Positions 1 to 34,047 of a DNA stretch of 34,047 nucleotides are shown piece by piece. This stretch comes from a virus. How positions within the stretch are numbered: the first letter of the stretch is position 1; each line of letters opens with the position of its first letter. The notes under the pieces were generated by a model that worked only from the letters and a program-made list of their open reading frames with translations, made no database searches and was not told the DNA's origin. The stretch is taken from IMG/VR virus record IMGVR_UViG_3300042888_001239, positions 1 to 34,047 of that record; one strand, 5' to 3'. The position numbers and the translations under genes were made by a program.

Positions 1-2
1 GA

Positions 3-323
3 ACAAAAACAAGTATTCCTGGAACTTATCTATTTACTCTTGACTGGCATAACCCAGAAACAAATATCCTAGATGATGGATATTCTGAAAACCCAGGGCA
101 GCATAAATGTGGTCATGTAATTCAAAGGGATGATGGAAACTTCGCTATCCAGCCTAATAATCGGGTAAGACTAAAAGAGCCTTCATTTGTAACAAAGAAA
201 GATCTAGTAATACAAAGACTTATAAATACAAATAAGTGGGATGTTGAAAGTTACGATAAGTGGATTCTTGAGGACTCAAACGCTTACAATTATGATGTTT
301 TAGACTCTGAGGTTGACAAATAA
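3..323 (+). CDS. C-terminal part of a phage protein (5' end outside window)
   Basis: An open frame runs from the window edge to TAA at 321-323 (about 106 codons). The visible part contains GTYLFTLDWHNPE, then a stretch ending PGQHKCGHVIQ, then AIQPNNRVR and EPSFVTKKDL, and ends in an acidic tail. From memory, this pattern (TxDW, HKCGH, QPNNR) resembles an uncharacterised protein of T4-like cyanophages; I know no function for it. It lies upstream of the small-gene and terminase block in the same direction. It is incomplete, so length and start cannot be judged. Confidence 0.75.
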   Translation, partial: TKTSIPGTYLFTLDWHNPETNILDDGYSENPGQHKCGHVIQRDDGNFAIQPNNRVRLKEPSFVTKKDLVIQRLINTNKWDVESYDKWILEDSNAYNYDVLDSEVDK

Positions 324-327
324 TCTT

Positions 328-483
328 ATGGCTGCTAAACTATATACATCGGAAGTCTATATGCGTAAGAGGTACCTTATGGATAAAAAGACTCCAGAGG
401 AAATTGCAAAGGAGTGCGGAGCCAGTGTTGAGACTATCTACGTATACCTTGCTAAATTTGGATTAAGGAAATCAAAAAGATGA
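328..483 (+). CDS. 51-aa helix-turn-helix-like protein
   Basis: ATG at 328 lies four bases after the preceding stop. The 51-residue product is basic and has a short HTH-like core, TPEEIAKECGASVETIYVYL, followed by a Lys/Arg tail (LRKSKR). Core spacing fits a sigma-region-4 or resolvase-type HTH, so DNA binding is likely but the target is unknown. Its stop overlaps the next start as ATGA at 480, implying translational coupling. Confidence 0.7.
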   Translation: MAAKLYTSEVYMRKRYLMDKKTPEEIAKECGASVETIYVYLAKFGLRKSKR

Positions 484-617
484 AAAAGATTAAATATCTT
501 ATGTTTATATTATCGTTAGTAACTGCAGTAGGTTTTGTAACTGCAATATCTGCACTTAAAAATATTCCAGAATCCTTTGACTGGAACCTAGAGGAAGATG
601 AAGATGAGAATTATTAA
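480..617 (+). CDS. 45-aa single-span membrane protein
   Basis: It starts at the ATGA overlap with the HTH gene. Residues about 4-27 form one hydrophobic helix after a KKIK start, and the tail is strongly acidic (EEDEDENY). This fits a small inner-membrane protein with a short charged tail. No family is recognised. The next gene begins inside its 3' end at 604. Confidence 0.65.
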   Translation: MKKIKYLMFILSLVTAVGFVTAISALKNIPESFDWNLEEDEDENY

Positions 618-765
618 ACATTTTATGGATGTTGCAAAAGCCCTTACACAAAGACTATTCTGTAAACATACAGAGTCTTCAATATCATCTTGCCCATTTA
701 CTGGGAGAACATATACAACATGCTTAAATTGTTTTAAAAGATTAAACGAAGAAGTAACTAAATGA
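604..765 (+). CDS. 53-aa Cys-rich small protein
   Basis: ATG at 604 overlaps the previous gene by 14 nt. The product has a basic amphipathic N-terminus and a metal-site pattern: FCKHTE, then SSCPFTG, then TTCLNCFKR. The last CxxC with the earlier Cys/His could bind one zinc ion. The function is unknown. Its stop overlaps the DUF3310 start (ATGA at 762). Confidence 0.65.
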   Translation: MRIIKHFMDVAKALTQRLFCKHTESSISSCPFTGRTYTTCLNCFKRLNEEVTK

Positions 766-1004
766 GCGACAATCTTCACATTACTGTTGATCAGGTAAAC
801 CACCCTGTTCATTACACATCAGATCCTTCTGGGGTTGAATGTATTCAAATTACTAGACATAGAAACTTTAATATTGGTAATGCATTCAAGTATTTGTGGA
901 GAGCAGGACTTAAAGATGAAGCAAAAACTATTCAAGATTTAGAAAAAGCAATCTTCTATATTAAAGATGAAATAAATAGATTAGAGGGAAAGTATGTCAA
1001 GTGA
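762..1004 (+). CDS. DUF3310 family protein (T7 gp1.7-like)
   Basis: This 80-residue protein carries the DUF3310 signature in order: VNHPVHYTS, SGVECIQIT, FNIGNAFKYLWRAG, then DLEKAIFYIKDEI. DUF3310 is common in phages and includes T7 gp1.7, a thymidylate kinase-like enzyme; whether this shorter member is a kinase is not shown. The start is set by an ATGA overlap with the upstream stop, and the end overlaps terS by 11 nt. It probably belongs to the same transcript as the terminase genes. Confidence 0.88.
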   Translation: MSDNLHITVDQVNHPVHYTSDPSGVECIQITRHRNFNIGNAFKYLWRAGLKDEAKTIQDLEKAIFYIKDEINRLEGKYVK

Positions 1005-1530
1005 GGCAGAACTTATTCAGCATCTTGATGAAGTTAATCAAGTAGTTACTGAATACCTTAAGGGTAATGATCCAACAGTTATATCTAAAGAGTTAGATAT
1101 TCCAAGAACCCGTGTTGTATCTTTAATTAACGAGTGGAAGGTTATGGCATCTGCTAATGATGCAATCCGTGCTCGTGCTAAAGAGGCTTTGGTTGGAGCA
1201 GATACACACTATACAAAATTAATTACAAAGGCTTACGAAGTTATTGATGAGGCAAGCCTGTCAACAAACCTTACAGCAAAGACTGCTGGAATTAAATTAG
1301 TTTTAGATATTGAGTCAAGAAGAATTGACATGCTTCAAAAGGCTGGCCTTCTTGAAAATAAAGAACTTGCTGAAGAGATGATTGAAATTGAAAGGCGACA
1401 AGAAGTTCTTGTTGGAATATTAAGAGACATTGCTTCAGAGCATCCAGAGGTTCGTGACATTATCATGAAGAGGCTTTCTGCTATTGCAAAAGAAGGAGAA
1501 GTGATTACTGTTGTCCACGATGTTCAATGA
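994..1530 (+). CDS. terS: Terminase small subunit (probable)
   Basis: This is a 178-residue, mostly helical protein immediately upstream of the large terminase. An N-terminal HTH-like part (GNDPTVISKELDIPRTRVVSLINEW, residues about 25-50; only the key region is cited) is followed by helices and a charged C-terminal part with IERRQEVLVGILRDI. The gene position, length and HTH plus oligomerisation layout fit a TerS that recognises phage DNA for packaging. No single motif proves it. The start has a weak GGGA site and overlaps DUF3310; the 3' end overlaps terL. Confidence 0.8.
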   Translation: MSSEAELIQHLDEVNQVVTEYLKGNDPTVISKELDIPRTRVVSLINEWKVMASANDAIRARAKEALVGADTHYTKLITKAYEVIDEASLSTNLTAKTAGIKLVLDIESRRIDMLQKAGLLENKELAEEMIEIERRQEVLVGILRDIASEHPEVRDIIMKRLSAIAKEGEVITVVHDVQ

Positions 1531-3295
1531 TTTTCTTGAGGTATTAAAAGAGAATCATTTTGTTGAAACCCCAGTTGATGTAAAGACATTTGTCCAGTCA
1601 CCTGACTATCTTGGTCAACCACTTTTATCTGATATCCAGTACGAAATTGTTGAGGCAATGAGCCAAATCTATCGTAAAGAAGATTTGATAGAGATTATGG
1701 GAGATGTTGAAGGCACCAAGCACTTTAATAAGTATACAAAGAATGAACTAATTCTTCAACTTGGCAAGGGTAGTGGTAAAGATTTTATTTCAACAGTAGC
1801 CTGTGCATATGTAGTATATAAACTATTATGTCTTAAAGACCCAGCAATCTATTTTGGTAAGCCTGCAGGAGATGCAATTGATATTATTAACGTTGCCGTT
1901 AACGCACAACAGGCAAAGAACGTTTTCTTTAAAGGTTTTAAAACAAAGATTGAGAAGTCACCTTGGTTTGCTGGAAAGTATAATGCAAAGGCTGATTCAA
2001 TTGAGTTTGATAAGGCAATCACAGTTTACTCTGGACACTCAGAAAGAGAATCTCATGAGGGTTTGAACTTGTTGATGGCTGTTCTTGATGAGATTTCTGG
2101 TTTTGCAAGTGAGGTTGTATCTGGAAATGAACAAGGAAAGACTGCTGATAATATCTATAAAGCATTTCGTGGAACAGTAGACTCTCGTTTTCCAGATCTT
2201 GGAAAGGTTGTTTTGCTTTCTTTCCCACGATATCAAGGTGACTTTATTTCACAAAGATATGAGTCTGTTATTGCTGACAAAGAAACTGTTGAGCGCAGAC
2301 ATACATTTATTATGAATGAAGATTTGCCACACGATGATCCTGGAAATCAGTTTGAAATTTCGTGGGACGAAGATAACATACTTCAATACAAAATTCCAAG
2401 GGTATATGCATTTAAAAGACCTACATGGGAAGTAAATCCAACCCGTAAGATAGAAGACTTTAAACTAGCATTCTATACTGACCTTGGTGATGCCATGATG
2501 CGTTTTGCATGTATGCCAACATACTCATCTGATGCTTTCTTTAAACAGATTGACAAGGTTGAGAAGTGTATGAACACTAGAAACCCACTAGATTCATTTA
2601 GAAGGTTTGATGAAACTTTTGTACCAGATCCAGAAAAAACATATTATATTCATGCTGACCTTGCACAAAAGCACGATAAGTGTGCGGTAGCAATTGCTCA
2701 CGTAGATAAGTGGGTAAATATTCAGGTAATTAAAGATTACGAACAAGTAGCCCCAATTGTAGTAGTGGATGCAGTTGCCTGGTGGGAGCCAAGAGCAGAA
2801 GGCCCTGTTAATCTATCTGAAGTTAAGCAGTGGATCATGAACCTACGCAGACAAGGTTTTAATATTGGCATGGTTTCATTTGACCGTTGGCAATCATTTG
2901 ATATTCAGAATGAATTGCAGGCCGTTGGAATTAGGACAGAGACAGTATCTGTTGCTAAGAAGCACTACGAAGATCTTGCTATGATGATTTATGAAGAGCG
3001 TGTTTCTATTCCAAGAATCCCTATCCTATTAGAAGAAATGTCAGAACTTAAGATTATGAAGGGCAATCGTGTTGATCACCCCCGCAAGAAATCTAAAGAC
3101 TTAGCAGATGCCGTTACTGGAGCGGTATTTGGAGCAATATCACACACACCAAAGAATAATAATACTGAGATAGATGTCCATACTTGGTCTTCTTCTGCAC
3201 GACTTGCAGAGAAAGACAATGGTATGGTAGAATTAGATAATCGGAAAATGCCTGACGATGTTAGGGATTTTTTAGATGGTTTTAATTTAATTTAA
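1511..3295 (+). CDS. terL: Terminase large subunit (packaging ATPase/nuclease)
   Basis: This 594-residue packaging motor has an ATPase domain with Walker A GKGSGKD (residues 85-91) and Walker B VLDE (191-194). An RNase H-like nuclease domain follows, with candidate metal Asp residues at D383 (IHADLAQ), D458 (VSFDRW) and D530/D533 (KDLADAV). It translocates DNA into the prohead and cuts it. The length fits T4 gp17-like proteins. TTG at 1511 sits 12 nt after AAGGAG (1493-1498); ATG at 1520 is an alternative 21 nt away, so TTG is preferred. It overlaps terS by 20 nt. Confidence 0.93.
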   Translation: MSTMFNDFLEVLKENHFVETPVDVKTFVQSPDYLGQPLLSDIQYEIVEAMSQIYRKEDLIEIMGDVEGTKHFNKYTKNELILQLGKGSGKDFISTVACAYVVYKLLCLKDPAIYFGKPAGDAIDIINVAVNAQQAKNVFFKGFKTKIEKSPWFAGKYNAKADSIEFDKAITVYSGHSERESHEGLNLLMAVLDEISGFASEVVSGNEQGKTADNIYKAFRGTVDSRFPDLGKVVLLSFPRYQGDFISQRYESVIADKETVERRHTFIMNEDLPHDDPGNQFEISWDEDNILQYKIPRVYAFKRPTWEVNPTRKIEDFKLAFYTDLGDAMMRFACMPTYSSDAFFKQIDKVEKCMNTRNPLDSFRRFDETFVPDPEKTYYIHADLAQKHDKCAVAIAHVDKWVNIQVIKDYEQVAPIVVVDAVAWWEPRAEGPVNLSEVKQWIMNLRRQGFNIGMVSFDRWQSFDIQNELQAVGIRTETVSVAKKHYEDLAMMIYEERVSIPRIPILLEEMSELKIMKGNRVDHPRKKSKDLADAVTGAVFGAISHTPKNNNTEIDVHTWSSSARLAEKDNGMVELDNRKMPDDVRDFLDGFNLI

Positions 3296-3337
3296 CTTTC
3301 TGGTCATAGGATCAGATAAAACTAACAAGGAGAAGGA

Positions 3338-4498
3338 ATGAATTCATTTAAGAAGATTGCCCTTGCCGTGGCTGCAGCCATGACTTTGGGAACAGTCGTA
3401 GCAGCGCCTGCTAATGCTAACACTATGTCAGTTGTAGCAACAACATGGAAAGCATCGCTATCGCCTGCAGATTATGATGCTCCAGCAACTGTTGGCACAT
3501 CACTAACAACTGCAATCGTACGTCCAGTACCTGCAGACAATACAATTGACAACACAGATGTTGTTCGATTGGTAGCAACAGTTACTGCTGGAACAAGCGT
3601 AACTGCAACTGCTACAAACGCAACAATCGTTTCAGCATTGCACTCAACTGCTGCACCAGTAGGAGCATCGTCAGGATCATCATCTTTGACAGTTGCAACT
3701 GGCACAGGAACAACTGCAACATTTTTTGTTTACACAAAGACAACAGCAATTGGAACAGTTGTAATTACAAATGGTCCAGTTACAGTTACATACTACGTAC
3801 AAGGTACTGCTGGTCTAATCAATAACCTATCAGTTTCTGCACCTGCTTCAGGTGCTGCTGGTACAAAGCAAGACATCCTAGTTACAGCAACAGACGTATT
3901 TGGAAACAAGATTTCTGGTGCCTCAATTGCTGCAACTGTATTTGCTGCTACAGCAACAGTTGACACAGCAACAGTAACAACTGGTGCTACACTAACAGAC
4001 TTTGGAGTTGCAAAGTTTACTGCAACACTTCCAACTACTGGTACACGCTCACTAATTATGTTTGCGCCAACAGTAACAAGTCCAGTGTCAACAACTGCTG
4101 CAGATGTAGTTGGTCTAACTGCTCGTACACTTGCACCATTTGCAGAGATTGCAGTTCGTGATCTAGTATCAGAACTTGCTGCTGAAAAGGCTGCAAAGGA
4201 TGCAGCACTTGCTGCTAAGGCTGTTTCAGATGCTGCAGTTCTAAAGGCTGCTGCAGATGCAGTTGCTGCTAAGGCTGCTGCTGATGCTGCACTCGCAGCA
4301 GAGAAGGCTGCTTCAGCAAAGGCACTAGCAGATGCTAAGGTAGCATCAGATGCTGCTCTTCTTGCTAAGGATGCACAGATTGCTAAATTGACTGCAGATA
4401 ATGCAGCAGCAATTAAGTCACTTAAGGATGCTTTCAATAAGTTGGCTCGCCAATGGAATGCAAAGAATCCGAAGGCACGAGTTACTCTAGTTAAGTAA
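3338..4498 (+). CDS. Secreted Ala/Thr-rich protein with Ig-like part and coiled coil
   Basis: This 386-residue protein has a Sec signal peptide (KK, hydrophobic core, then an A-N-A site at residues 25-27). A Thr/Val/Ala-rich beta region follows, with an Ig-like segment beginning about residue 165 (TATDVFGNKISGAS). A long Ala-Lys coiled coil occupies about 270-360, and the basic tail ends PKARVTLVK. It has a good ribosome site (AAGGAGAAGGA). Base composition is visibly less AT-rich than the neighbours and resembles host surface proteins, suggesting transfer from an actinobacterium. It probably coats or crosses the host envelope; no enzyme motif was seen. A terminator follows directly. Confidence 0.85.
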   Translation: MNSFKKIALAVAAAMTLGTVVAAPANANTMSVVATTWKASLSPADYDAPATVGTSLTTAIVRPVPADNTIDNTDVVRLVATVTAGTSVTATATNATIVSALHSTAAPVGASSGSSSLTVATGTGTTATFFVYTKTTAIGTVVITNGPVTVTYYVQGTAGLINNLSVSAPASGAAGTKQDILVTATDVFGNKISGASIAATVFAATATVDTATVTTGATLTDFGVAKFTATLPTTGTRSLIMFAPTVTSPVSTTAADVVGLTARTLAPFAEIAVRDLVSELAAEKAAKDAALAAKAVSDAAVLKAAADAVAAKAAADAALAAEKAASAKALADAKVASDAALLAKDAQIAKLTADNAAAIKSLKDAFNKLARQWNAKNPKARVTLVK

Positions 4499-4514
4499 CC
4501 AAAACTTAAAGTTT

Positions 4515-4545
4515 GGGAGTCAGGAAACTGGCTCCCTTTCTTTTT
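4515..4545 (+). terminator. Rho-independent terminator with GAAA loop
   Basis: GGGAGTCAG pairs with CTGGCTCCC around a GAAA tetraloop (9 bp, one G-T pair), followed by TTTCTTTTT. It lies 16 nt after the stop of the secreted Ala-rich protein and separates it from the PA14 gene. Confidence 0.9.
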
Positions 4546-4569
4546 GTCTGCATGTCTAATTGAATAATT

Positions 4570-4578
4570 TGATATAAT
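4570..4578 (+). promoter_or_regulatory. Extended -10 promoter for the PA14 protein gene
   Basis: TGATATAAT is an extended -10 box (TG at 4570-4571, TATAAT at 4573-4578). It lies just after a terminator and gives a leader of about 17 nt with AGAGGAGAG (4584-4592) before the TTG start at 4602. No convincing -35 was found at 17 nt. Confidence 0.65.
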
Positions 4579-4601
4579 AGGCAAGAGGAGAGTCCACCAT
4601 T

Positions 4602-6713
4602 TTGAAAAAACTCTTGCGTATATTTACAGTTTCTACCCTTGCCTTTGCTTGGCTTTTGATAGCCCCTACAGAGGCTAATTCTGACGACCCTATAACAGTA
4701 GGTGCACAGAGGATAGAAGCCCTTAATGAGAAGGTCTCAGACCTTAATGATAGTGCTGAATTAGTCTCACTTATTGGCGTGGCACAAGATAAGTATGACG
4801 CTGCCGTAATTTCCAGGGACAACAAAATTTCAGCAGAAGAAACATATGTCCAAGCGGTAGATACAGAAGCAGAATCCCTATCAACCCTCAATACAAAAAT
4901 ATCAAACCTTTCTTCAGCCCAGTCCTCAGTAGATGGACAAACAGCCACAGTTGCTTTAGCCTTAACACACAAAGATGATGCTCAGGAAGCATTGGCAATA
5001 GCCAACCTTAATCTTCAAACCACACAATCTAATATGCAGGCTGCTGGAGAAACAGGTTTGGCATACACTGTTTATACTCTTGTTAGACAGGGTAATGTTG
5101 CTACCCCAGGATCTGTTCTTTGTTCTGGTACTTGGAACTCAAGCCACATGCAACTACCAGTTTGTGGTAACAGATACGAAAACTTTATAGTTAAGTTCAC
5201 TGGTCAAATAACAGTACCGTCTTGGTTCACATCAACCTACTTTGCAGGATATACAGATGATGGGTTTAGAATGTATGTTGATGGGCAACTTGCCGTTGAT
5301 AACTGGGTAGAGCAAGGGGCAAGATGGAGTAATTATTCTCCAGTATATGATGTTAGTGAAGACAAGACTTTAGATGTAGAAATATGGTGGTATAACGGCG
5401 GAGGCCCAGGTTCATATCACCTTGGATGGGCAATTCCTGGAGGATGGACTGGAGCAGGATGCGACTATGCTGGAAATCCAAGAGTATGGGGACAAAACTT
5501 TAGTTGTAATCTTGGAACATTTTCTTCTGGCCCAGGTGCAACACAGGAACAGATAGATGACTACAACGAAGCACTTGCAGCAAGAACATCTGCTTTGGCA
5601 GTATATAGCGATAAGTTATCTGTTTACAATCAGGAGGTTGCAACACTAAATGAATTACAAGATGACTTAGAATTAGCGCAGGAAGAAAAAGATGCTGCAG
5701 AAAGCACATATGAAATTGCAGAACTAAACACTGCTTTGACATTAGCAGCAAAAGATTTATCAATTGAAAACTACAATAATGCAATTGAAGATATGAATGA
5801 TGCTATTACTGCTGCTGAAGAAGAGTACGAGGCTCAATGGGATTTTGAAGAAAAGCAGAGAATTAATGCTGCTATTGCTACTGCTCTTGCAAACCAACCA
5901 CAGCCAACACCTACACCAGAGGTTACAGTAGAGCCTACACCAGAACCAACTCCAGAACCATCAACTGAGCCAACAGAGGAACCTACTGATGAACCTACCC
6001 CAGAGCCTTCTCCAGAGCCTACCAATGAGCCTACAGAAGACCCTAAGCCAGAGCCAACTGAAGAAACAACTCCAGAACCAGAACCAACAGATGAGCCAGT
6101 TGTAGACCCAACAGAAGAGCCAACTCCTGAACCACAACCAGAACCAACTCCAGAACCAGAACCAACAACTAATCCTGAAATAGAAGATGAAGAGTTGGCT
6201 GAACTTATTCCTGAAAAAGGTACAGGAACAGCAGAAGATTTATCTGGAGTTATTGCTAACCTTACAAGCAAGGATAATAAGTTAGTTACACTTTCACCTG
6301 AGCAAGTAGCAGCAGTTAGCCAAACCCTAAAGTCTTTGACACAAGAAGCAAAGGCAGAGATTGCTGGAGACCTTGGTATCAAGGCATCAGAAGTTGCACA
6401 GATTGCTGAGCAGATGAAAGATAACCCAGCACTTGCCTCAGCATTTGTTGAGTTCGCAGAAAGAGCGGGGGATGCAGGAGAAACCCCAATGCCATTTACA
6501 TTAGCAGATGCAGTAACAGAAGTACAAACAGAAGCATTCTTGGCAGATCCATTGGGAGCAATTACAAACATAGATTTTGAAAAAATTCTAAACCCAGCGG
6601 AATGGGGAAAGGATATGACTGACGACCAAAGAGAAAAGGTTCAGGAAGTCATAATTCCAGTAATTATAGTATCAAACATTGTTAGTTCTGTTATGTCAAT
6701 AAGGAGGTTATAA
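4602..6713 (+). CDS. Exported PA14-domain protein with Pro-Thr-Glu repeats and C-terminal membrane segment
   Basis: This 703-residue protein starts at TTG with a strong upstream AGAGGAGAG. In order it has a signal peptide (1-25), a coiled coil (about 35-145) and a PA14-like beta domain (about 150-310, with YFAGYTDDGFRMYVDGQ). A second coiled coil spans about 312-430, a (T/E)PxPEP repeat spans about 432-525, a helical region follows, and the end is hydrophobic (VIIPVIIVSNIVSSV near 683-700). PA14 domains often bind carbohydrates, and the repeat resembles a wall-spanning linker. The most likely role is a phage-encoded adhesin or surface shield held in the host membrane. A virion role is less likely given the signal peptide. 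Confidence 0.85.
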   Translation: MKKLLRIFTVSTLAFAWLLIAPTEANSDDPITVGAQRIEALNEKVSDLNDSAELVSLIGVAQDKYDAAVISRDNKISAEETYVQAVDTEAESLSTLNTKISNLSSAQSSVDGQTATVALALTHKDDAQEALAIANLNLQTTQSNMQAAGETGLAYTVYTLVRQGNVATPGSVLCSGTWNSSHMQLPVCGNRYENFIVKFTGQITVPSWFTSTYFAGYTDDGFRMYVDGQLAVDNWVEQGARWSNYSPVYDVSEDKTLDVEIWWYNGGGPGSYHLGWAIPGGWTGAGCDYAGNPRVWGQNFSCNLGTFSSGPGATQEQIDDYNEALAARTSALAVYSDKLSVYNQEVATLNELQDDLELAQEEKDAAESTYEIAELNTALTLAAKDLSIENYNNAIEDMNDAITAAEEEYEAQWDFEEKQRINAAIATALANQPQPTPTPEVTVEPTPEPTPEPSTEPTEEPTDEPTPEPSPEPTNEPTEDPKPEPTEETTPEPEPTDEPVVDPTEEPTPEPQPEPTPEPEPTTNPEIEDEELAELIPEKGTGTAEDLSGVIANLTSKDNKLVTLSPEQVAAVSQTLKSLTQEAKAEIAGDLGIKASEVAQIAEQMKDNPALASAFVEFAERAGDAGETPMPFTLADAVTEVQTEAFLADPLGAITNIDFEKILNPAEWGKDMTDDQREKVQEVIIPVIIVSNIVSSVMSIRRL

Positions 6714-6717
6714 TAGG

Positions 6718-7173
6718 ATGGTTATGAATAAAGTTAAAGAAAGTATAAAGGTGATTTTAGGCAAAATAAAGATGCCTAAAATTACAATGCCTAAAATAAA
6801 AATACCAAGCATTAAAATCCCAAGCATCAAAATGCCAAAGTTTAAGATGCCAAAGGTAAATATTCCAAAAATATCTATTCCAAAGATTAAAATACCAACA
6901 ATAGATATGGAAAAACTAAAAGCATATGGTGCAAAGTATTTTCCTATTATTAAAAAAGTATTTGAAATTTTGGTAAAGATTGTCAAAGGATTTATTTCAT
7001 GGCTTTGGAAAGCAGTTAAAGAAAGTATTGCTCAGGTTTGGACACTACTTGGATTCTTTATTGCATGGCTTACCCTTACAGGGACAGCACAGCAGGTAGT
7101 TGGAATGGCAACATTAATTGCTACTGCTATCTGGCTTGTAACAATTCCATTGCGTGAAGAAAAAGAAGATTAG
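6718..7173 (+). CDS. Membrane protein with nine KIxxP pentad repeats
   Basis: This 151-residue protein has nine consecutive five-residue units at residues 16-60 (KIKMP, KITMP, KIKIP, SIKIP, SIKMP, KFKMP, KVNIP, KISIP, KIKIP), each ending in Pro. An amphipathic Lys-rich helix and two hydrophobic helices follow (about 84-115 and 120-145), with an EEKED tail. AAGGAGG (6701-6707) lies 10 nt before ATG 6718, and the start is 4 nt after the PA14 stop. The repeat is extended, basic and hydrophobic, loosely like AHNAK/periaxin repeats. The function is unknown; binding to membrane or acidic cell-wall polymer is a guess. Confidence 0.82.
   Translation: MVMNKVKESIKVILGKIKMPKITMPKIKIPSIKIPSIKMPKFKMPKVNIPKISIPKIKIPTIDMEKLKAYGAKYFPIIKKVFEILVKIVKGFISWLWKAVKESIAQVWTLLGFFIAWLTLTGTAQQVVGMATLIATAIWLVTIPLREEKED
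6763..6897 (+). repeat. 15-bp tandem coding repeat (KIxxP units)
   Basis: Nine degenerate 15-bp units encode the pentads of the membrane protein. Codons differ between units (ATT/ATA/ATC for Ile, CCT/CCA for Pro), so selection acts on the protein pattern rather than on recent DNA duplication. Confidence 0.8.
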
Positions 7174-7186
7174 GATAGTTATTGAT

Positions 7187-7396
7187 ATGAAAAAAGTAGC
7201 AGCCCTTTTATCAGCAACAGTATTATCATTAATGTTAACATCTTGCGGAGTGCTAGAAAATAGATATCGTTATGATTGCCATGACCCTGAAAACTGGTAT
7301 AATAAAGAGTGTAATCCACCAATCTGCCAAGCAGATGGATTATGCACTAAAGACATACTTGGTTTTGATCCTACGGAGGGTAGCGTAAATGAGTAA
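7187..7396 (+). CDS. Small lipoprotein
   Basis: This is a 69-residue product from ATG 7187. An in-frame GTG at 7154 would put a charged extension before the signal, so the ATG is preferred. The signal peptide has a lipobox LTSC (Cys at residue 20). The mature part has four more Cys: YDCHDPENW, KECNPPICQ and GLCTKD. From memory it resembles short lipoproteins of T4-like cyanophages; I know no function. It may be lipid-anchored at the outer face of the membrane and disulfide-bonded. It overlaps the next gene by 8 nt. Confidence 0.8.
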   Translation: MKKVAALLSATVLSLMLTSCGVLENRYRYDCHDPENWYNKECNPPICQADGLCTKDILGFDPTEGSVNE

Positions 7397-7721
7397 AAAA
7401 AGATATACATCAGATGAACTAGACGCACGACTAAAGTTTTTTCTTGGTATGACACTAGGAACAATCTTGTTGTTTACAACAATGGGAATTTTGTATGCCC
7501 TTGTTTTTGTAACACAACCAATTGGAGAGCAATCAGAAAATGACAAGATGTTCTTTAATGTGTTGTCATCTGTTGCAACATTTATTACTGGCACACTTGC
7601 TGGTATTTTGATTGGAAAAAATGGCGGGGGTTCAGATAACTCACAGCCTAATCAAGTATCTGAGCCTATGACTAATAGCGTTGTAGATGATCTTGATGAA
7701 ATTGATGATTTTATTGAATAA
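7389..7721 (+). CDS. Two-helix membrane protein
   Basis: This 110-residue protein has a charged N-terminus (SKKRYTSDELDAR), two hydrophobic helices (about 17-42 and 57-77), a GGG linker and an acidic tail (DDLDEIDDF). It starts inside the 3' end of the lipoprotein gene at GAGGGTAGCGTAA-ATG, so the two are probably made together. A structural or holin-like role is possible but unproven. Confidence 0.75.
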   Translation: MSKKRYTSDELDARLKFFLGMTLGTILLFTTMGILYALVFVTQPIGEQSENDKMFFNVLSSVATFITGTLAGILIGKNGGGSDNSQPNQVSEPMTNSVVDDLDEIDDFIE

Positions 7722-7733
7722 ATAATACATTAC

Positions 7734-7762
7734 TTGACACCCCTTCTGGGAACTGGTATACT
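7734..7762 (+). promoter_or_regulatory. Strong sigma70-type promoter for the proteasome-like gene
   Basis: TTGACA (7734-7739), a 17-nt spacer, then TATACT (7757-7762). The predicted leader of about 24 nt contains GGGAGGGG before ATG 7793, so this message has a classical ribosome site, unlike many others here. Confidence 0.85.
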
Positions 7763-7772
7763 TAAATATACC
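7755..7772. promoter_or_regulatory. Palindrome over the -10 box (possible operator)
   Basis: GGTATA, then CTTAAA, then TATACC: perfect 6-bp arms around a 6-bp centre that is itself nearly symmetric. It covers the -10 box and the start site, where a dimeric repressor would block transcription. No cognate repressor is identified. Confidence 0.4.
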
Positions 7773-7792
7773 TAATCTGGGAGGGGTTTGTA

Positions 7793-8317
7793 ATGACTTG
7801 CATTGTTGCTCTACGCCATGAAGAAAAAGTTTATATGGCTGGAGATCGTGGAGCATCAGATGACGGAGTTATTCTCTCACTTCAATCACCAAAGGTTTGG
7901 AAAGTTGGACCGTACTTAATTGGTTATGCTGGATCAATGGACGGTGACAGAATCAGACACAATTTCAGACCATCAGCACCTAACATTAAAGATACAGACA
8001 AGTTTATGCACACTAAGTTTATTAAAGAACTTCGTGAATTTTACAATGAGTTTTGGATTGATACATCTAAAGAAGGTGAACTTAGTTTAATCATTGGTAT
8101 TCGTGGAGAAATCTACGAACATAGTTCTGGAGATATGTCTTTATCTAAATATTCTTTGCCATATATGTCTATTGGTTCTGGTTCAGAATATGCATATGGA
8201 GTTTTGTATGCAACAGATAAACAAAAAAATGCAAGGAACAGGGTAATGCAAGCAGTAAATGCTGCAATTAAATTTAACCCATCTTGCATGGGTCCAGTTG
8301 ACATCATAAGTGCCTAG
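7793..8317 (+). CDS. Proteasome/HslV-like Ntn hydrolase
   Basis: This 174-residue protein begins Met-Thr-Cys-Ile-Val. After Met removal Thr1 would be the nucleophile, with D17 (AGDRGASD) and K33 (SPKVW) at exactly the positions of the proteasome beta catalytic Asp17 and Lys33. Later motifs also match the fold: YAGSMDGD and SIGSGSEYAYG. Related HslV-like proteins occur in phages. It is a cytoplasmic peptidase that should form rings, but no HslU/Mpa-type unfoldase is in the window, so it may work alone, with a host ATPase, or in prohead maturation. Confidence 0.88.
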   Translation: MTCIVALRHEEKVYMAGDRGASDDGVILSLQSPKVWKVGPYLIGYAGSMDGDRIRHNFRPSAPNIKDTDKFMHTKFIKELREFYNEFWIDTSKEGELSLIIGIRGEIYEHSSGDMSLSKYSLPYMSIGSGSEYAYGVLYATDKQKNARNRVMQAVNAAIKFNPSCMGPVDIISA

Positions 8318-8326
8318 GAGTATACT
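8298..8326 (+). promoter_or_regulatory. Leaderless promoter for the 73-aa acidic protein
   Basis: TTGACA (8298-8303), 17 nt, TATACT (8321-8326), then exactly 6 nt to ATG 8333. The start site is predicted on the A of ATG. It lies inside the end of the upstream hydrolase gene. Confidence 0.85.
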
Positions 8327-8332
8327 TAGTAT

Positions 8333-8554
8333 ATGAACGAAGAATTTGAAGAAATACTAAAGGATATTCAGAATATAGAGTCAAACTTTGATGAGTTTGA
8401 GATTTGGCTTGAAAACGGAATTGAACGGGGATGGGTAACTGAACCGTTCTGTAATACTCATGAGGGTGATCCCTACATGACAGAAGAAGAAGCAGCAGAG
8501 TGGGAAGAGGGCGGAGACCCTTGCCAAGTAGTAATTAAAATCAAAGAAAACTAA
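8333..8554 (+). CDS. Acidic 73-aa protein, actinophage type
   Basis: This strongly acidic protein contains ENGIERGWV, then PFCNTHEGDPYM, then GGDPCQVVIKI. From memory the CxTHxGxP...GxDPC pattern is frequent in actinobacteria and their phages, without a known function; two Cys and one His could bind metal. Translation is predicted from a leaderless mRNA. The subtilase gene follows after 11 nt. Confidence 0.8.
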   Translation: MNEEFEEILKDIQNIESNFDEFEIWLENGIERGWVTEPFCNTHEGDPYMTEEEAAEWEEGGDPCQVVIKIKEN

Positions 8555-8565
8555 CAGGGAGAAAA

Positions 8566-9444
8566 ATGAAGAAAATAGCAGTGGGAATTATTGCAGTATT
8601 AAGTTTAGTATTGCTACAACCAGTACAAGCACAAACAGCAAAGTCAATTGTTATTATTGATACAGCAATTGATTCATCTATTCCACAACTAAAGGAAAAA
8701 ATTGTACAAGAAGTTTGTATTCTTGACCGAATGCTTTGTCCTAATGGAACAAGATTTCAAGAAGGTTTAGGATCGGCAACGCTTACGCCTGCACAAATTA
8801 AGGCTAATGGATTTGACCATGGAACAAGCATGGCTCTTATTGCAAACAAAGTTAATCCAGATGCAAACATTATCTTTATTAGAATTGTTGGAATGAGGGC
8901 TAATGGAACTCAAGACAACTATAATGTTTTTGATATAGAGAAGGCTCTTTCTTGGGTTATTTTAAACAAAGAAAAGTATAACATTTCTTCTGTATCAGCA
9001 TCAATGGGCAGCAATATCGTTGGCACTGGGCCAAAGTATTGTCCTACAAACGCAACACATTCTGGACTTGTTGGAAATATTGATAAACTTTTATCATTAA
9101 ATGTTCCAACAATTTTTGCTGCAGGAAACAACAGAGACTATAAGAGAATTAACTTCCCAGCATGTATTGCACAGGCAGTGGCAGTAGGTGGAGCAACAGA
9201 AGGCAACACCATGTCTCCATTCTCAAATGCTGCTCCAGAAGTTGACTTCTATTTTCTTGAGGTGTTTAATGTTAATAATAAGACAGTAAGAGGAACTTCA
9301 GCAAGTGCTGCAGCATTTTCTGCTTACTGGGCTAAAAATTACAAGGGTACCTATCAGTCAACATATGACTACTTCGTATCAATATCTAAGAAAGCAGTAG
9401 GAAGAACAACTGCAACTGATAGGCTTGTAAGTCTTTTAGGTTAA
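8566..9444 (+). CDS. Secreted subtilisin-like serine protease (S8 family)
   Basis: This 292-residue protein has a signal peptide (1-22, ending VQA-Q) and then a compact subtilase domain with the full triad: D32 (VIIDTAID), H85 (FDHGTSMA) and S245 (RGTSASAA). The oxyanion residue is N188 (FAAGNN). Four Cys (51, 58, 159, 200) could form two disulfides. There is no obvious propeptide: the catalytic Asp lies only ten residues after the signal site, unlike most subtilases. A CAGGGAGAAAA site precedes the ATG. It probably cuts proteins at or outside the host membrane. Confidence 0.92.
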   Translation: MKKIAVGIIAVLSLVLLQPVQAQTAKSIVIIDTAIDSSIPQLKEKIVQEVCILDRMLCPNGTRFQEGLGSATLTPAQIKANGFDHGTSMALIANKVNPDANIIFIRIVGMRANGTQDNYNVFDIEKALSWVILNKEKYNISSVSASMGSNIVGTGPKYCPTNATHSGLVGNIDKLLSLNVPTIFAAGNNRDYKRINFPACIAQAVAVGGATEGNTMSPFSNAAPEVDFYFLEVFNVNNKTVRGTSASAAAFSAYWAKNYKGTYQSTYDYFVSISKKAVGRTTATDRLVSLLG

Positions 9445-9451
9445 TTGGTTT

Positions 9452-9524
9452 TGGTCTGTAACTCAGTTGGTAGAGTGCCGAACTGTTAATTCGGAAGTCG
9501 CAGGATCGTGACCTGCCAGACCAG
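9452..9524 (+). tRNA. tRNA-Asn (GTT)
   Basis: Acceptor TGGTCTG pairs with CAGACCA, with discriminator G as usual for Asn. The anticodon arm is CCGAA-CTGTTAA-TTCGG with anticodon GTT. The T arm GCAGG/CCTGC has the non-standard loop ATCGTGA. A full CCA end is not encoded. It starts 8 nt after the subtilase stop. Confidence 0.9.
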
Positions 9525-9529
9525 CAAAA

Positions 9530-9603
9530 GCGAGTGTTGCATAATGGTAGTGCACCATCCTTCCAAGTTGGTTGTGCCAGTTCGATTCTGGTCACTCGCT
9601 CCA
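9530..9603 (+). tRNA. tRNA-Gly (TCC)
   Basis: Acceptor GCGAGTG pairs with CACTCGC. The anticodon loop CTTCCAA gives TCC, reading GGA; its stem has one T-T mismatch. The T arm is GCCAG-TTCGATT-CTGGT. Discriminator T and encoded CCA complete the 3' end. It lies 5 nt after tRNA-Asn. Confidence 0.9.
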
Positions 9604-9604
9604 A

Positions 9605-9660
9605 GGGCCTGGCTTATAGTGGTTAGGACATCATCTTTTTATGATGGAAGCAAGTGTTGA
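9605..9660 (+). pseudogene. Broken tRNA (5' half, TTT anticodon)
   Basis: D-arm-like sequence (ATAGTGGTTAGGAC) is followed by a good anticodon arm, TCATC-TTTTTAT-GATGG, with anticodon TTT (Lys). The T arm is lost after GTGTTGAAT and no sequence matches the 5' acceptor GGGCCT. It sits 1 nt after tRNA-Gly and just before the very AT-rich carbamoyltransferase gene, so it may mark a recombination point. Confidence 0.45.
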
Positions 9661-9701
9661 ATTTTATTTAAGGATCTTTAATAAAATAATATAATTTATG
9701 G

Positions 9702-9707
9702 TATACT
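9702..9707 (+). promoter_or_regulatory. Possible -10 box for the carbamoyltransferase gene
   Basis: TATACT lies 30 nt before ATG 9738. The leader has TAGGGGGATAA as ribosome site. The only -35 candidates (TTTAAT or TTAATA near 9677) have 18-19 nt spacing and are weak. Confidence 0.45.
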
Positions 9708-9737
9708 GATTTATAGTTTATAGGGGGATAAAATAAA

Positions 9738-11381
9738 ATGAATAAAATACTTGGAATTTCAGTAATGCATGATTCTTCTATTTGTATTTTTGAAAATGGG
9801 AAAATAGTTAACTTTTTAAAAGAAGAACGTTTTTCAAAAAATAAAAGAGATATGTATCCAGCAAAATCTGTTTTTGAAATAGACTTAAAGAATGAACCAG
9901 TTGATCTTGCATATTCAGCACCAATCAAAGAAGATCATGTAAGGGATATAGTACATAGAATACTAAGCAAAAATTTTAAAATTGATAAAGTTTCTGACTA
10001 TTCAGATGAACATCATTTAGTTCACGCAAATTTAGCATTTTATAATAGTGGTTTTGATCAAGCCCTTGTTTTTGTTATTGATAGAAATGGTTCAGTCTTT
10101 GGAAACTCTGTCAGGGAATCTGAAAGCGTTTATTTAGCATCTTATCCAAATAACTTTAAAGCATTATGTAAAAATTATTGGCTATTTAGTAATTATGGAC
10201 ATGAGTTTGTTGATTCATTAAAAGTTAATGATCCAGATTGTGATTTTAATGCTAAGTCAATGTTTGGAATTGTAAAGGTTTATGAAAGCGCAACTACTCT
10301 AATTGGACAACATGCCCTTGAAAATGGCAAAACAATGGGTCTTTCAGCATATGGAGACAAAAACAAGAGTTATCCAAAACTATTTGGTGATGGTTTTATT
10401 CCTTTAGATTACCATTTTGGCCATGAGGATTTTATGGATTTAAGATCTGCCAACTATATAAAATTAAAAGATAAATTAACAAAAAATCTAACTGCTGAAA
10501 ATTATCAAGAATACGCAGACTATGCCTGGAATGTTCAAAAAGAAACTCAAGAGGCAGTTGCGTCAATGATTAATATGTATGTAGAAAAAACAGGTGTTAA
10601 AAATGTATGCATCACTGGTGGATACGGTTTAAATGTTGTTGCAAATCATTATTATATTACACAATTTCCAGAAATTAATTTCTTTTTTGAGCCATTAGCA
10701 GATGATAGTGGAAATAGCATTGGCGCAGCAATGAAATATTATCGTGATACAACGTTCGATTCTACTATTAATAAATTAGAGCATACATTTTTTAATGGTA
10801 AAAATTATTTGCTTGATAATATTAATGGATTAGATGTTTCTATATCCGATGTTGCAAAACTAATTTCTGATGGTAAAAGTATTGCAGTGTATAATGGACT
10901 TGCAGAGGCTGGTCCAAGAGCACTTGGAAATAGATCAATTCTTTTTGATTGTAGAGATAAAGATGCAAAAGAAAAAGTAAATAGAATTAAAAAAAGAGAA
11001 TGGTATCGTCCATTTGCTGCAATGGTATTAGAAGAAGATTCTAATGAGTATTTTGAAATGGGTAAAATTAAAAAAAGTGAATTCATGACAATTTCGTTTC
11101 CAGTTAAAGATCATGCAATTAAAAAAATACCAGGGGTCGTCCACATTGACAATACTTGCAGAATACAAACAGTTGACAATTCTAATCCAATAATTTTTAA
11201 TCTGTTAAATGAATTTAAAAAAATAACAAAAATGGGAATATTACTTAATACTAGTTTTAACCTTGCTGGTAATCCACTGGTTGAAACGCCAGAAGATGCT
11301 TTTTATACACTAAAAAATAGTGAATTAGACTATGTTTGGTTTCCAGAAATATCAAAACTTGTATCTAAAAAAGATATTTAA
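9738..11381 (+). CDS. Carbamoyltransferase (NodU/CmcH/TobZ family)
   Basis: This 547-residue two-domain enzyme has the family motifs. The N-terminal Kae1-like part contains GISVMHDSS, EERFSKNKRD and EHHLVHANLAFY; the middle has ITGGYGLNVVAN and EPLADDSGNSIGAA. The C-terminal domain has EAGPRALGNRSI, EWYRPFAAMV and LLNTSFNLAGNPLVETP. Family members move the carbamoyl group of carbamoyl phosphate to a hydroxyl through carbamoyl-adenylate. Known substrates include sugars and antibiotics and, in phages, 5-hydroxymethylcytosine. The gene is more AT-rich than its neighbours. The substrate here is unknown: modified DNA or a glycan made by the nearby glycosyltransferases are the main options. Confidence 0.93.
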   Translation: MNKILGISVMHDSSICIFENGKIVNFLKEERFSKNKRDMYPAKSVFEIDLKNEPVDLAYSAPIKEDHVRDIVHRILSKNFKIDKVSDYSDEHHLVHANLAFYNSGFDQALVFVIDRNGSVFGNSVRESESVYLASYPNNFKALCKNYWLFSNYGHEFVDSLKVNDPDCDFNAKSMFGIVKVYESATTLIGQHALENGKTMGLSAYGDKNKSYPKLFGDGFIPLDYHFGHEDFMDLRSANYIKLKDKLTKNLTAENYQEYADYAWNVQKETQEAVASMINMYVEKTGVKNVCITGGYGLNVVANHYYITQFPEINFFFEPLADDSGNSIGAAMKYYRDTTFDSTINKLEHTFFNGKNYLLDNINGLDVSISDVAKLISDGKSIAVYNGLAEAGPRALGNRSILFDCRDKDAKEKVNRIKKREWYRPFAAMVLEEDSNEYFEMGKIKKSEFMTISFPVKDHAIKKIPGVVHIDNTCRIQTVDNSNPIIFNLLNEFKKITKMGILLNTSFNLAGNPLVETPEDAFYTLKNSELDYVWFPEISKLVSKKDI

Positions 11382-11409
11382 TTTAATAAATATAAAAATT
11401 ATAGTTATG

Positions 11410-11418
11410 TGATATAAT
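11410..11418 (+). promoter_or_regulatory. Extended -10 promoter and leader of the Hsp20 gene
   Basis: TGATATAAT, no clear -35. The leader of about 50 nt holds an inverted repeat, TGTACC (11424-11429) and GGTACA (11441-11446), then GAAAGGGG before ATG 11476. Confidence 0.6.
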
Positions 11419-11475
11419 AATATTGTACCTGCCGATTGGGGGTACATTAACTTATTCGCTTGAAAGGGGAATAAA

Positions 11476-11904
11476 ATGGTAGTAACACATGCAATGGATC
11501 TATTCAATGATCCTTTTTTTATTGGCTTTAACAGAGAGTTAGGCCGCTTAAGTAACGCACATAAAACAAACTCACAAACATATCCTCCATATGATCTTCT
11601 TAAACTAGATGAAGATACATATAGAATCTCTTTGGCTGTTGCTGGATTTTCCAGGGAAAATATTGATATCTCAGTAGACAATGGAACTCTTATTATTAAG
11701 GGTGAAATCGTAGAGGTAGTAGATGCTGAAGTAGTTCATAAGGGTATTGCTGGTCGTAAATTTGTACGATCATTTGCTCTTGGAGAATATATGGAAGTGA
11801 CTGGTGCAGAAATGAAGGATGGTATGCTACATATTAATGTAGACCGTATTATTCCTGAAGATAAAAAGCCAAAGACTATTGAAATCAAACTTGCTAAAAA
11901 GTAG
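11476..11904 (+). CDS. hsp20: Small heat-shock protein, Hsp20/alpha-crystallin family
   Basis: This 142-residue protein has an alpha-crystallin domain at about 38-140: YRISLAVAGFSRENIDISV, then NGTLIIKGE, then GRKFVRSFALGE, MKDGMLHINV and a C-terminal TIEIKL strand. It should be an ATP-independent holdase that keeps unfolded proteins soluble, as proposed for the hsp20 gene common in T4-like cyanophages. The N-terminal arm is short and there is no clear I-x-I tail. It has its own promoter and an SD of AAAGGGG. Confidence 0.94.
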   Translation: MVVTHAMDLFNDPFFIGFNRELGRLSNAHKTNSQTYPPYDLLKLDEDTYRISLAVAGFSRENIDISVDNGTLIIKGEIVEVVDAEVVHKGIAGRKFVRSFALGEYMEVTGAEMKDGMLHINVDRIIPEDKKPKTIEIKLAKK

Positions 11905-11919
11905 TATATAGGCTATAAT
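11891..11919 (+). promoter_or_regulatory. Promoter for the endolysin gene
   Basis: TTGCTA (11891-11896), 17 nt, TATAAT (11914-11919). The leader of about 50 nt carries TTAGGAGATAAAA before ATG 11977. It overlaps the 3' end of hsp20, so lysis can be timed apart from it. Confidence 0.8.
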
Positions 11920-11976
11920 TGTATAAGAGACCTAGGCATGTCTTTATAAACTGCCCCTTAATATTAGGAGATAAAA

Positions 11977-12780
11977 ATGGCAGCAAAAGGTAGTTTAGAG
12001 TCAATCATTGAGGTTGCAAAAAAAGAAATTGGAACAATTGAAGGTCCAAAAGATAATGAAACAAAGTATGGCAAGTGGACTGGTGTTAATTTTCAGCCAT
12101 GGTGCCAATCATTTGTTTCTTGGTGTGCCTTTACTTCTGGATTAGATGCAAAGAAGTATCCAAAGTCTGCATCAACAGTTGCAGCAGCAGACTGGTTTAA
12201 GAAGAATGATCGTTGGTCAGATGCACGTAACGATGACCCAACTCCAGGAGACTGGATTTATTTTGATTTTCCAGACGATGGTGTAAACCGTATTTCACAT
12301 GTTGGTATTTGTATTAAAAATAATGGAGATGGAACTATTCAAGTTATTGAGGGAAATACTTCAGGAACTGCAAAAGGAGATCAGCGCAACGGAGGAATGT
12401 GCGTAGAGAAAACTCGTGCATATGTAAAGAACAATAAGGCTAAGTTAGTTAATGCTGTTGTTGGTTGGGGTCGTCCAGTTTATACTGGCGAAGAAAACCT
12501 TCCGCTTCTTTCCAAGGTTGGATCATCTGATGCTCCAGTTAAAGCATCTGCTCCAGTATCTTCAACACCTTCTGCACCTGCAGTTAAGAAAGAGTTTAAG
12601 CAGTTTAAAGAAGGCGCAAAAGGTTCACCTGTTAAAAAGATTCAAGAAGCACTTGGCTTAAAGGCTGATGGAGTTTTTGGTCCAGGAACATCTAAGGCAG
12701 TTAAAGATTTTCAATCTAAGTCTAAACTTCCAGTAACTGGAATTGTAGATTTAAAAACATATAAGGCTATTTTGAAGTAA
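11977..12780 (+). CDS. Endolysin: CHAP amidase/peptidase plus peptidoglycan-binding domain
   Basis: This 267-residue protein has an N-terminal CHAP domain with catalytic C43 (PWCQSFVSWC), H108 (ISHVGIC) and a polar residue near E125/N127 (VIEGNT). A Ser/Pro/Ala linker (about 180-203) leads to a PG_binding_1 domain (about 208-266: EGAKGSPVKKIQEAL, DGVFGPGTSKAVKDFQ). It cuts peptide or amide bonds of host peptidoglycan at lysis. It has no signal peptide, so a holin is needed; candidates lie at 18590-19041. Its stop overlaps the next start (TAATG). Confidence 0.93.
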   Translation: MAAKGSLESIIEVAKKEIGTIEGPKDNETKYGKWTGVNFQPWCQSFVSWCAFTSGLDAKKYPKSASTVAAADWFKKNDRWSDARNDDPTPGDWIYFDFPDDGVNRISHVGICIKNNGDGTIQVIEGNTSGTAKGDQRNGGMCVEKTRAYVKNNKAKLVNAVVGWGRPVYTGEENLPLLSKVGSSDAPVKASAPVSSTPSAPAVKKEFKQFKEGAKGSPVKKIQEALGLKADGVFGPGTSKAVKDFQSKSKLPVTGIVDLKTYKAILK

Positions 12781-12965
12781 TGCCAGTATATGAATACAAA
12801 TGTACAGGACAATGTTCTGAAATTGTAATCAAGCAAAGATCTATTAAAGATGCCGATCCAGGGTATGAGTGTCAAACTTGCACTCTACCACTGGAACGTG
12901 TATACTCTAATGTAACAGCAGTATTCAACGGTAGTGGATTTTATTCCACTGATAACAGAAAGTAG
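12780..12965 (+). CDS. FmdB-like zinc ribbon protein
   Basis: This 61-residue protein starts MPVYEYKCTGQCSE and has a second knuckle, YECQTCTLPLER, matching the FmdB regulatory family (MPxYEYxC...CxxC). The function is unknown in general, with metal binding likely. It starts in TAATG overlap with the endolysin stop, so translation is coupled. Confidence 0.88.
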   Translation: MPVYEYKCTGQCSEIVIKQRSIKDADPGYECQTCTLPLERVYSNVTAVFNGSGFYSTDNRK

Positions 12966-12968
12966 CGG

Positions 12969-12974
12969 TATACT
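12969..12974 (+). promoter_or_regulatory. Leaderless -10 box for the DUF7455-like gene
   Basis: TATACT directly touches an ATG at 12975, but a second in-frame ATG at 12981 lies exactly 6 nt after the box, the spacing seen elsewhere here. This selects 12981 as start. The -35 is weak (TTCCAC, 19 nt). Confidence 0.55.
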
Positions 12975-12980
12975 ATGAAC

Positions 12981-13229
12981 ATGACAATGACAAAAGAAGT
13001 TGTTCAAGAAGAATGGATTCTAAATGCAACAGACAGATGTGATGCTTGTGCAGCAGAAGCACTAGTAAAAGTAACTGGATTATCTGGAGATTTAATGTTT
13101 TGTGGACATCATTACAACAAGATTATGGATAATAAAGAAGGCTACAAGAAAATGATTTCTTTTGCACTTTCAGTTGTTGATGAACGACATAAACTTATTG
13201 AAAACAAGTCAAAGGGGCAGGATTACTAA
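12981..13229 (+). CDS. DUF7455-like zinc protein
   Basis: This is an 82-residue product from ATG 12981. The core TDRCDACAAEALVKV, then GDLMFCGHHYNK, matches a short family widespread in actinobacteria and their phages (DRCDxCGAxA...LxFCxHH). Two Cys pairs or Cys with His-His should bind zinc. The second Cys-flanking Gly of the family is replaced (CDACAAE). The C-terminus is helical. The function is unknown; it is a useful host-lineage marker. Its stop overlaps the SNase start. Confidence 0.82.
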   Translation: MTMTKEVVQEEWILNATDRCDACAAEALVKVTGLSGDLMFCGHHYNKIMDNKEGYKKMISFALSVVDERHKLIENKSKGQDY

Positions 13230-13636
13230 TGTTTGAATATTATGTAAAGAAGGTAGAAGACGTAGTAGATGGAGATACCATTGACGTTGTTATTGATTTA
13301 GGGTTTGATATTATGTTTGCATCTCGTGTAAGACTTGCTGGTATTGATACGCCTGAGTCTCGTACTAAGGACAAGGCTGAGAAGGCTCTTGGTCTTGAGT
13401 CTAAGGAGTATTTAAAGAAGCACCTTAAGGATGCCAAGTCTGTTGTAATTAAGACTGAGAAGATGAACTCATCTGAAAAGTTTGGACGCATTCTTGGTTG
13501 GATATATGTTAATGGAGACACAGTATCTCTAAACGATATGATGATTAATGATGGATATGCCTGGGGATATATGGGTGACACAAAGGTTAAAGACTTTGAA
13601 GCACTTAAAAAGGCTAGACTAAAATCAGGTAAGTAA
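13229..13636 (+). CDS. Thermonuclease-like (SNase family) nuclease
   Basis: This 135-residue protein has an OB-fold nuclease core: DGDTIDV (14-20), RVRLAGIDTPESR (33-45) and KFGRILGWIYV (84-94). R35, D40, E43 and R87 fall at the same numbers as in the staphylococcal enzyme, so the calcium-dependent active site looks complete. There is no signal peptide, so it acts in the cytoplasm, possibly on host DNA or RNA. TAATG overlaps occur at both ends. Confidence 0.92.
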   Translation: MFEYYVKKVEDVVDGDTIDVVIDLGFDIMFASRVRLAGIDTPESRTKDKAEKALGLESKEYLKKHLKDAKSVVIKTEKMNSSEKFGRILGWIYVNGDTVSLNDMMINDGYAWGYMGDTKVKDFEALKKARLKSGK

Positions 13637-13860
13637 TGGATGCAAAAAGTCAAGCACTTCTTGATCATTTAATTAATCAGGGTGCTATTCAAATATCAGA
13701 CATTGATATTAATGGAGAGATTGTTTATTCTATTACTGATAAACTACAAGAGGTTCATCCAGAGTTATATTTAGAACTTAGAGATGAGTTTGAGCATAAT
13801 ATGTTTGAAATGATAAATCAGGGTCCAAAAATTATGACTTGGAGAATAAGAGCCAAATGA
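13636..13860 (+). CDS. Paralogue A of a small phage protein family
   Basis: This 74-residue protein has LLDHLINQGAIQISDID, then YSITDKLQEVHPELY, then FEMINQG. It aligns along its length with the first 65 residues of the 14107 gene (LIKNLILEGALEVAGVD, YTITPKMQEVMPDMY, LNLWEKG). It lacks the C-terminal extension of that protein. The function is unknown. It overlaps the thioredoxin start (ATGA). Confidence 0.8.
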   Translation: MDAKSQALLDHLINQGAIQISDIDINGEIVYSITDKLQEVHPELYLELRDEFEHNMFEMINQGPKIMTWRIRAK

Positions 13861-14120
13861 AATCAATTCTTTATTTTACTGCAGAATGGTGTAACCCATG
13901 TAAAAAAACAAAGCCAATTGTTGAGCAGTTAAATACTGAGCAAATTATGGCTAAATTTTTTATAGTTGATGTTGATTCTGATATTGAAATGACTAAAGAT
14001 TTTGAGATTAGGTCTGTTCCTACTTTTGTAGTAATGAAAGATAATACTGAAATCCATCGTGTGACTGGTGCACAAACAAGGCAGCAGTTAGAGGAGTTAA
14101 TTAGATATGAACAGCAATGA
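13857..14120 (+). CDS. Thioredoxin-like protein
   Basis: An 87-residue thioredoxin fold from ATG 13857 (ATGA overlap; an upstream in-frame start at 13839 lies inside the previous gene). Active site WCNPC at residues 11-15, and cis-proline loop RSVPTF. It should reduce disulfides or act as a thiol cofactor. It is shorter than host thioredoxin because the first strand and helix are trimmed. It sits between two paralogous genes. Confidence 0.92.
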   Translation: MKSILYFTAEWCNPCKKTKPIVEQLNTEQIMAKFFIVDVDSDIEMTKDFEIRSVPTFVVMKDNTEIHRVTGAQTRQQLEELIRYEQQ

Positions 14121-14436
14121 AGATGAACTAATCAAAAATTTAATACTTGAAGGTGCTTTAGAAGTTGCTGGAGTAGATTCAGAGACTAATGAACTTTTAT
14201 ACACTATTACTCCAAAGATGCAAGAAGTCATGCCAGATATGTATGAAGATCACCTAACTCAAGTAAATAGAGATCTTTTAAACCTATGGGAAAAAGGGTA
14301 TGTTAATATTGATTTTTTATTGGCAGAGCCATCAGTCACTATATCTGAAAAAGGTCTTAATAAGGCTGAGGTTGCTAAACTATCCAAGCATGAAATTTGG
14401 GCACTAGAAGAGGTCAAGAGACTATTAAAAGGGTAA
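14107..14436 (+). CDS. Paralogue B of a small phage protein family
   Basis: This 109-residue, mostly helical protein has an N-terminal 65-residue part clearly related to the 13636 gene, plus a tail with VTISEKGLNKAEVAKL and HEIWALEEVKRLL. The YxITxKxQEVxPxxY core is common to both. It starts 14 nt inside the thioredoxin gene. The function is unknown. Confidence 0.8.
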   Translation: MNSNEDELIKNLILEGALEVAGVDSETNELLYTITPKMQEVMPDMYEDHLTQVNRDLLNLWEKGYVNIDFLLAEPSVTISEKGLNKAEVAKLSKHEIWALEEVKRLLKG

Positions 14437-14440
14437 AGTC

Positions 14441-14449
14441 TGATATAAT
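14441..14449 (+). promoter_or_regulatory. Leaderless extended -10 promoter
   Basis: TGATATAAT with TATAAT at 14444-14449, then 6 nt (CAGTAT) and ATG 14456. No good -35, but the TGn extension compensates. Confidence 0.7.
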
Positions 14450-14455
14450 CAGTAT

Positions 14456-15034
14456 ATGATAAAAGAAGGCGACTTTGTTATGGGCTCAACATCTGAAGGT
14501 GTTGTGCATGGCGTTGTAGAGCACATTATGAATGAAGGTGGAATCCTTGGTACCCCTGGATCAGAGTATGCCCTGGTTTCAATGCCACCAGACAATCCAG
14601 CAATGTCTGTTAGAATTTATAAAGAAGAAGATGGCAAGTGGGAAGCAACAGCCTATAGCATTGGAATGATGTATAAAAATGCACAAGTTGCAGATATCAA
14701 CAACCACACCATGGAAGATGATGATATGGATTCAGAGGTTGCTATGGCAATGTACGATTCATCAATTGGTAAATCACAAGAAATGGAAGATGAAATGGAA
14801 AAAGCAAAAAAGCCTAACTATGGTGAAATGATTCAGCCACGTCGTGGTGGATCAACACCTTCAAACCCACGCCTTTATGCAAGAGTTGTGCAGGCAGCAA
14901 AAGATAAATTTGATGTGTATCCATCTGCAGTTGCAAATTCTTGGGTAGTACAAGAATACAAGCGCCGTGGTGGAACATATAAGTCTGAAAAAGAATTAGG
15001 ATCAGATAATTTTTGGAATGGATTTTTAAAATAA
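14456..15034 (+). CDS. Phage protein with beta-barrel N-terminus and DUF5872-like C-terminus
   Basis: This 192-residue protein opens with a small beta barrel (GDFVMGSTSEGVVHGVVEHI). An acidic linker (about 90-115, EDDDMDSEV) follows, then a conserved C-terminal block: NPRLYARVVQAAKDKF, VYPSAVANSWVVQEYKRRGG. The last block is frequent in phages and is usually called DUF5872-like; from memory it occurs in prohead or capsid-associated proteins. No function is proven. Leaderless start; TAATG overlap with the next gene. Confidence 0.75.
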   Translation: MIKEGDFVMGSTSEGVVHGVVEHIMNEGGILGTPGSEYALVSMPPDNPAMSVRIYKEEDGKWEATAYSIGMMYKNAQVADINNHTMEDDDMDSEVAMAMYDSSIGKSQEMEDEMEKAKKPNYGEMIQPRRGGSTPSNPRLYARVVQAAKDKFDVYPSAVANSWVVQEYKRRGGTYKSEKELGSDNFWNGFLK

Positions 15035-15168
15035 TGCCAAAGAAAAAAGCACAATCTTTTAATGCAACACAAATCAAAGATGGAAAGATTGTACGCATGA
15101 ATAAAAACGGTACAGTTAAATCTATTATTGGTCCATACGAAGTAAAGCATCCAAAGAAGGATAAGTAA
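15034..15168 (+). CDS. 44-aa basic protein
   Basis: It reads from TAATG overlap to TAATG overlap. The product is Lys-rich (MPKKKAQSF at the start, HPKKDK at the end) with a central KIVRMNKNGTVKSIIGPYEV that may form two or three strands. Nucleic-acid binding is plausible from charge alone. No family recognised. Confidence 0.7.
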   Translation: MPKKKAQSFNATQIKDGKIVRMNKNGTVKSIIGPYEVKHPKKDK

Positions 15169-15539
15169 TGGCAGATACATACTCACCTAATGCAGGCATG
15201 AAGGCTGCTGCAAGACGTGCTTTGAAGTGGAAAGAAGATGGCAAGGCAACGGGGGCTGGAACTCCAGTAGGTTGGGGTAGAGCAACAGATATTGTTAACG
15301 GCGCATCTATGTCACTTGATACTGTTAAGAGAATGTACTCTTTCTTTTCACGTCATGAAGTAGATAAAAAGGGCAAAGGTTTTTACGATGGTCCAGATTT
15401 TCCTTCTAATGGAAGAATTATGTGGGAAGCATGGGGCGGAGATGCAGGTTTTGCGTGGAGTCGTGCCATTGTTGAACGTGAAAAAAGTAAAACAGAAAAG
15501 GTTTGGCAAGGAAGTCCATTTAGTTTAAGGGGGGAATAA
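15168..15539 (+). CDS. Conserved phage protein with WGGDAG motif
   Basis: This 123-residue protein has MKAAARRALKWKEDG, then GWGRATDIVNG, then SLDTVKRMYSFFSRHEVDKKG, then MWEAWGGDAGFAWSRAIV. This set is well known from phage and bacterial proteins near head-maturation genes, sometimes fused to other phage domains. Its role is not established. It pairs here with the upstream DUF5872-like gene, which supports a capsid-related guess. Confidence 0.78.
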   Translation: MADTYSPNAGMKAAARRALKWKEDGKATGAGTPVGWGRATDIVNGASMSLDTVKRMYSFFSRHEVDKKGKGFYDGPDFPSNGRIMWEAWGGDAGFAWSRAIVEREKSKTEKVWQGSPFSLRGE

Positions 15540-15541
15540 GT

Positions 15542-15721
15542 ATGGAAGATTTAACTATTGATGAATTAAGACAACTCTTGGCATTCTATAAACAAAGAGC
15601 GTCAGACGTAGAGTTTTCATTATTACAAACGCAGATAAAATTAAATAAGTTTATGTCTGCTCAATTAGTTTCAGATCAAAATGTTTCAAAAAAAGAAACA
15701 CCAGAAAAAACAAATAAATAA
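15542..15721 (+). CDS. 59-aa coiled-coil protein
   Basis: ATG 15542 follows AAGGGGGG (best ribosome site in the area). The product is a single amphipathic helix region (ELRQLLAFYKQRASDVEFSL) with a Lys/Glu/Thr tail. No family recognised. Confidence 0.7.
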   Translation: MEDLTIDELRQLLAFYKQRASDVEFSLLQTQIKLNKFMSAQLVSDQNVSKKETPEKTNK

Positions 15722-15733
15722 TTAGGAGAAAAA

Positions 15734-16150
15734 GTGCAGGCTATTTTAATTATCGGCTTGACATTGATCTCTTTTTCATCTATAATTATAGTAATGAACA
15801 AAAAAAGAAAAAAATCTTTTAATAAAGTCTTGTATCGTCAAAGTGATATGCACAACATATTAAAAGATTTTTTCTTTAAAGACATTTTTGATGACAAAGT
15901 TGTTACATCTCAATCCAAGATTTGGAAAGAAAAACAAACAACTAAGGTTGTCATAATAGATCAAAAAGCATATTGGGTATCAAATAACATGTTTTATGTT
16001 GGTGATACAGTAGATGGAAAAGTCAGACCAGAAACTGGAAGACCTTTAGATACAACCAAGATGTCAAAAAAAGAAGTAGATAAGATGTTATTCATCCTGG
16101 ATAACTTAAAGAATGGGAAAATAAATGATAGTGGCAGTGCAGGGAACTAA
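15734..16150 (+). CDS. Membrane-anchored phage protein
   Basis: GTG start at 15734, 6-8 nt after TAGGAGA. Residues 2-20 form a membrane anchor (ILIIGLTLISFSSIIIVM) followed by a KKRKK stop-transfer. A soluble domain of about 110 residues follows, with IDQKAYWVSNNMFYVGD and LDTTKMSKKEVDKMLFIL. This is an N-in/C-out reversed type or a cytoplasmic domain held at the membrane; basic residues after the helix favour the latter. No function recognised. Confidence 0.75.
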   Translation: MQAILIIGLTLISFSSIIIVMNKKRKKSFNKVLYRQSDMHNILKDFFFKDIFDDKVVTSQSKIWKEKQTTKVVIIDQKAYWVSNNMFYVGDTVDGKVRPETGRPLDTTKMSKKEVDKMLFILDNLKNGKINDSGSAGN

Positions 16151-16475
16151 TGAGTTTAACGATTACAACCTATTCCTTCGTGCTATAAGCGTTGCTTTAT
16201 CTGGAATGAAAGAAGAAGAAAAAGATTTTATAATCTATTCTGTTGGACCAACAAAAGTCAACTCTTTTGTTTCAGAGTTTTCAAACCTATCAGAAAGAGG
16301 AATGAAAGCAAGAGGTCGTAAGATAAAGTTTTACAAAGTTCCAGAGAGTTGGCTATATCAAAATATGGATCAAGTAAACTATTTTGCATTTCTTAGCAAA
16401 CCAAAAGAGTCAGTATCAAAATTAACAACTTTTGCAGAATCAAAAAATGTAGAAGTCGGAATCTTCCGTTACTAA
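16125..16475 (+). CDS. SLOG/DUF2493-like nucleotide-binding protein (possible)
   Basis: This 116-residue alpha/beta protein starts MIVAVQGTNEFNDYNLF and continues DFIIYSVGPTKVNSFVSEF, MKARGRKIKFYKVP and VNYFAFLSKP. A strand-glycine-helix start and a following Rossmann-like order suggest the SLOG superfamily (DprA/YspA type), which binds nucleotides or derived ligands. This is inference. It overlaps the previous gene by 26 nt. Confidence 0.65.
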   Translation: MIVAVQGTNEFNDYNLFLRAISVALSGMKEEEKDFIIYSVGPTKVNSFVSEFSNLSERGMKARGRKIKFYKVPESWLYQNMDQVNYFAFLSKPKESVSKLTTFAESKNVEVGIFRY

Positions 16476-16489
16476 AAGAAAGTAAAAAT

Positions 16490-16699
16490 ATGATAATTAA
16501 TTCGTTAGCACATATGGAAAAGATTGTTTCAAAGAATAAAGAACTTGAGTGGGTTGGTTGGGACGTTGTAGAACGTAAAAGATCAGACCTTGCAAGAACA
16601 TCTCCAAGCGGAGTACGTGTAAGAAATGCTTGGTATTTACAAAAAACCTTTAACCTTAATCGTAATGGTTGGGATATTCCAAACAAATACGGTCAGTAA
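16490..16699 (+). CDS. 69-aa conserved phage protein
   Basis: The product contains ELEWVGWDVVERKR, then RTSPSGVRVRNAWYLQKTF and WDIPNKYGQ. It looks like a small compact basic domain, and the Arg-rich centre could bind nucleic acid. No family name known. The next gene starts directly at its stop. Confidence 0.7.
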   Translation: MIINSLAHMEKIVSKNKELEWVGWDVVERKRSDLARTSPSGVRVRNAWYLQKTFNLNRNGWDIPNKYGQ

Positions 16700-16984
16700 A
16701 TGAAGCAGCATTTATGGAAAGATCAAGCAGCGTGTCTTGGTCTTGATACTAATATATTTTTTGATAAGTATGAAGACAGTGTAGATGTACGCCCAATTGT
16801 AGATTCAATGTGCCAAAGATGTCCAGTATCAAAGGTTTGCTTTGCTAATGGAGTTTCTGGTAAAGAGTATGGTGTGTGGGGTGGAGTGTTTCTTGAACTT
16901 GGAAATATATCTAGAGAGTTTAATAAGCATAAAACTAAGCAAGACTGGGCTAATACTTGGCAAGCATTGACAATGGAGAAATAA
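16700..16984 (+). CDS. whiB: WhiB-like Fe-S transcription regulator
   Basis: This 94-residue protein has four Cys in WhiB spacing: C12, C38, C41, C47 (C-x25-C-x2-C-x5-C). The family turn GVWGG is at 58-62. Wbl proteins bind a [4Fe-4S] cluster and dock on sigma factor region 4; phage versions such as mycobacteriophage TM4 WhiBTM4 down-regulate the host and cause septation defects and superinfection exclusion. The C-terminal DNA-binding part is short (REFNKHKTKQ). The family is essentially restricted to actinobacteria and their phages, so it fixes the host group. Confidence 0.95.
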   Translation: MKQHLWKDQAACLGLDTNIFFDKYEDSVDVRPIVDSMCQRCPVSKVCFANGVSGKEYGVWGGVFLELGNISREFNKHKTKQDWANTWQALTMEK

Positions 16985-17215
16985 TTGTACACTGATCAAA
17001 TGCGTAGAGCCTTTCACTCTGTAGTACCTCCAAAGGGTTTTGCTATAGAGTTAATTGATAATGAACACTTTTTAACTATTAAGTTAAATGAACTTAAGTT
17101 TGCAAAGATGGTTCATGACGATAAAATACAGGCTCTTCAATATGTTTTGAATTTAAAAAAAGCATTGGAAATGGAAGGGGCTATCGTCCTAGTAACAAGA
17201 GAGGCAATAAAATGA
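16985..17215 (+). CDS. 76-aa hypothetical protein
   Basis: TTG start at 16985 directly after the whiB stop, 7 nt behind GGAG. The product (RRAFHSVVPPKGF, then LTIKLNELKFAKM, then IQALQYVLNLKKALEMEG) is alpha/beta without a known family. It may be a partner of WhiB by position only. It overlaps the glycosyltransferase start by 4 nt. Confidence 0.65.
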   Translation: MYTDQMRRAFHSVVPPKGFAIELIDNEHFLTIKLNELKFAKMVHDDKIQALQYVLNLKKALEMEGAIVLVTREAIK

Positions 17216-18126
17216 AAATTTTTGTATCTATTGCATCTTATCGTGATCCAGAACTTCAATGGACAATTAAAAGTGCTATTGCAAATGCAAATAATCCAGA
17301 CAATCTATATTTTGGTGTTGTTCATCAGGGAGTTGATTCAGAACTGTTTGATATTCAGGAGATTAAAAACATATCTATAACTAAAATGCATCCAAAAGAA
17401 GCAAGAGGTGCAGGATATGCAAGAGCAAAAGCAATGGAGTTATACTGTGGACAAGAGTATTTTCTTCAAATTGATTCACACACTAGATTTGTTCCTGGTT
17501 GGGACTCTATATCTATTGATCAGTTGAACAGGGCTAAGAATATATCTGGACATAGTAGAGTTATGCTTTCATACTTTCCTGCCCCATTTGAGCCAGAAAG
17601 AGATGGCGGTATGTATTTAATTACAAACAACCCAAAAGTAAAGCCATATCCAACTAGACAAAAGATATCATTAAATAAAAGAAAGCAATGGACAGCAGAA
17701 AGATTTGAGTTTGAAGATAGAGCAAAAGAAAATCCAGAATTATCTCAAACAGTTCTTGGTGGCTTTATGTTTTCAGATGGCTCAATAGTAGAGGAAGTTC
17801 CATACGATCCAGATATTAGTTTCTTTGGTGAAGAGGTTTGTTTTGCTATGAGATCATGGACTAGAGGATGGGACATATATTCTCCTTCAAAGAATATCGT
17901 TTATCATTTTTATTCTCGTGGCGGGTACAGCAAAATATGGAAAGATAGAAATCTGCGTGGTATCTCTTGGAAAGAACTAGAAGAAATATCATATAAAAAA
18001 CAAAAAAGAATTCTTTGCGGTGAAGAGTCTGGAATCTTTGGTGCTGGTGATGTAAGAACACTTGAGGAGTATGAGATGTTTACTAATACTAACTTTAAAG
18101 ATTTTTATAGTTTGACAAACCTATAG
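17212..18126 (+). CDS. GlcNAc-transferase-like glycosyltransferase (GT60-type)
   Basis: This 304-residue GT-A enzyme has the PF11397 pattern: IFVSIASYRDPELQWTI (3-19), YFGVVHQG, GAGYARAKAME, then YFLQIDSHTRFVPGWD as the metal/sugar-nucleotide site. FFGEEVCFAMRSW follows as acceptor-side motif. Family members add GlcNAc to hydroxyproline or Ser/Thr in proteins such as Skp1. There is no membrane segment, so it acts in the cytoplasm, perhaps on a virion protein. First of eight glycosyltransferases in the window. Confidence 0.88.
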   Translation: MKIFVSIASYRDPELQWTIKSAIANANNPDNLYFGVVHQGVDSELFDIQEIKNISITKMHPKEARGAGYARAKAMELYCGQEYFLQIDSHTRFVPGWDSISIDQLNRAKNISGHSRVMLSYFPAPFEPERDGGMYLITNNPKVKPYPTRQKISLNKRKQWTAERFEFEDRAKENPELSQTVLGGFMFSDGSIVEEVPYDPDISFFGEEVCFAMRSWTRGWDIYSPSKNIVYHFYSRGGYSKIWKDRNLRGISWKELEEISYKKQKRILCGEESGIFGAGDVRTLEEYEMFTNTNFKDFYSLTNL

Positions 18127-18140
18127 TGTTAGGATATAAT
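18112..18140 (+). promoter_or_regulatory. Perfect consensus promoter, leaderless spacing
   Basis: TTGACA (18112-18117), 17 nt, TATAAT (18135-18140), both perfect, overlapping the end of the glycosyltransferase gene. ATG 18147 is exactly 6 nt after the -10 box. Confidence 0.9.
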
Positions 18141-18146
18141 TAAATT

Positions 18147-18593
18147 ATGTGGAGTGGTGATATGAAAGATATTTTTATTGTTGTTTTTGCAACCCTGTCA
18201 GTTTGCTTTGCAGCCTCATACATATTAGTTTTAAGACAATTAATTAAACTTAAAAGAGATGTTTCAAAACTTTTTATTGAAAAGACCTTGCTTCAAGAAT
18301 ATGTTGATCTAAGTAAATCTACAAAAACAAAAGAAGATTCGGATGATTCAATACATAAAGAAAACTTTATTAAGTTTCTTTCTGATTCTAGACTGTGGGC
18401 ATTTGAATATATTGAGAATGTGCAGAAAGGTTTAACTAAATTTGTTAATGATGTTGATGCAGACATATCATACTTTGATGAATATGGAGAAGTATTATCT
18501 ATGTCAAGACCAGACTACCCATCTATGAAAAATATTTCAAAAGCATATAAAGAATTAAAAACACTATTGCCAGAGGATGAAATAAAACAATGA
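18147..18593 (+). CDS. Membrane-anchored coiled-coil protein
   Basis: Two starts are possible. ATG 18147 has the leaderless spacing; ATG 18162 lies 7 nt after GGAG and gives MKDIFIVVF. Residues about 7-26 form a membrane helix, then LKRDVSKLFIEKTLLQ forms a coiled coil, and the remainder is helical and acidic. An Rz- or spanin-like layout is possible, but actinobacteria lack a typical outer membrane. No family recognised. Confidence 0.72.
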   Translation: MWSGDMKDIFIVVFATLSVCFAASYILVLRQLIKLKRDVSKLFIEKTLLQEYVDLSKSTKTKEDSDDSIHKENFIKFLSDSRLWAFEYIENVQKGLTKFVNDVDADISYFDEYGEVLSMSRPDYPSMKNISKAYKELKTLLPEDEIKQ

Positions 18594-18748
18594 GAGATAT
18601 ATTGTTATCAACATTAACAGGTTTTGGATGTGGTGTAGTATTTGCTGCATTCAAATTGCCAGTTCCAGCCCCTCCAGTTTTTGCGGGAGTCGCAGGAATT
18701 GTAGGGCTATGGGCTGGATATGCTATACTAATAAAGGTTCTATCCTAG
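18590..18748 (+). CDS. XapX domain membrane protein
   Basis: This 52-residue protein has two hydrophobic stretches split by KLPVPAPPVFAG, with LTGFGCGVVFAAFK before and IVGLWAGYAIL after: the XapX (DUF1427) pattern. The function of the family is unknown. It is too short for a transporter; its place next to a possible holin suggests a role in lysis timing or membrane potential. Starts by ATGA overlap. Confidence 0.85.
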   Translation: MRDILLSTLTGFGCGVVFAAFKLPVPAPPVFAGVAGIVGLWAGYAILIKVLS

Positions 18749-18756
18749 GAGGAAAA

Positions 18757-19041
18757 ATGAACACAGAACAACTAAAGGCAGTACTTGCATCATACGGACG
18801 TTCAGTCCTTGCATCAGGTCTTGCACTATACATGGCAGGCGTAACAGATCCAAAGGATCTATGGACTGCTCTTGTAGCAGCAGTAGCACCAGTGGCTATT
18901 AGAGCAATTAACCCTAACGACAAGGCTTTTGGTATCTTGCCAGATGCTAAGGCTGTAGATGCGGCTCTGAAGGCTGCTAAGGCACCTGTAAAGAAGGCTG
19001 CTAAGAAGGCTGTTGCTAAGAAAGCAGCGCCAAAGAAGTAA
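18757..19041 (+). CDS. Ala-rich membrane protein, possible holin
   Basis: 94 residues from ATG 18757, set by AGGAGG; an upstream GTG frame at 18628 runs through the XapX gene and is rejected. A hydrophobic stretch (SVLASGLALYMAG) is followed by LVAAVAPVAIRAI, then a tail of AKKA repeats very rich in Ala/Lys. One or two short helices plus a basic tail fit a holin, and the endolysin lacks a signal peptide. The last gene before a strong terminator. Confidence 0.7.
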   Translation: MNTEQLKAVLASYGRSVLASGLALYMAGVTDPKDLWTALVAAVAPVAIRAINPNDKAFGILPDAKAVDAALKAAKAPVKKAAKKAVAKKAAPKK

Positions 19042-19058
19042 TATTTACTTACAGAATT

Positions 19059-19086
19059 GCCAGTCTAGAAATAGGCTGGCTTTTTT
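19059..19086 (+). terminator. Rho-independent terminator with GAAA loop
   Basis: GCCAGTCTA pairs with TAGGCTGGC around GAAA (9 bp, one T-G pair), followed by TTTTTTG. It ends the long rightward gene block and abuts the convergent leftward gene. No U-run on the other side, so one-directional. Confidence 0.92.
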
Positions 19087-19089
19087 GTT

Positions 19090-20124
19090 TTATGAGTTAA
19101 TTAAGTTTATGTATTTGTCTTTTAATGACTCTGTTGAAAAATTAATAAACCCAAGATCAAATGCTTCTTGTTTAATTAAACTATCTTTCTTTTCCATGTA
19201 GTCATCAACTGTTTTTGCAAGGGTCTTTGGACTAATATCATATACATCAATAATAGCCTTAGCCTTAAACTCATCAATCTTCTTTGCCTCTACTGTCCAC
19301 TTATCTGGAAGTATGGCATTGTTTGGAGAAATGCGGGGCATAAAAACAGGTAGCCCACTAAGAAGAGCCTCATTCATAGGTAAACATAATCCAGCATACC
19401 TTCTAGGTAATACCATTGCATCATAGCCAGAGTATAAATCTTCTGGTTCTTTTGTTGTATTAGTCTGGATAGTTAGTCTTTCATTAGTATTTCTAATCCC
19501 TAAATCAGTTTGAGTTTTAATTACAACTTCGTAATCTCCTGTAGAATACTTAAGCATTTCTATTACAGAATTGGTACCGTTTCTATCTTTAACTGCAGCC
19601 TTACCACCAATATGGAGTATGCGATTATGACTCTTTGACATATTATTTTCTTTTGCATTCTTAAAGTTTTCGTGGTTTGTTGGTGGTGGTAGATAAACAA
19701 CTTTACAACTATCACCAAAAAGTTCAACTATCTTATCCATATTCCATAGGCTAGGAGCAACAAGGACATCTGGAAGTGACCAATCGGTATGTACAAGGTT
19801 TCCAAAAAACTCATAGTTGTACTGAAGTATTGTTTTAATACCACGGGATCTTGCTAAATTAATAAATTTTGGATTATAAAATGTTTCACAACTAATTACT
19901 ACATCAACACCCCTAAGAAACTCTGATATCTCAGATGTTGTTGGAAAACCTTTTATTGTAGTTTTATAATTATATCCATCATACCACTCAGGATGTTGTT
20001 TATTTTCATTAAAGAATGTTGAATTAATAAGCATAATCTTATCAGGGTTTAACATGTTAACTAATTCCCTGGTTTGATTACCAAGGCCAGTATCATCACA
20101 TCTTGCAACTATTCCAACTCTCAT
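19090..20124 (-). CDS. GT-B glycosyltransferase (GT4-like)
   Basis: 344 residues. N-terminal Rossmann domain VGIVARCDDTGLGNQTREL, FLRGVDVVISCETF and VLVAPSLWN; C-terminal domain LHIGGKAAVKDRNG and YSGYDAMVLPRRYAGLC followed by NEALLSGLPVFMP, the GT4-like donor-binding E-x7-E area. It transfers a sugar from a nucleotide donor with retention, acceptor unknown. Last gene of the leftward sugar operon; 4-nt overlap with the upstream gene. Confidence 0.88.
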   Translation of the reverse strand: MRVGIVARCDDTGLGNQTRELVNMLNPDKIMLINSTFFNENKQHPEWYDGYNYKTTIKGFPTTSEISEFLRGVDVVISCETFYNPKFINLARSRGIKTILQYNYEFFGNLVHTDWSLPDVLVAPSLWNMDKIVELFGDSCKVVYLPPPTNHENFKNAKENNMSKSHNRILHIGGKAAVKDRNGTNSVIEMLKYSTGDYEVVIKTQTDLGIRNTNERLTIQTNTTKEPEDLYSGYDAMVLPRRYAGLCLPMNEALLSGLPVFMPRISPNNAILPDKWTVEAKKIDEFKAKAIIDVYDISPKTLAKTVDDYMEKKDSLIKQEAFDLGFINFSTESLKDKYINLINS

Positions 20125-20975
20125 TTTTCACCGTTTTCAAAAAATCCAGAGTCCCTTAGTTCTTTTTTAGCCTCTTCAATTGTTTTCCATTCCCAGTAAT
20201 TATCGTCATTCGTAAACTTTTGAGTACTTTTTCTGCCATCTAAATGAATAACACGGCTTATGTTTTTCCCTTTATCTGGATAATATATAAACATTTTGTG
20301 TGCTTCCCAATTTCTAATCTTAAACTCATAGTTGTCTTCTGAAGGTATTATTTGGTTTGGTAAATATTCACAATCAGTTTGAACTTTTCCATAAATTTCA
20401 TCTTCTATATAGTTTATTTCTTTGACATTCGGAAGTATAACTTGTCTGTAATAATTAGTTAAGGCAAGATGAGGGTTCTGACTCCACTGAACAGTCTTTA
20501 AGAAAATGTCTTCTTCTCCACACATCATATGCTCATGCTCTACAGGAACTTCTTCTCTTAAATAAAAACGTATAACGTTTGCTTTGTCATCACCAATTAG
20601 ATCAAAACATTTTTGCCACTCTATTGGCCTATCAATTCTTAATGGCAAATCTCCTTCTATGTATAAAATTAAGGATGTTTCTACAAGACCAATTGTTTTT
20701 TTCATCATTGTAGTTTGATGACTGTGCTTATCAAAAATTATTGGTAATACGTTTTTATATTCATGTAAGCATTTCCATAGAACTTTATTTTTGTATTCGT
20801 TATACTCATCTTCGTATTGTCTTTGTTCTTCTCTTATGCCATCTATTTGTAAAATAATTTCATTATTGGGAAAATGAAATCTTATATTTTTAATTGTTTC
20901 ATCTATCACTTTAGTGCTAGGATGACTTGGTATATAAGAAGTTGGAACTACAATAGTAACATCAGTTATTTGCAT
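20121..20975 (-). CDS. GT-A-like glycosyltransferase
   Basis: 284 residues. Start ITDVTIVVPTSYIPSHPST is the usual GT-A first strand, with IILQIDG as second strand and LILYIEGDLPL (ExD) as probable metal site. The acceptor half is unusual (HMMCGEEDIFLKTV). The C-terminal region is charged. Inverting GT2-like chemistry is likely. It overlaps both neighbours, so translation is coupled. Confidence 0.78.
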   Translation of the reverse strand: MQITDVTIVVPTSYIPSHPSTKVIDETIKNIRFHFPNNEIILQIDGIREEQRQYEDEYNEYKNKVLWKCLHEYKNVLPIIFDKHSHQTTMMKKTIGLVETSLILYIEGDLPLRIDRPIEWQKCFDLIGDDKANVIRFYLREEVPVEHEHMMCGEEDIFLKTVQWSQNPHLALTNYYRQVILPNVKEINYIEDEIYGKVQTDCEYLPNQIIPSEDNYEFKIRNWEAHKMFIYYPDKGKNISRVIHLDGRKSTQKFTNDDNYWEWKTIEEAKKELRDSGFFENGEK

Positions 20976-21822
20976 TTATTTGTCTCATAATCTTTATAGA
21001 AAAGTCTCTCTTGTATTTAATCCACCAGCAAACTACTTGATGCATATTTCTTGGATAGTCAATTAATAAATCTGGCAGAACTTTTTCAAGATTATTCCAA
21101 TTATCTAAAGACTTAACAGGAAATTCAGGACCAAACATTTTTATATAAAATTTTGTTTCTGTCATCGATGGATCTAGTTTATCTGCAATAGGTAGAGTTA
21201 ATAACTCTATTGCTTCAAAAAATCTAAATGTATCTATTACTGCTGCACCAGATGGACATGGAGCAATTTTTGCACTTGCAAGTTTAGCATAATAGTCTTT
21301 TGGTTTATCGCCCAAGGAAAACCCTTCTGTTGGTCCATATAGTGAATTTTTTAATCTTGGCATAACTGAGGCTAACTCTCTTCTTCTTGAGTGTGTTATC
21401 TGTCCCCCAAAGTATACGTCATATTCTTTTTCTTTATATTCTGGAATGTTATCTTTAAAGTGTTGTGGGGCACCTACTGGCATATGGTTATATTCCCCAT
21501 GCTTTTTATGAGGGTACTGAATCCATATTTCAATATTAGGATGTTTAATTTCACTTACATTAAATTTAGCATTTTCATCACCATTAACAAATAAAACAAC
21601 TCTTGATATTTTATTTAACTCTGCAGATATTTCTTTTTCATTACCAGCGTTTCCTGGACCAGGAATAACTACAAAGGCTCTTTCCTCTATTGGAAGTTCT
21701 TTTACAGTTATTTGTTCAATATGATTTCTATCAAATGTTTGCTTCAATAGTCCATAGTCCCATTTCCCGTCGGCAGAGTCAAGTGGGTTAATTGAATATA
21801 GGTATGCCTTTATGTTACTCAT
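20962..21822 (-). CDS. Exostosin-like glycosyltransferase (GT47-like)
   Basis: 286 residues from ATG 21822, chosen because it overlaps the upstream stop by 8 nt; an in-frame ATG at 21867 lies deep in that gene. VYFGGQITHSRRREL and KLASAKIAPCPSGAAV followed by FRFFEAIELLTLPI are exostosin-like (GT-B) features for UDP-sugar binding. The N-terminal half (VVIPGPGNAG) is less conserved. Cytoplasmic; acceptor unknown. Confidence 0.75.
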   Translation of the reverse strand: MSNIKAYLYSINPLDSADGKWDYGLLKQTFDRNHIEQITVKELPIEERAFVVIPGPGNAGNEKEISAELNKISRVVLFVNGDENAKFNVSEIKHPNIEIWIQYPHKKHGEYNHMPVGAPQHFKDNIPEYKEKEYDVYFGGQITHSRRRELASVMPRLKNSLYGPTEGFSLGDKPKDYYAKLASAKIAPCPSGAAVIDTFRFFEAIELLTLPIADKLDPSMTETKFYIKMFGPEFPVKSLDNWNNLEKVLPDLLIDYPRNMHQVVCWWIKYKRDFSIKIMRQINANN

Positions 21823-22651
21823 TTTTAGTTCCATCTTGCATAAATTCAGAAGTATCGCAAGCAGCACAGGTATTAACCTTTATATTTCCTACAACAGATG
21901 TAGATTTAAAAAAATTTCCACACTTACAGGTAACTGTTACTTCAAAGAAATCTGTTTTGTTTTTCTTAGACTCTTTGTCTATCCATTGATTGTAATAGTC
22001 ATCTGTAAAATAACCAAGACCGTTTTCCTTTTTGTCAAATGGATAAAAGAAAGAGTTGTATGGGTCTTCATTAGTTGAGGGATATCTTCCCCACTTCTTA
22101 TTATAATACTCTCTAGTTACACCCATATTTGGATCAACTCCTCCAAGTTTTAGACTATGTGCCATTATTGTATCTTTAATATCAACTTTAACTTTTTCCC
22201 ACATTGTTTTATTCTCTACAATTTTTTTCCAATGATCGTCATATTCTAATAAAAATGCTCTTTGAATTCTCATGCTATAGTCAAAGTCTTCGTAGCCATA
22301 TGGCGTAAAGTTGGTATCAAAAAACCCAACCTTATCTATTAAGGTTTTATGAAATGCTATAAAGTGCCATCCATAAACACCCATTGCTTCAACTATGACA
22401 TGTTCTGTATTCTTTAATATTTCAATAAAATCTAACCCACCAGGCTCACCAAATTTAACAGCAGCACTCATAACTATATACCAATCAGCACCGTCATCAT
22501 ACATTTTTTGTATTCCAAGATTATGGCTTGCCGAAAACCCAATATTGTTTTCAGTATTATCAATTTCAAAAACATTTTCTAGTTTACATGTTGCCATGAG
22601 ATTATCTCTAAAAGACTTAACTCTGTATGGAAGACCGACAACGTATTTCAT
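21815..22651 (-). CDS. GT2-like glycosyltransferase fused to an L31-like zinc ribbon
   Basis: 278 residues. GT-A part: VVGLPYRVKSFRDNL, NNIGFSASHNLG, WYIVMSAAVKFG and FTPYGYEDFDYSMRIQ (acceptor-site ED). The last 44 residues form a separate module: EVTVTCKCGNFFKSTS, then NIKVNTCAACDTSEF. This closely follows ribosomal protein bL31 (two CxC/CxxC knuckles with CGN and a following STVG-like turn). The ribbon could bind a protein or RNA partner. I know of no standard family with this order. Overlaps both neighbours by 4-8 nt. Confidence 0.85.
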   Translation of the reverse strand: MKYVVGLPYRVKSFRDNLMATCKLENVFEIDNTENNIGFSASHNLGIQKMYDDGADWYIVMSAAVKFGEPGGLDFIEILKNTEHVIVEAMGVYGWHFIAFHKTLIDKVGFFDTNFTPYGYEDFDYSMRIQRAFLLEYDDHWKKIVENKTMWEKVKVDIKDTIMAHSLKLGGVDPNMGVTREYYNKKWGRYPSTNEDPYNSFFYPFDKKENGLGYFTDDYYNQWIDKESKKNKTDFFEVTVTCKCGNFFKSTSVVGNIKVNTCAACDTSEFMQDGTKNE

Positions 22652-23649
22652 TTATTAAATATATCCTGATTTACCCAAGTTTTTGGAGTAAGATGACTTT
22701 TAATTTCAACTGGCAAGTTAAAGTTAAATGGTCCAGTGCCACGACTTTCCACCCACTCAACCATAGAAGTTAAGATTTCTTTTAATTCGTAGTGTGTCTC
22801 ATAGTTAAGCAGTTTTCTTGCTTTTTCTGCTGAGCAATGCGCCAACCTTACTTCAGATGGTCTTGAGTCTAAGTATATTGGACTTAAGTCAAAATCAAGG
22901 ATTGATGCAATTTCTTCTGCTAAATGATTGATAGTTATAAAATTGTCATCAGGACCAATATTGATTACCTCTCTATTGGCTACATCAGAAAAAATAACTT
23001 TATGAAATGGATCTATAATATCTCTTATGTCAGAGAAACATCTCTTTTGGTTTCCATCACCATAAATTATTGGCTGCTTTTTTTGTAGCATACGATTAAT
23101 CATAATTCCAGCAACATTTCTAAAAGGGTCTGTATAGTTTTGTCCATGTCCAACGACATTGTGTGGAACTAAAATTACAAACTCCATTCCGTGTGTTTCA
23201 GAAAGATTTTTTAGCGTTAGTTCAAATGCATGTTTTGCTATGCCATATGGATCTTGTGGCTTAGGAGTCATATTTTCTGTAAACGGAAGAGTATCTTGCA
23301 TACCATATCTTGCCATGCTTGATGTGTATACAAACTTTTTAACTCCTGCCTGTATCGCACAAGTCAAAACGTTCATAGAGTTACCGTATGTATTATCAGT
23401 AATAAATTTAGGAGAAAAAACAGAAAGTCCTTCGTGAGCAGTACATGCTGCATGGATTACAACTTCAATGTCTTTAAAGTCTTCCTTGGTTAGATCATTG
23501 CAGTCTTTATTGACCCATTTAATTTCTGAAGGTATATTATCAATATAGCCACCAACTAGATTATCTACTCCGATAATATTATGATTTGAAAGGCTCCTTG
23601 CGATGTTGCTTCCCAATAGGCCAGCAACACCAGTGATCAATATATTCAT
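22648..23649 (-). CDS. NAD-dependent sugar epimerase/dehydratase (extended SDR)
   Basis: 333 residues. NAD motif TGVAGLLGSN near the start, catalytic VYTSSM and YGIAK (Tyr-x3-Lys), and SDR features IHAAC, VVGHGQNY and GDGNQKRCFSDIRDI. Close in style to UDP-glucose 4-epimerase and related nucleotide-sugar enzymes. It would supply the donor for the neighbouring transferases. First gene of the leftward operon 23649 to 19090. Confidence 0.93.
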   Translation of the reverse strand: MNILITGVAGLLGSNIARSLSNHNIIGVDNLVGGYIDNIPSEIKWVNKDCNDLTKEDFKDIEVVIHAACTAHEGLSVFSPKFITDNTYGNSMNVLTCAIQAGVKKFVYTSSMARYGMQDTLPFTENMTPKPQDPYGIAKHAFELTLKNLSETHGMEFVILVPHNVVGHGQNYTDPFRNVAGIMINRMLQKKQPIIYGDGNQKRCFSDIRDIIDPFHKVIFSDVANREVINIGPDDNFITINHLAEEIASILDFDLSPIYLDSRPSEVRLAHCSAEKARKLLNYETHYELKEILTSMVEWVESRGTGPFNFNLPVEIKSHLTPKTWVNQDIFNK

Positions 23650-23678
23650 TTTACCCTGCCCCTTTTTAGTCTTATAAT

Positions 23679-23705
23679 ATTATAGCATAGGGTTTTGTGA
23701 TACAA
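23679..23705 (-). promoter_or_regulatory. Probable promoter of the leftward sugar operon
   Basis: On the minus strand TTGTAT (23700-23705), 15 nt, TATAAT (23679-23684), then a leader with AAAAAGGGGCAGGG before ATG 23649. Spacing is short, so medium support. It overlaps the rightward -10 box at 23701. Confidence 0.5.
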
Positions 23706-23706
23706 T
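23698..23706 (+). promoter_or_regulatory. Leaderless extended -10 promoter
   Basis: TGATACAAT with TACAAT at 23701-23706, then 6 nt (GTTTAA) and ATG 23713. Divergent with, and overlapping, the promoter of the leftward sugar operon. Confidence 0.65.
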
Positions 23707-23712
23707 GTTTAA

Positions 23713-24366
23713 ATGAATGATCTGCTTGTCCTGGTCCCATCAAGAGGAAGACCCAAAAACCAAGAAAGGTTTTTAGAGTATTTTTTTAAAAATTCTACAA
23801 TTAGCGATGTTTGTTTTATCCTTGACTTTGATGATGAATCTAACTACTCAAGGCTTGACAACGTTATCTATGAAGTAGGGGAGCCAGTAATGCTTAATGA
23901 AAAACTAAATAAAGTCTCTAAAAAATATTATAATGAATATAAGTTTATTGCATTTATTGGAGACGATCACCTTTTGCAAACATATGGGTGGGATAAAATT
24001 TTAATAAATCCACTATTAAAAAAATTTGGTATATCTTATGGAAATGACCTTTATAAAAAAGAAGAAATGCCTACATGCTCAGTAATAAGTTCTGAAATTA
24101 TCAAATGTCTTGGATATATGGCCCCACCAGAGTTAAAACACTCATATATAGATAAGTTCTGGTTAGATCTTGGCACTGCTATAGGGAACATAAACTATTT
24201 TAATGATGTTGTTTGGGAGCACATTCATCCAGATAACAAAAAAACTGAAGTAGATGAAACATATTTAAGAGGGTGGTCAAGCCAGTCTCAAGATAAGCAA
24301 AACTATGCGCTCTATAAAGACATTAGATTTTATGAAGATGTTGCAAAAATAAAGGAAATAATTTAA
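23713..24366 (+). CDS. GT-A-like glycosyltransferase
   Basis: 217 residues. DLLVLVPSRGRPKNQERF opens a GT-A fold; ILDFDDESNY and FIAFIGDDHLLQTYGWD give the DDH metal site; VWEHIHPDNKK lies near the end. Such single-domain enzymes are common in phages. Acceptor unknown. Leaderless start; the methyltransferase follows after 2 nt. Confidence 0.8.
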   Translation: MNDLLVLVPSRGRPKNQERFLEYFFKNSTISDVCFILDFDDESNYSRLDNVIYEVGEPVMLNEKLNKVSKKYYNEYKFIAFIGDDHLLQTYGWDKILINPLLKKFGISYGNDLYKKEEMPTCSVISSEIIKCLGYMAPPELKHSYIDKFWLDLGTAIGNINYFNDVVWEHIHPDNKKTEVDETYLRGWSSQSQDKQNYALYKDIRFYEDVAKIKEII

Positions 24367-24368
24367 TC

Positions 24369-24905
24369 ATGAGTTTGATGTCTATTTTTGAAAAATTAAA
24401 TAAGCCCACAGATAAAGGTACTTGTCACAACTATATTGAGATATACAATAAAGAGTTAGACAAAAAAGATAAAGTGGTTTTGTTAGAGATTGGCATCCAT
24501 CACGGAGGCTCCTTAGTCTTATGGGATGAGTGGTTTAATAATGCAGAAATTTATGGGATAGATCCATATTTTGAATACAATGGAGTCTTGCCAGATGCCG
24601 TAGCCAAGTTACCATATAAAATTTTTACAATTGACTCAACATCAAAAGACCAATCTGTAATATTTAAAGATGAAATGTTTGACTATATTATAGATGATGG
24701 GGTTCATACCTCTGAGTTTCAAATAAAAACATTTGATATTTATTTTAATAAACTATTAACAGGTGGGAAATATTTTATTGAGGATATTGCATCAAACGAA
24801 GACCTTGTTAATCTTGAAGAACATTTACACAATTTTAATTATAAAGTAATTGATTTAAGATATCTTGGAAGATATGACGACTTAATGATTATTGTACAAA
24901 AATAA
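24369..24905 (+). CDS. Class I SAM methyltransferase (macrocin O-methyltransferase-like)
   Basis: 178 residues. SAM motif VLLEIGIHHGGSL, acidic IYGIDPYFE, then YIIDDGVHTSEFQIKTF and GGKYFIEDI, typical of the CmcI/TylF-like sugar and macrolide O-methyltransferases. It may cap a sugar placed by the upstream transferase. The stop is 1 nt from the convergent stop of the next gene, with no terminator between. Confidence 0.85.
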   Translation: MSLMSIFEKLNKPTDKGTCHNYIEIYNKELDKKDKVVLLEIGIHHGGSLVLWDEWFNNAEIYGIDPYFEYNGVLPDAVAKLPYKIFTIDSTSKDQSVIFKDEMFDYIIDDGVHTSEFQIKTFDIYFNKLLTGGKYFIEDIASNEDLVNLEEHLHNFNYKVIDLRYLGRYDDLMIIVQK

Positions 24906-24906
24906 A

Positions 24907-25863
24907 TTAAGAAATTCCAAGTTCTTCTAAAATTGCAGTCCACCTATGAACATATGTATGTTCTTTCTTTGTACGATTATGTCCATTGACTCTGATTCTT
25001 TCTCGTACCAAAGAGTTTTCAAGATACTGATCTATCTTATCTCTTAGGTCATTAAAGTTTCCATGCTTATAAAATACAACTTCATCAGACATAAAGTATT
25101 CATCTAAGCCCTTAATTTCTGGGTAAATAGTAAACCCACCACGACCAGTAGACTCAAACAATCTATCACTAGTGTAATAAGGATATTCAAATCCTATGTT
25201 AAGACTATCTCCAACTGCAATCTTACTCTTTGCATAAATACGGTTTAGTGCATCACCACGAATAGTTCCAGTATCACCGTCTCCACCAACATGGAGAAAT
25301 CTCTTGCCATATGTTTTTCTTAAGAAATCAATTAGTTCTGGGCGATATTTGTGTTCGTGATGATATCTCTTGCTGCCAACAAAAATAACATCGTACTCAA
25401 AGTTTTGTGTGTCGTAGTCTGGGTGGATGTAACATTCCTTATCGTATACCCCCGCAGGCATGAAGTGGCCTTTTACTGCGGTATTGTGATCAAACCAATC
25501 AGCCATAAGTTTATCTACAGTAAAGAAGTGGCCAATAGTTCTATAAAAACTATCATGCTTTAAATCTTTCTGACGATCTAATCCAAACCATAGATCTAGA
25601 TGGTATGTCATTGTAGGAATGCCAGCAGAATTTAATTGCTTAAGGACTTCATCCATTGTAATATTTCCAACTGTTTCCCATCCATGTGTATGTACCCATA
25701 TAAATAGATCAGATGCTGAGGCTTTTTCTAGGATAGTTTGTGTCTTAGCCTTACGCTCTTGTAATTTTGTCACGGTATGGCCTAAAGATTCTAGACTACT
25801 AGCATGATGGTTCTCACTACTATAAGATACTTCAAAATTGCCAAGAAAAACTATATTTGCCAT
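24907..25863 (-). CDS. GT-B glycosyltransferase (CgeB/GT4-like)
   Basis: 318 residues. IVFLGNFEVSYSSENH start, FIWVHTHGWE and VGSKRYHHEHKYRP in the middle, then YAKSKIAVGDSLNIGFEYPY, a CgeB/PF13524-like donor domain ending with a helical HTYVHRW. Sugar and acceptor unknown. It lies just downstream of the tRNA operon on the same strand and can be read through from it, besides its own -10 box at 25886. Confidence 0.83.
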   Translation of the reverse strand: MANIVFLGNFEVSYSSENHHASSLESLGHTVTKLQERKAKTQTILEKASASDLFIWVHTHGWETVGNITMDEVLKQLNSAGIPTMTYHLDLWFGLDRQKDLKHDSFYRTIGHFFTVDKLMADWFDHNTAVKGHFMPAGVYDKECYIHPDYDTQNFEYDVIFVGSKRYHHEHKYRPELIDFLRKTYGKRFLHVGGDGDTGTIRGDALNRIYAKSKIAVGDSLNIGFEYPYYTSDRLFESTGRGGFTIYPEIKGLDEYFMSDEVVFYKHGNFNDLRDKIDQYLENSLVRERIRVNGHNRTKKEHTYVHRWTAILEELGIS

Positions 25864-25885
25864 AAATACCCCTTTGTTTTAATCT

Positions 25886-25891
25886 ATTATA
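25886..25891 (-). promoter_or_regulatory. -10 box before the GT-B gene
   Basis: TATAAT on the minus strand, directly after the tRNA-Arg 3' end; leader with AAAGGGG before ATG 25863. The -35 would fall inside the tRNA gene and is not evident. Confidence 0.5.
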
Positions 25892-25892
25892 G

Positions 25893-25964
25893 CATCTCTG
25901 GTAGGATTTGAACCTACGACCTACACCTTAGAAGGGTGTCACTCTTCCGCTGAGTTACAGAGAT
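25893..25964 (-). tRNA. tRNA-Arg (TCT)
   Basis: Acceptor ATCTCTG/CAGAGAT, discriminator G. Anticodon arm ACACC-CTTCTAA-GGTGT, reading AGA. T arm GTAGG-TTCAAAT-CCTAC is standard. No CCA encoded. Confidence 0.93.
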
Positions 25965-25968
25965 TTAG

Positions 25969-26039
25969 TAGACCTAGAAGGTAATGCTCCTTCTTCTCAG
26001 GATTAAAAGTCCTGAGCATCACTTTAATGCTTTAGGTCC
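25969..26039 (-). tRNA. tRNA-Lys (TTT)
   Basis: Acceptor GGACCTA/TAGGTCT with a G-T first pair, discriminator A. Anticodon arm CAGGA-CTTTTAA-TCCTG, reading AAA. T arm GAAGG/CCTTC has the odd loop AGCATTA instead of TTCRANN, so it may be poorly modified. No CCA. Confidence 0.85.
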
Positions 26040-26043
26040 ATAG

Positions 26044-26117
26044 TACATCTGGAAGGACTTGAACCTTCGGCTCTCTGCATATAAGGCAGGTACTCTAACC
26101 AACTGAGTTACAGATGT
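26044..26117 (-). tRNA. tRNA-Ile (TAT)
   Basis: Acceptor ACATCTG/CAGATGT, discriminator A. Anticodon loop CTTATAT gives TAT, reading AUA; lowest stem pair is C-A. T arm GAAGG-TTCAAGT-CCTTC. Rare type in bacteria, which normally read AUA with a lysidine-modified CAT tRNA. Confidence 0.88.
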
Positions 26118-26121
26118 ATAG

Positions 26122-26196
26122 TACACCAGGTAGGACTTGAACCTACGAATAGCCGAATTATGAGTTCGGTGCCTTAACCAACTTGGCTACTGGTGC
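26122..26196 (-). tRNA. tRNA with CAT anticodon (Met or Ile2)
   Basis: Acceptor GCACCAG/CTGGTGT (first pair G-T), discriminator A. Anticodon arm CCGAA-CTCATAA-TTCGG. T arm GTAGG-TTCAAGT-CCTAC. Not initiator-like (no three G-C pairs below the anticodon). First gene of the four-tRNA operon. Confidence 0.9.
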
Positions 26197-26205
26197 ATAC
26201 ACATA

Positions 26206-26234
26206 AGTATATTCTAGTATTGCATAAAAGTCAA
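26206..26234 (-). promoter_or_regulatory. Strong promoter of the tRNA operon
   Basis: Minus strand TTGACT (26229-26234), 17 nt, TATACT (26206-26211), placed 9 nt before the first tRNA. It drives Met/Ile2, Ile, Lys and Arg tRNAs and can read into the GT-B gene. Confidence 0.87.
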
Positions 26235-26243
26235 ACATATAAT

Positions 26244-26942
26244 TTAAATTAAATTATTTTTAATTTCCTTAATAATATTTTTTTTATTTTTAAACATTGA
26301 ATAATATTCTTCTAAACCTCTAATTTTTTGTCTTCTATAAAATTTAGAATAAAGAACGTTTTGAATATTTCTATTTAAATAATCATTTGGTAAAAATTGT
26401 TTAAAAATAATTTTTTTATCTGTATTAAAGTTAATATAACTATAAACTTCGTCTTCTTTTATTTTAAAAGAATTGTAATTGTTTTTTAAAAAAAATGCAA
26501 AATCTATTGCTCTAAACCATTTTCCTATATCTAGTGTTCCAGGAATTATATTGCATCTTTCTGTTATGTTGTTATCTTCTAAGAATGGATTTATACCAAC
26601 AGAAAGTTCTAAACTTTTTTCTTCAGTAAAAAATATTAATTCCTGACGAAATGAAAAACTTTTATGATCAATAGATCTTACTTCTACATGTTTTTCATAA
26701 AATGCTTGATCAAATTTATTTGAAACAATGAAATCGTTTTCATTTATTTCAAACTCATAGTCGTATATAGACTTTAATCCAAAGTAATTGTTTAAATATT
26801 TTTTAAAACTTGGACAAAATTCTATTTTTGAAGATATGCATTTTTCTGTTTTTGCAAAATTTTTATAAATTGGAAATGGTTCAACTGCTCTCATCCATTC
26901 ATCTTCTAATGATGCCCAATAAACTACAATTGAATTACTCAT
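26244..26942 (-). CDS. Uncharacterised phage protein linked to the paralogous pair
   Basis: 232 residues from ATG 26942 (ATGA overlap; an upstream ATG at 26963 is inside the previous gene). VVYWASLEDEWMRAVEPFPIY opens the protein; FCPSFKKYL, RQELIFFTEE, NIIPGTLDIGKWFRAIDF and SYINFNTDKKIIFKQF follow. It is not an obvious duplicate of the 26939 and 28412 genes but belongs to the same operon and very AT-rich island. Function unknown; fold looks alpha/beta with a beta-rich core. Confidence 0.78.
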   Translation of the reverse strand: MSNSIVVYWASLEDEWMRAVEPFPIYKNFAKTEKCISSKIEFCPSFKKYLNNYFGLKSIYDYEFEINENDFIVSNKFDQAFYEKHVEVRSIDHKSFSFRQELIFFTEEKSLELSVGINPFLEDNNITERCNIIPGTLDIGKWFRAIDFAFFLKNNYNSFKIKEDEVYSYINFNTDKKIIFKQFLPNDYLNRNIQNVLYSKFYRRQKIRGLEEYYSMFKNKKNIIKEIKNNLI

Positions 26943-27616
26943 AAGTAATTTTTCCTTTTCCAATATTCTTTTTTATACCATCCAGCAAAAACTGCTATGC
27001 TTCTTTTTTGATTTAAGAATCCTTCTTTTTTAAGTTTTTCATCCACAACAGAATGCCAATCTTGTGTTTTAAAAGGTATAACTTGCATTATTGGAGTGCC
27101 CTGTTTTATAATTCCAGAGAAGTTTTTCTTTAACATAAAGGGAACATTTCCATTTGCATATAAAGCAAAGCCTCCATCTATTACACCACTTAATGTTAAA
27201 AATGGAAGATCATATTGGTTTAATGGATGAGTAATAAGAGCGCTATAGCCAATAGGAATTTTTAAAGTAATTGGAAAATTCCATGTAAATCTTTCTTCTG
27301 AATACTCTTCGGGAATTAAAAGTCCATCATTTTTATCCCTTACTCCAATTATCCTTGTATCGTTGTCTTTCCATTTAACATTATAAAAACCATCACTAAA
27401 ATCAAACCAAACATCACATGGAAGCGTAATAGAATAGCCAGAAGTCATTGCATCTAAGAATGGTGAGCATTTCTTTGCCATAGAGTAGTCAAAGTTATCC
27501 TTGTACTCTTTTGTTGTTGGCATATCTTTGTACCATTGAGGTATTGTTTTTTTTGCAGGTATAAAAGAGTCTTTGTGATATTCAAAAAAAGGAAAATATC
27601 TAATTATTTTTTTCAT
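26939..27616 (-). CDS. Beta-rich paralogue B (possible dUTPase-like fold)
   Basis: 225 residues. PAKKTIPQWYKDMP, CSPFLDAMTSGYSITLP, IPIGYSALITHPLN, FLTLSGVIDGGF and GIIKQGTPIMQVIPFK match the 28412 protein almost block by block. The GVID block followed by IIKxGTPIxQ resembles dUTPase/dCTP deaminase motif 3, but the YRG triad is missing, so a non-catalytic or changed member of that fold is possible. Ends KRKNYL; ATGA overlap to the next gene. Confidence 0.78.
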   Translation of the reverse strand: MKKIIRYFPFFEYHKDSFIPAKKTIPQWYKDMPTTKEYKDNFDYSMAKKCSPFLDAMTSGYSITLPCDVWFDFSDGFYNVKWKDNDTRIIGVRDKNDGLLIPEEYSEERFTWNFPITLKIPIGYSALITHPLNQYDLPFLTLSGVIDGGFALYANGNVPFMLKKNFSGIIKQGTPIMQVIPFKTQDWHSVVDEKLKKEGFLNQKRSIAVFAGWYKKEYWKRKNYL

Positions 27617-27617
27617 A

Positions 27618-28415
27618 CTATTTATTATACCCTATGTCGTAATTCATGTTTAAATAATCTTTAAATGATCCTGAAAATTTAAACTGACCAGTATGTTTTA
27701 GTTCAATCCATGGAATATTCCAAATATCTACACCTATGTCCTTTACATACTTGCAAAACATGTAGTCTTCTGATAAATATCTTTTTGTTTCTTTATCAAT
27801 AACGCAATCAAAGAATGCAGTTTTTACTTCATTTGTTTCATCATCTATATACTCTTTTTCTGGGTACGATGACTTAAACCTGACAAAGACATCTTTTTTG
27901 ATTAACATAAACCCAGTTCCAGCCTCTAAAACCTTTACTGGATCAGATATGTCAAAAGTTTCATTTTTTTCAAAATGAACAACATGCTTACCAGAATACT
28001 TTTCATAATCTTTTTGATTTTTTATTAAGTTATTTTTATTTGCAGTATGAACAGATTCCCAGTTAATTGTTTTTAATGGATAGGATGCAGTTATTATGTC
28101 TTTATTTGTTTGTTCTGCCAAACATAGCATATAGATTATGTCAAAATTATTAAATTCAATATCTGAGTCAATAAAAAATAAATAGTCATATTCTGATTTT
28201 AAAAATTTATCAACAAGATTATTTCTTGCACGAGTAATTAATGATTCATTTACAATAACTTCTAAATAAAAATTTAATCCATTGTGTACGGTAGCAGAAA
28301 ATAAGTTAATTAAAGATAGTAGGTATCCAGAATGAGCCATTCCACCATACATTGGTGTAGCAATCATAACTTTTTTATCTTTAATTAAGTTTATGTCAAT
28401 AGGAATATTTTTCAT
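27618..28415 (-). CDS. GT-A-like glycosyltransferase
   Basis: 265 residues from ATG 28415 (ATGA overlap). KKVMIATPMYGGMAHSGY, ESLITRARNNLVDKFL and YLFFIDSDIEFNN (DSD metal site), then AGTGFMLIKKDVF and YLSEDYMFCKYV, a phage GT family often seen singly. It sits between two paralogous genes, suggesting a shared task. Acceptor unknown. Confidence 0.85.
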   Translation of the reverse strand: MKNIPIDINLIKDKKVMIATPMYGGMAHSGYLLSLINLFSATVHNGLNFYLEVIVNESLITRARNNLVDKFLKSEYDYLFFIDSDIEFNNFDIIYMLCLAEQTNKDIITASYPLKTINWESVHTANKNNLIKNQKDYEKYSGKHVVHFEKNETFDISDPVKVLEAGTGFMLIKKDVFVRFKSSYPEKEYIDDETNEVKTAFFDCVIDKETKRYLSEDYMFCKYVKDIGVDIWNIPWIELKHTGQFKFSGSFKDYLNMNYDIGYNK

Positions 28416-29104
28416 AAATACTGTTTTCTTTTCCAAATATTATTTTTATAGTATCCAAAGAACTTTTTTTTAACATTTGCACAGTGCTGCGTATCAATAA
28501 TACTTAGGTTTTCATTTTTATTTATCTGCCAATCTTCGGTTTTAAACGGAAGAATTTGTGCTATTGGAGTTCCTTTTTTTATTATTCCTTCAAAATTATT
28601 TTTTATAAAAAATGGAAAGTTTCCTCTTCCAATTTGTTTGTCAATAATTCCACTCATTGTGGTAAACGGTAAATCAAAACGATTAAATGGATGTGTGACC
28701 AATGCGCTATATCCAATAGGAAGTTCTATAAAAAATGGAGAAAGCCAGGTATAGTGATCATTAGAATGTCCTTGTGGAATTGGTATAATATCTAAAGAGT
28801 TGTCTTTTCTAAAATCTACTGGCTGGTCTGAAGCCCAAGTAACAAAATGGCCATTTTCTGTTTTTTTAAAATGAACATCAGACCAGAGTTCTATCATATA
28901 TCCAGATGTCAAAGAATCTAAAAATGGAACGCAATTTTTAATTGTTTTTAATGGATTGTTCATTGGTCCAAACTGTATGTTTTTTTCACTATAAGACTTT
29001 ATTCCTTTATACCAATCTGGAATAAAATTTTTAGATGGAGTTATGTTTATGTCACCATCTATTGGTGAATAGTAATTAATTTTTTTTATTTTATATTTTT
29101 TCAT
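28412..29104 (-). CDS. Beta-rich paralogue A (possible dUTPase-like fold)
   Basis: 230 residues. PSKNFIPDWYKGIK, CVPFLDSLTSGYMIELW, LPIGYSALVTHPFN, FTTMSGIID and GIIKKGTPIAQILPFK parallel the 26939 protein, ending KRKQYL. SD AAAGGTGA lies before the ATG. Two copies around a glycosyltransferase point to duplication and divergent binding roles. Function unknown. Confidence 0.78.
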   Translation of the reverse strand: MKKYKIKKINYYSPIDGDINITPSKNFIPDWYKGIKSYSEKNIQFGPMNNPLKTIKNCVPFLDSLTSGYMIELWSDVHFKKTENGHFVTWASDQPVDFRKDNSLDIIPIPQGHSNDHYTWLSPFFIELPIGYSALVTHPFNRFDLPFTTMSGIIDKQIGRGNFPFFIKNNFEGIIKKGTPIAQILPFKTEDWQINKNENLSIIDTQHCANVKKKFFGYYKNNIWKRKQYL

Positions 29105-29147
29105 TTTTAATCACCTTTATTTCTTTAAAACTAGATAGAGATACATA

Positions 29148-29537
29148 TTAAATATATCTTACTTCATCAATTATTTTATTTTTTAATGCAATATTAATCA
29201 TGTTATCAGAGTAACTACCTGGCTCTGGCATTGCAGAAAAATATACAACATAGTATAAACTATTATAGGTTTTTATCAATGCACCATTAGCAATTGCTTT
29301 TTTAACATTATCAGTTCTTTGTGCTCCAGGCCTTTTACCTTCACCTATATCTCCACCCTTAGCCTCTACATATTCAAACCTTAGATCAGAATGTGCTCTA
29401 AAGTCTACTTCACAACCAGCATCCGTAAAGCAATAATTTCTATCAATAGGACCAAAACCCCTACTAACCAAATCTGCATATACAAGTTCTTCAAAAGCGT
29501 CTCCTGACTTTTTAGATTGTGATTGAAAGTTTTCCAT
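29148..29537 (-). CDS. PD-(D/E)XK-like nuclease
   Basis: 129 residues. SGDAFEELVYADLVSRGF (E16/E17), then GCEVDFRAH (D45) and YVEAKGG (E58-x-K60) give the full PD-(D/E)XK metal site. Similar to Holliday-junction or restriction-type single-domain nucleases. Late helices bind DNA in this fold. Leaderless start. Target unknown; DNA processing is likely. Confidence 0.85.
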   Translation of the reverse strand: MENFQSQSKKSGDAFEELVYADLVSRGFGPIDRNYCFTDAGCEVDFRAHSDLRFEYVEAKGGDIGEGKRPGAQRTDNVKKAIANGALIKTYNSLYYVVYFSAMPEPGSYSDNMINIALKNKIIDEVRYI

Positions 29538-29543
29538 ATGTTT

Positions 29544-29552
29544 ATTGTATCA
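29544..29552 (-). promoter_or_regulatory. Leaderless extended -10 promoter
   Basis: Minus strand TGATACAAT, then 6 nt (AAACAT) and ATG 29537. Overlaps the stop of the upstream gene. No clear -35. Confidence 0.65.
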
Positions 29553-29771
29553 GTTTATTGTTTCTTTAGACCAACGTAAAAATGACTTAATGTAAACGGC
29601 AGTGTATGCAAGAGCAGCAAATATAAATCCGTACTGCTCAGTGACAAGTGCAAAAATGATCCATAGACACTCATTAAATATAAGCCATAGCCAGGCCCAT
29701 TTCTTTTTACGACCAACAAAGTAAATTCCAGACACACCTATTACTGCAAGAACCCAGGAATACCACTCCAT
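29550..29771 (-). CDS. PnuC-like small membrane protein
   Basis: 73 residues, three short hydrophobic stretches: WVLAVIGVSGIYFVG, WAWLWLIFNECLWIIFAL and FIFAALAYTAVYI. KKKWAWLW with N-x3-W resembles the repeat of PnuC-type transporters, but only a fragment of that length. May be a holin or small transporter. Not assigned. Confidence 0.7.
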   Translation of the reverse strand: MEWYSWVLAVIGVSGIYFVGRKKKWAWLWLIFNECLWIIFALVTEQYGFIFAALAYTAVYIKSFLRWSKETIN

Positions 29772-29772
29772 A

Positions 29773-29862
29773 TTAATTCTGCTTAACTTTATAAGTCATA
29801 ACAAAATAACAAAATAGATACCCAGCAATAAATGCAGGTATCAAAAATAAAGCGTTAATCAT
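29773..29862 (-). CDS. 29-aa membrane miniprotein
   Basis: ATG 29862 lies 8 nt inside the upstream zinc gene; site GAGGAAGAAG. Product is one helix (ALFLIPAFIAGYLFCYFVM) with KVKQN tail. No family. Ends 2 nt before the next start. Confidence 0.55.
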   Translation of the reverse strand: MINALFLIPAFIAGYLFCYFVMTYKVKQN

Positions 29863-29956
29863 CTTCTTCCTCAAATTCTCTAAGGGCATTGCTATTATCA
29901 TTACAATAGTTACAATCGCCATATACTAATTTATTTCCACAGTAGTTACAAAACAT
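29855..29956 (-). CDS. 33-aa zinc ribbon miniprotein
   Basis: MFCNYCGNKL then DCNYCNDN gives two CxxC knuckles, enough to fold around one zinc; tail EFEEEDD. The ribosome site is TAGGGGA, after the promoter at 29976-30004. First gene of a short leftward set. Function unknown. Confidence 0.7.
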   Translation of the reverse strand: MFCNYCGNKLVYGDCNYCNDNSNALREFEEEDD

Positions 29957-29975
29957 TATTTCCCCTAACCTATCT

Positions 29976-30004
29976 ATTCTAGCAGGTTTGTCAAACTTTT
30001 GCAA
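29976..30004 (-). promoter_or_regulatory. Leftward promoter of the zinc miniprotein
   Basis: Minus strand TTGCAA (29999-30004), 17 nt, TAGAAT (29976-29981); leader with TAGGGGA before ATG 29956. Confidence 0.7.
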
Positions 30005-30016
30005 GTATGGTAGAAT
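29988..30016 (+). promoter_or_regulatory. Rightward leaderless promoter
   Basis: TTGTCA (29988-29993), 17 nt, TAGAAT (30011-30016), 6 nt, ATG 30023. It is interlocked with the leftward promoter: each -35 lies in the spacer of the other. A TATAAT at 30017 touches the ATG and is a poorer choice. Confidence 0.72.
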
Positions 30017-30022
30017 TATAAT

Positions 30023-30229
30023 ATGTGTGTATTTTGTAGAGGTGTGCTAACTCCAATAGTTTATTCACGGGTAGTTGACGATGTGCTCCTTGGCATGCAT
30101 AAATCTGGGCAAATAATATTATCAGGGCCAGCAGAAAGATATTCTGATCACCCTAGATCATACTGTAGGCGTTGTCAAGAGCCAAGTACTGTAGAGGTTC
30201 CCCTTGATAACGCATTGGTATTAGATTAA
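30023..30229 (+). CDS. 68-aa zinc-binding protein
   Basis: MCVFCRGVL and YCRRCQEPS give two CxxC pairs; the middle (VVDDVLLGMHKSG) is beta-rich. The only rightward gene in this leftward region, with its own leaderless promoter. Overlaps the stop of the convergent gene by 4 nt. Function unknown. Confidence 0.72.
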   Translation: MCVFCRGVLTPIVYSRVVDDVLLGMHKSGQIILSGPAERYSDHPRSYCRRCQEPSTVEVPLDNALVLD

Positions 30230-30354
30230 TCTTTGTCTGGGATTTCATCAAACTTGCGATAACCTTTTCTAACTAATACCTTGGCTATTTGAAATGTAGC
30301 AAGTAGGTATCCAAATAAACTTCCCCATAAAAGCAATAATATATTATCTATCAT
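30226..30354 (-). CDS. 42-aa membrane protein
   Basis: One helix (LLLLWGSLFGYLLATFQ) then VRKGYRKFDEIPDKD. ATG 30354 follows GGA at 8 nt; an upstream in-frame ATG at 30366 is possible. No family. Confidence 0.55.
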   Translation of the reverse strand: MIDNILLLLWGSLFGYLLATFQIAKVLVRKGYRKFDEIPDKD

Positions 30355-30370
30355 TGTATGTTCCATTTCA

Positions 30371-30469
30371 TTAGTCAATCCTGTTTAAATCTTCAAGACT
30401 ATTAACACCATAAAGATTAATCATTTCTTCAACAGTAAACTCTAAGTCAAACTCTTCTTCAGTATCCAC
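30371..30469 (-). CDS. 32-aa acidic miniprotein (GTG start)
   Basis: GTG at 30469 overlaps the upstream stop by 11 nt. Product DTEEEFDLEFTVEEM then NSLEDLNRID: very acidic, helical at the end. It could act as a DNA mimic or small inhibitor, but nothing proves this. Confidence 0.45.
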   Translation of the reverse strand: MDTEEEFDLEFTVEEMINLYGVNSLEDLNRID

Positions 30470-30704
30470 CTAGGCACTCATTTCTTGTATGATATAAACG
30501 AATTTTTGTCATAATTTTGCGGGATGGAGCATAAAGCATCTCATTACAAGCACACTTATAAGACCATTCCCCAGTAAAGAAGTCGTAAACATAACCCTTA
30601 GCGTTAGTATACTTCTTGGCTACAAAGGTTTGGAAAGGATCAGGAATCTCTAGTGACTGGATCAAGTCTATCCCAATGTCCCATTGAATTTCCTGCAAAA
30701 ACAT
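30459..30704 (-). CDS. Small phage protein with Cys pair
   Basis: Up to 81 residues. The core IPDPFQTFVAKKYT, YDFFTGEWSYKCACNEML, YHTRNECLGG is probably real; Cys spacing suggests a metal knuckle. ATG 30704 overlaps the previous gene by 104 nt, so a later TTG at 30665 behind GGGAT is possible. Start uncertain. Confidence 0.55.
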   Translation of the reverse strand: MFLQEIQWDIGIDLIQSLEIPDPFQTFVAKKYTNAKGYVYDFFTGEWSYKCACNEMLYAPSRKIMTKIRLYHTRNECLGGY

Positions 30705-30807
30705 TTCCAGTTTCTCTATCTACAAGAAGATATTTCTCTGGAGATCTAGTTTTAACTGTAAGACTGATTGGTTTTTCTAACTCTTCAAACTTCTTTGACT
30801 CTCTCAT
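30640..30807 (-). CDS. 55-aa hypothetical protein
   Basis: ATG 30807 (ATGA overlap) follows AAGGAGAAAG. Product: ELEKPISLTVKTRSPEKYLL, then ETGNVFAGNSMGHWDRL: a small beta sheet with a Trp-rich end. Upstream in-frame ATG at 30825 lies in the previous gene. Unknown function. Confidence 0.65.
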   Translation of the reverse strand: MRESKKFEELEKPISLTVKTRSPEKYLLVDRETGNVFAGNSMGHWDRLDPVTRDS

Positions 30808-31073
30808 TCTTTCTCCTTTTCCCAATAGGCTACGCCATCTTCATCATAGTCATCCCAGTTTTGACCTGAGACATCTGCTTTAATTTGTTCTAAGTCTTTT
30901 TTCCAAGCATCCATATCTATTGTATAGTATGTTCCCCATAGTTCATAAGGCTTATTAAGAATCTTATACATTTTTGCGTGGTACTTATAACGCCAGCCAT
31001 ATTCTTCATCTTCGTCCATATTAACACACTTAACTATATGATTACCAGCAAATTCTCCACAGAGATTACCCAT
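30804..31073 (-). CDS. 89-aa acidic hypothetical protein
   Basis: GNLCGEFAGNHIVKCV then WRYKYHAKMYKIL and WGTYYTIDMDAWKKDL, ending DYDEDGVAYWEKEKE. Start ATG 31073 has no good ribosome site; in-frame ATG 31127 or 31178 would overlap the next gene upstream, so the start is open. No family recognised. Confidence 0.6.
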   Translation of the reverse strand: MGNLCGEFAGNHIVKCVNMDEDEEYGWRYKYHAKMYKILNKPYELWGTYYTIDMDAWKKDLEQIKADVSGQNWDDYDEDGVAYWEKEKE

Positions 31074-31092
31074 CCATCGTAATGGAATTATT

Positions 31093-31218
31093 TTAGTTTT
31101 TTGAATCTTTGTTGAATGATTCAGCATCTTTTGGTACCCACACTTTCTTTCCATCTTTCCATACAGGCCAATAGCCAAGGCTACGCCAATCCATTTGAGT
31201 TATCTTAGGCTCTTTCAT
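31093..31218 (-). CDS. 41-aa basic miniprotein
   Basis: MKEPKITQMDWRSLGYWPVW, then GKKVWVPKDAES: Trp-rich, SH3-like turn. GGAGTATGG overlap with the upstream gene. Unknown function. Confidence 0.6.
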   Translation of the reverse strand: MKEPKITQMDWRSLGYWPVWKDGKKVWVPKDAESFNKDSKN

Positions 31219-31306
31219 CCATACTCCTATCCCAAATTACCAAACACTTACTACACTGTATACCGTTTTGCTTCATATACCAAGTGTGGCTACACTCTTT
31301 TACCAT
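31205..31306 (-). CDS. 33-aa zinc miniprotein
   Basis: KECSHTWYMKQNG then IQCSKCLVIWD: C-x2-H plus C-x2-C, a minimal zinc ribbon. Overlaps both neighbours by 14 and 17 nt. Actinobacteriophage genomes often hold such C-x2-H-x-W proteins. Function unknown. Confidence 0.62.
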   Translation of the reverse strand: MVKECSHTWYMKQNGIQCSKCLVIWDRSMDERA

Positions 31307-31406
31307 ATGCACACCAAACTCTACCATCTGTCATTGTTTGATGTGTTTCCCAAAACAAAGGATCTTTGTGTGACATTTCACACCTTACGCATTCGTTCTT
31401 ATTCAA
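31290..31406 (-). CDS. 38-aa zinc miniprotein (TTG start)
   Basis: TTG 31406 overlaps the upstream TAA (TTGAATAA). Product NKNECVRCEMSHKDPLFW then GRVWCAYGKRV: Cys pair and a third Cys near the end. Probable metal binding. Start without strong SD, so medium support. Confidence 0.52.
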   Translation of the reverse strand: MNKNECVRCEMSHKDPLFWETHQTMTDGRVWCAYGKRV

Positions 31407-31566
31407 AGTCAACCTGACTTTCAAAGATACTACCTTCTCCTCTTGCTACTTTTGCAGCAAGCATACGCATACCAACTGCATTTAGTTGTGAGTTATCTTC
31501 ACCAAGAGGTATAGCCTCAATAGCCCTTGCAATTTCTTCTCTCAATAGCATGTCATCTAGACTCAT
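31399..31566 (-). CDS. 55-aa helical hypothetical protein
   Basis: SLDDMLLREEIARAIEAIPL then NSQLNAVGMRMLAAKVARGE: two helices. ATGA overlap with the HAD gene. Unknown function; second gene of the cascade from the promoter at 32016-32044. Confidence 0.68.
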   Translation of the reverse strand: MSLDDMLLREEIARAIEAIPLGEDNSQLNAVGMRMLAAKVARGEGSIFESQVDFE

Positions 31567-32009
31567 TTTTTACCATCCCAATTTCCTATTTTTGTTGTAG
31601 GAATATCATTGTCTTCCCATAATTTTATCACATTTGGGTTATCGTCTACTGCGTGTGTAACATCCCAGAGTTGAGTAATCTTATCAAGCATGTCTTTCTT
31701 TGCTTCATAGTCTGGTCTATTATCGTTGTCTGCTCTCATAAACAAACCATGTGATCTAATATTATTCTTTGCAAGCCACATGGATGTAAGTCCACGGTAT
31801 TTTTCTTTGCGGGATGTTACGATCAAAATAGAGTGTCCATCGCTAACAGAATTATTAAGCATCTCTAATACTTCAATATTTGGCAGGGCATCAATAGAAG
31901 CCTCATGAAAGGCATCGTAATCTCTTTCCTGACCAAGAACAAAATGTAGGTATGGATCAACATTAGCAAGAGTGCCATCTACATCATATATATGTGCTGT
32001 TGGTTTCAT
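31563..32009 (-). CDS. HAD-superfamily phosphatase (polynucleotide 3'-phosphatase-like)
   Basis: 148 residues. Motif I YDVDGTLA (nucleophile D9, acid D11), motif II VTSRKEKYRG, motif IV VDDNPNVI. Similar to the phosphatase half of T4 Pnkp, which removes 3' phosphates during RNA or DNA repair; no kinase domain is here. First gene of a leftward cascade. Leaderless start. Confidence 0.87.
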   Translation of the reverse strand: MKPTAHIYDVDGTLANVDPYLHFVLGQERDYDAFHEASIDALPNIEVLEMLNNSVSDGHSILIVTSRKEKYRGLTSMWLAKNNIRSHGLFMRADNDNRPDYEAKKDMLDKITQLWDVTHAVDDNPNVIKLWEDNDIPTTKIGNWDGKK

Positions 32010-32015
32010 ATATCA

Positions 32016-32044
32016 AGTATACAGTTCGGCGATAAGGATGTCAA
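32016..32044 (-). promoter_or_regulatory. Leaderless promoter of the HAD gene cascade
   Basis: Minus strand TTGACA (32039-32044), 17 nt, TATACT (32016-32021), TGATAT, ATG 32009. Perfect -35. Confidence 0.9.
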
Positions 32045-32052
32045 GTTCGGCG
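32023..32052. repeat. Direct repeat AGTTCGGCG over the promoter (possible operator)
   Basis: Identical 9-bp copies at 32023-32031 (in the spacer) and 32044-32052 (just upstream of the -35, sharing its edge base), 21 bp apart, i.e. two helical turns on the same DNA face. A likely regulator site. Confidence 0.5.
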
Positions 32053-32090
32053 CAAAATAGAGTAGCAAACCTTCCACTGAGTCTAACAAC

Positions 32091-32660
32091 TCACCCTTGG
32101 TTAACAGCCTTCAACTTGCTTAAATAGTACTTATACTCTGACACTAATCTAGATTTCTTGCTTGAGTTACAAGATCTACACAAAGGCTGTAGATTTCCAA
32201 TTGAGTGGTTTCCTGACCTAGATATGGGAATAATATGATCCATCGTAATCTTTTCTGTGGCACCACAAAAAGCGCATGGAGAGTTATATAATTTTTTGTA
32301 TTCTTTATCTAATATTTTATAGGCTCTAGCGTCTTTGGCTATTTTACGTTTGATATGAGCATTTGCTACATGAAGAGTAAACCTTTCACGATTTGCCTGA
32401 TTCCAAGCCTTGGCAGTTGCTACACGCTTTGCACTATTTTCTTGACGATAGATAGCCTTCTTAGTCATATAGGCTTGGTCTTGCTTTTGTTGCACCCAAC
32501 GCTCTTTATTTTTCTTTTGCCATTGCTTCTTATACTTTTCTGGGTTAGCCTTTTGCCAAGCCTTAGAGTACTCTTTGGCACATGACTTACATTGTGACTG
32601 ACCCTTATAAAAATCTGTGACAAGGCAGGTCTTTTGACATTTTCTGCAAACCTTTGTCAA
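32091..32660 (-). CDS. HNH endonuclease with N-terminal zinc ribbon
   Basis: 189 residues from TTG 32660, which overlaps the upstream stop as TTGA and lies 7 nt after GTAGGAG. N-terminal CRKC...CKSC ribbon, a long Lys/Gln-rich helix, then the HNH core: CAFCGA, ITMDHIIPISRSG, LQPLCRSCNSSK. Likely a homing-type or free-standing nicking nuclease, common in phages. Middle region is basic and should bind DNA. Confidence 0.9.
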   Translation of the reverse strand: MTKVCRKCQKTCLVTDFYKGQSQCKSCAKEYSKAWQKANPEKYKKQWQKKNKERWVQQKQDQAYMTKKAIYRQENSAKRVATAKAWNQANRERFTLHVANAHIKRKIAKDARAYKILDKEYKKLYNSPCAFCGATEKITMDHIIPISRSGNHSIGNLQPLCRSCNSSKKSRLVSEYKYYLSKLKAVNQG

Positions 32661-33130
32661 ACCAATACTCCTACATGTGTAGGCCAATAATATAAACACT
32701 TGTCACAGCAAGGATTGGCTGTATTAGACTTAAACTCAATATAGTAGTAAGGATCTTTACGATAAAGATTTGCCCTGTGGCTACCTGTAACACGATTTAA
32801 CTGCTCTTGATTTTGCATCCAAAATGGTTCTTGGCTACCCCAGTTATGGCTAAACCTTAACTTTAGGTCATTTAGGTTTGATACATTTTTTTCTGTTCGT
32901 ATGCCCCTAAACTCTGCTTCGTAAACCATATGATTAATGTAGTCCATTAGGTAGGTTTCTGAGTGCTTCCACATAAGAACTGCTGGATGATTTCGCCAAG
33001 CACCAGACTCACTTGCGCCAGACAAGATTTTTATAATCTGGTAGCCCTCTAGAATTTGTTTGTTCAGGCGCTTATTGTCTAGGGTTTGGGCTGTGTGCTC
33101 AAAGTCTGAGTATGGCATAAAGGTTTGCAT
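32657..33130 (-). CDS. Pyrimidine-dimer glycosylase-like (MSMEG_6728 type)
   Basis: 157 residues. MQTFMPYSDFEHTAQTLDNK (1-20), then RLNKQILEGYQIIKIL, GAWRNHPAVLMWKHSETYL and EFRGIRTEK match an actinobacterial/phage family called endonuclease V- or Pyr_excise-like. If so it excises UV lesions. C-terminal CCDKCLYYW is an extra Cys cluster. Activity not proven. Leaderless start. Confidence 0.75.
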   Translation of the reverse strand: MQTFMPYSDFEHTAQTLDNKRLNKQILEGYQIIKILSGASESGAWRNHPAVLMWKHSETYLMDYINHMVYEAEFRGIRTEKNVSNLNDLKLRFSHNWGSQEPFWMQNQEQLNRVTGSHRANLYRKDPYYYIEFKSNTANPCCDKCLYYWPTHVGVLV

Positions 33131-33136
33131 ATATCA

Positions 33137-33165
33137 ATTTTACCAATTTTGGCAGGGTATGTCAA
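33137..33165 (-). promoter_or_regulatory. Leaderless promoter of the glycosylase-like gene
   Basis: Minus strand TTGACA (33160-33165), 17 nt, TAAAAT (33137-33142), then TGATAT and ATG 33130: the same 6-nt spacer as the HAD gene. Confidence 0.85.
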
Positions 33166-33329
33166 GAATGCTCTTTACACACAGGCATAGGTATATCTTC
33201 TACTGGTATAAACATATGTCTAGGTTTACGACAGATATAGCATAGGCTCCATGGCACTATATTTTTAAACTTAATGTCATTAAAGTACTTTTGTTGAAGA
33301 GACTTTCGTTCATCATTAGATAGTCCCAT
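33162..33329 (-). CDS. 55-aa zinc-binding protein
   Basis: LQQKYFNDIKFKNIVPW then CYICRKPRHMFIP and MPVCKEHS: CxxC plus C-x3-H, a small treble-clef-like site. ATG 33329 chosen by leaderless spacing; an upstream ATG (33365) would cross the promoter. Unknown function. Confidence 0.7.
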   Translation of the reverse strand: MGLSNDERKSLQQKYFNDIKFKNIVPWSLCYICRKPRHMFIPVEDIPMPVCKEHS

Positions 33330-33335
33330 ATGCTG

Positions 33336-33365
33336 ATTATAGCCTATAATGTATGCATGGAGCAA
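33336..33365 (-). promoter_or_regulatory. Leaderless promoter, leftward
   Basis: Minus strand TTGCTC (33360-33365), 18 nt, TATAAT (33336-33341), 6 nt, ATG 33329. Its -10 faces the rightward -10 (33345-33350) three bases away. Confidence 0.72.
33345..33350 (+). promoter_or_regulatory. Leaderless -10 box, rightward
   Basis: TATAAT, 6 nt (GTATGC), ATG 33357. -35 weak. Divergent with the zinc-protein promoter. Confidence 0.65.
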
Positions 33366-33677
33366 GCCATACTATACTTACTATACAGTCCAACACACAG
33401 GGCTGTTAAGATAGGCATATCAGATATCTCAGGTAAAAGGTTTGCAAGCCACAGGACCAAGGGTTGGATCTTGATTAAGTATTGGCATTTTTTTGAACGG
33501 TATAGGGCAAAAGAAGTAGAAACTATAGTACTAAAAACACTAAGGGATAGATACGGACACTATCTAACTAAAGAACAAATGCCTCATGGGGGATATACGG
33601 AGACATTTGATGCAAACAAAGTAACCAGAAGGATGTTGATCCGTATGGTCAATAAGGCTATAAAGGACAGTTCGTAA
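33357..33677 (+). CDS. GIY-YIG-like nuclease
   Basis: 106 residues from ATG 33357; the in-frame ATG at 33330 lies upstream of the predicted start site. AILYLLYSPTHRAVKIGIS has the strand pair of GIY-YIG/T5orf172-type (YLLY...KIGI), then RFASHRTKGWILIKYWHFF and EVETIVLKTLRDRY. T5orf172/MUG113-like group. DNA nicking role likely. TAATG overlap to the next frame. Confidence 0.78.
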   Translation: MEQAILYLLYSPTHRAVKIGISDISGKRFASHRTKGWILIKYWHFFERYRAKEVETIVLKTLRDRYGHYLTKEQMPHGGYTETFDANKVTRRMLIRMVNKAIKDSS

Positions 33678-33763
33678 TGTTTATATACCCTGGTTTTATC
33701 CAGACATACGCATTTGTTGTAGATAGGCCATGTAGTTTAGAAAGAGAAATAGACCTAGCATAA
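33677..33763 (+). CDS. 28-aa possible miniprotein (alternative to the antisense ORF)
   Basis: TAATG overlap with the GIY-YIG gene. Product has a hydrophobic start (FIYPGFIQTYAFVV) and an acidic end. It overlaps the leftward 28-aa frame 33696-33782; the two may not both be real. Confidence 0.3.
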   Translation: MFIYPGFIQTYAFVVDRPCSLEREIDLA

Positions 33764-33782
33764 CGATTAGAAAAGGTTTCAT
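33696..33782 (-). CDS. 28-aa possible membrane miniprotein
   Basis: One helix (FLIVMLGLFLFLNYMAYL) with QQMRMSG tail. TATGAT on the minus strand (33789-33794) lies 6 nt before ATG 33782, the leaderless spacing. Preferred over the plus-strand frame, but weak. Confidence 0.4.
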   Translation of the reverse strand: MKPFLIVMLGLFLFLNYMAYLQQMRMSG

Positions 33783-33802
33783 ATATCCATCATATCATAG
33801 AG

Positions 33803-33880
33803 TTATCCACAGGTTTTATGCTAGAAATGTCATAGTTATCCACAAGTTATCCACAATTAAATGTTACTGATATTTTTTAG
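33803..33880. other. Origin-like region with three perfect DnaA boxes
   Basis: TTATCCACA at 33803-33811, 33836-33844 and 33847-33855, all the same direction; starts are 33 and 11 bp apart, i.e. three and one helical turns. An AT-rich stretch (33856-33887, with GATATTTTTTAGATTTA) follows as a possible unwinding element. Suggests origin use by host DnaA, or DnaA-controlled transcription. Not proven. Confidence 0.7.
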
Positions 33881-33890
33881 ATTTATCCCA

Positions 33891-33910
33891 AAGTGGAGGA
33901 AAGTGGAGGA
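33891..33910. repeat. 10-bp tandem repeat AAGTGGAGGA
   Basis: Two exact adjacent copies, followed by a partial copy (TAGTGG). Lies next to the AT-rich part of the origin-like region; could be an iteron-like protein site. Confidence 0.6.
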
Positions 33911-33978
33911 TAGTGGTTTATGGAGCACTTTTATAGATGGCGTTCGTAATGTCGCACAGCGCCAAACCTCCTACCATA

Positions 33979-34046
33979 AAACCTTTACATTGTCAAACCT
34001 TCATATTTGGATAGCGGATTATACTCCCAAACCTCTATATTGTCAA
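33979..34046 (-). repeat. Direct repeats TTGACAATRTARAGGTTT
   Basis: On the minus strand, TTGACAATATAGAGGTTT begins at 34046 and TTGACAATGTAAAGGTTT at 33996, exactly 50 bp apart with two differences. AGGTTT recurs four times in this stretch. They include -35 boxes. Confidence 0.6.
34018..34046 (-). promoter_or_regulatory. Perfect consensus leftward promoter
   Basis: Minus strand TTGACA (34041-34046), 17 nt, TATAAT (34018-34023). No clear long gene follows toward the origin; only a 19-codon frame (from GTAGGAGG region, about 33980) is seen. It could make an untranslated RNA or a replication primer. Confidence 0.75.
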
Positions 34047-34047
34047 G

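Follow-up and report, generated by a model that had tools for sequence, protein, structure and literature searches.

The gene at bp 9738–11381 (+ strand) of the window (the whole 34,047 bp stretch of viral DNA analyzed here, IMG/VR record IMGVR_UViG_3300042888_001239) almost certainly encodes, judging from its sequence and predicted structure, a class III (NodU/CmcH/TobZ-type) O-carbamoyltransferase, and very probably not one that acts on 5-hydroxymethylcytosine (5hmC) in DNA. The best reading is that the enzyme O-carbamoylates a sugar hydroxyl, on the virion or the host surface, and is tied to the phage's own glycosyltransferase cluster (17–28 kb); with the acceptor proposed from gene context, we put the probability of this reading at about 55%.

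The carbamoyltransferase gene and its product

The reading frame is complete (547 amino acids) and starts with ATG, with the sequence GGGGGAT upstream. Its matches to Carbam_trans_N (PF02543; E 7e-23) and Carbam_trans_C (PF16861; E 3e-56) are both above the curated cut-offs, and class III families are the only Pfam families above cut-off in this protein. Residues 3–539 match the full-length profile of PHROG_1601 ("Nol-like carbamoyltransferase"; E 1e-128), a family long known in cyanophages, to which this gene adds a new member from an actinophage. The first-pass annotation described a phage carbamoyltransferase with all of the NodU/CmcH/TobZ motifs here, and the reading frame, the two Pfam domains, PHROG_1601 and the catalytic residues all agree with it. 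The family is present in one copy in the window's record. The protein is 90, 84, and 63% identical to its counterparts in records L003, L004, and L018, respectively, and dN/dS against these three is 0.14–0.22 (dS to L018 is 1.7, near saturation); the gene is therefore maintained and is under purifying selection.

The Kae1-like half (PF02543; residues 1–345, bp 9738–10772, + strand; TsaD/Kae1 matches span residues 2–345) carries the catalytic residues. GdmN binds iron through H133, H137, D156, and D333 and uses H27 as its general base (PMC9633730); mapping from GdmN gives H92, H96, D115, and D323 as the iron ligands and H11 as the general base, and these five residues are invariant in a 52-sequence alignment. 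The YrdC-like half (PF16861; residues 373–536, bp 10854–11345, + strand) contains G397 and R399, which correspond by residue mapping to TobZ G421 and R423. An AlphaFold model of the 547 amino acid protein (mean pLDDT 94; 42 sequences) matches GdmN from end to end (Z 39.1, rmsd 2.2 over 499 residues) and also the other class III structures NovN (Z 38.2), TobZ (37.7), and VtdB (35.6), with residues 2–546 aligned. The next structural group, TsaD/Kae1 (Z 21.8), matches only the N-terminal part, and a fold search of viral proteins with the same model found nothing extra besides the annotated carbamoyltransferase of S-RIM44. It is these domains, catalytic residues and end-to-end fold match that argue for a class III O-carbamoyltransferase. 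TobZ, GdmN, NovN, and VtdB, which act on antibiotics, share with the window protein the domain layout, iron ligands, general-base histidine, fold (Z 36–39), G421, and R423. They differ from it in that TobZ, NovN, and VtdB have tryptophan at position 408, where the window protein has valine, and in that the GdmN and NovN chains are ∼670 residues long and have an extra C-terminal part which the window protein lacks.

Phage lineage, host, and gene position

The large terminase subunit (bp 1511–3295, + strand) shares 54% identity with its counterpart in Streptomyces phage Yaboi, which places the phage near the Stanwilliamsviridae, and it also resembles the terminases of other large actinophages. 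A WhiB-like regulator gene (bp 16700–16984, + strand; PF02467, E 1e-11) marks an actinobacterial host, and because of this gene and the terminase similarity to Yaboi the host is assigned to the actinobacteria. The low G+C content (28–42%) would fit low-GC freshwater Nanopelagicales, the exact host being inferred, and isolated Nanopelagicales phages carry whiB and glycosyltransferase genes (PMC10202952). The relative G002 (87.6 kb), whose carbamoyltransferase is 84% identical, is by inspection like Yaboi in having helicase, primase, DnaE, and recombinase genes ahead of the terminase gene. The records that match a carbamoyltransferase do not include Yaboi itself, and no Streptomyces phage is among the matches listed. 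Just after the terminase gene, the products of bp 3338–4498 and 4602–6713 (both + strand) have signal-peptide-like starts and are possibly secreted or attached to the virion; the latter has a PA14 domain and a Pro/Thr/Glu repeat region.

The carbamoyltransferase gene is flanked in the window by tRNA genes and an Hsp20 gene, with no sugar genes adjoining, and in the window, L004, and L018 it lies between a proteasome-like gene and the same downstream gene block. A PHROG_17480-like protein is encoded inside the glycosyltransferase cluster of the window (bp 26244–26963, − strand) and directly upstream of the carbamoyltransferase gene in L004 (bp 9127–9849, + strand). Some phages encode two different carbamoyltransferases (L024, bp 6494–8203 and 9974–11605; L028, bp 725–2428 and 2431–4089), one of them of the window type and the other having W408, as antibiotic enzymes do.

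Two types of phage carbamoyltransferase

That a virus-encoded member of this family makes 5-carbamoyloxymethylcytosine from 5-hydroxymethylcytosine, as the first-pass annotation stated, is correct; the sewage-phage (MetaGPA) enzyme carbamoylates 5hmC in DNA and RNA, as well as 5hmdCTP, in vitro (PMC8670742). A search with that enzyme finds isolated-phage relatives in Xp15, Effie, and Bacteroides phage BF503P1, and these four proteins make up the DNA type, in which the MetaGPA enzyme alone has been assayed and the other three are assigned by homology and context. All are phage-encoded class III superfamily members with the same catalytic residues as the window protein, but identity between the two types is only ∼23%. 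In a maximum-likelihood tree of 96 sequences (a quick method with SH-aLRT support only and some long branches) the four DNA-type proteins and the window protein lie on opposite sides of a branch with support of 100.

The TobZ residues W408, G421, and R423 were named as those best separating modified from unmodified contigs (PMC8670742), and the window protein has V, G, and R at these positions. G421 and R423 are kept in all 109 alignment rows outside the DNA type, where the R423 of bacterial and archaeal loci is partly so by construction (some were found by a pattern containing GNRSILFD) while the search patterns for viral loci did not contain GNRSILFD. The DNA-type rows have T423 in four of four and C421 in three of four. 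Position 408 was rejected as a discriminator, being aliphatic in both phage groups.

The two types also differ in the genes that accompany them. PF00303, the ThyA family, covers both thymidylate synthase and dCMP hydroxymethylase, and it has a match in all three DNA-type phage records (Xp15, Effie, BF503P1). In Xp15 a putative thymidylate synthase gene and a putative dCMP deaminase gene lie three and four genes from the carbamoyltransferase gene, and BF503P1 carries genes with the annotation deoxycytidylate 5-hydroxymethyltransferase. The window has no dCMP hydroxymethylase, as noted in the first-pass annotation, and a PF00303 search finds no ThyA-family gene in it or in three near relatives, all of them genome fragments. 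None is present in any of 30 viral records with a window-type enzyme (mostly fragments, with some near-duplicates), in the complete Yaboi genome, or in any of eight complete or genomic phage records with the window type (S-RIM44, S-CAM8, S-CAM1, S-SCSM2R, P-SSM2, S-SSM7, Mosig, and C48C1, the copies in the last two being more distant). The absence from these eight genomes indicates that the window-type enzyme is independent of a phage hydroxymethylase. A Tet/JBP route to hydroxymethyl bases gave no match above cut-off in 33 records, and three of the four sub-threshold matches overlap ordinary 2OG oxygenase matches. ThyX is absent from the window group and present in the left arm of Yaboi, seemingly outside the coverage of the fragments; an RNR search gave no match even in Yaboi, which has an annotated RNR, so its negatives say nothing about coverage.

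Sugar genes in the window and in related phages

The window phage has a nucleotide-sugar epimerase gene and several glycosyltransferase genes in the same genome as its carbamoyltransferase gene. This cluster (17.2–28.4 kb) begins 6 kb from the carbamoyltransferase gene and is mostly on the opposite strand. It starts with a GlcNAc-family glycosyltransferase (bp 17212–18126, + strand; PF11397, E 3e-60; PHROG_24687, glycosyltransferase), followed by a putative group 1-like glycosyltransferase (bp 19090–20124, − strand; Pfam below cut-off, PHROG_2170 E 2e-14) that is kept in G002, a protein (bp 20121–20975) without a match in the phage records, and a glycosyltransferase-like protein (bp 21815–22651, − strand; PHROG_2456, E 1e-8). 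Next are an NAD-dependent nucleotide-sugar epimerase/dehydratase (bp 22648–23649, − strand; PF01370, E 4e-40; PHROG_540), another glycosyltransferase-like protein (bp 23713–24366, + strand; PHROG_14945, E 3e-45), a small methyltransferase that may be a sugar O-methyltransferase (bp 24369–24905, + strand; PF13578 below cut-off, PHROG_21658 E 4e-22), and a PF13524 glycosyltransferase (bp 24907–25863, − strand; E 1e-21; PHROG_28745) with a homolog in G002. The last is an Anp1/PHROG_1574 glycosyltransferase-like protein (bp 27618–28436, − strand; PHROG_1574, of unknown function, E 6e-48; PHROG_34859, glycosyltransferase, E 1e-9; Anp1 below cut-off). The transferases first described as nearby are thus real glycosyltransferases, but they lie 6–17 kb downstream of the carbamoyltransferase gene and do not adjoin it. 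Several of the cluster genes are retained in similar order in G002.

An NDP-sugar epimerase gene is found in 14 of the 30 viral records with the window type (the window included) and in six of the eight complete genomes, as well as in G002 and G003, the relatives with 84% identical enzymes. It was not seen in the other 16 of the 30, many of which are fragments, nor in any of the three DNA-type phages or in Yaboi. The PHROG_1601 enzymes of cyanophages S-CAM8, S-MS29, S-SCSM2R, and P-SSM2 are full-length members of the same family with 35–40% identity and R423, and these phages resemble the window phage in having sugar and 2OG oxygenase neighbors and, in complete genomes, no ThyA-family gene; they differ from it in that the window phage has an actinobacterial host and its gene lies between tRNA genes and Hsp20. 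The cyanophage homolog is often found amid genes for heptose kinase/adenylyltransferase, phosphoheptose isomerase, epimerases, UDP-glucose dehydrogenase, and glycosyltransferases, clusters that have been termed LPS gene clusters and that earlier authors could not call functional (PMC3037559). The nearest bacterial homolog (51% identical and in the same subclade) is in Alcaligenaceae MAGs (L096 and L098), where, unlike the phage gene of the window, it lies on a bacterial contig with a polyketide synthase, an EryCIII-like glycosyltransferase, a 2OG oxygenase, and a sugar-type oxidoreductase. Together, the sugar genes of the window and of the related phages and this bacterial neighborhood suggest that the acceptor is the hydroxyl of a sugar or of a small molecule.

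Halogenase, 2OG oxygenase, and DUF6065-like genes

Trp_halogenase is found in 10 of the 30 window-type viral records and 2OG-FeII_Oxy_3 in 20, and neither is present in the three DNA-type phages. These enzymes are about as characteristic of the window-type phages as the sugar genes, which also fits peptide or small-molecule acceptors. Records L021 (bp 545–11301) and L023 (bp 6897–14958) have two or three Trp-type halogenase genes followed by the carbamoyltransferase gene, 2OG oxygenase genes, three DUF6065-like genes, and then tail genes, and the same kinds of genes are present in a different order in L019 (bp 2646–9086). A halogenase gene lies <3 kb from the carbamoyltransferase gene in five of seven nonredundant records (p ∼0.01 against random rotation) and a 2OG oxygenase gene in seven of 15 (p ∼0.04, likewise), and since the records are partly related this closeness is modest evidence of an association. 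The association keeps protein and small-molecule acceptors possible.

G002 has a Trp-type halogenase gene near the terminase gene (bp 55294–56751), ∼13 kb from the carbamoyltransferase gene, and also a 2OG oxygenase gene and a collagen-like fiber gene (bp 6744–7454). The window contains two DUF6065/PHROG_7084-like genes (bp 26939–27616 and 28412–29104, both − strand) whose relatives form three tandem copies near the tail genes in L021 and L023. A model of the former protein (pLDDT 72) matches the dUTPase fold, and the 50 PDB matches listed are dUTPases (Z 7.7–8.7). No mention of DUF6065 was found in the literature searched.

The acceptor of the carbamoyl group

In the proposed mechanism, carbamoyl phosphate and ATP would be converted to carbamoyl-AMP by the YrdC-like half, which is intact, and the Kae1-like half, likewise intact and equipped with the iron site and the general-base histidine, would transfer the carbamoyl group onto the hydroxyl of an acceptor. 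The acceptor would be the hydroxyl of a sugar (nucleotide sugar or glycan) made or transferred by the epimerase, glycosyltransferases, and methyltransferase encoded at 17.2–28.4 kb, and the carbamoylated glycan would be located on virion proteins or the host surface. Mycobacteriophages are reported to have glycosylated capsids, according to work cited in PMC11256854, which makes a virion sugar plausible. The sugar reading is uncertain, since the carbamoyltransferase gene does not adjoin the sugar cluster in the window. Of the two acceptors first proposed, 5hmC in DNA or a sugar, gene context favors the sugar. Three things count against DNA: the phylogeny, the residue at TobZ position 423, and the lack of a ThyA-family gene with the window type when all three DNA-type phages have one.

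Carbamoylation of 5hmC in the phage DNA or nucleotide pool, like that by the MetaGPA enzyme and with protection of the genome from restriction, is very unlikely here. It would draw on the shared superfamily, on the in vitro activity of a phage member (PMC8670742), on the aliphatic residue at position 408, and on the fragmentary state of the window and its nearest relatives, which leaves room for a hydroxymethylase elsewhere; against it are the fully supported separate branch, the low identity between types, R423 instead of T423, the lack of a ThyA-family gene in the 30 viral records, the eight complete genomes, and Yaboi, and the lack of a Tet/JBP match above cut-off in the 33 records searched. 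It is extremely improbable that the enzyme is of the aspartate/ornithine type and serves to raise pyrimidine production. Cyanophage homologs have been given that role in two papers, as PyrB or as the enzyme for the first step of the pyrimidine pathway (PMC10436341, PMC9146016), but that is the wrong class of enzyme: a class I identity is contradicted by the YrdC and Kae1 domains, the iron site, and the GdmN/NovN/TobZ fold that extends from residue 2 to 546.

A role in tailoring some free small molecule that is produced or diverted in the course of infection is possible though improbable. The closest solved relatives act on antibiotics, the nearest bacterial homolog adjoins a polyketide synthase and an EryCIII-like glycosyltransferase, and halogenases and oxygenases are frequent in the window-type phages. 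However, no PKS or NRPS core enzyme was recognized in the window or G002 by inspection and partial profile searches, and the gene is held at one locus across the phage lineage beside virion rather than pathway genes. Somewhat more doubtful is a cassette in which 2OG-Fe(II) oxygenases and Trp-type halogenases modify tail-fiber or other virion proteins and a hydroxylated side chain is carbamoylated. The gene neighborhoods of L021, L023, and L019, with tail genes beyond in the first two, the spacing of halogenase and 2OG oxygenase genes, and the halogenase, oxygenase, and fiber genes of G002 would agree with it, but the window has neither a halogenase nor a PF13640 oxygenase and the spacing statistics are modest and come from partly related records. 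To our knowledge, no member of the carbamoyltransferase superfamily acts on proteins. An equally speculative and broader idea is that in aquatic phages a cassette of Trp-type halogenase, carbamoyltransferase, 2OG oxygenase, and dUTPase-fold DUF6065-like genes beside the tail-fiber genes remodels virion proteins or glycans, and that the window carries a glycosyltransferase-rich version of it.

Two kinds of phage carbamoyltransferase can thus be recognized from sequence. The DNA (5hmC) kind has T423 and is accompanied by a hydroxymethylase-type gene; the aquatic kind has R423 and neighbors of the sugar, oxygenase, or halogenase type. To label the aquatic kind as DNA-modifying, or as pyrimidine biosynthesis in the manner of the two cyanophage papers, would mislead. 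If the sugar reading is true, a carbamoylated sugar on the virion or the host surface would be an unusual phage decoration.
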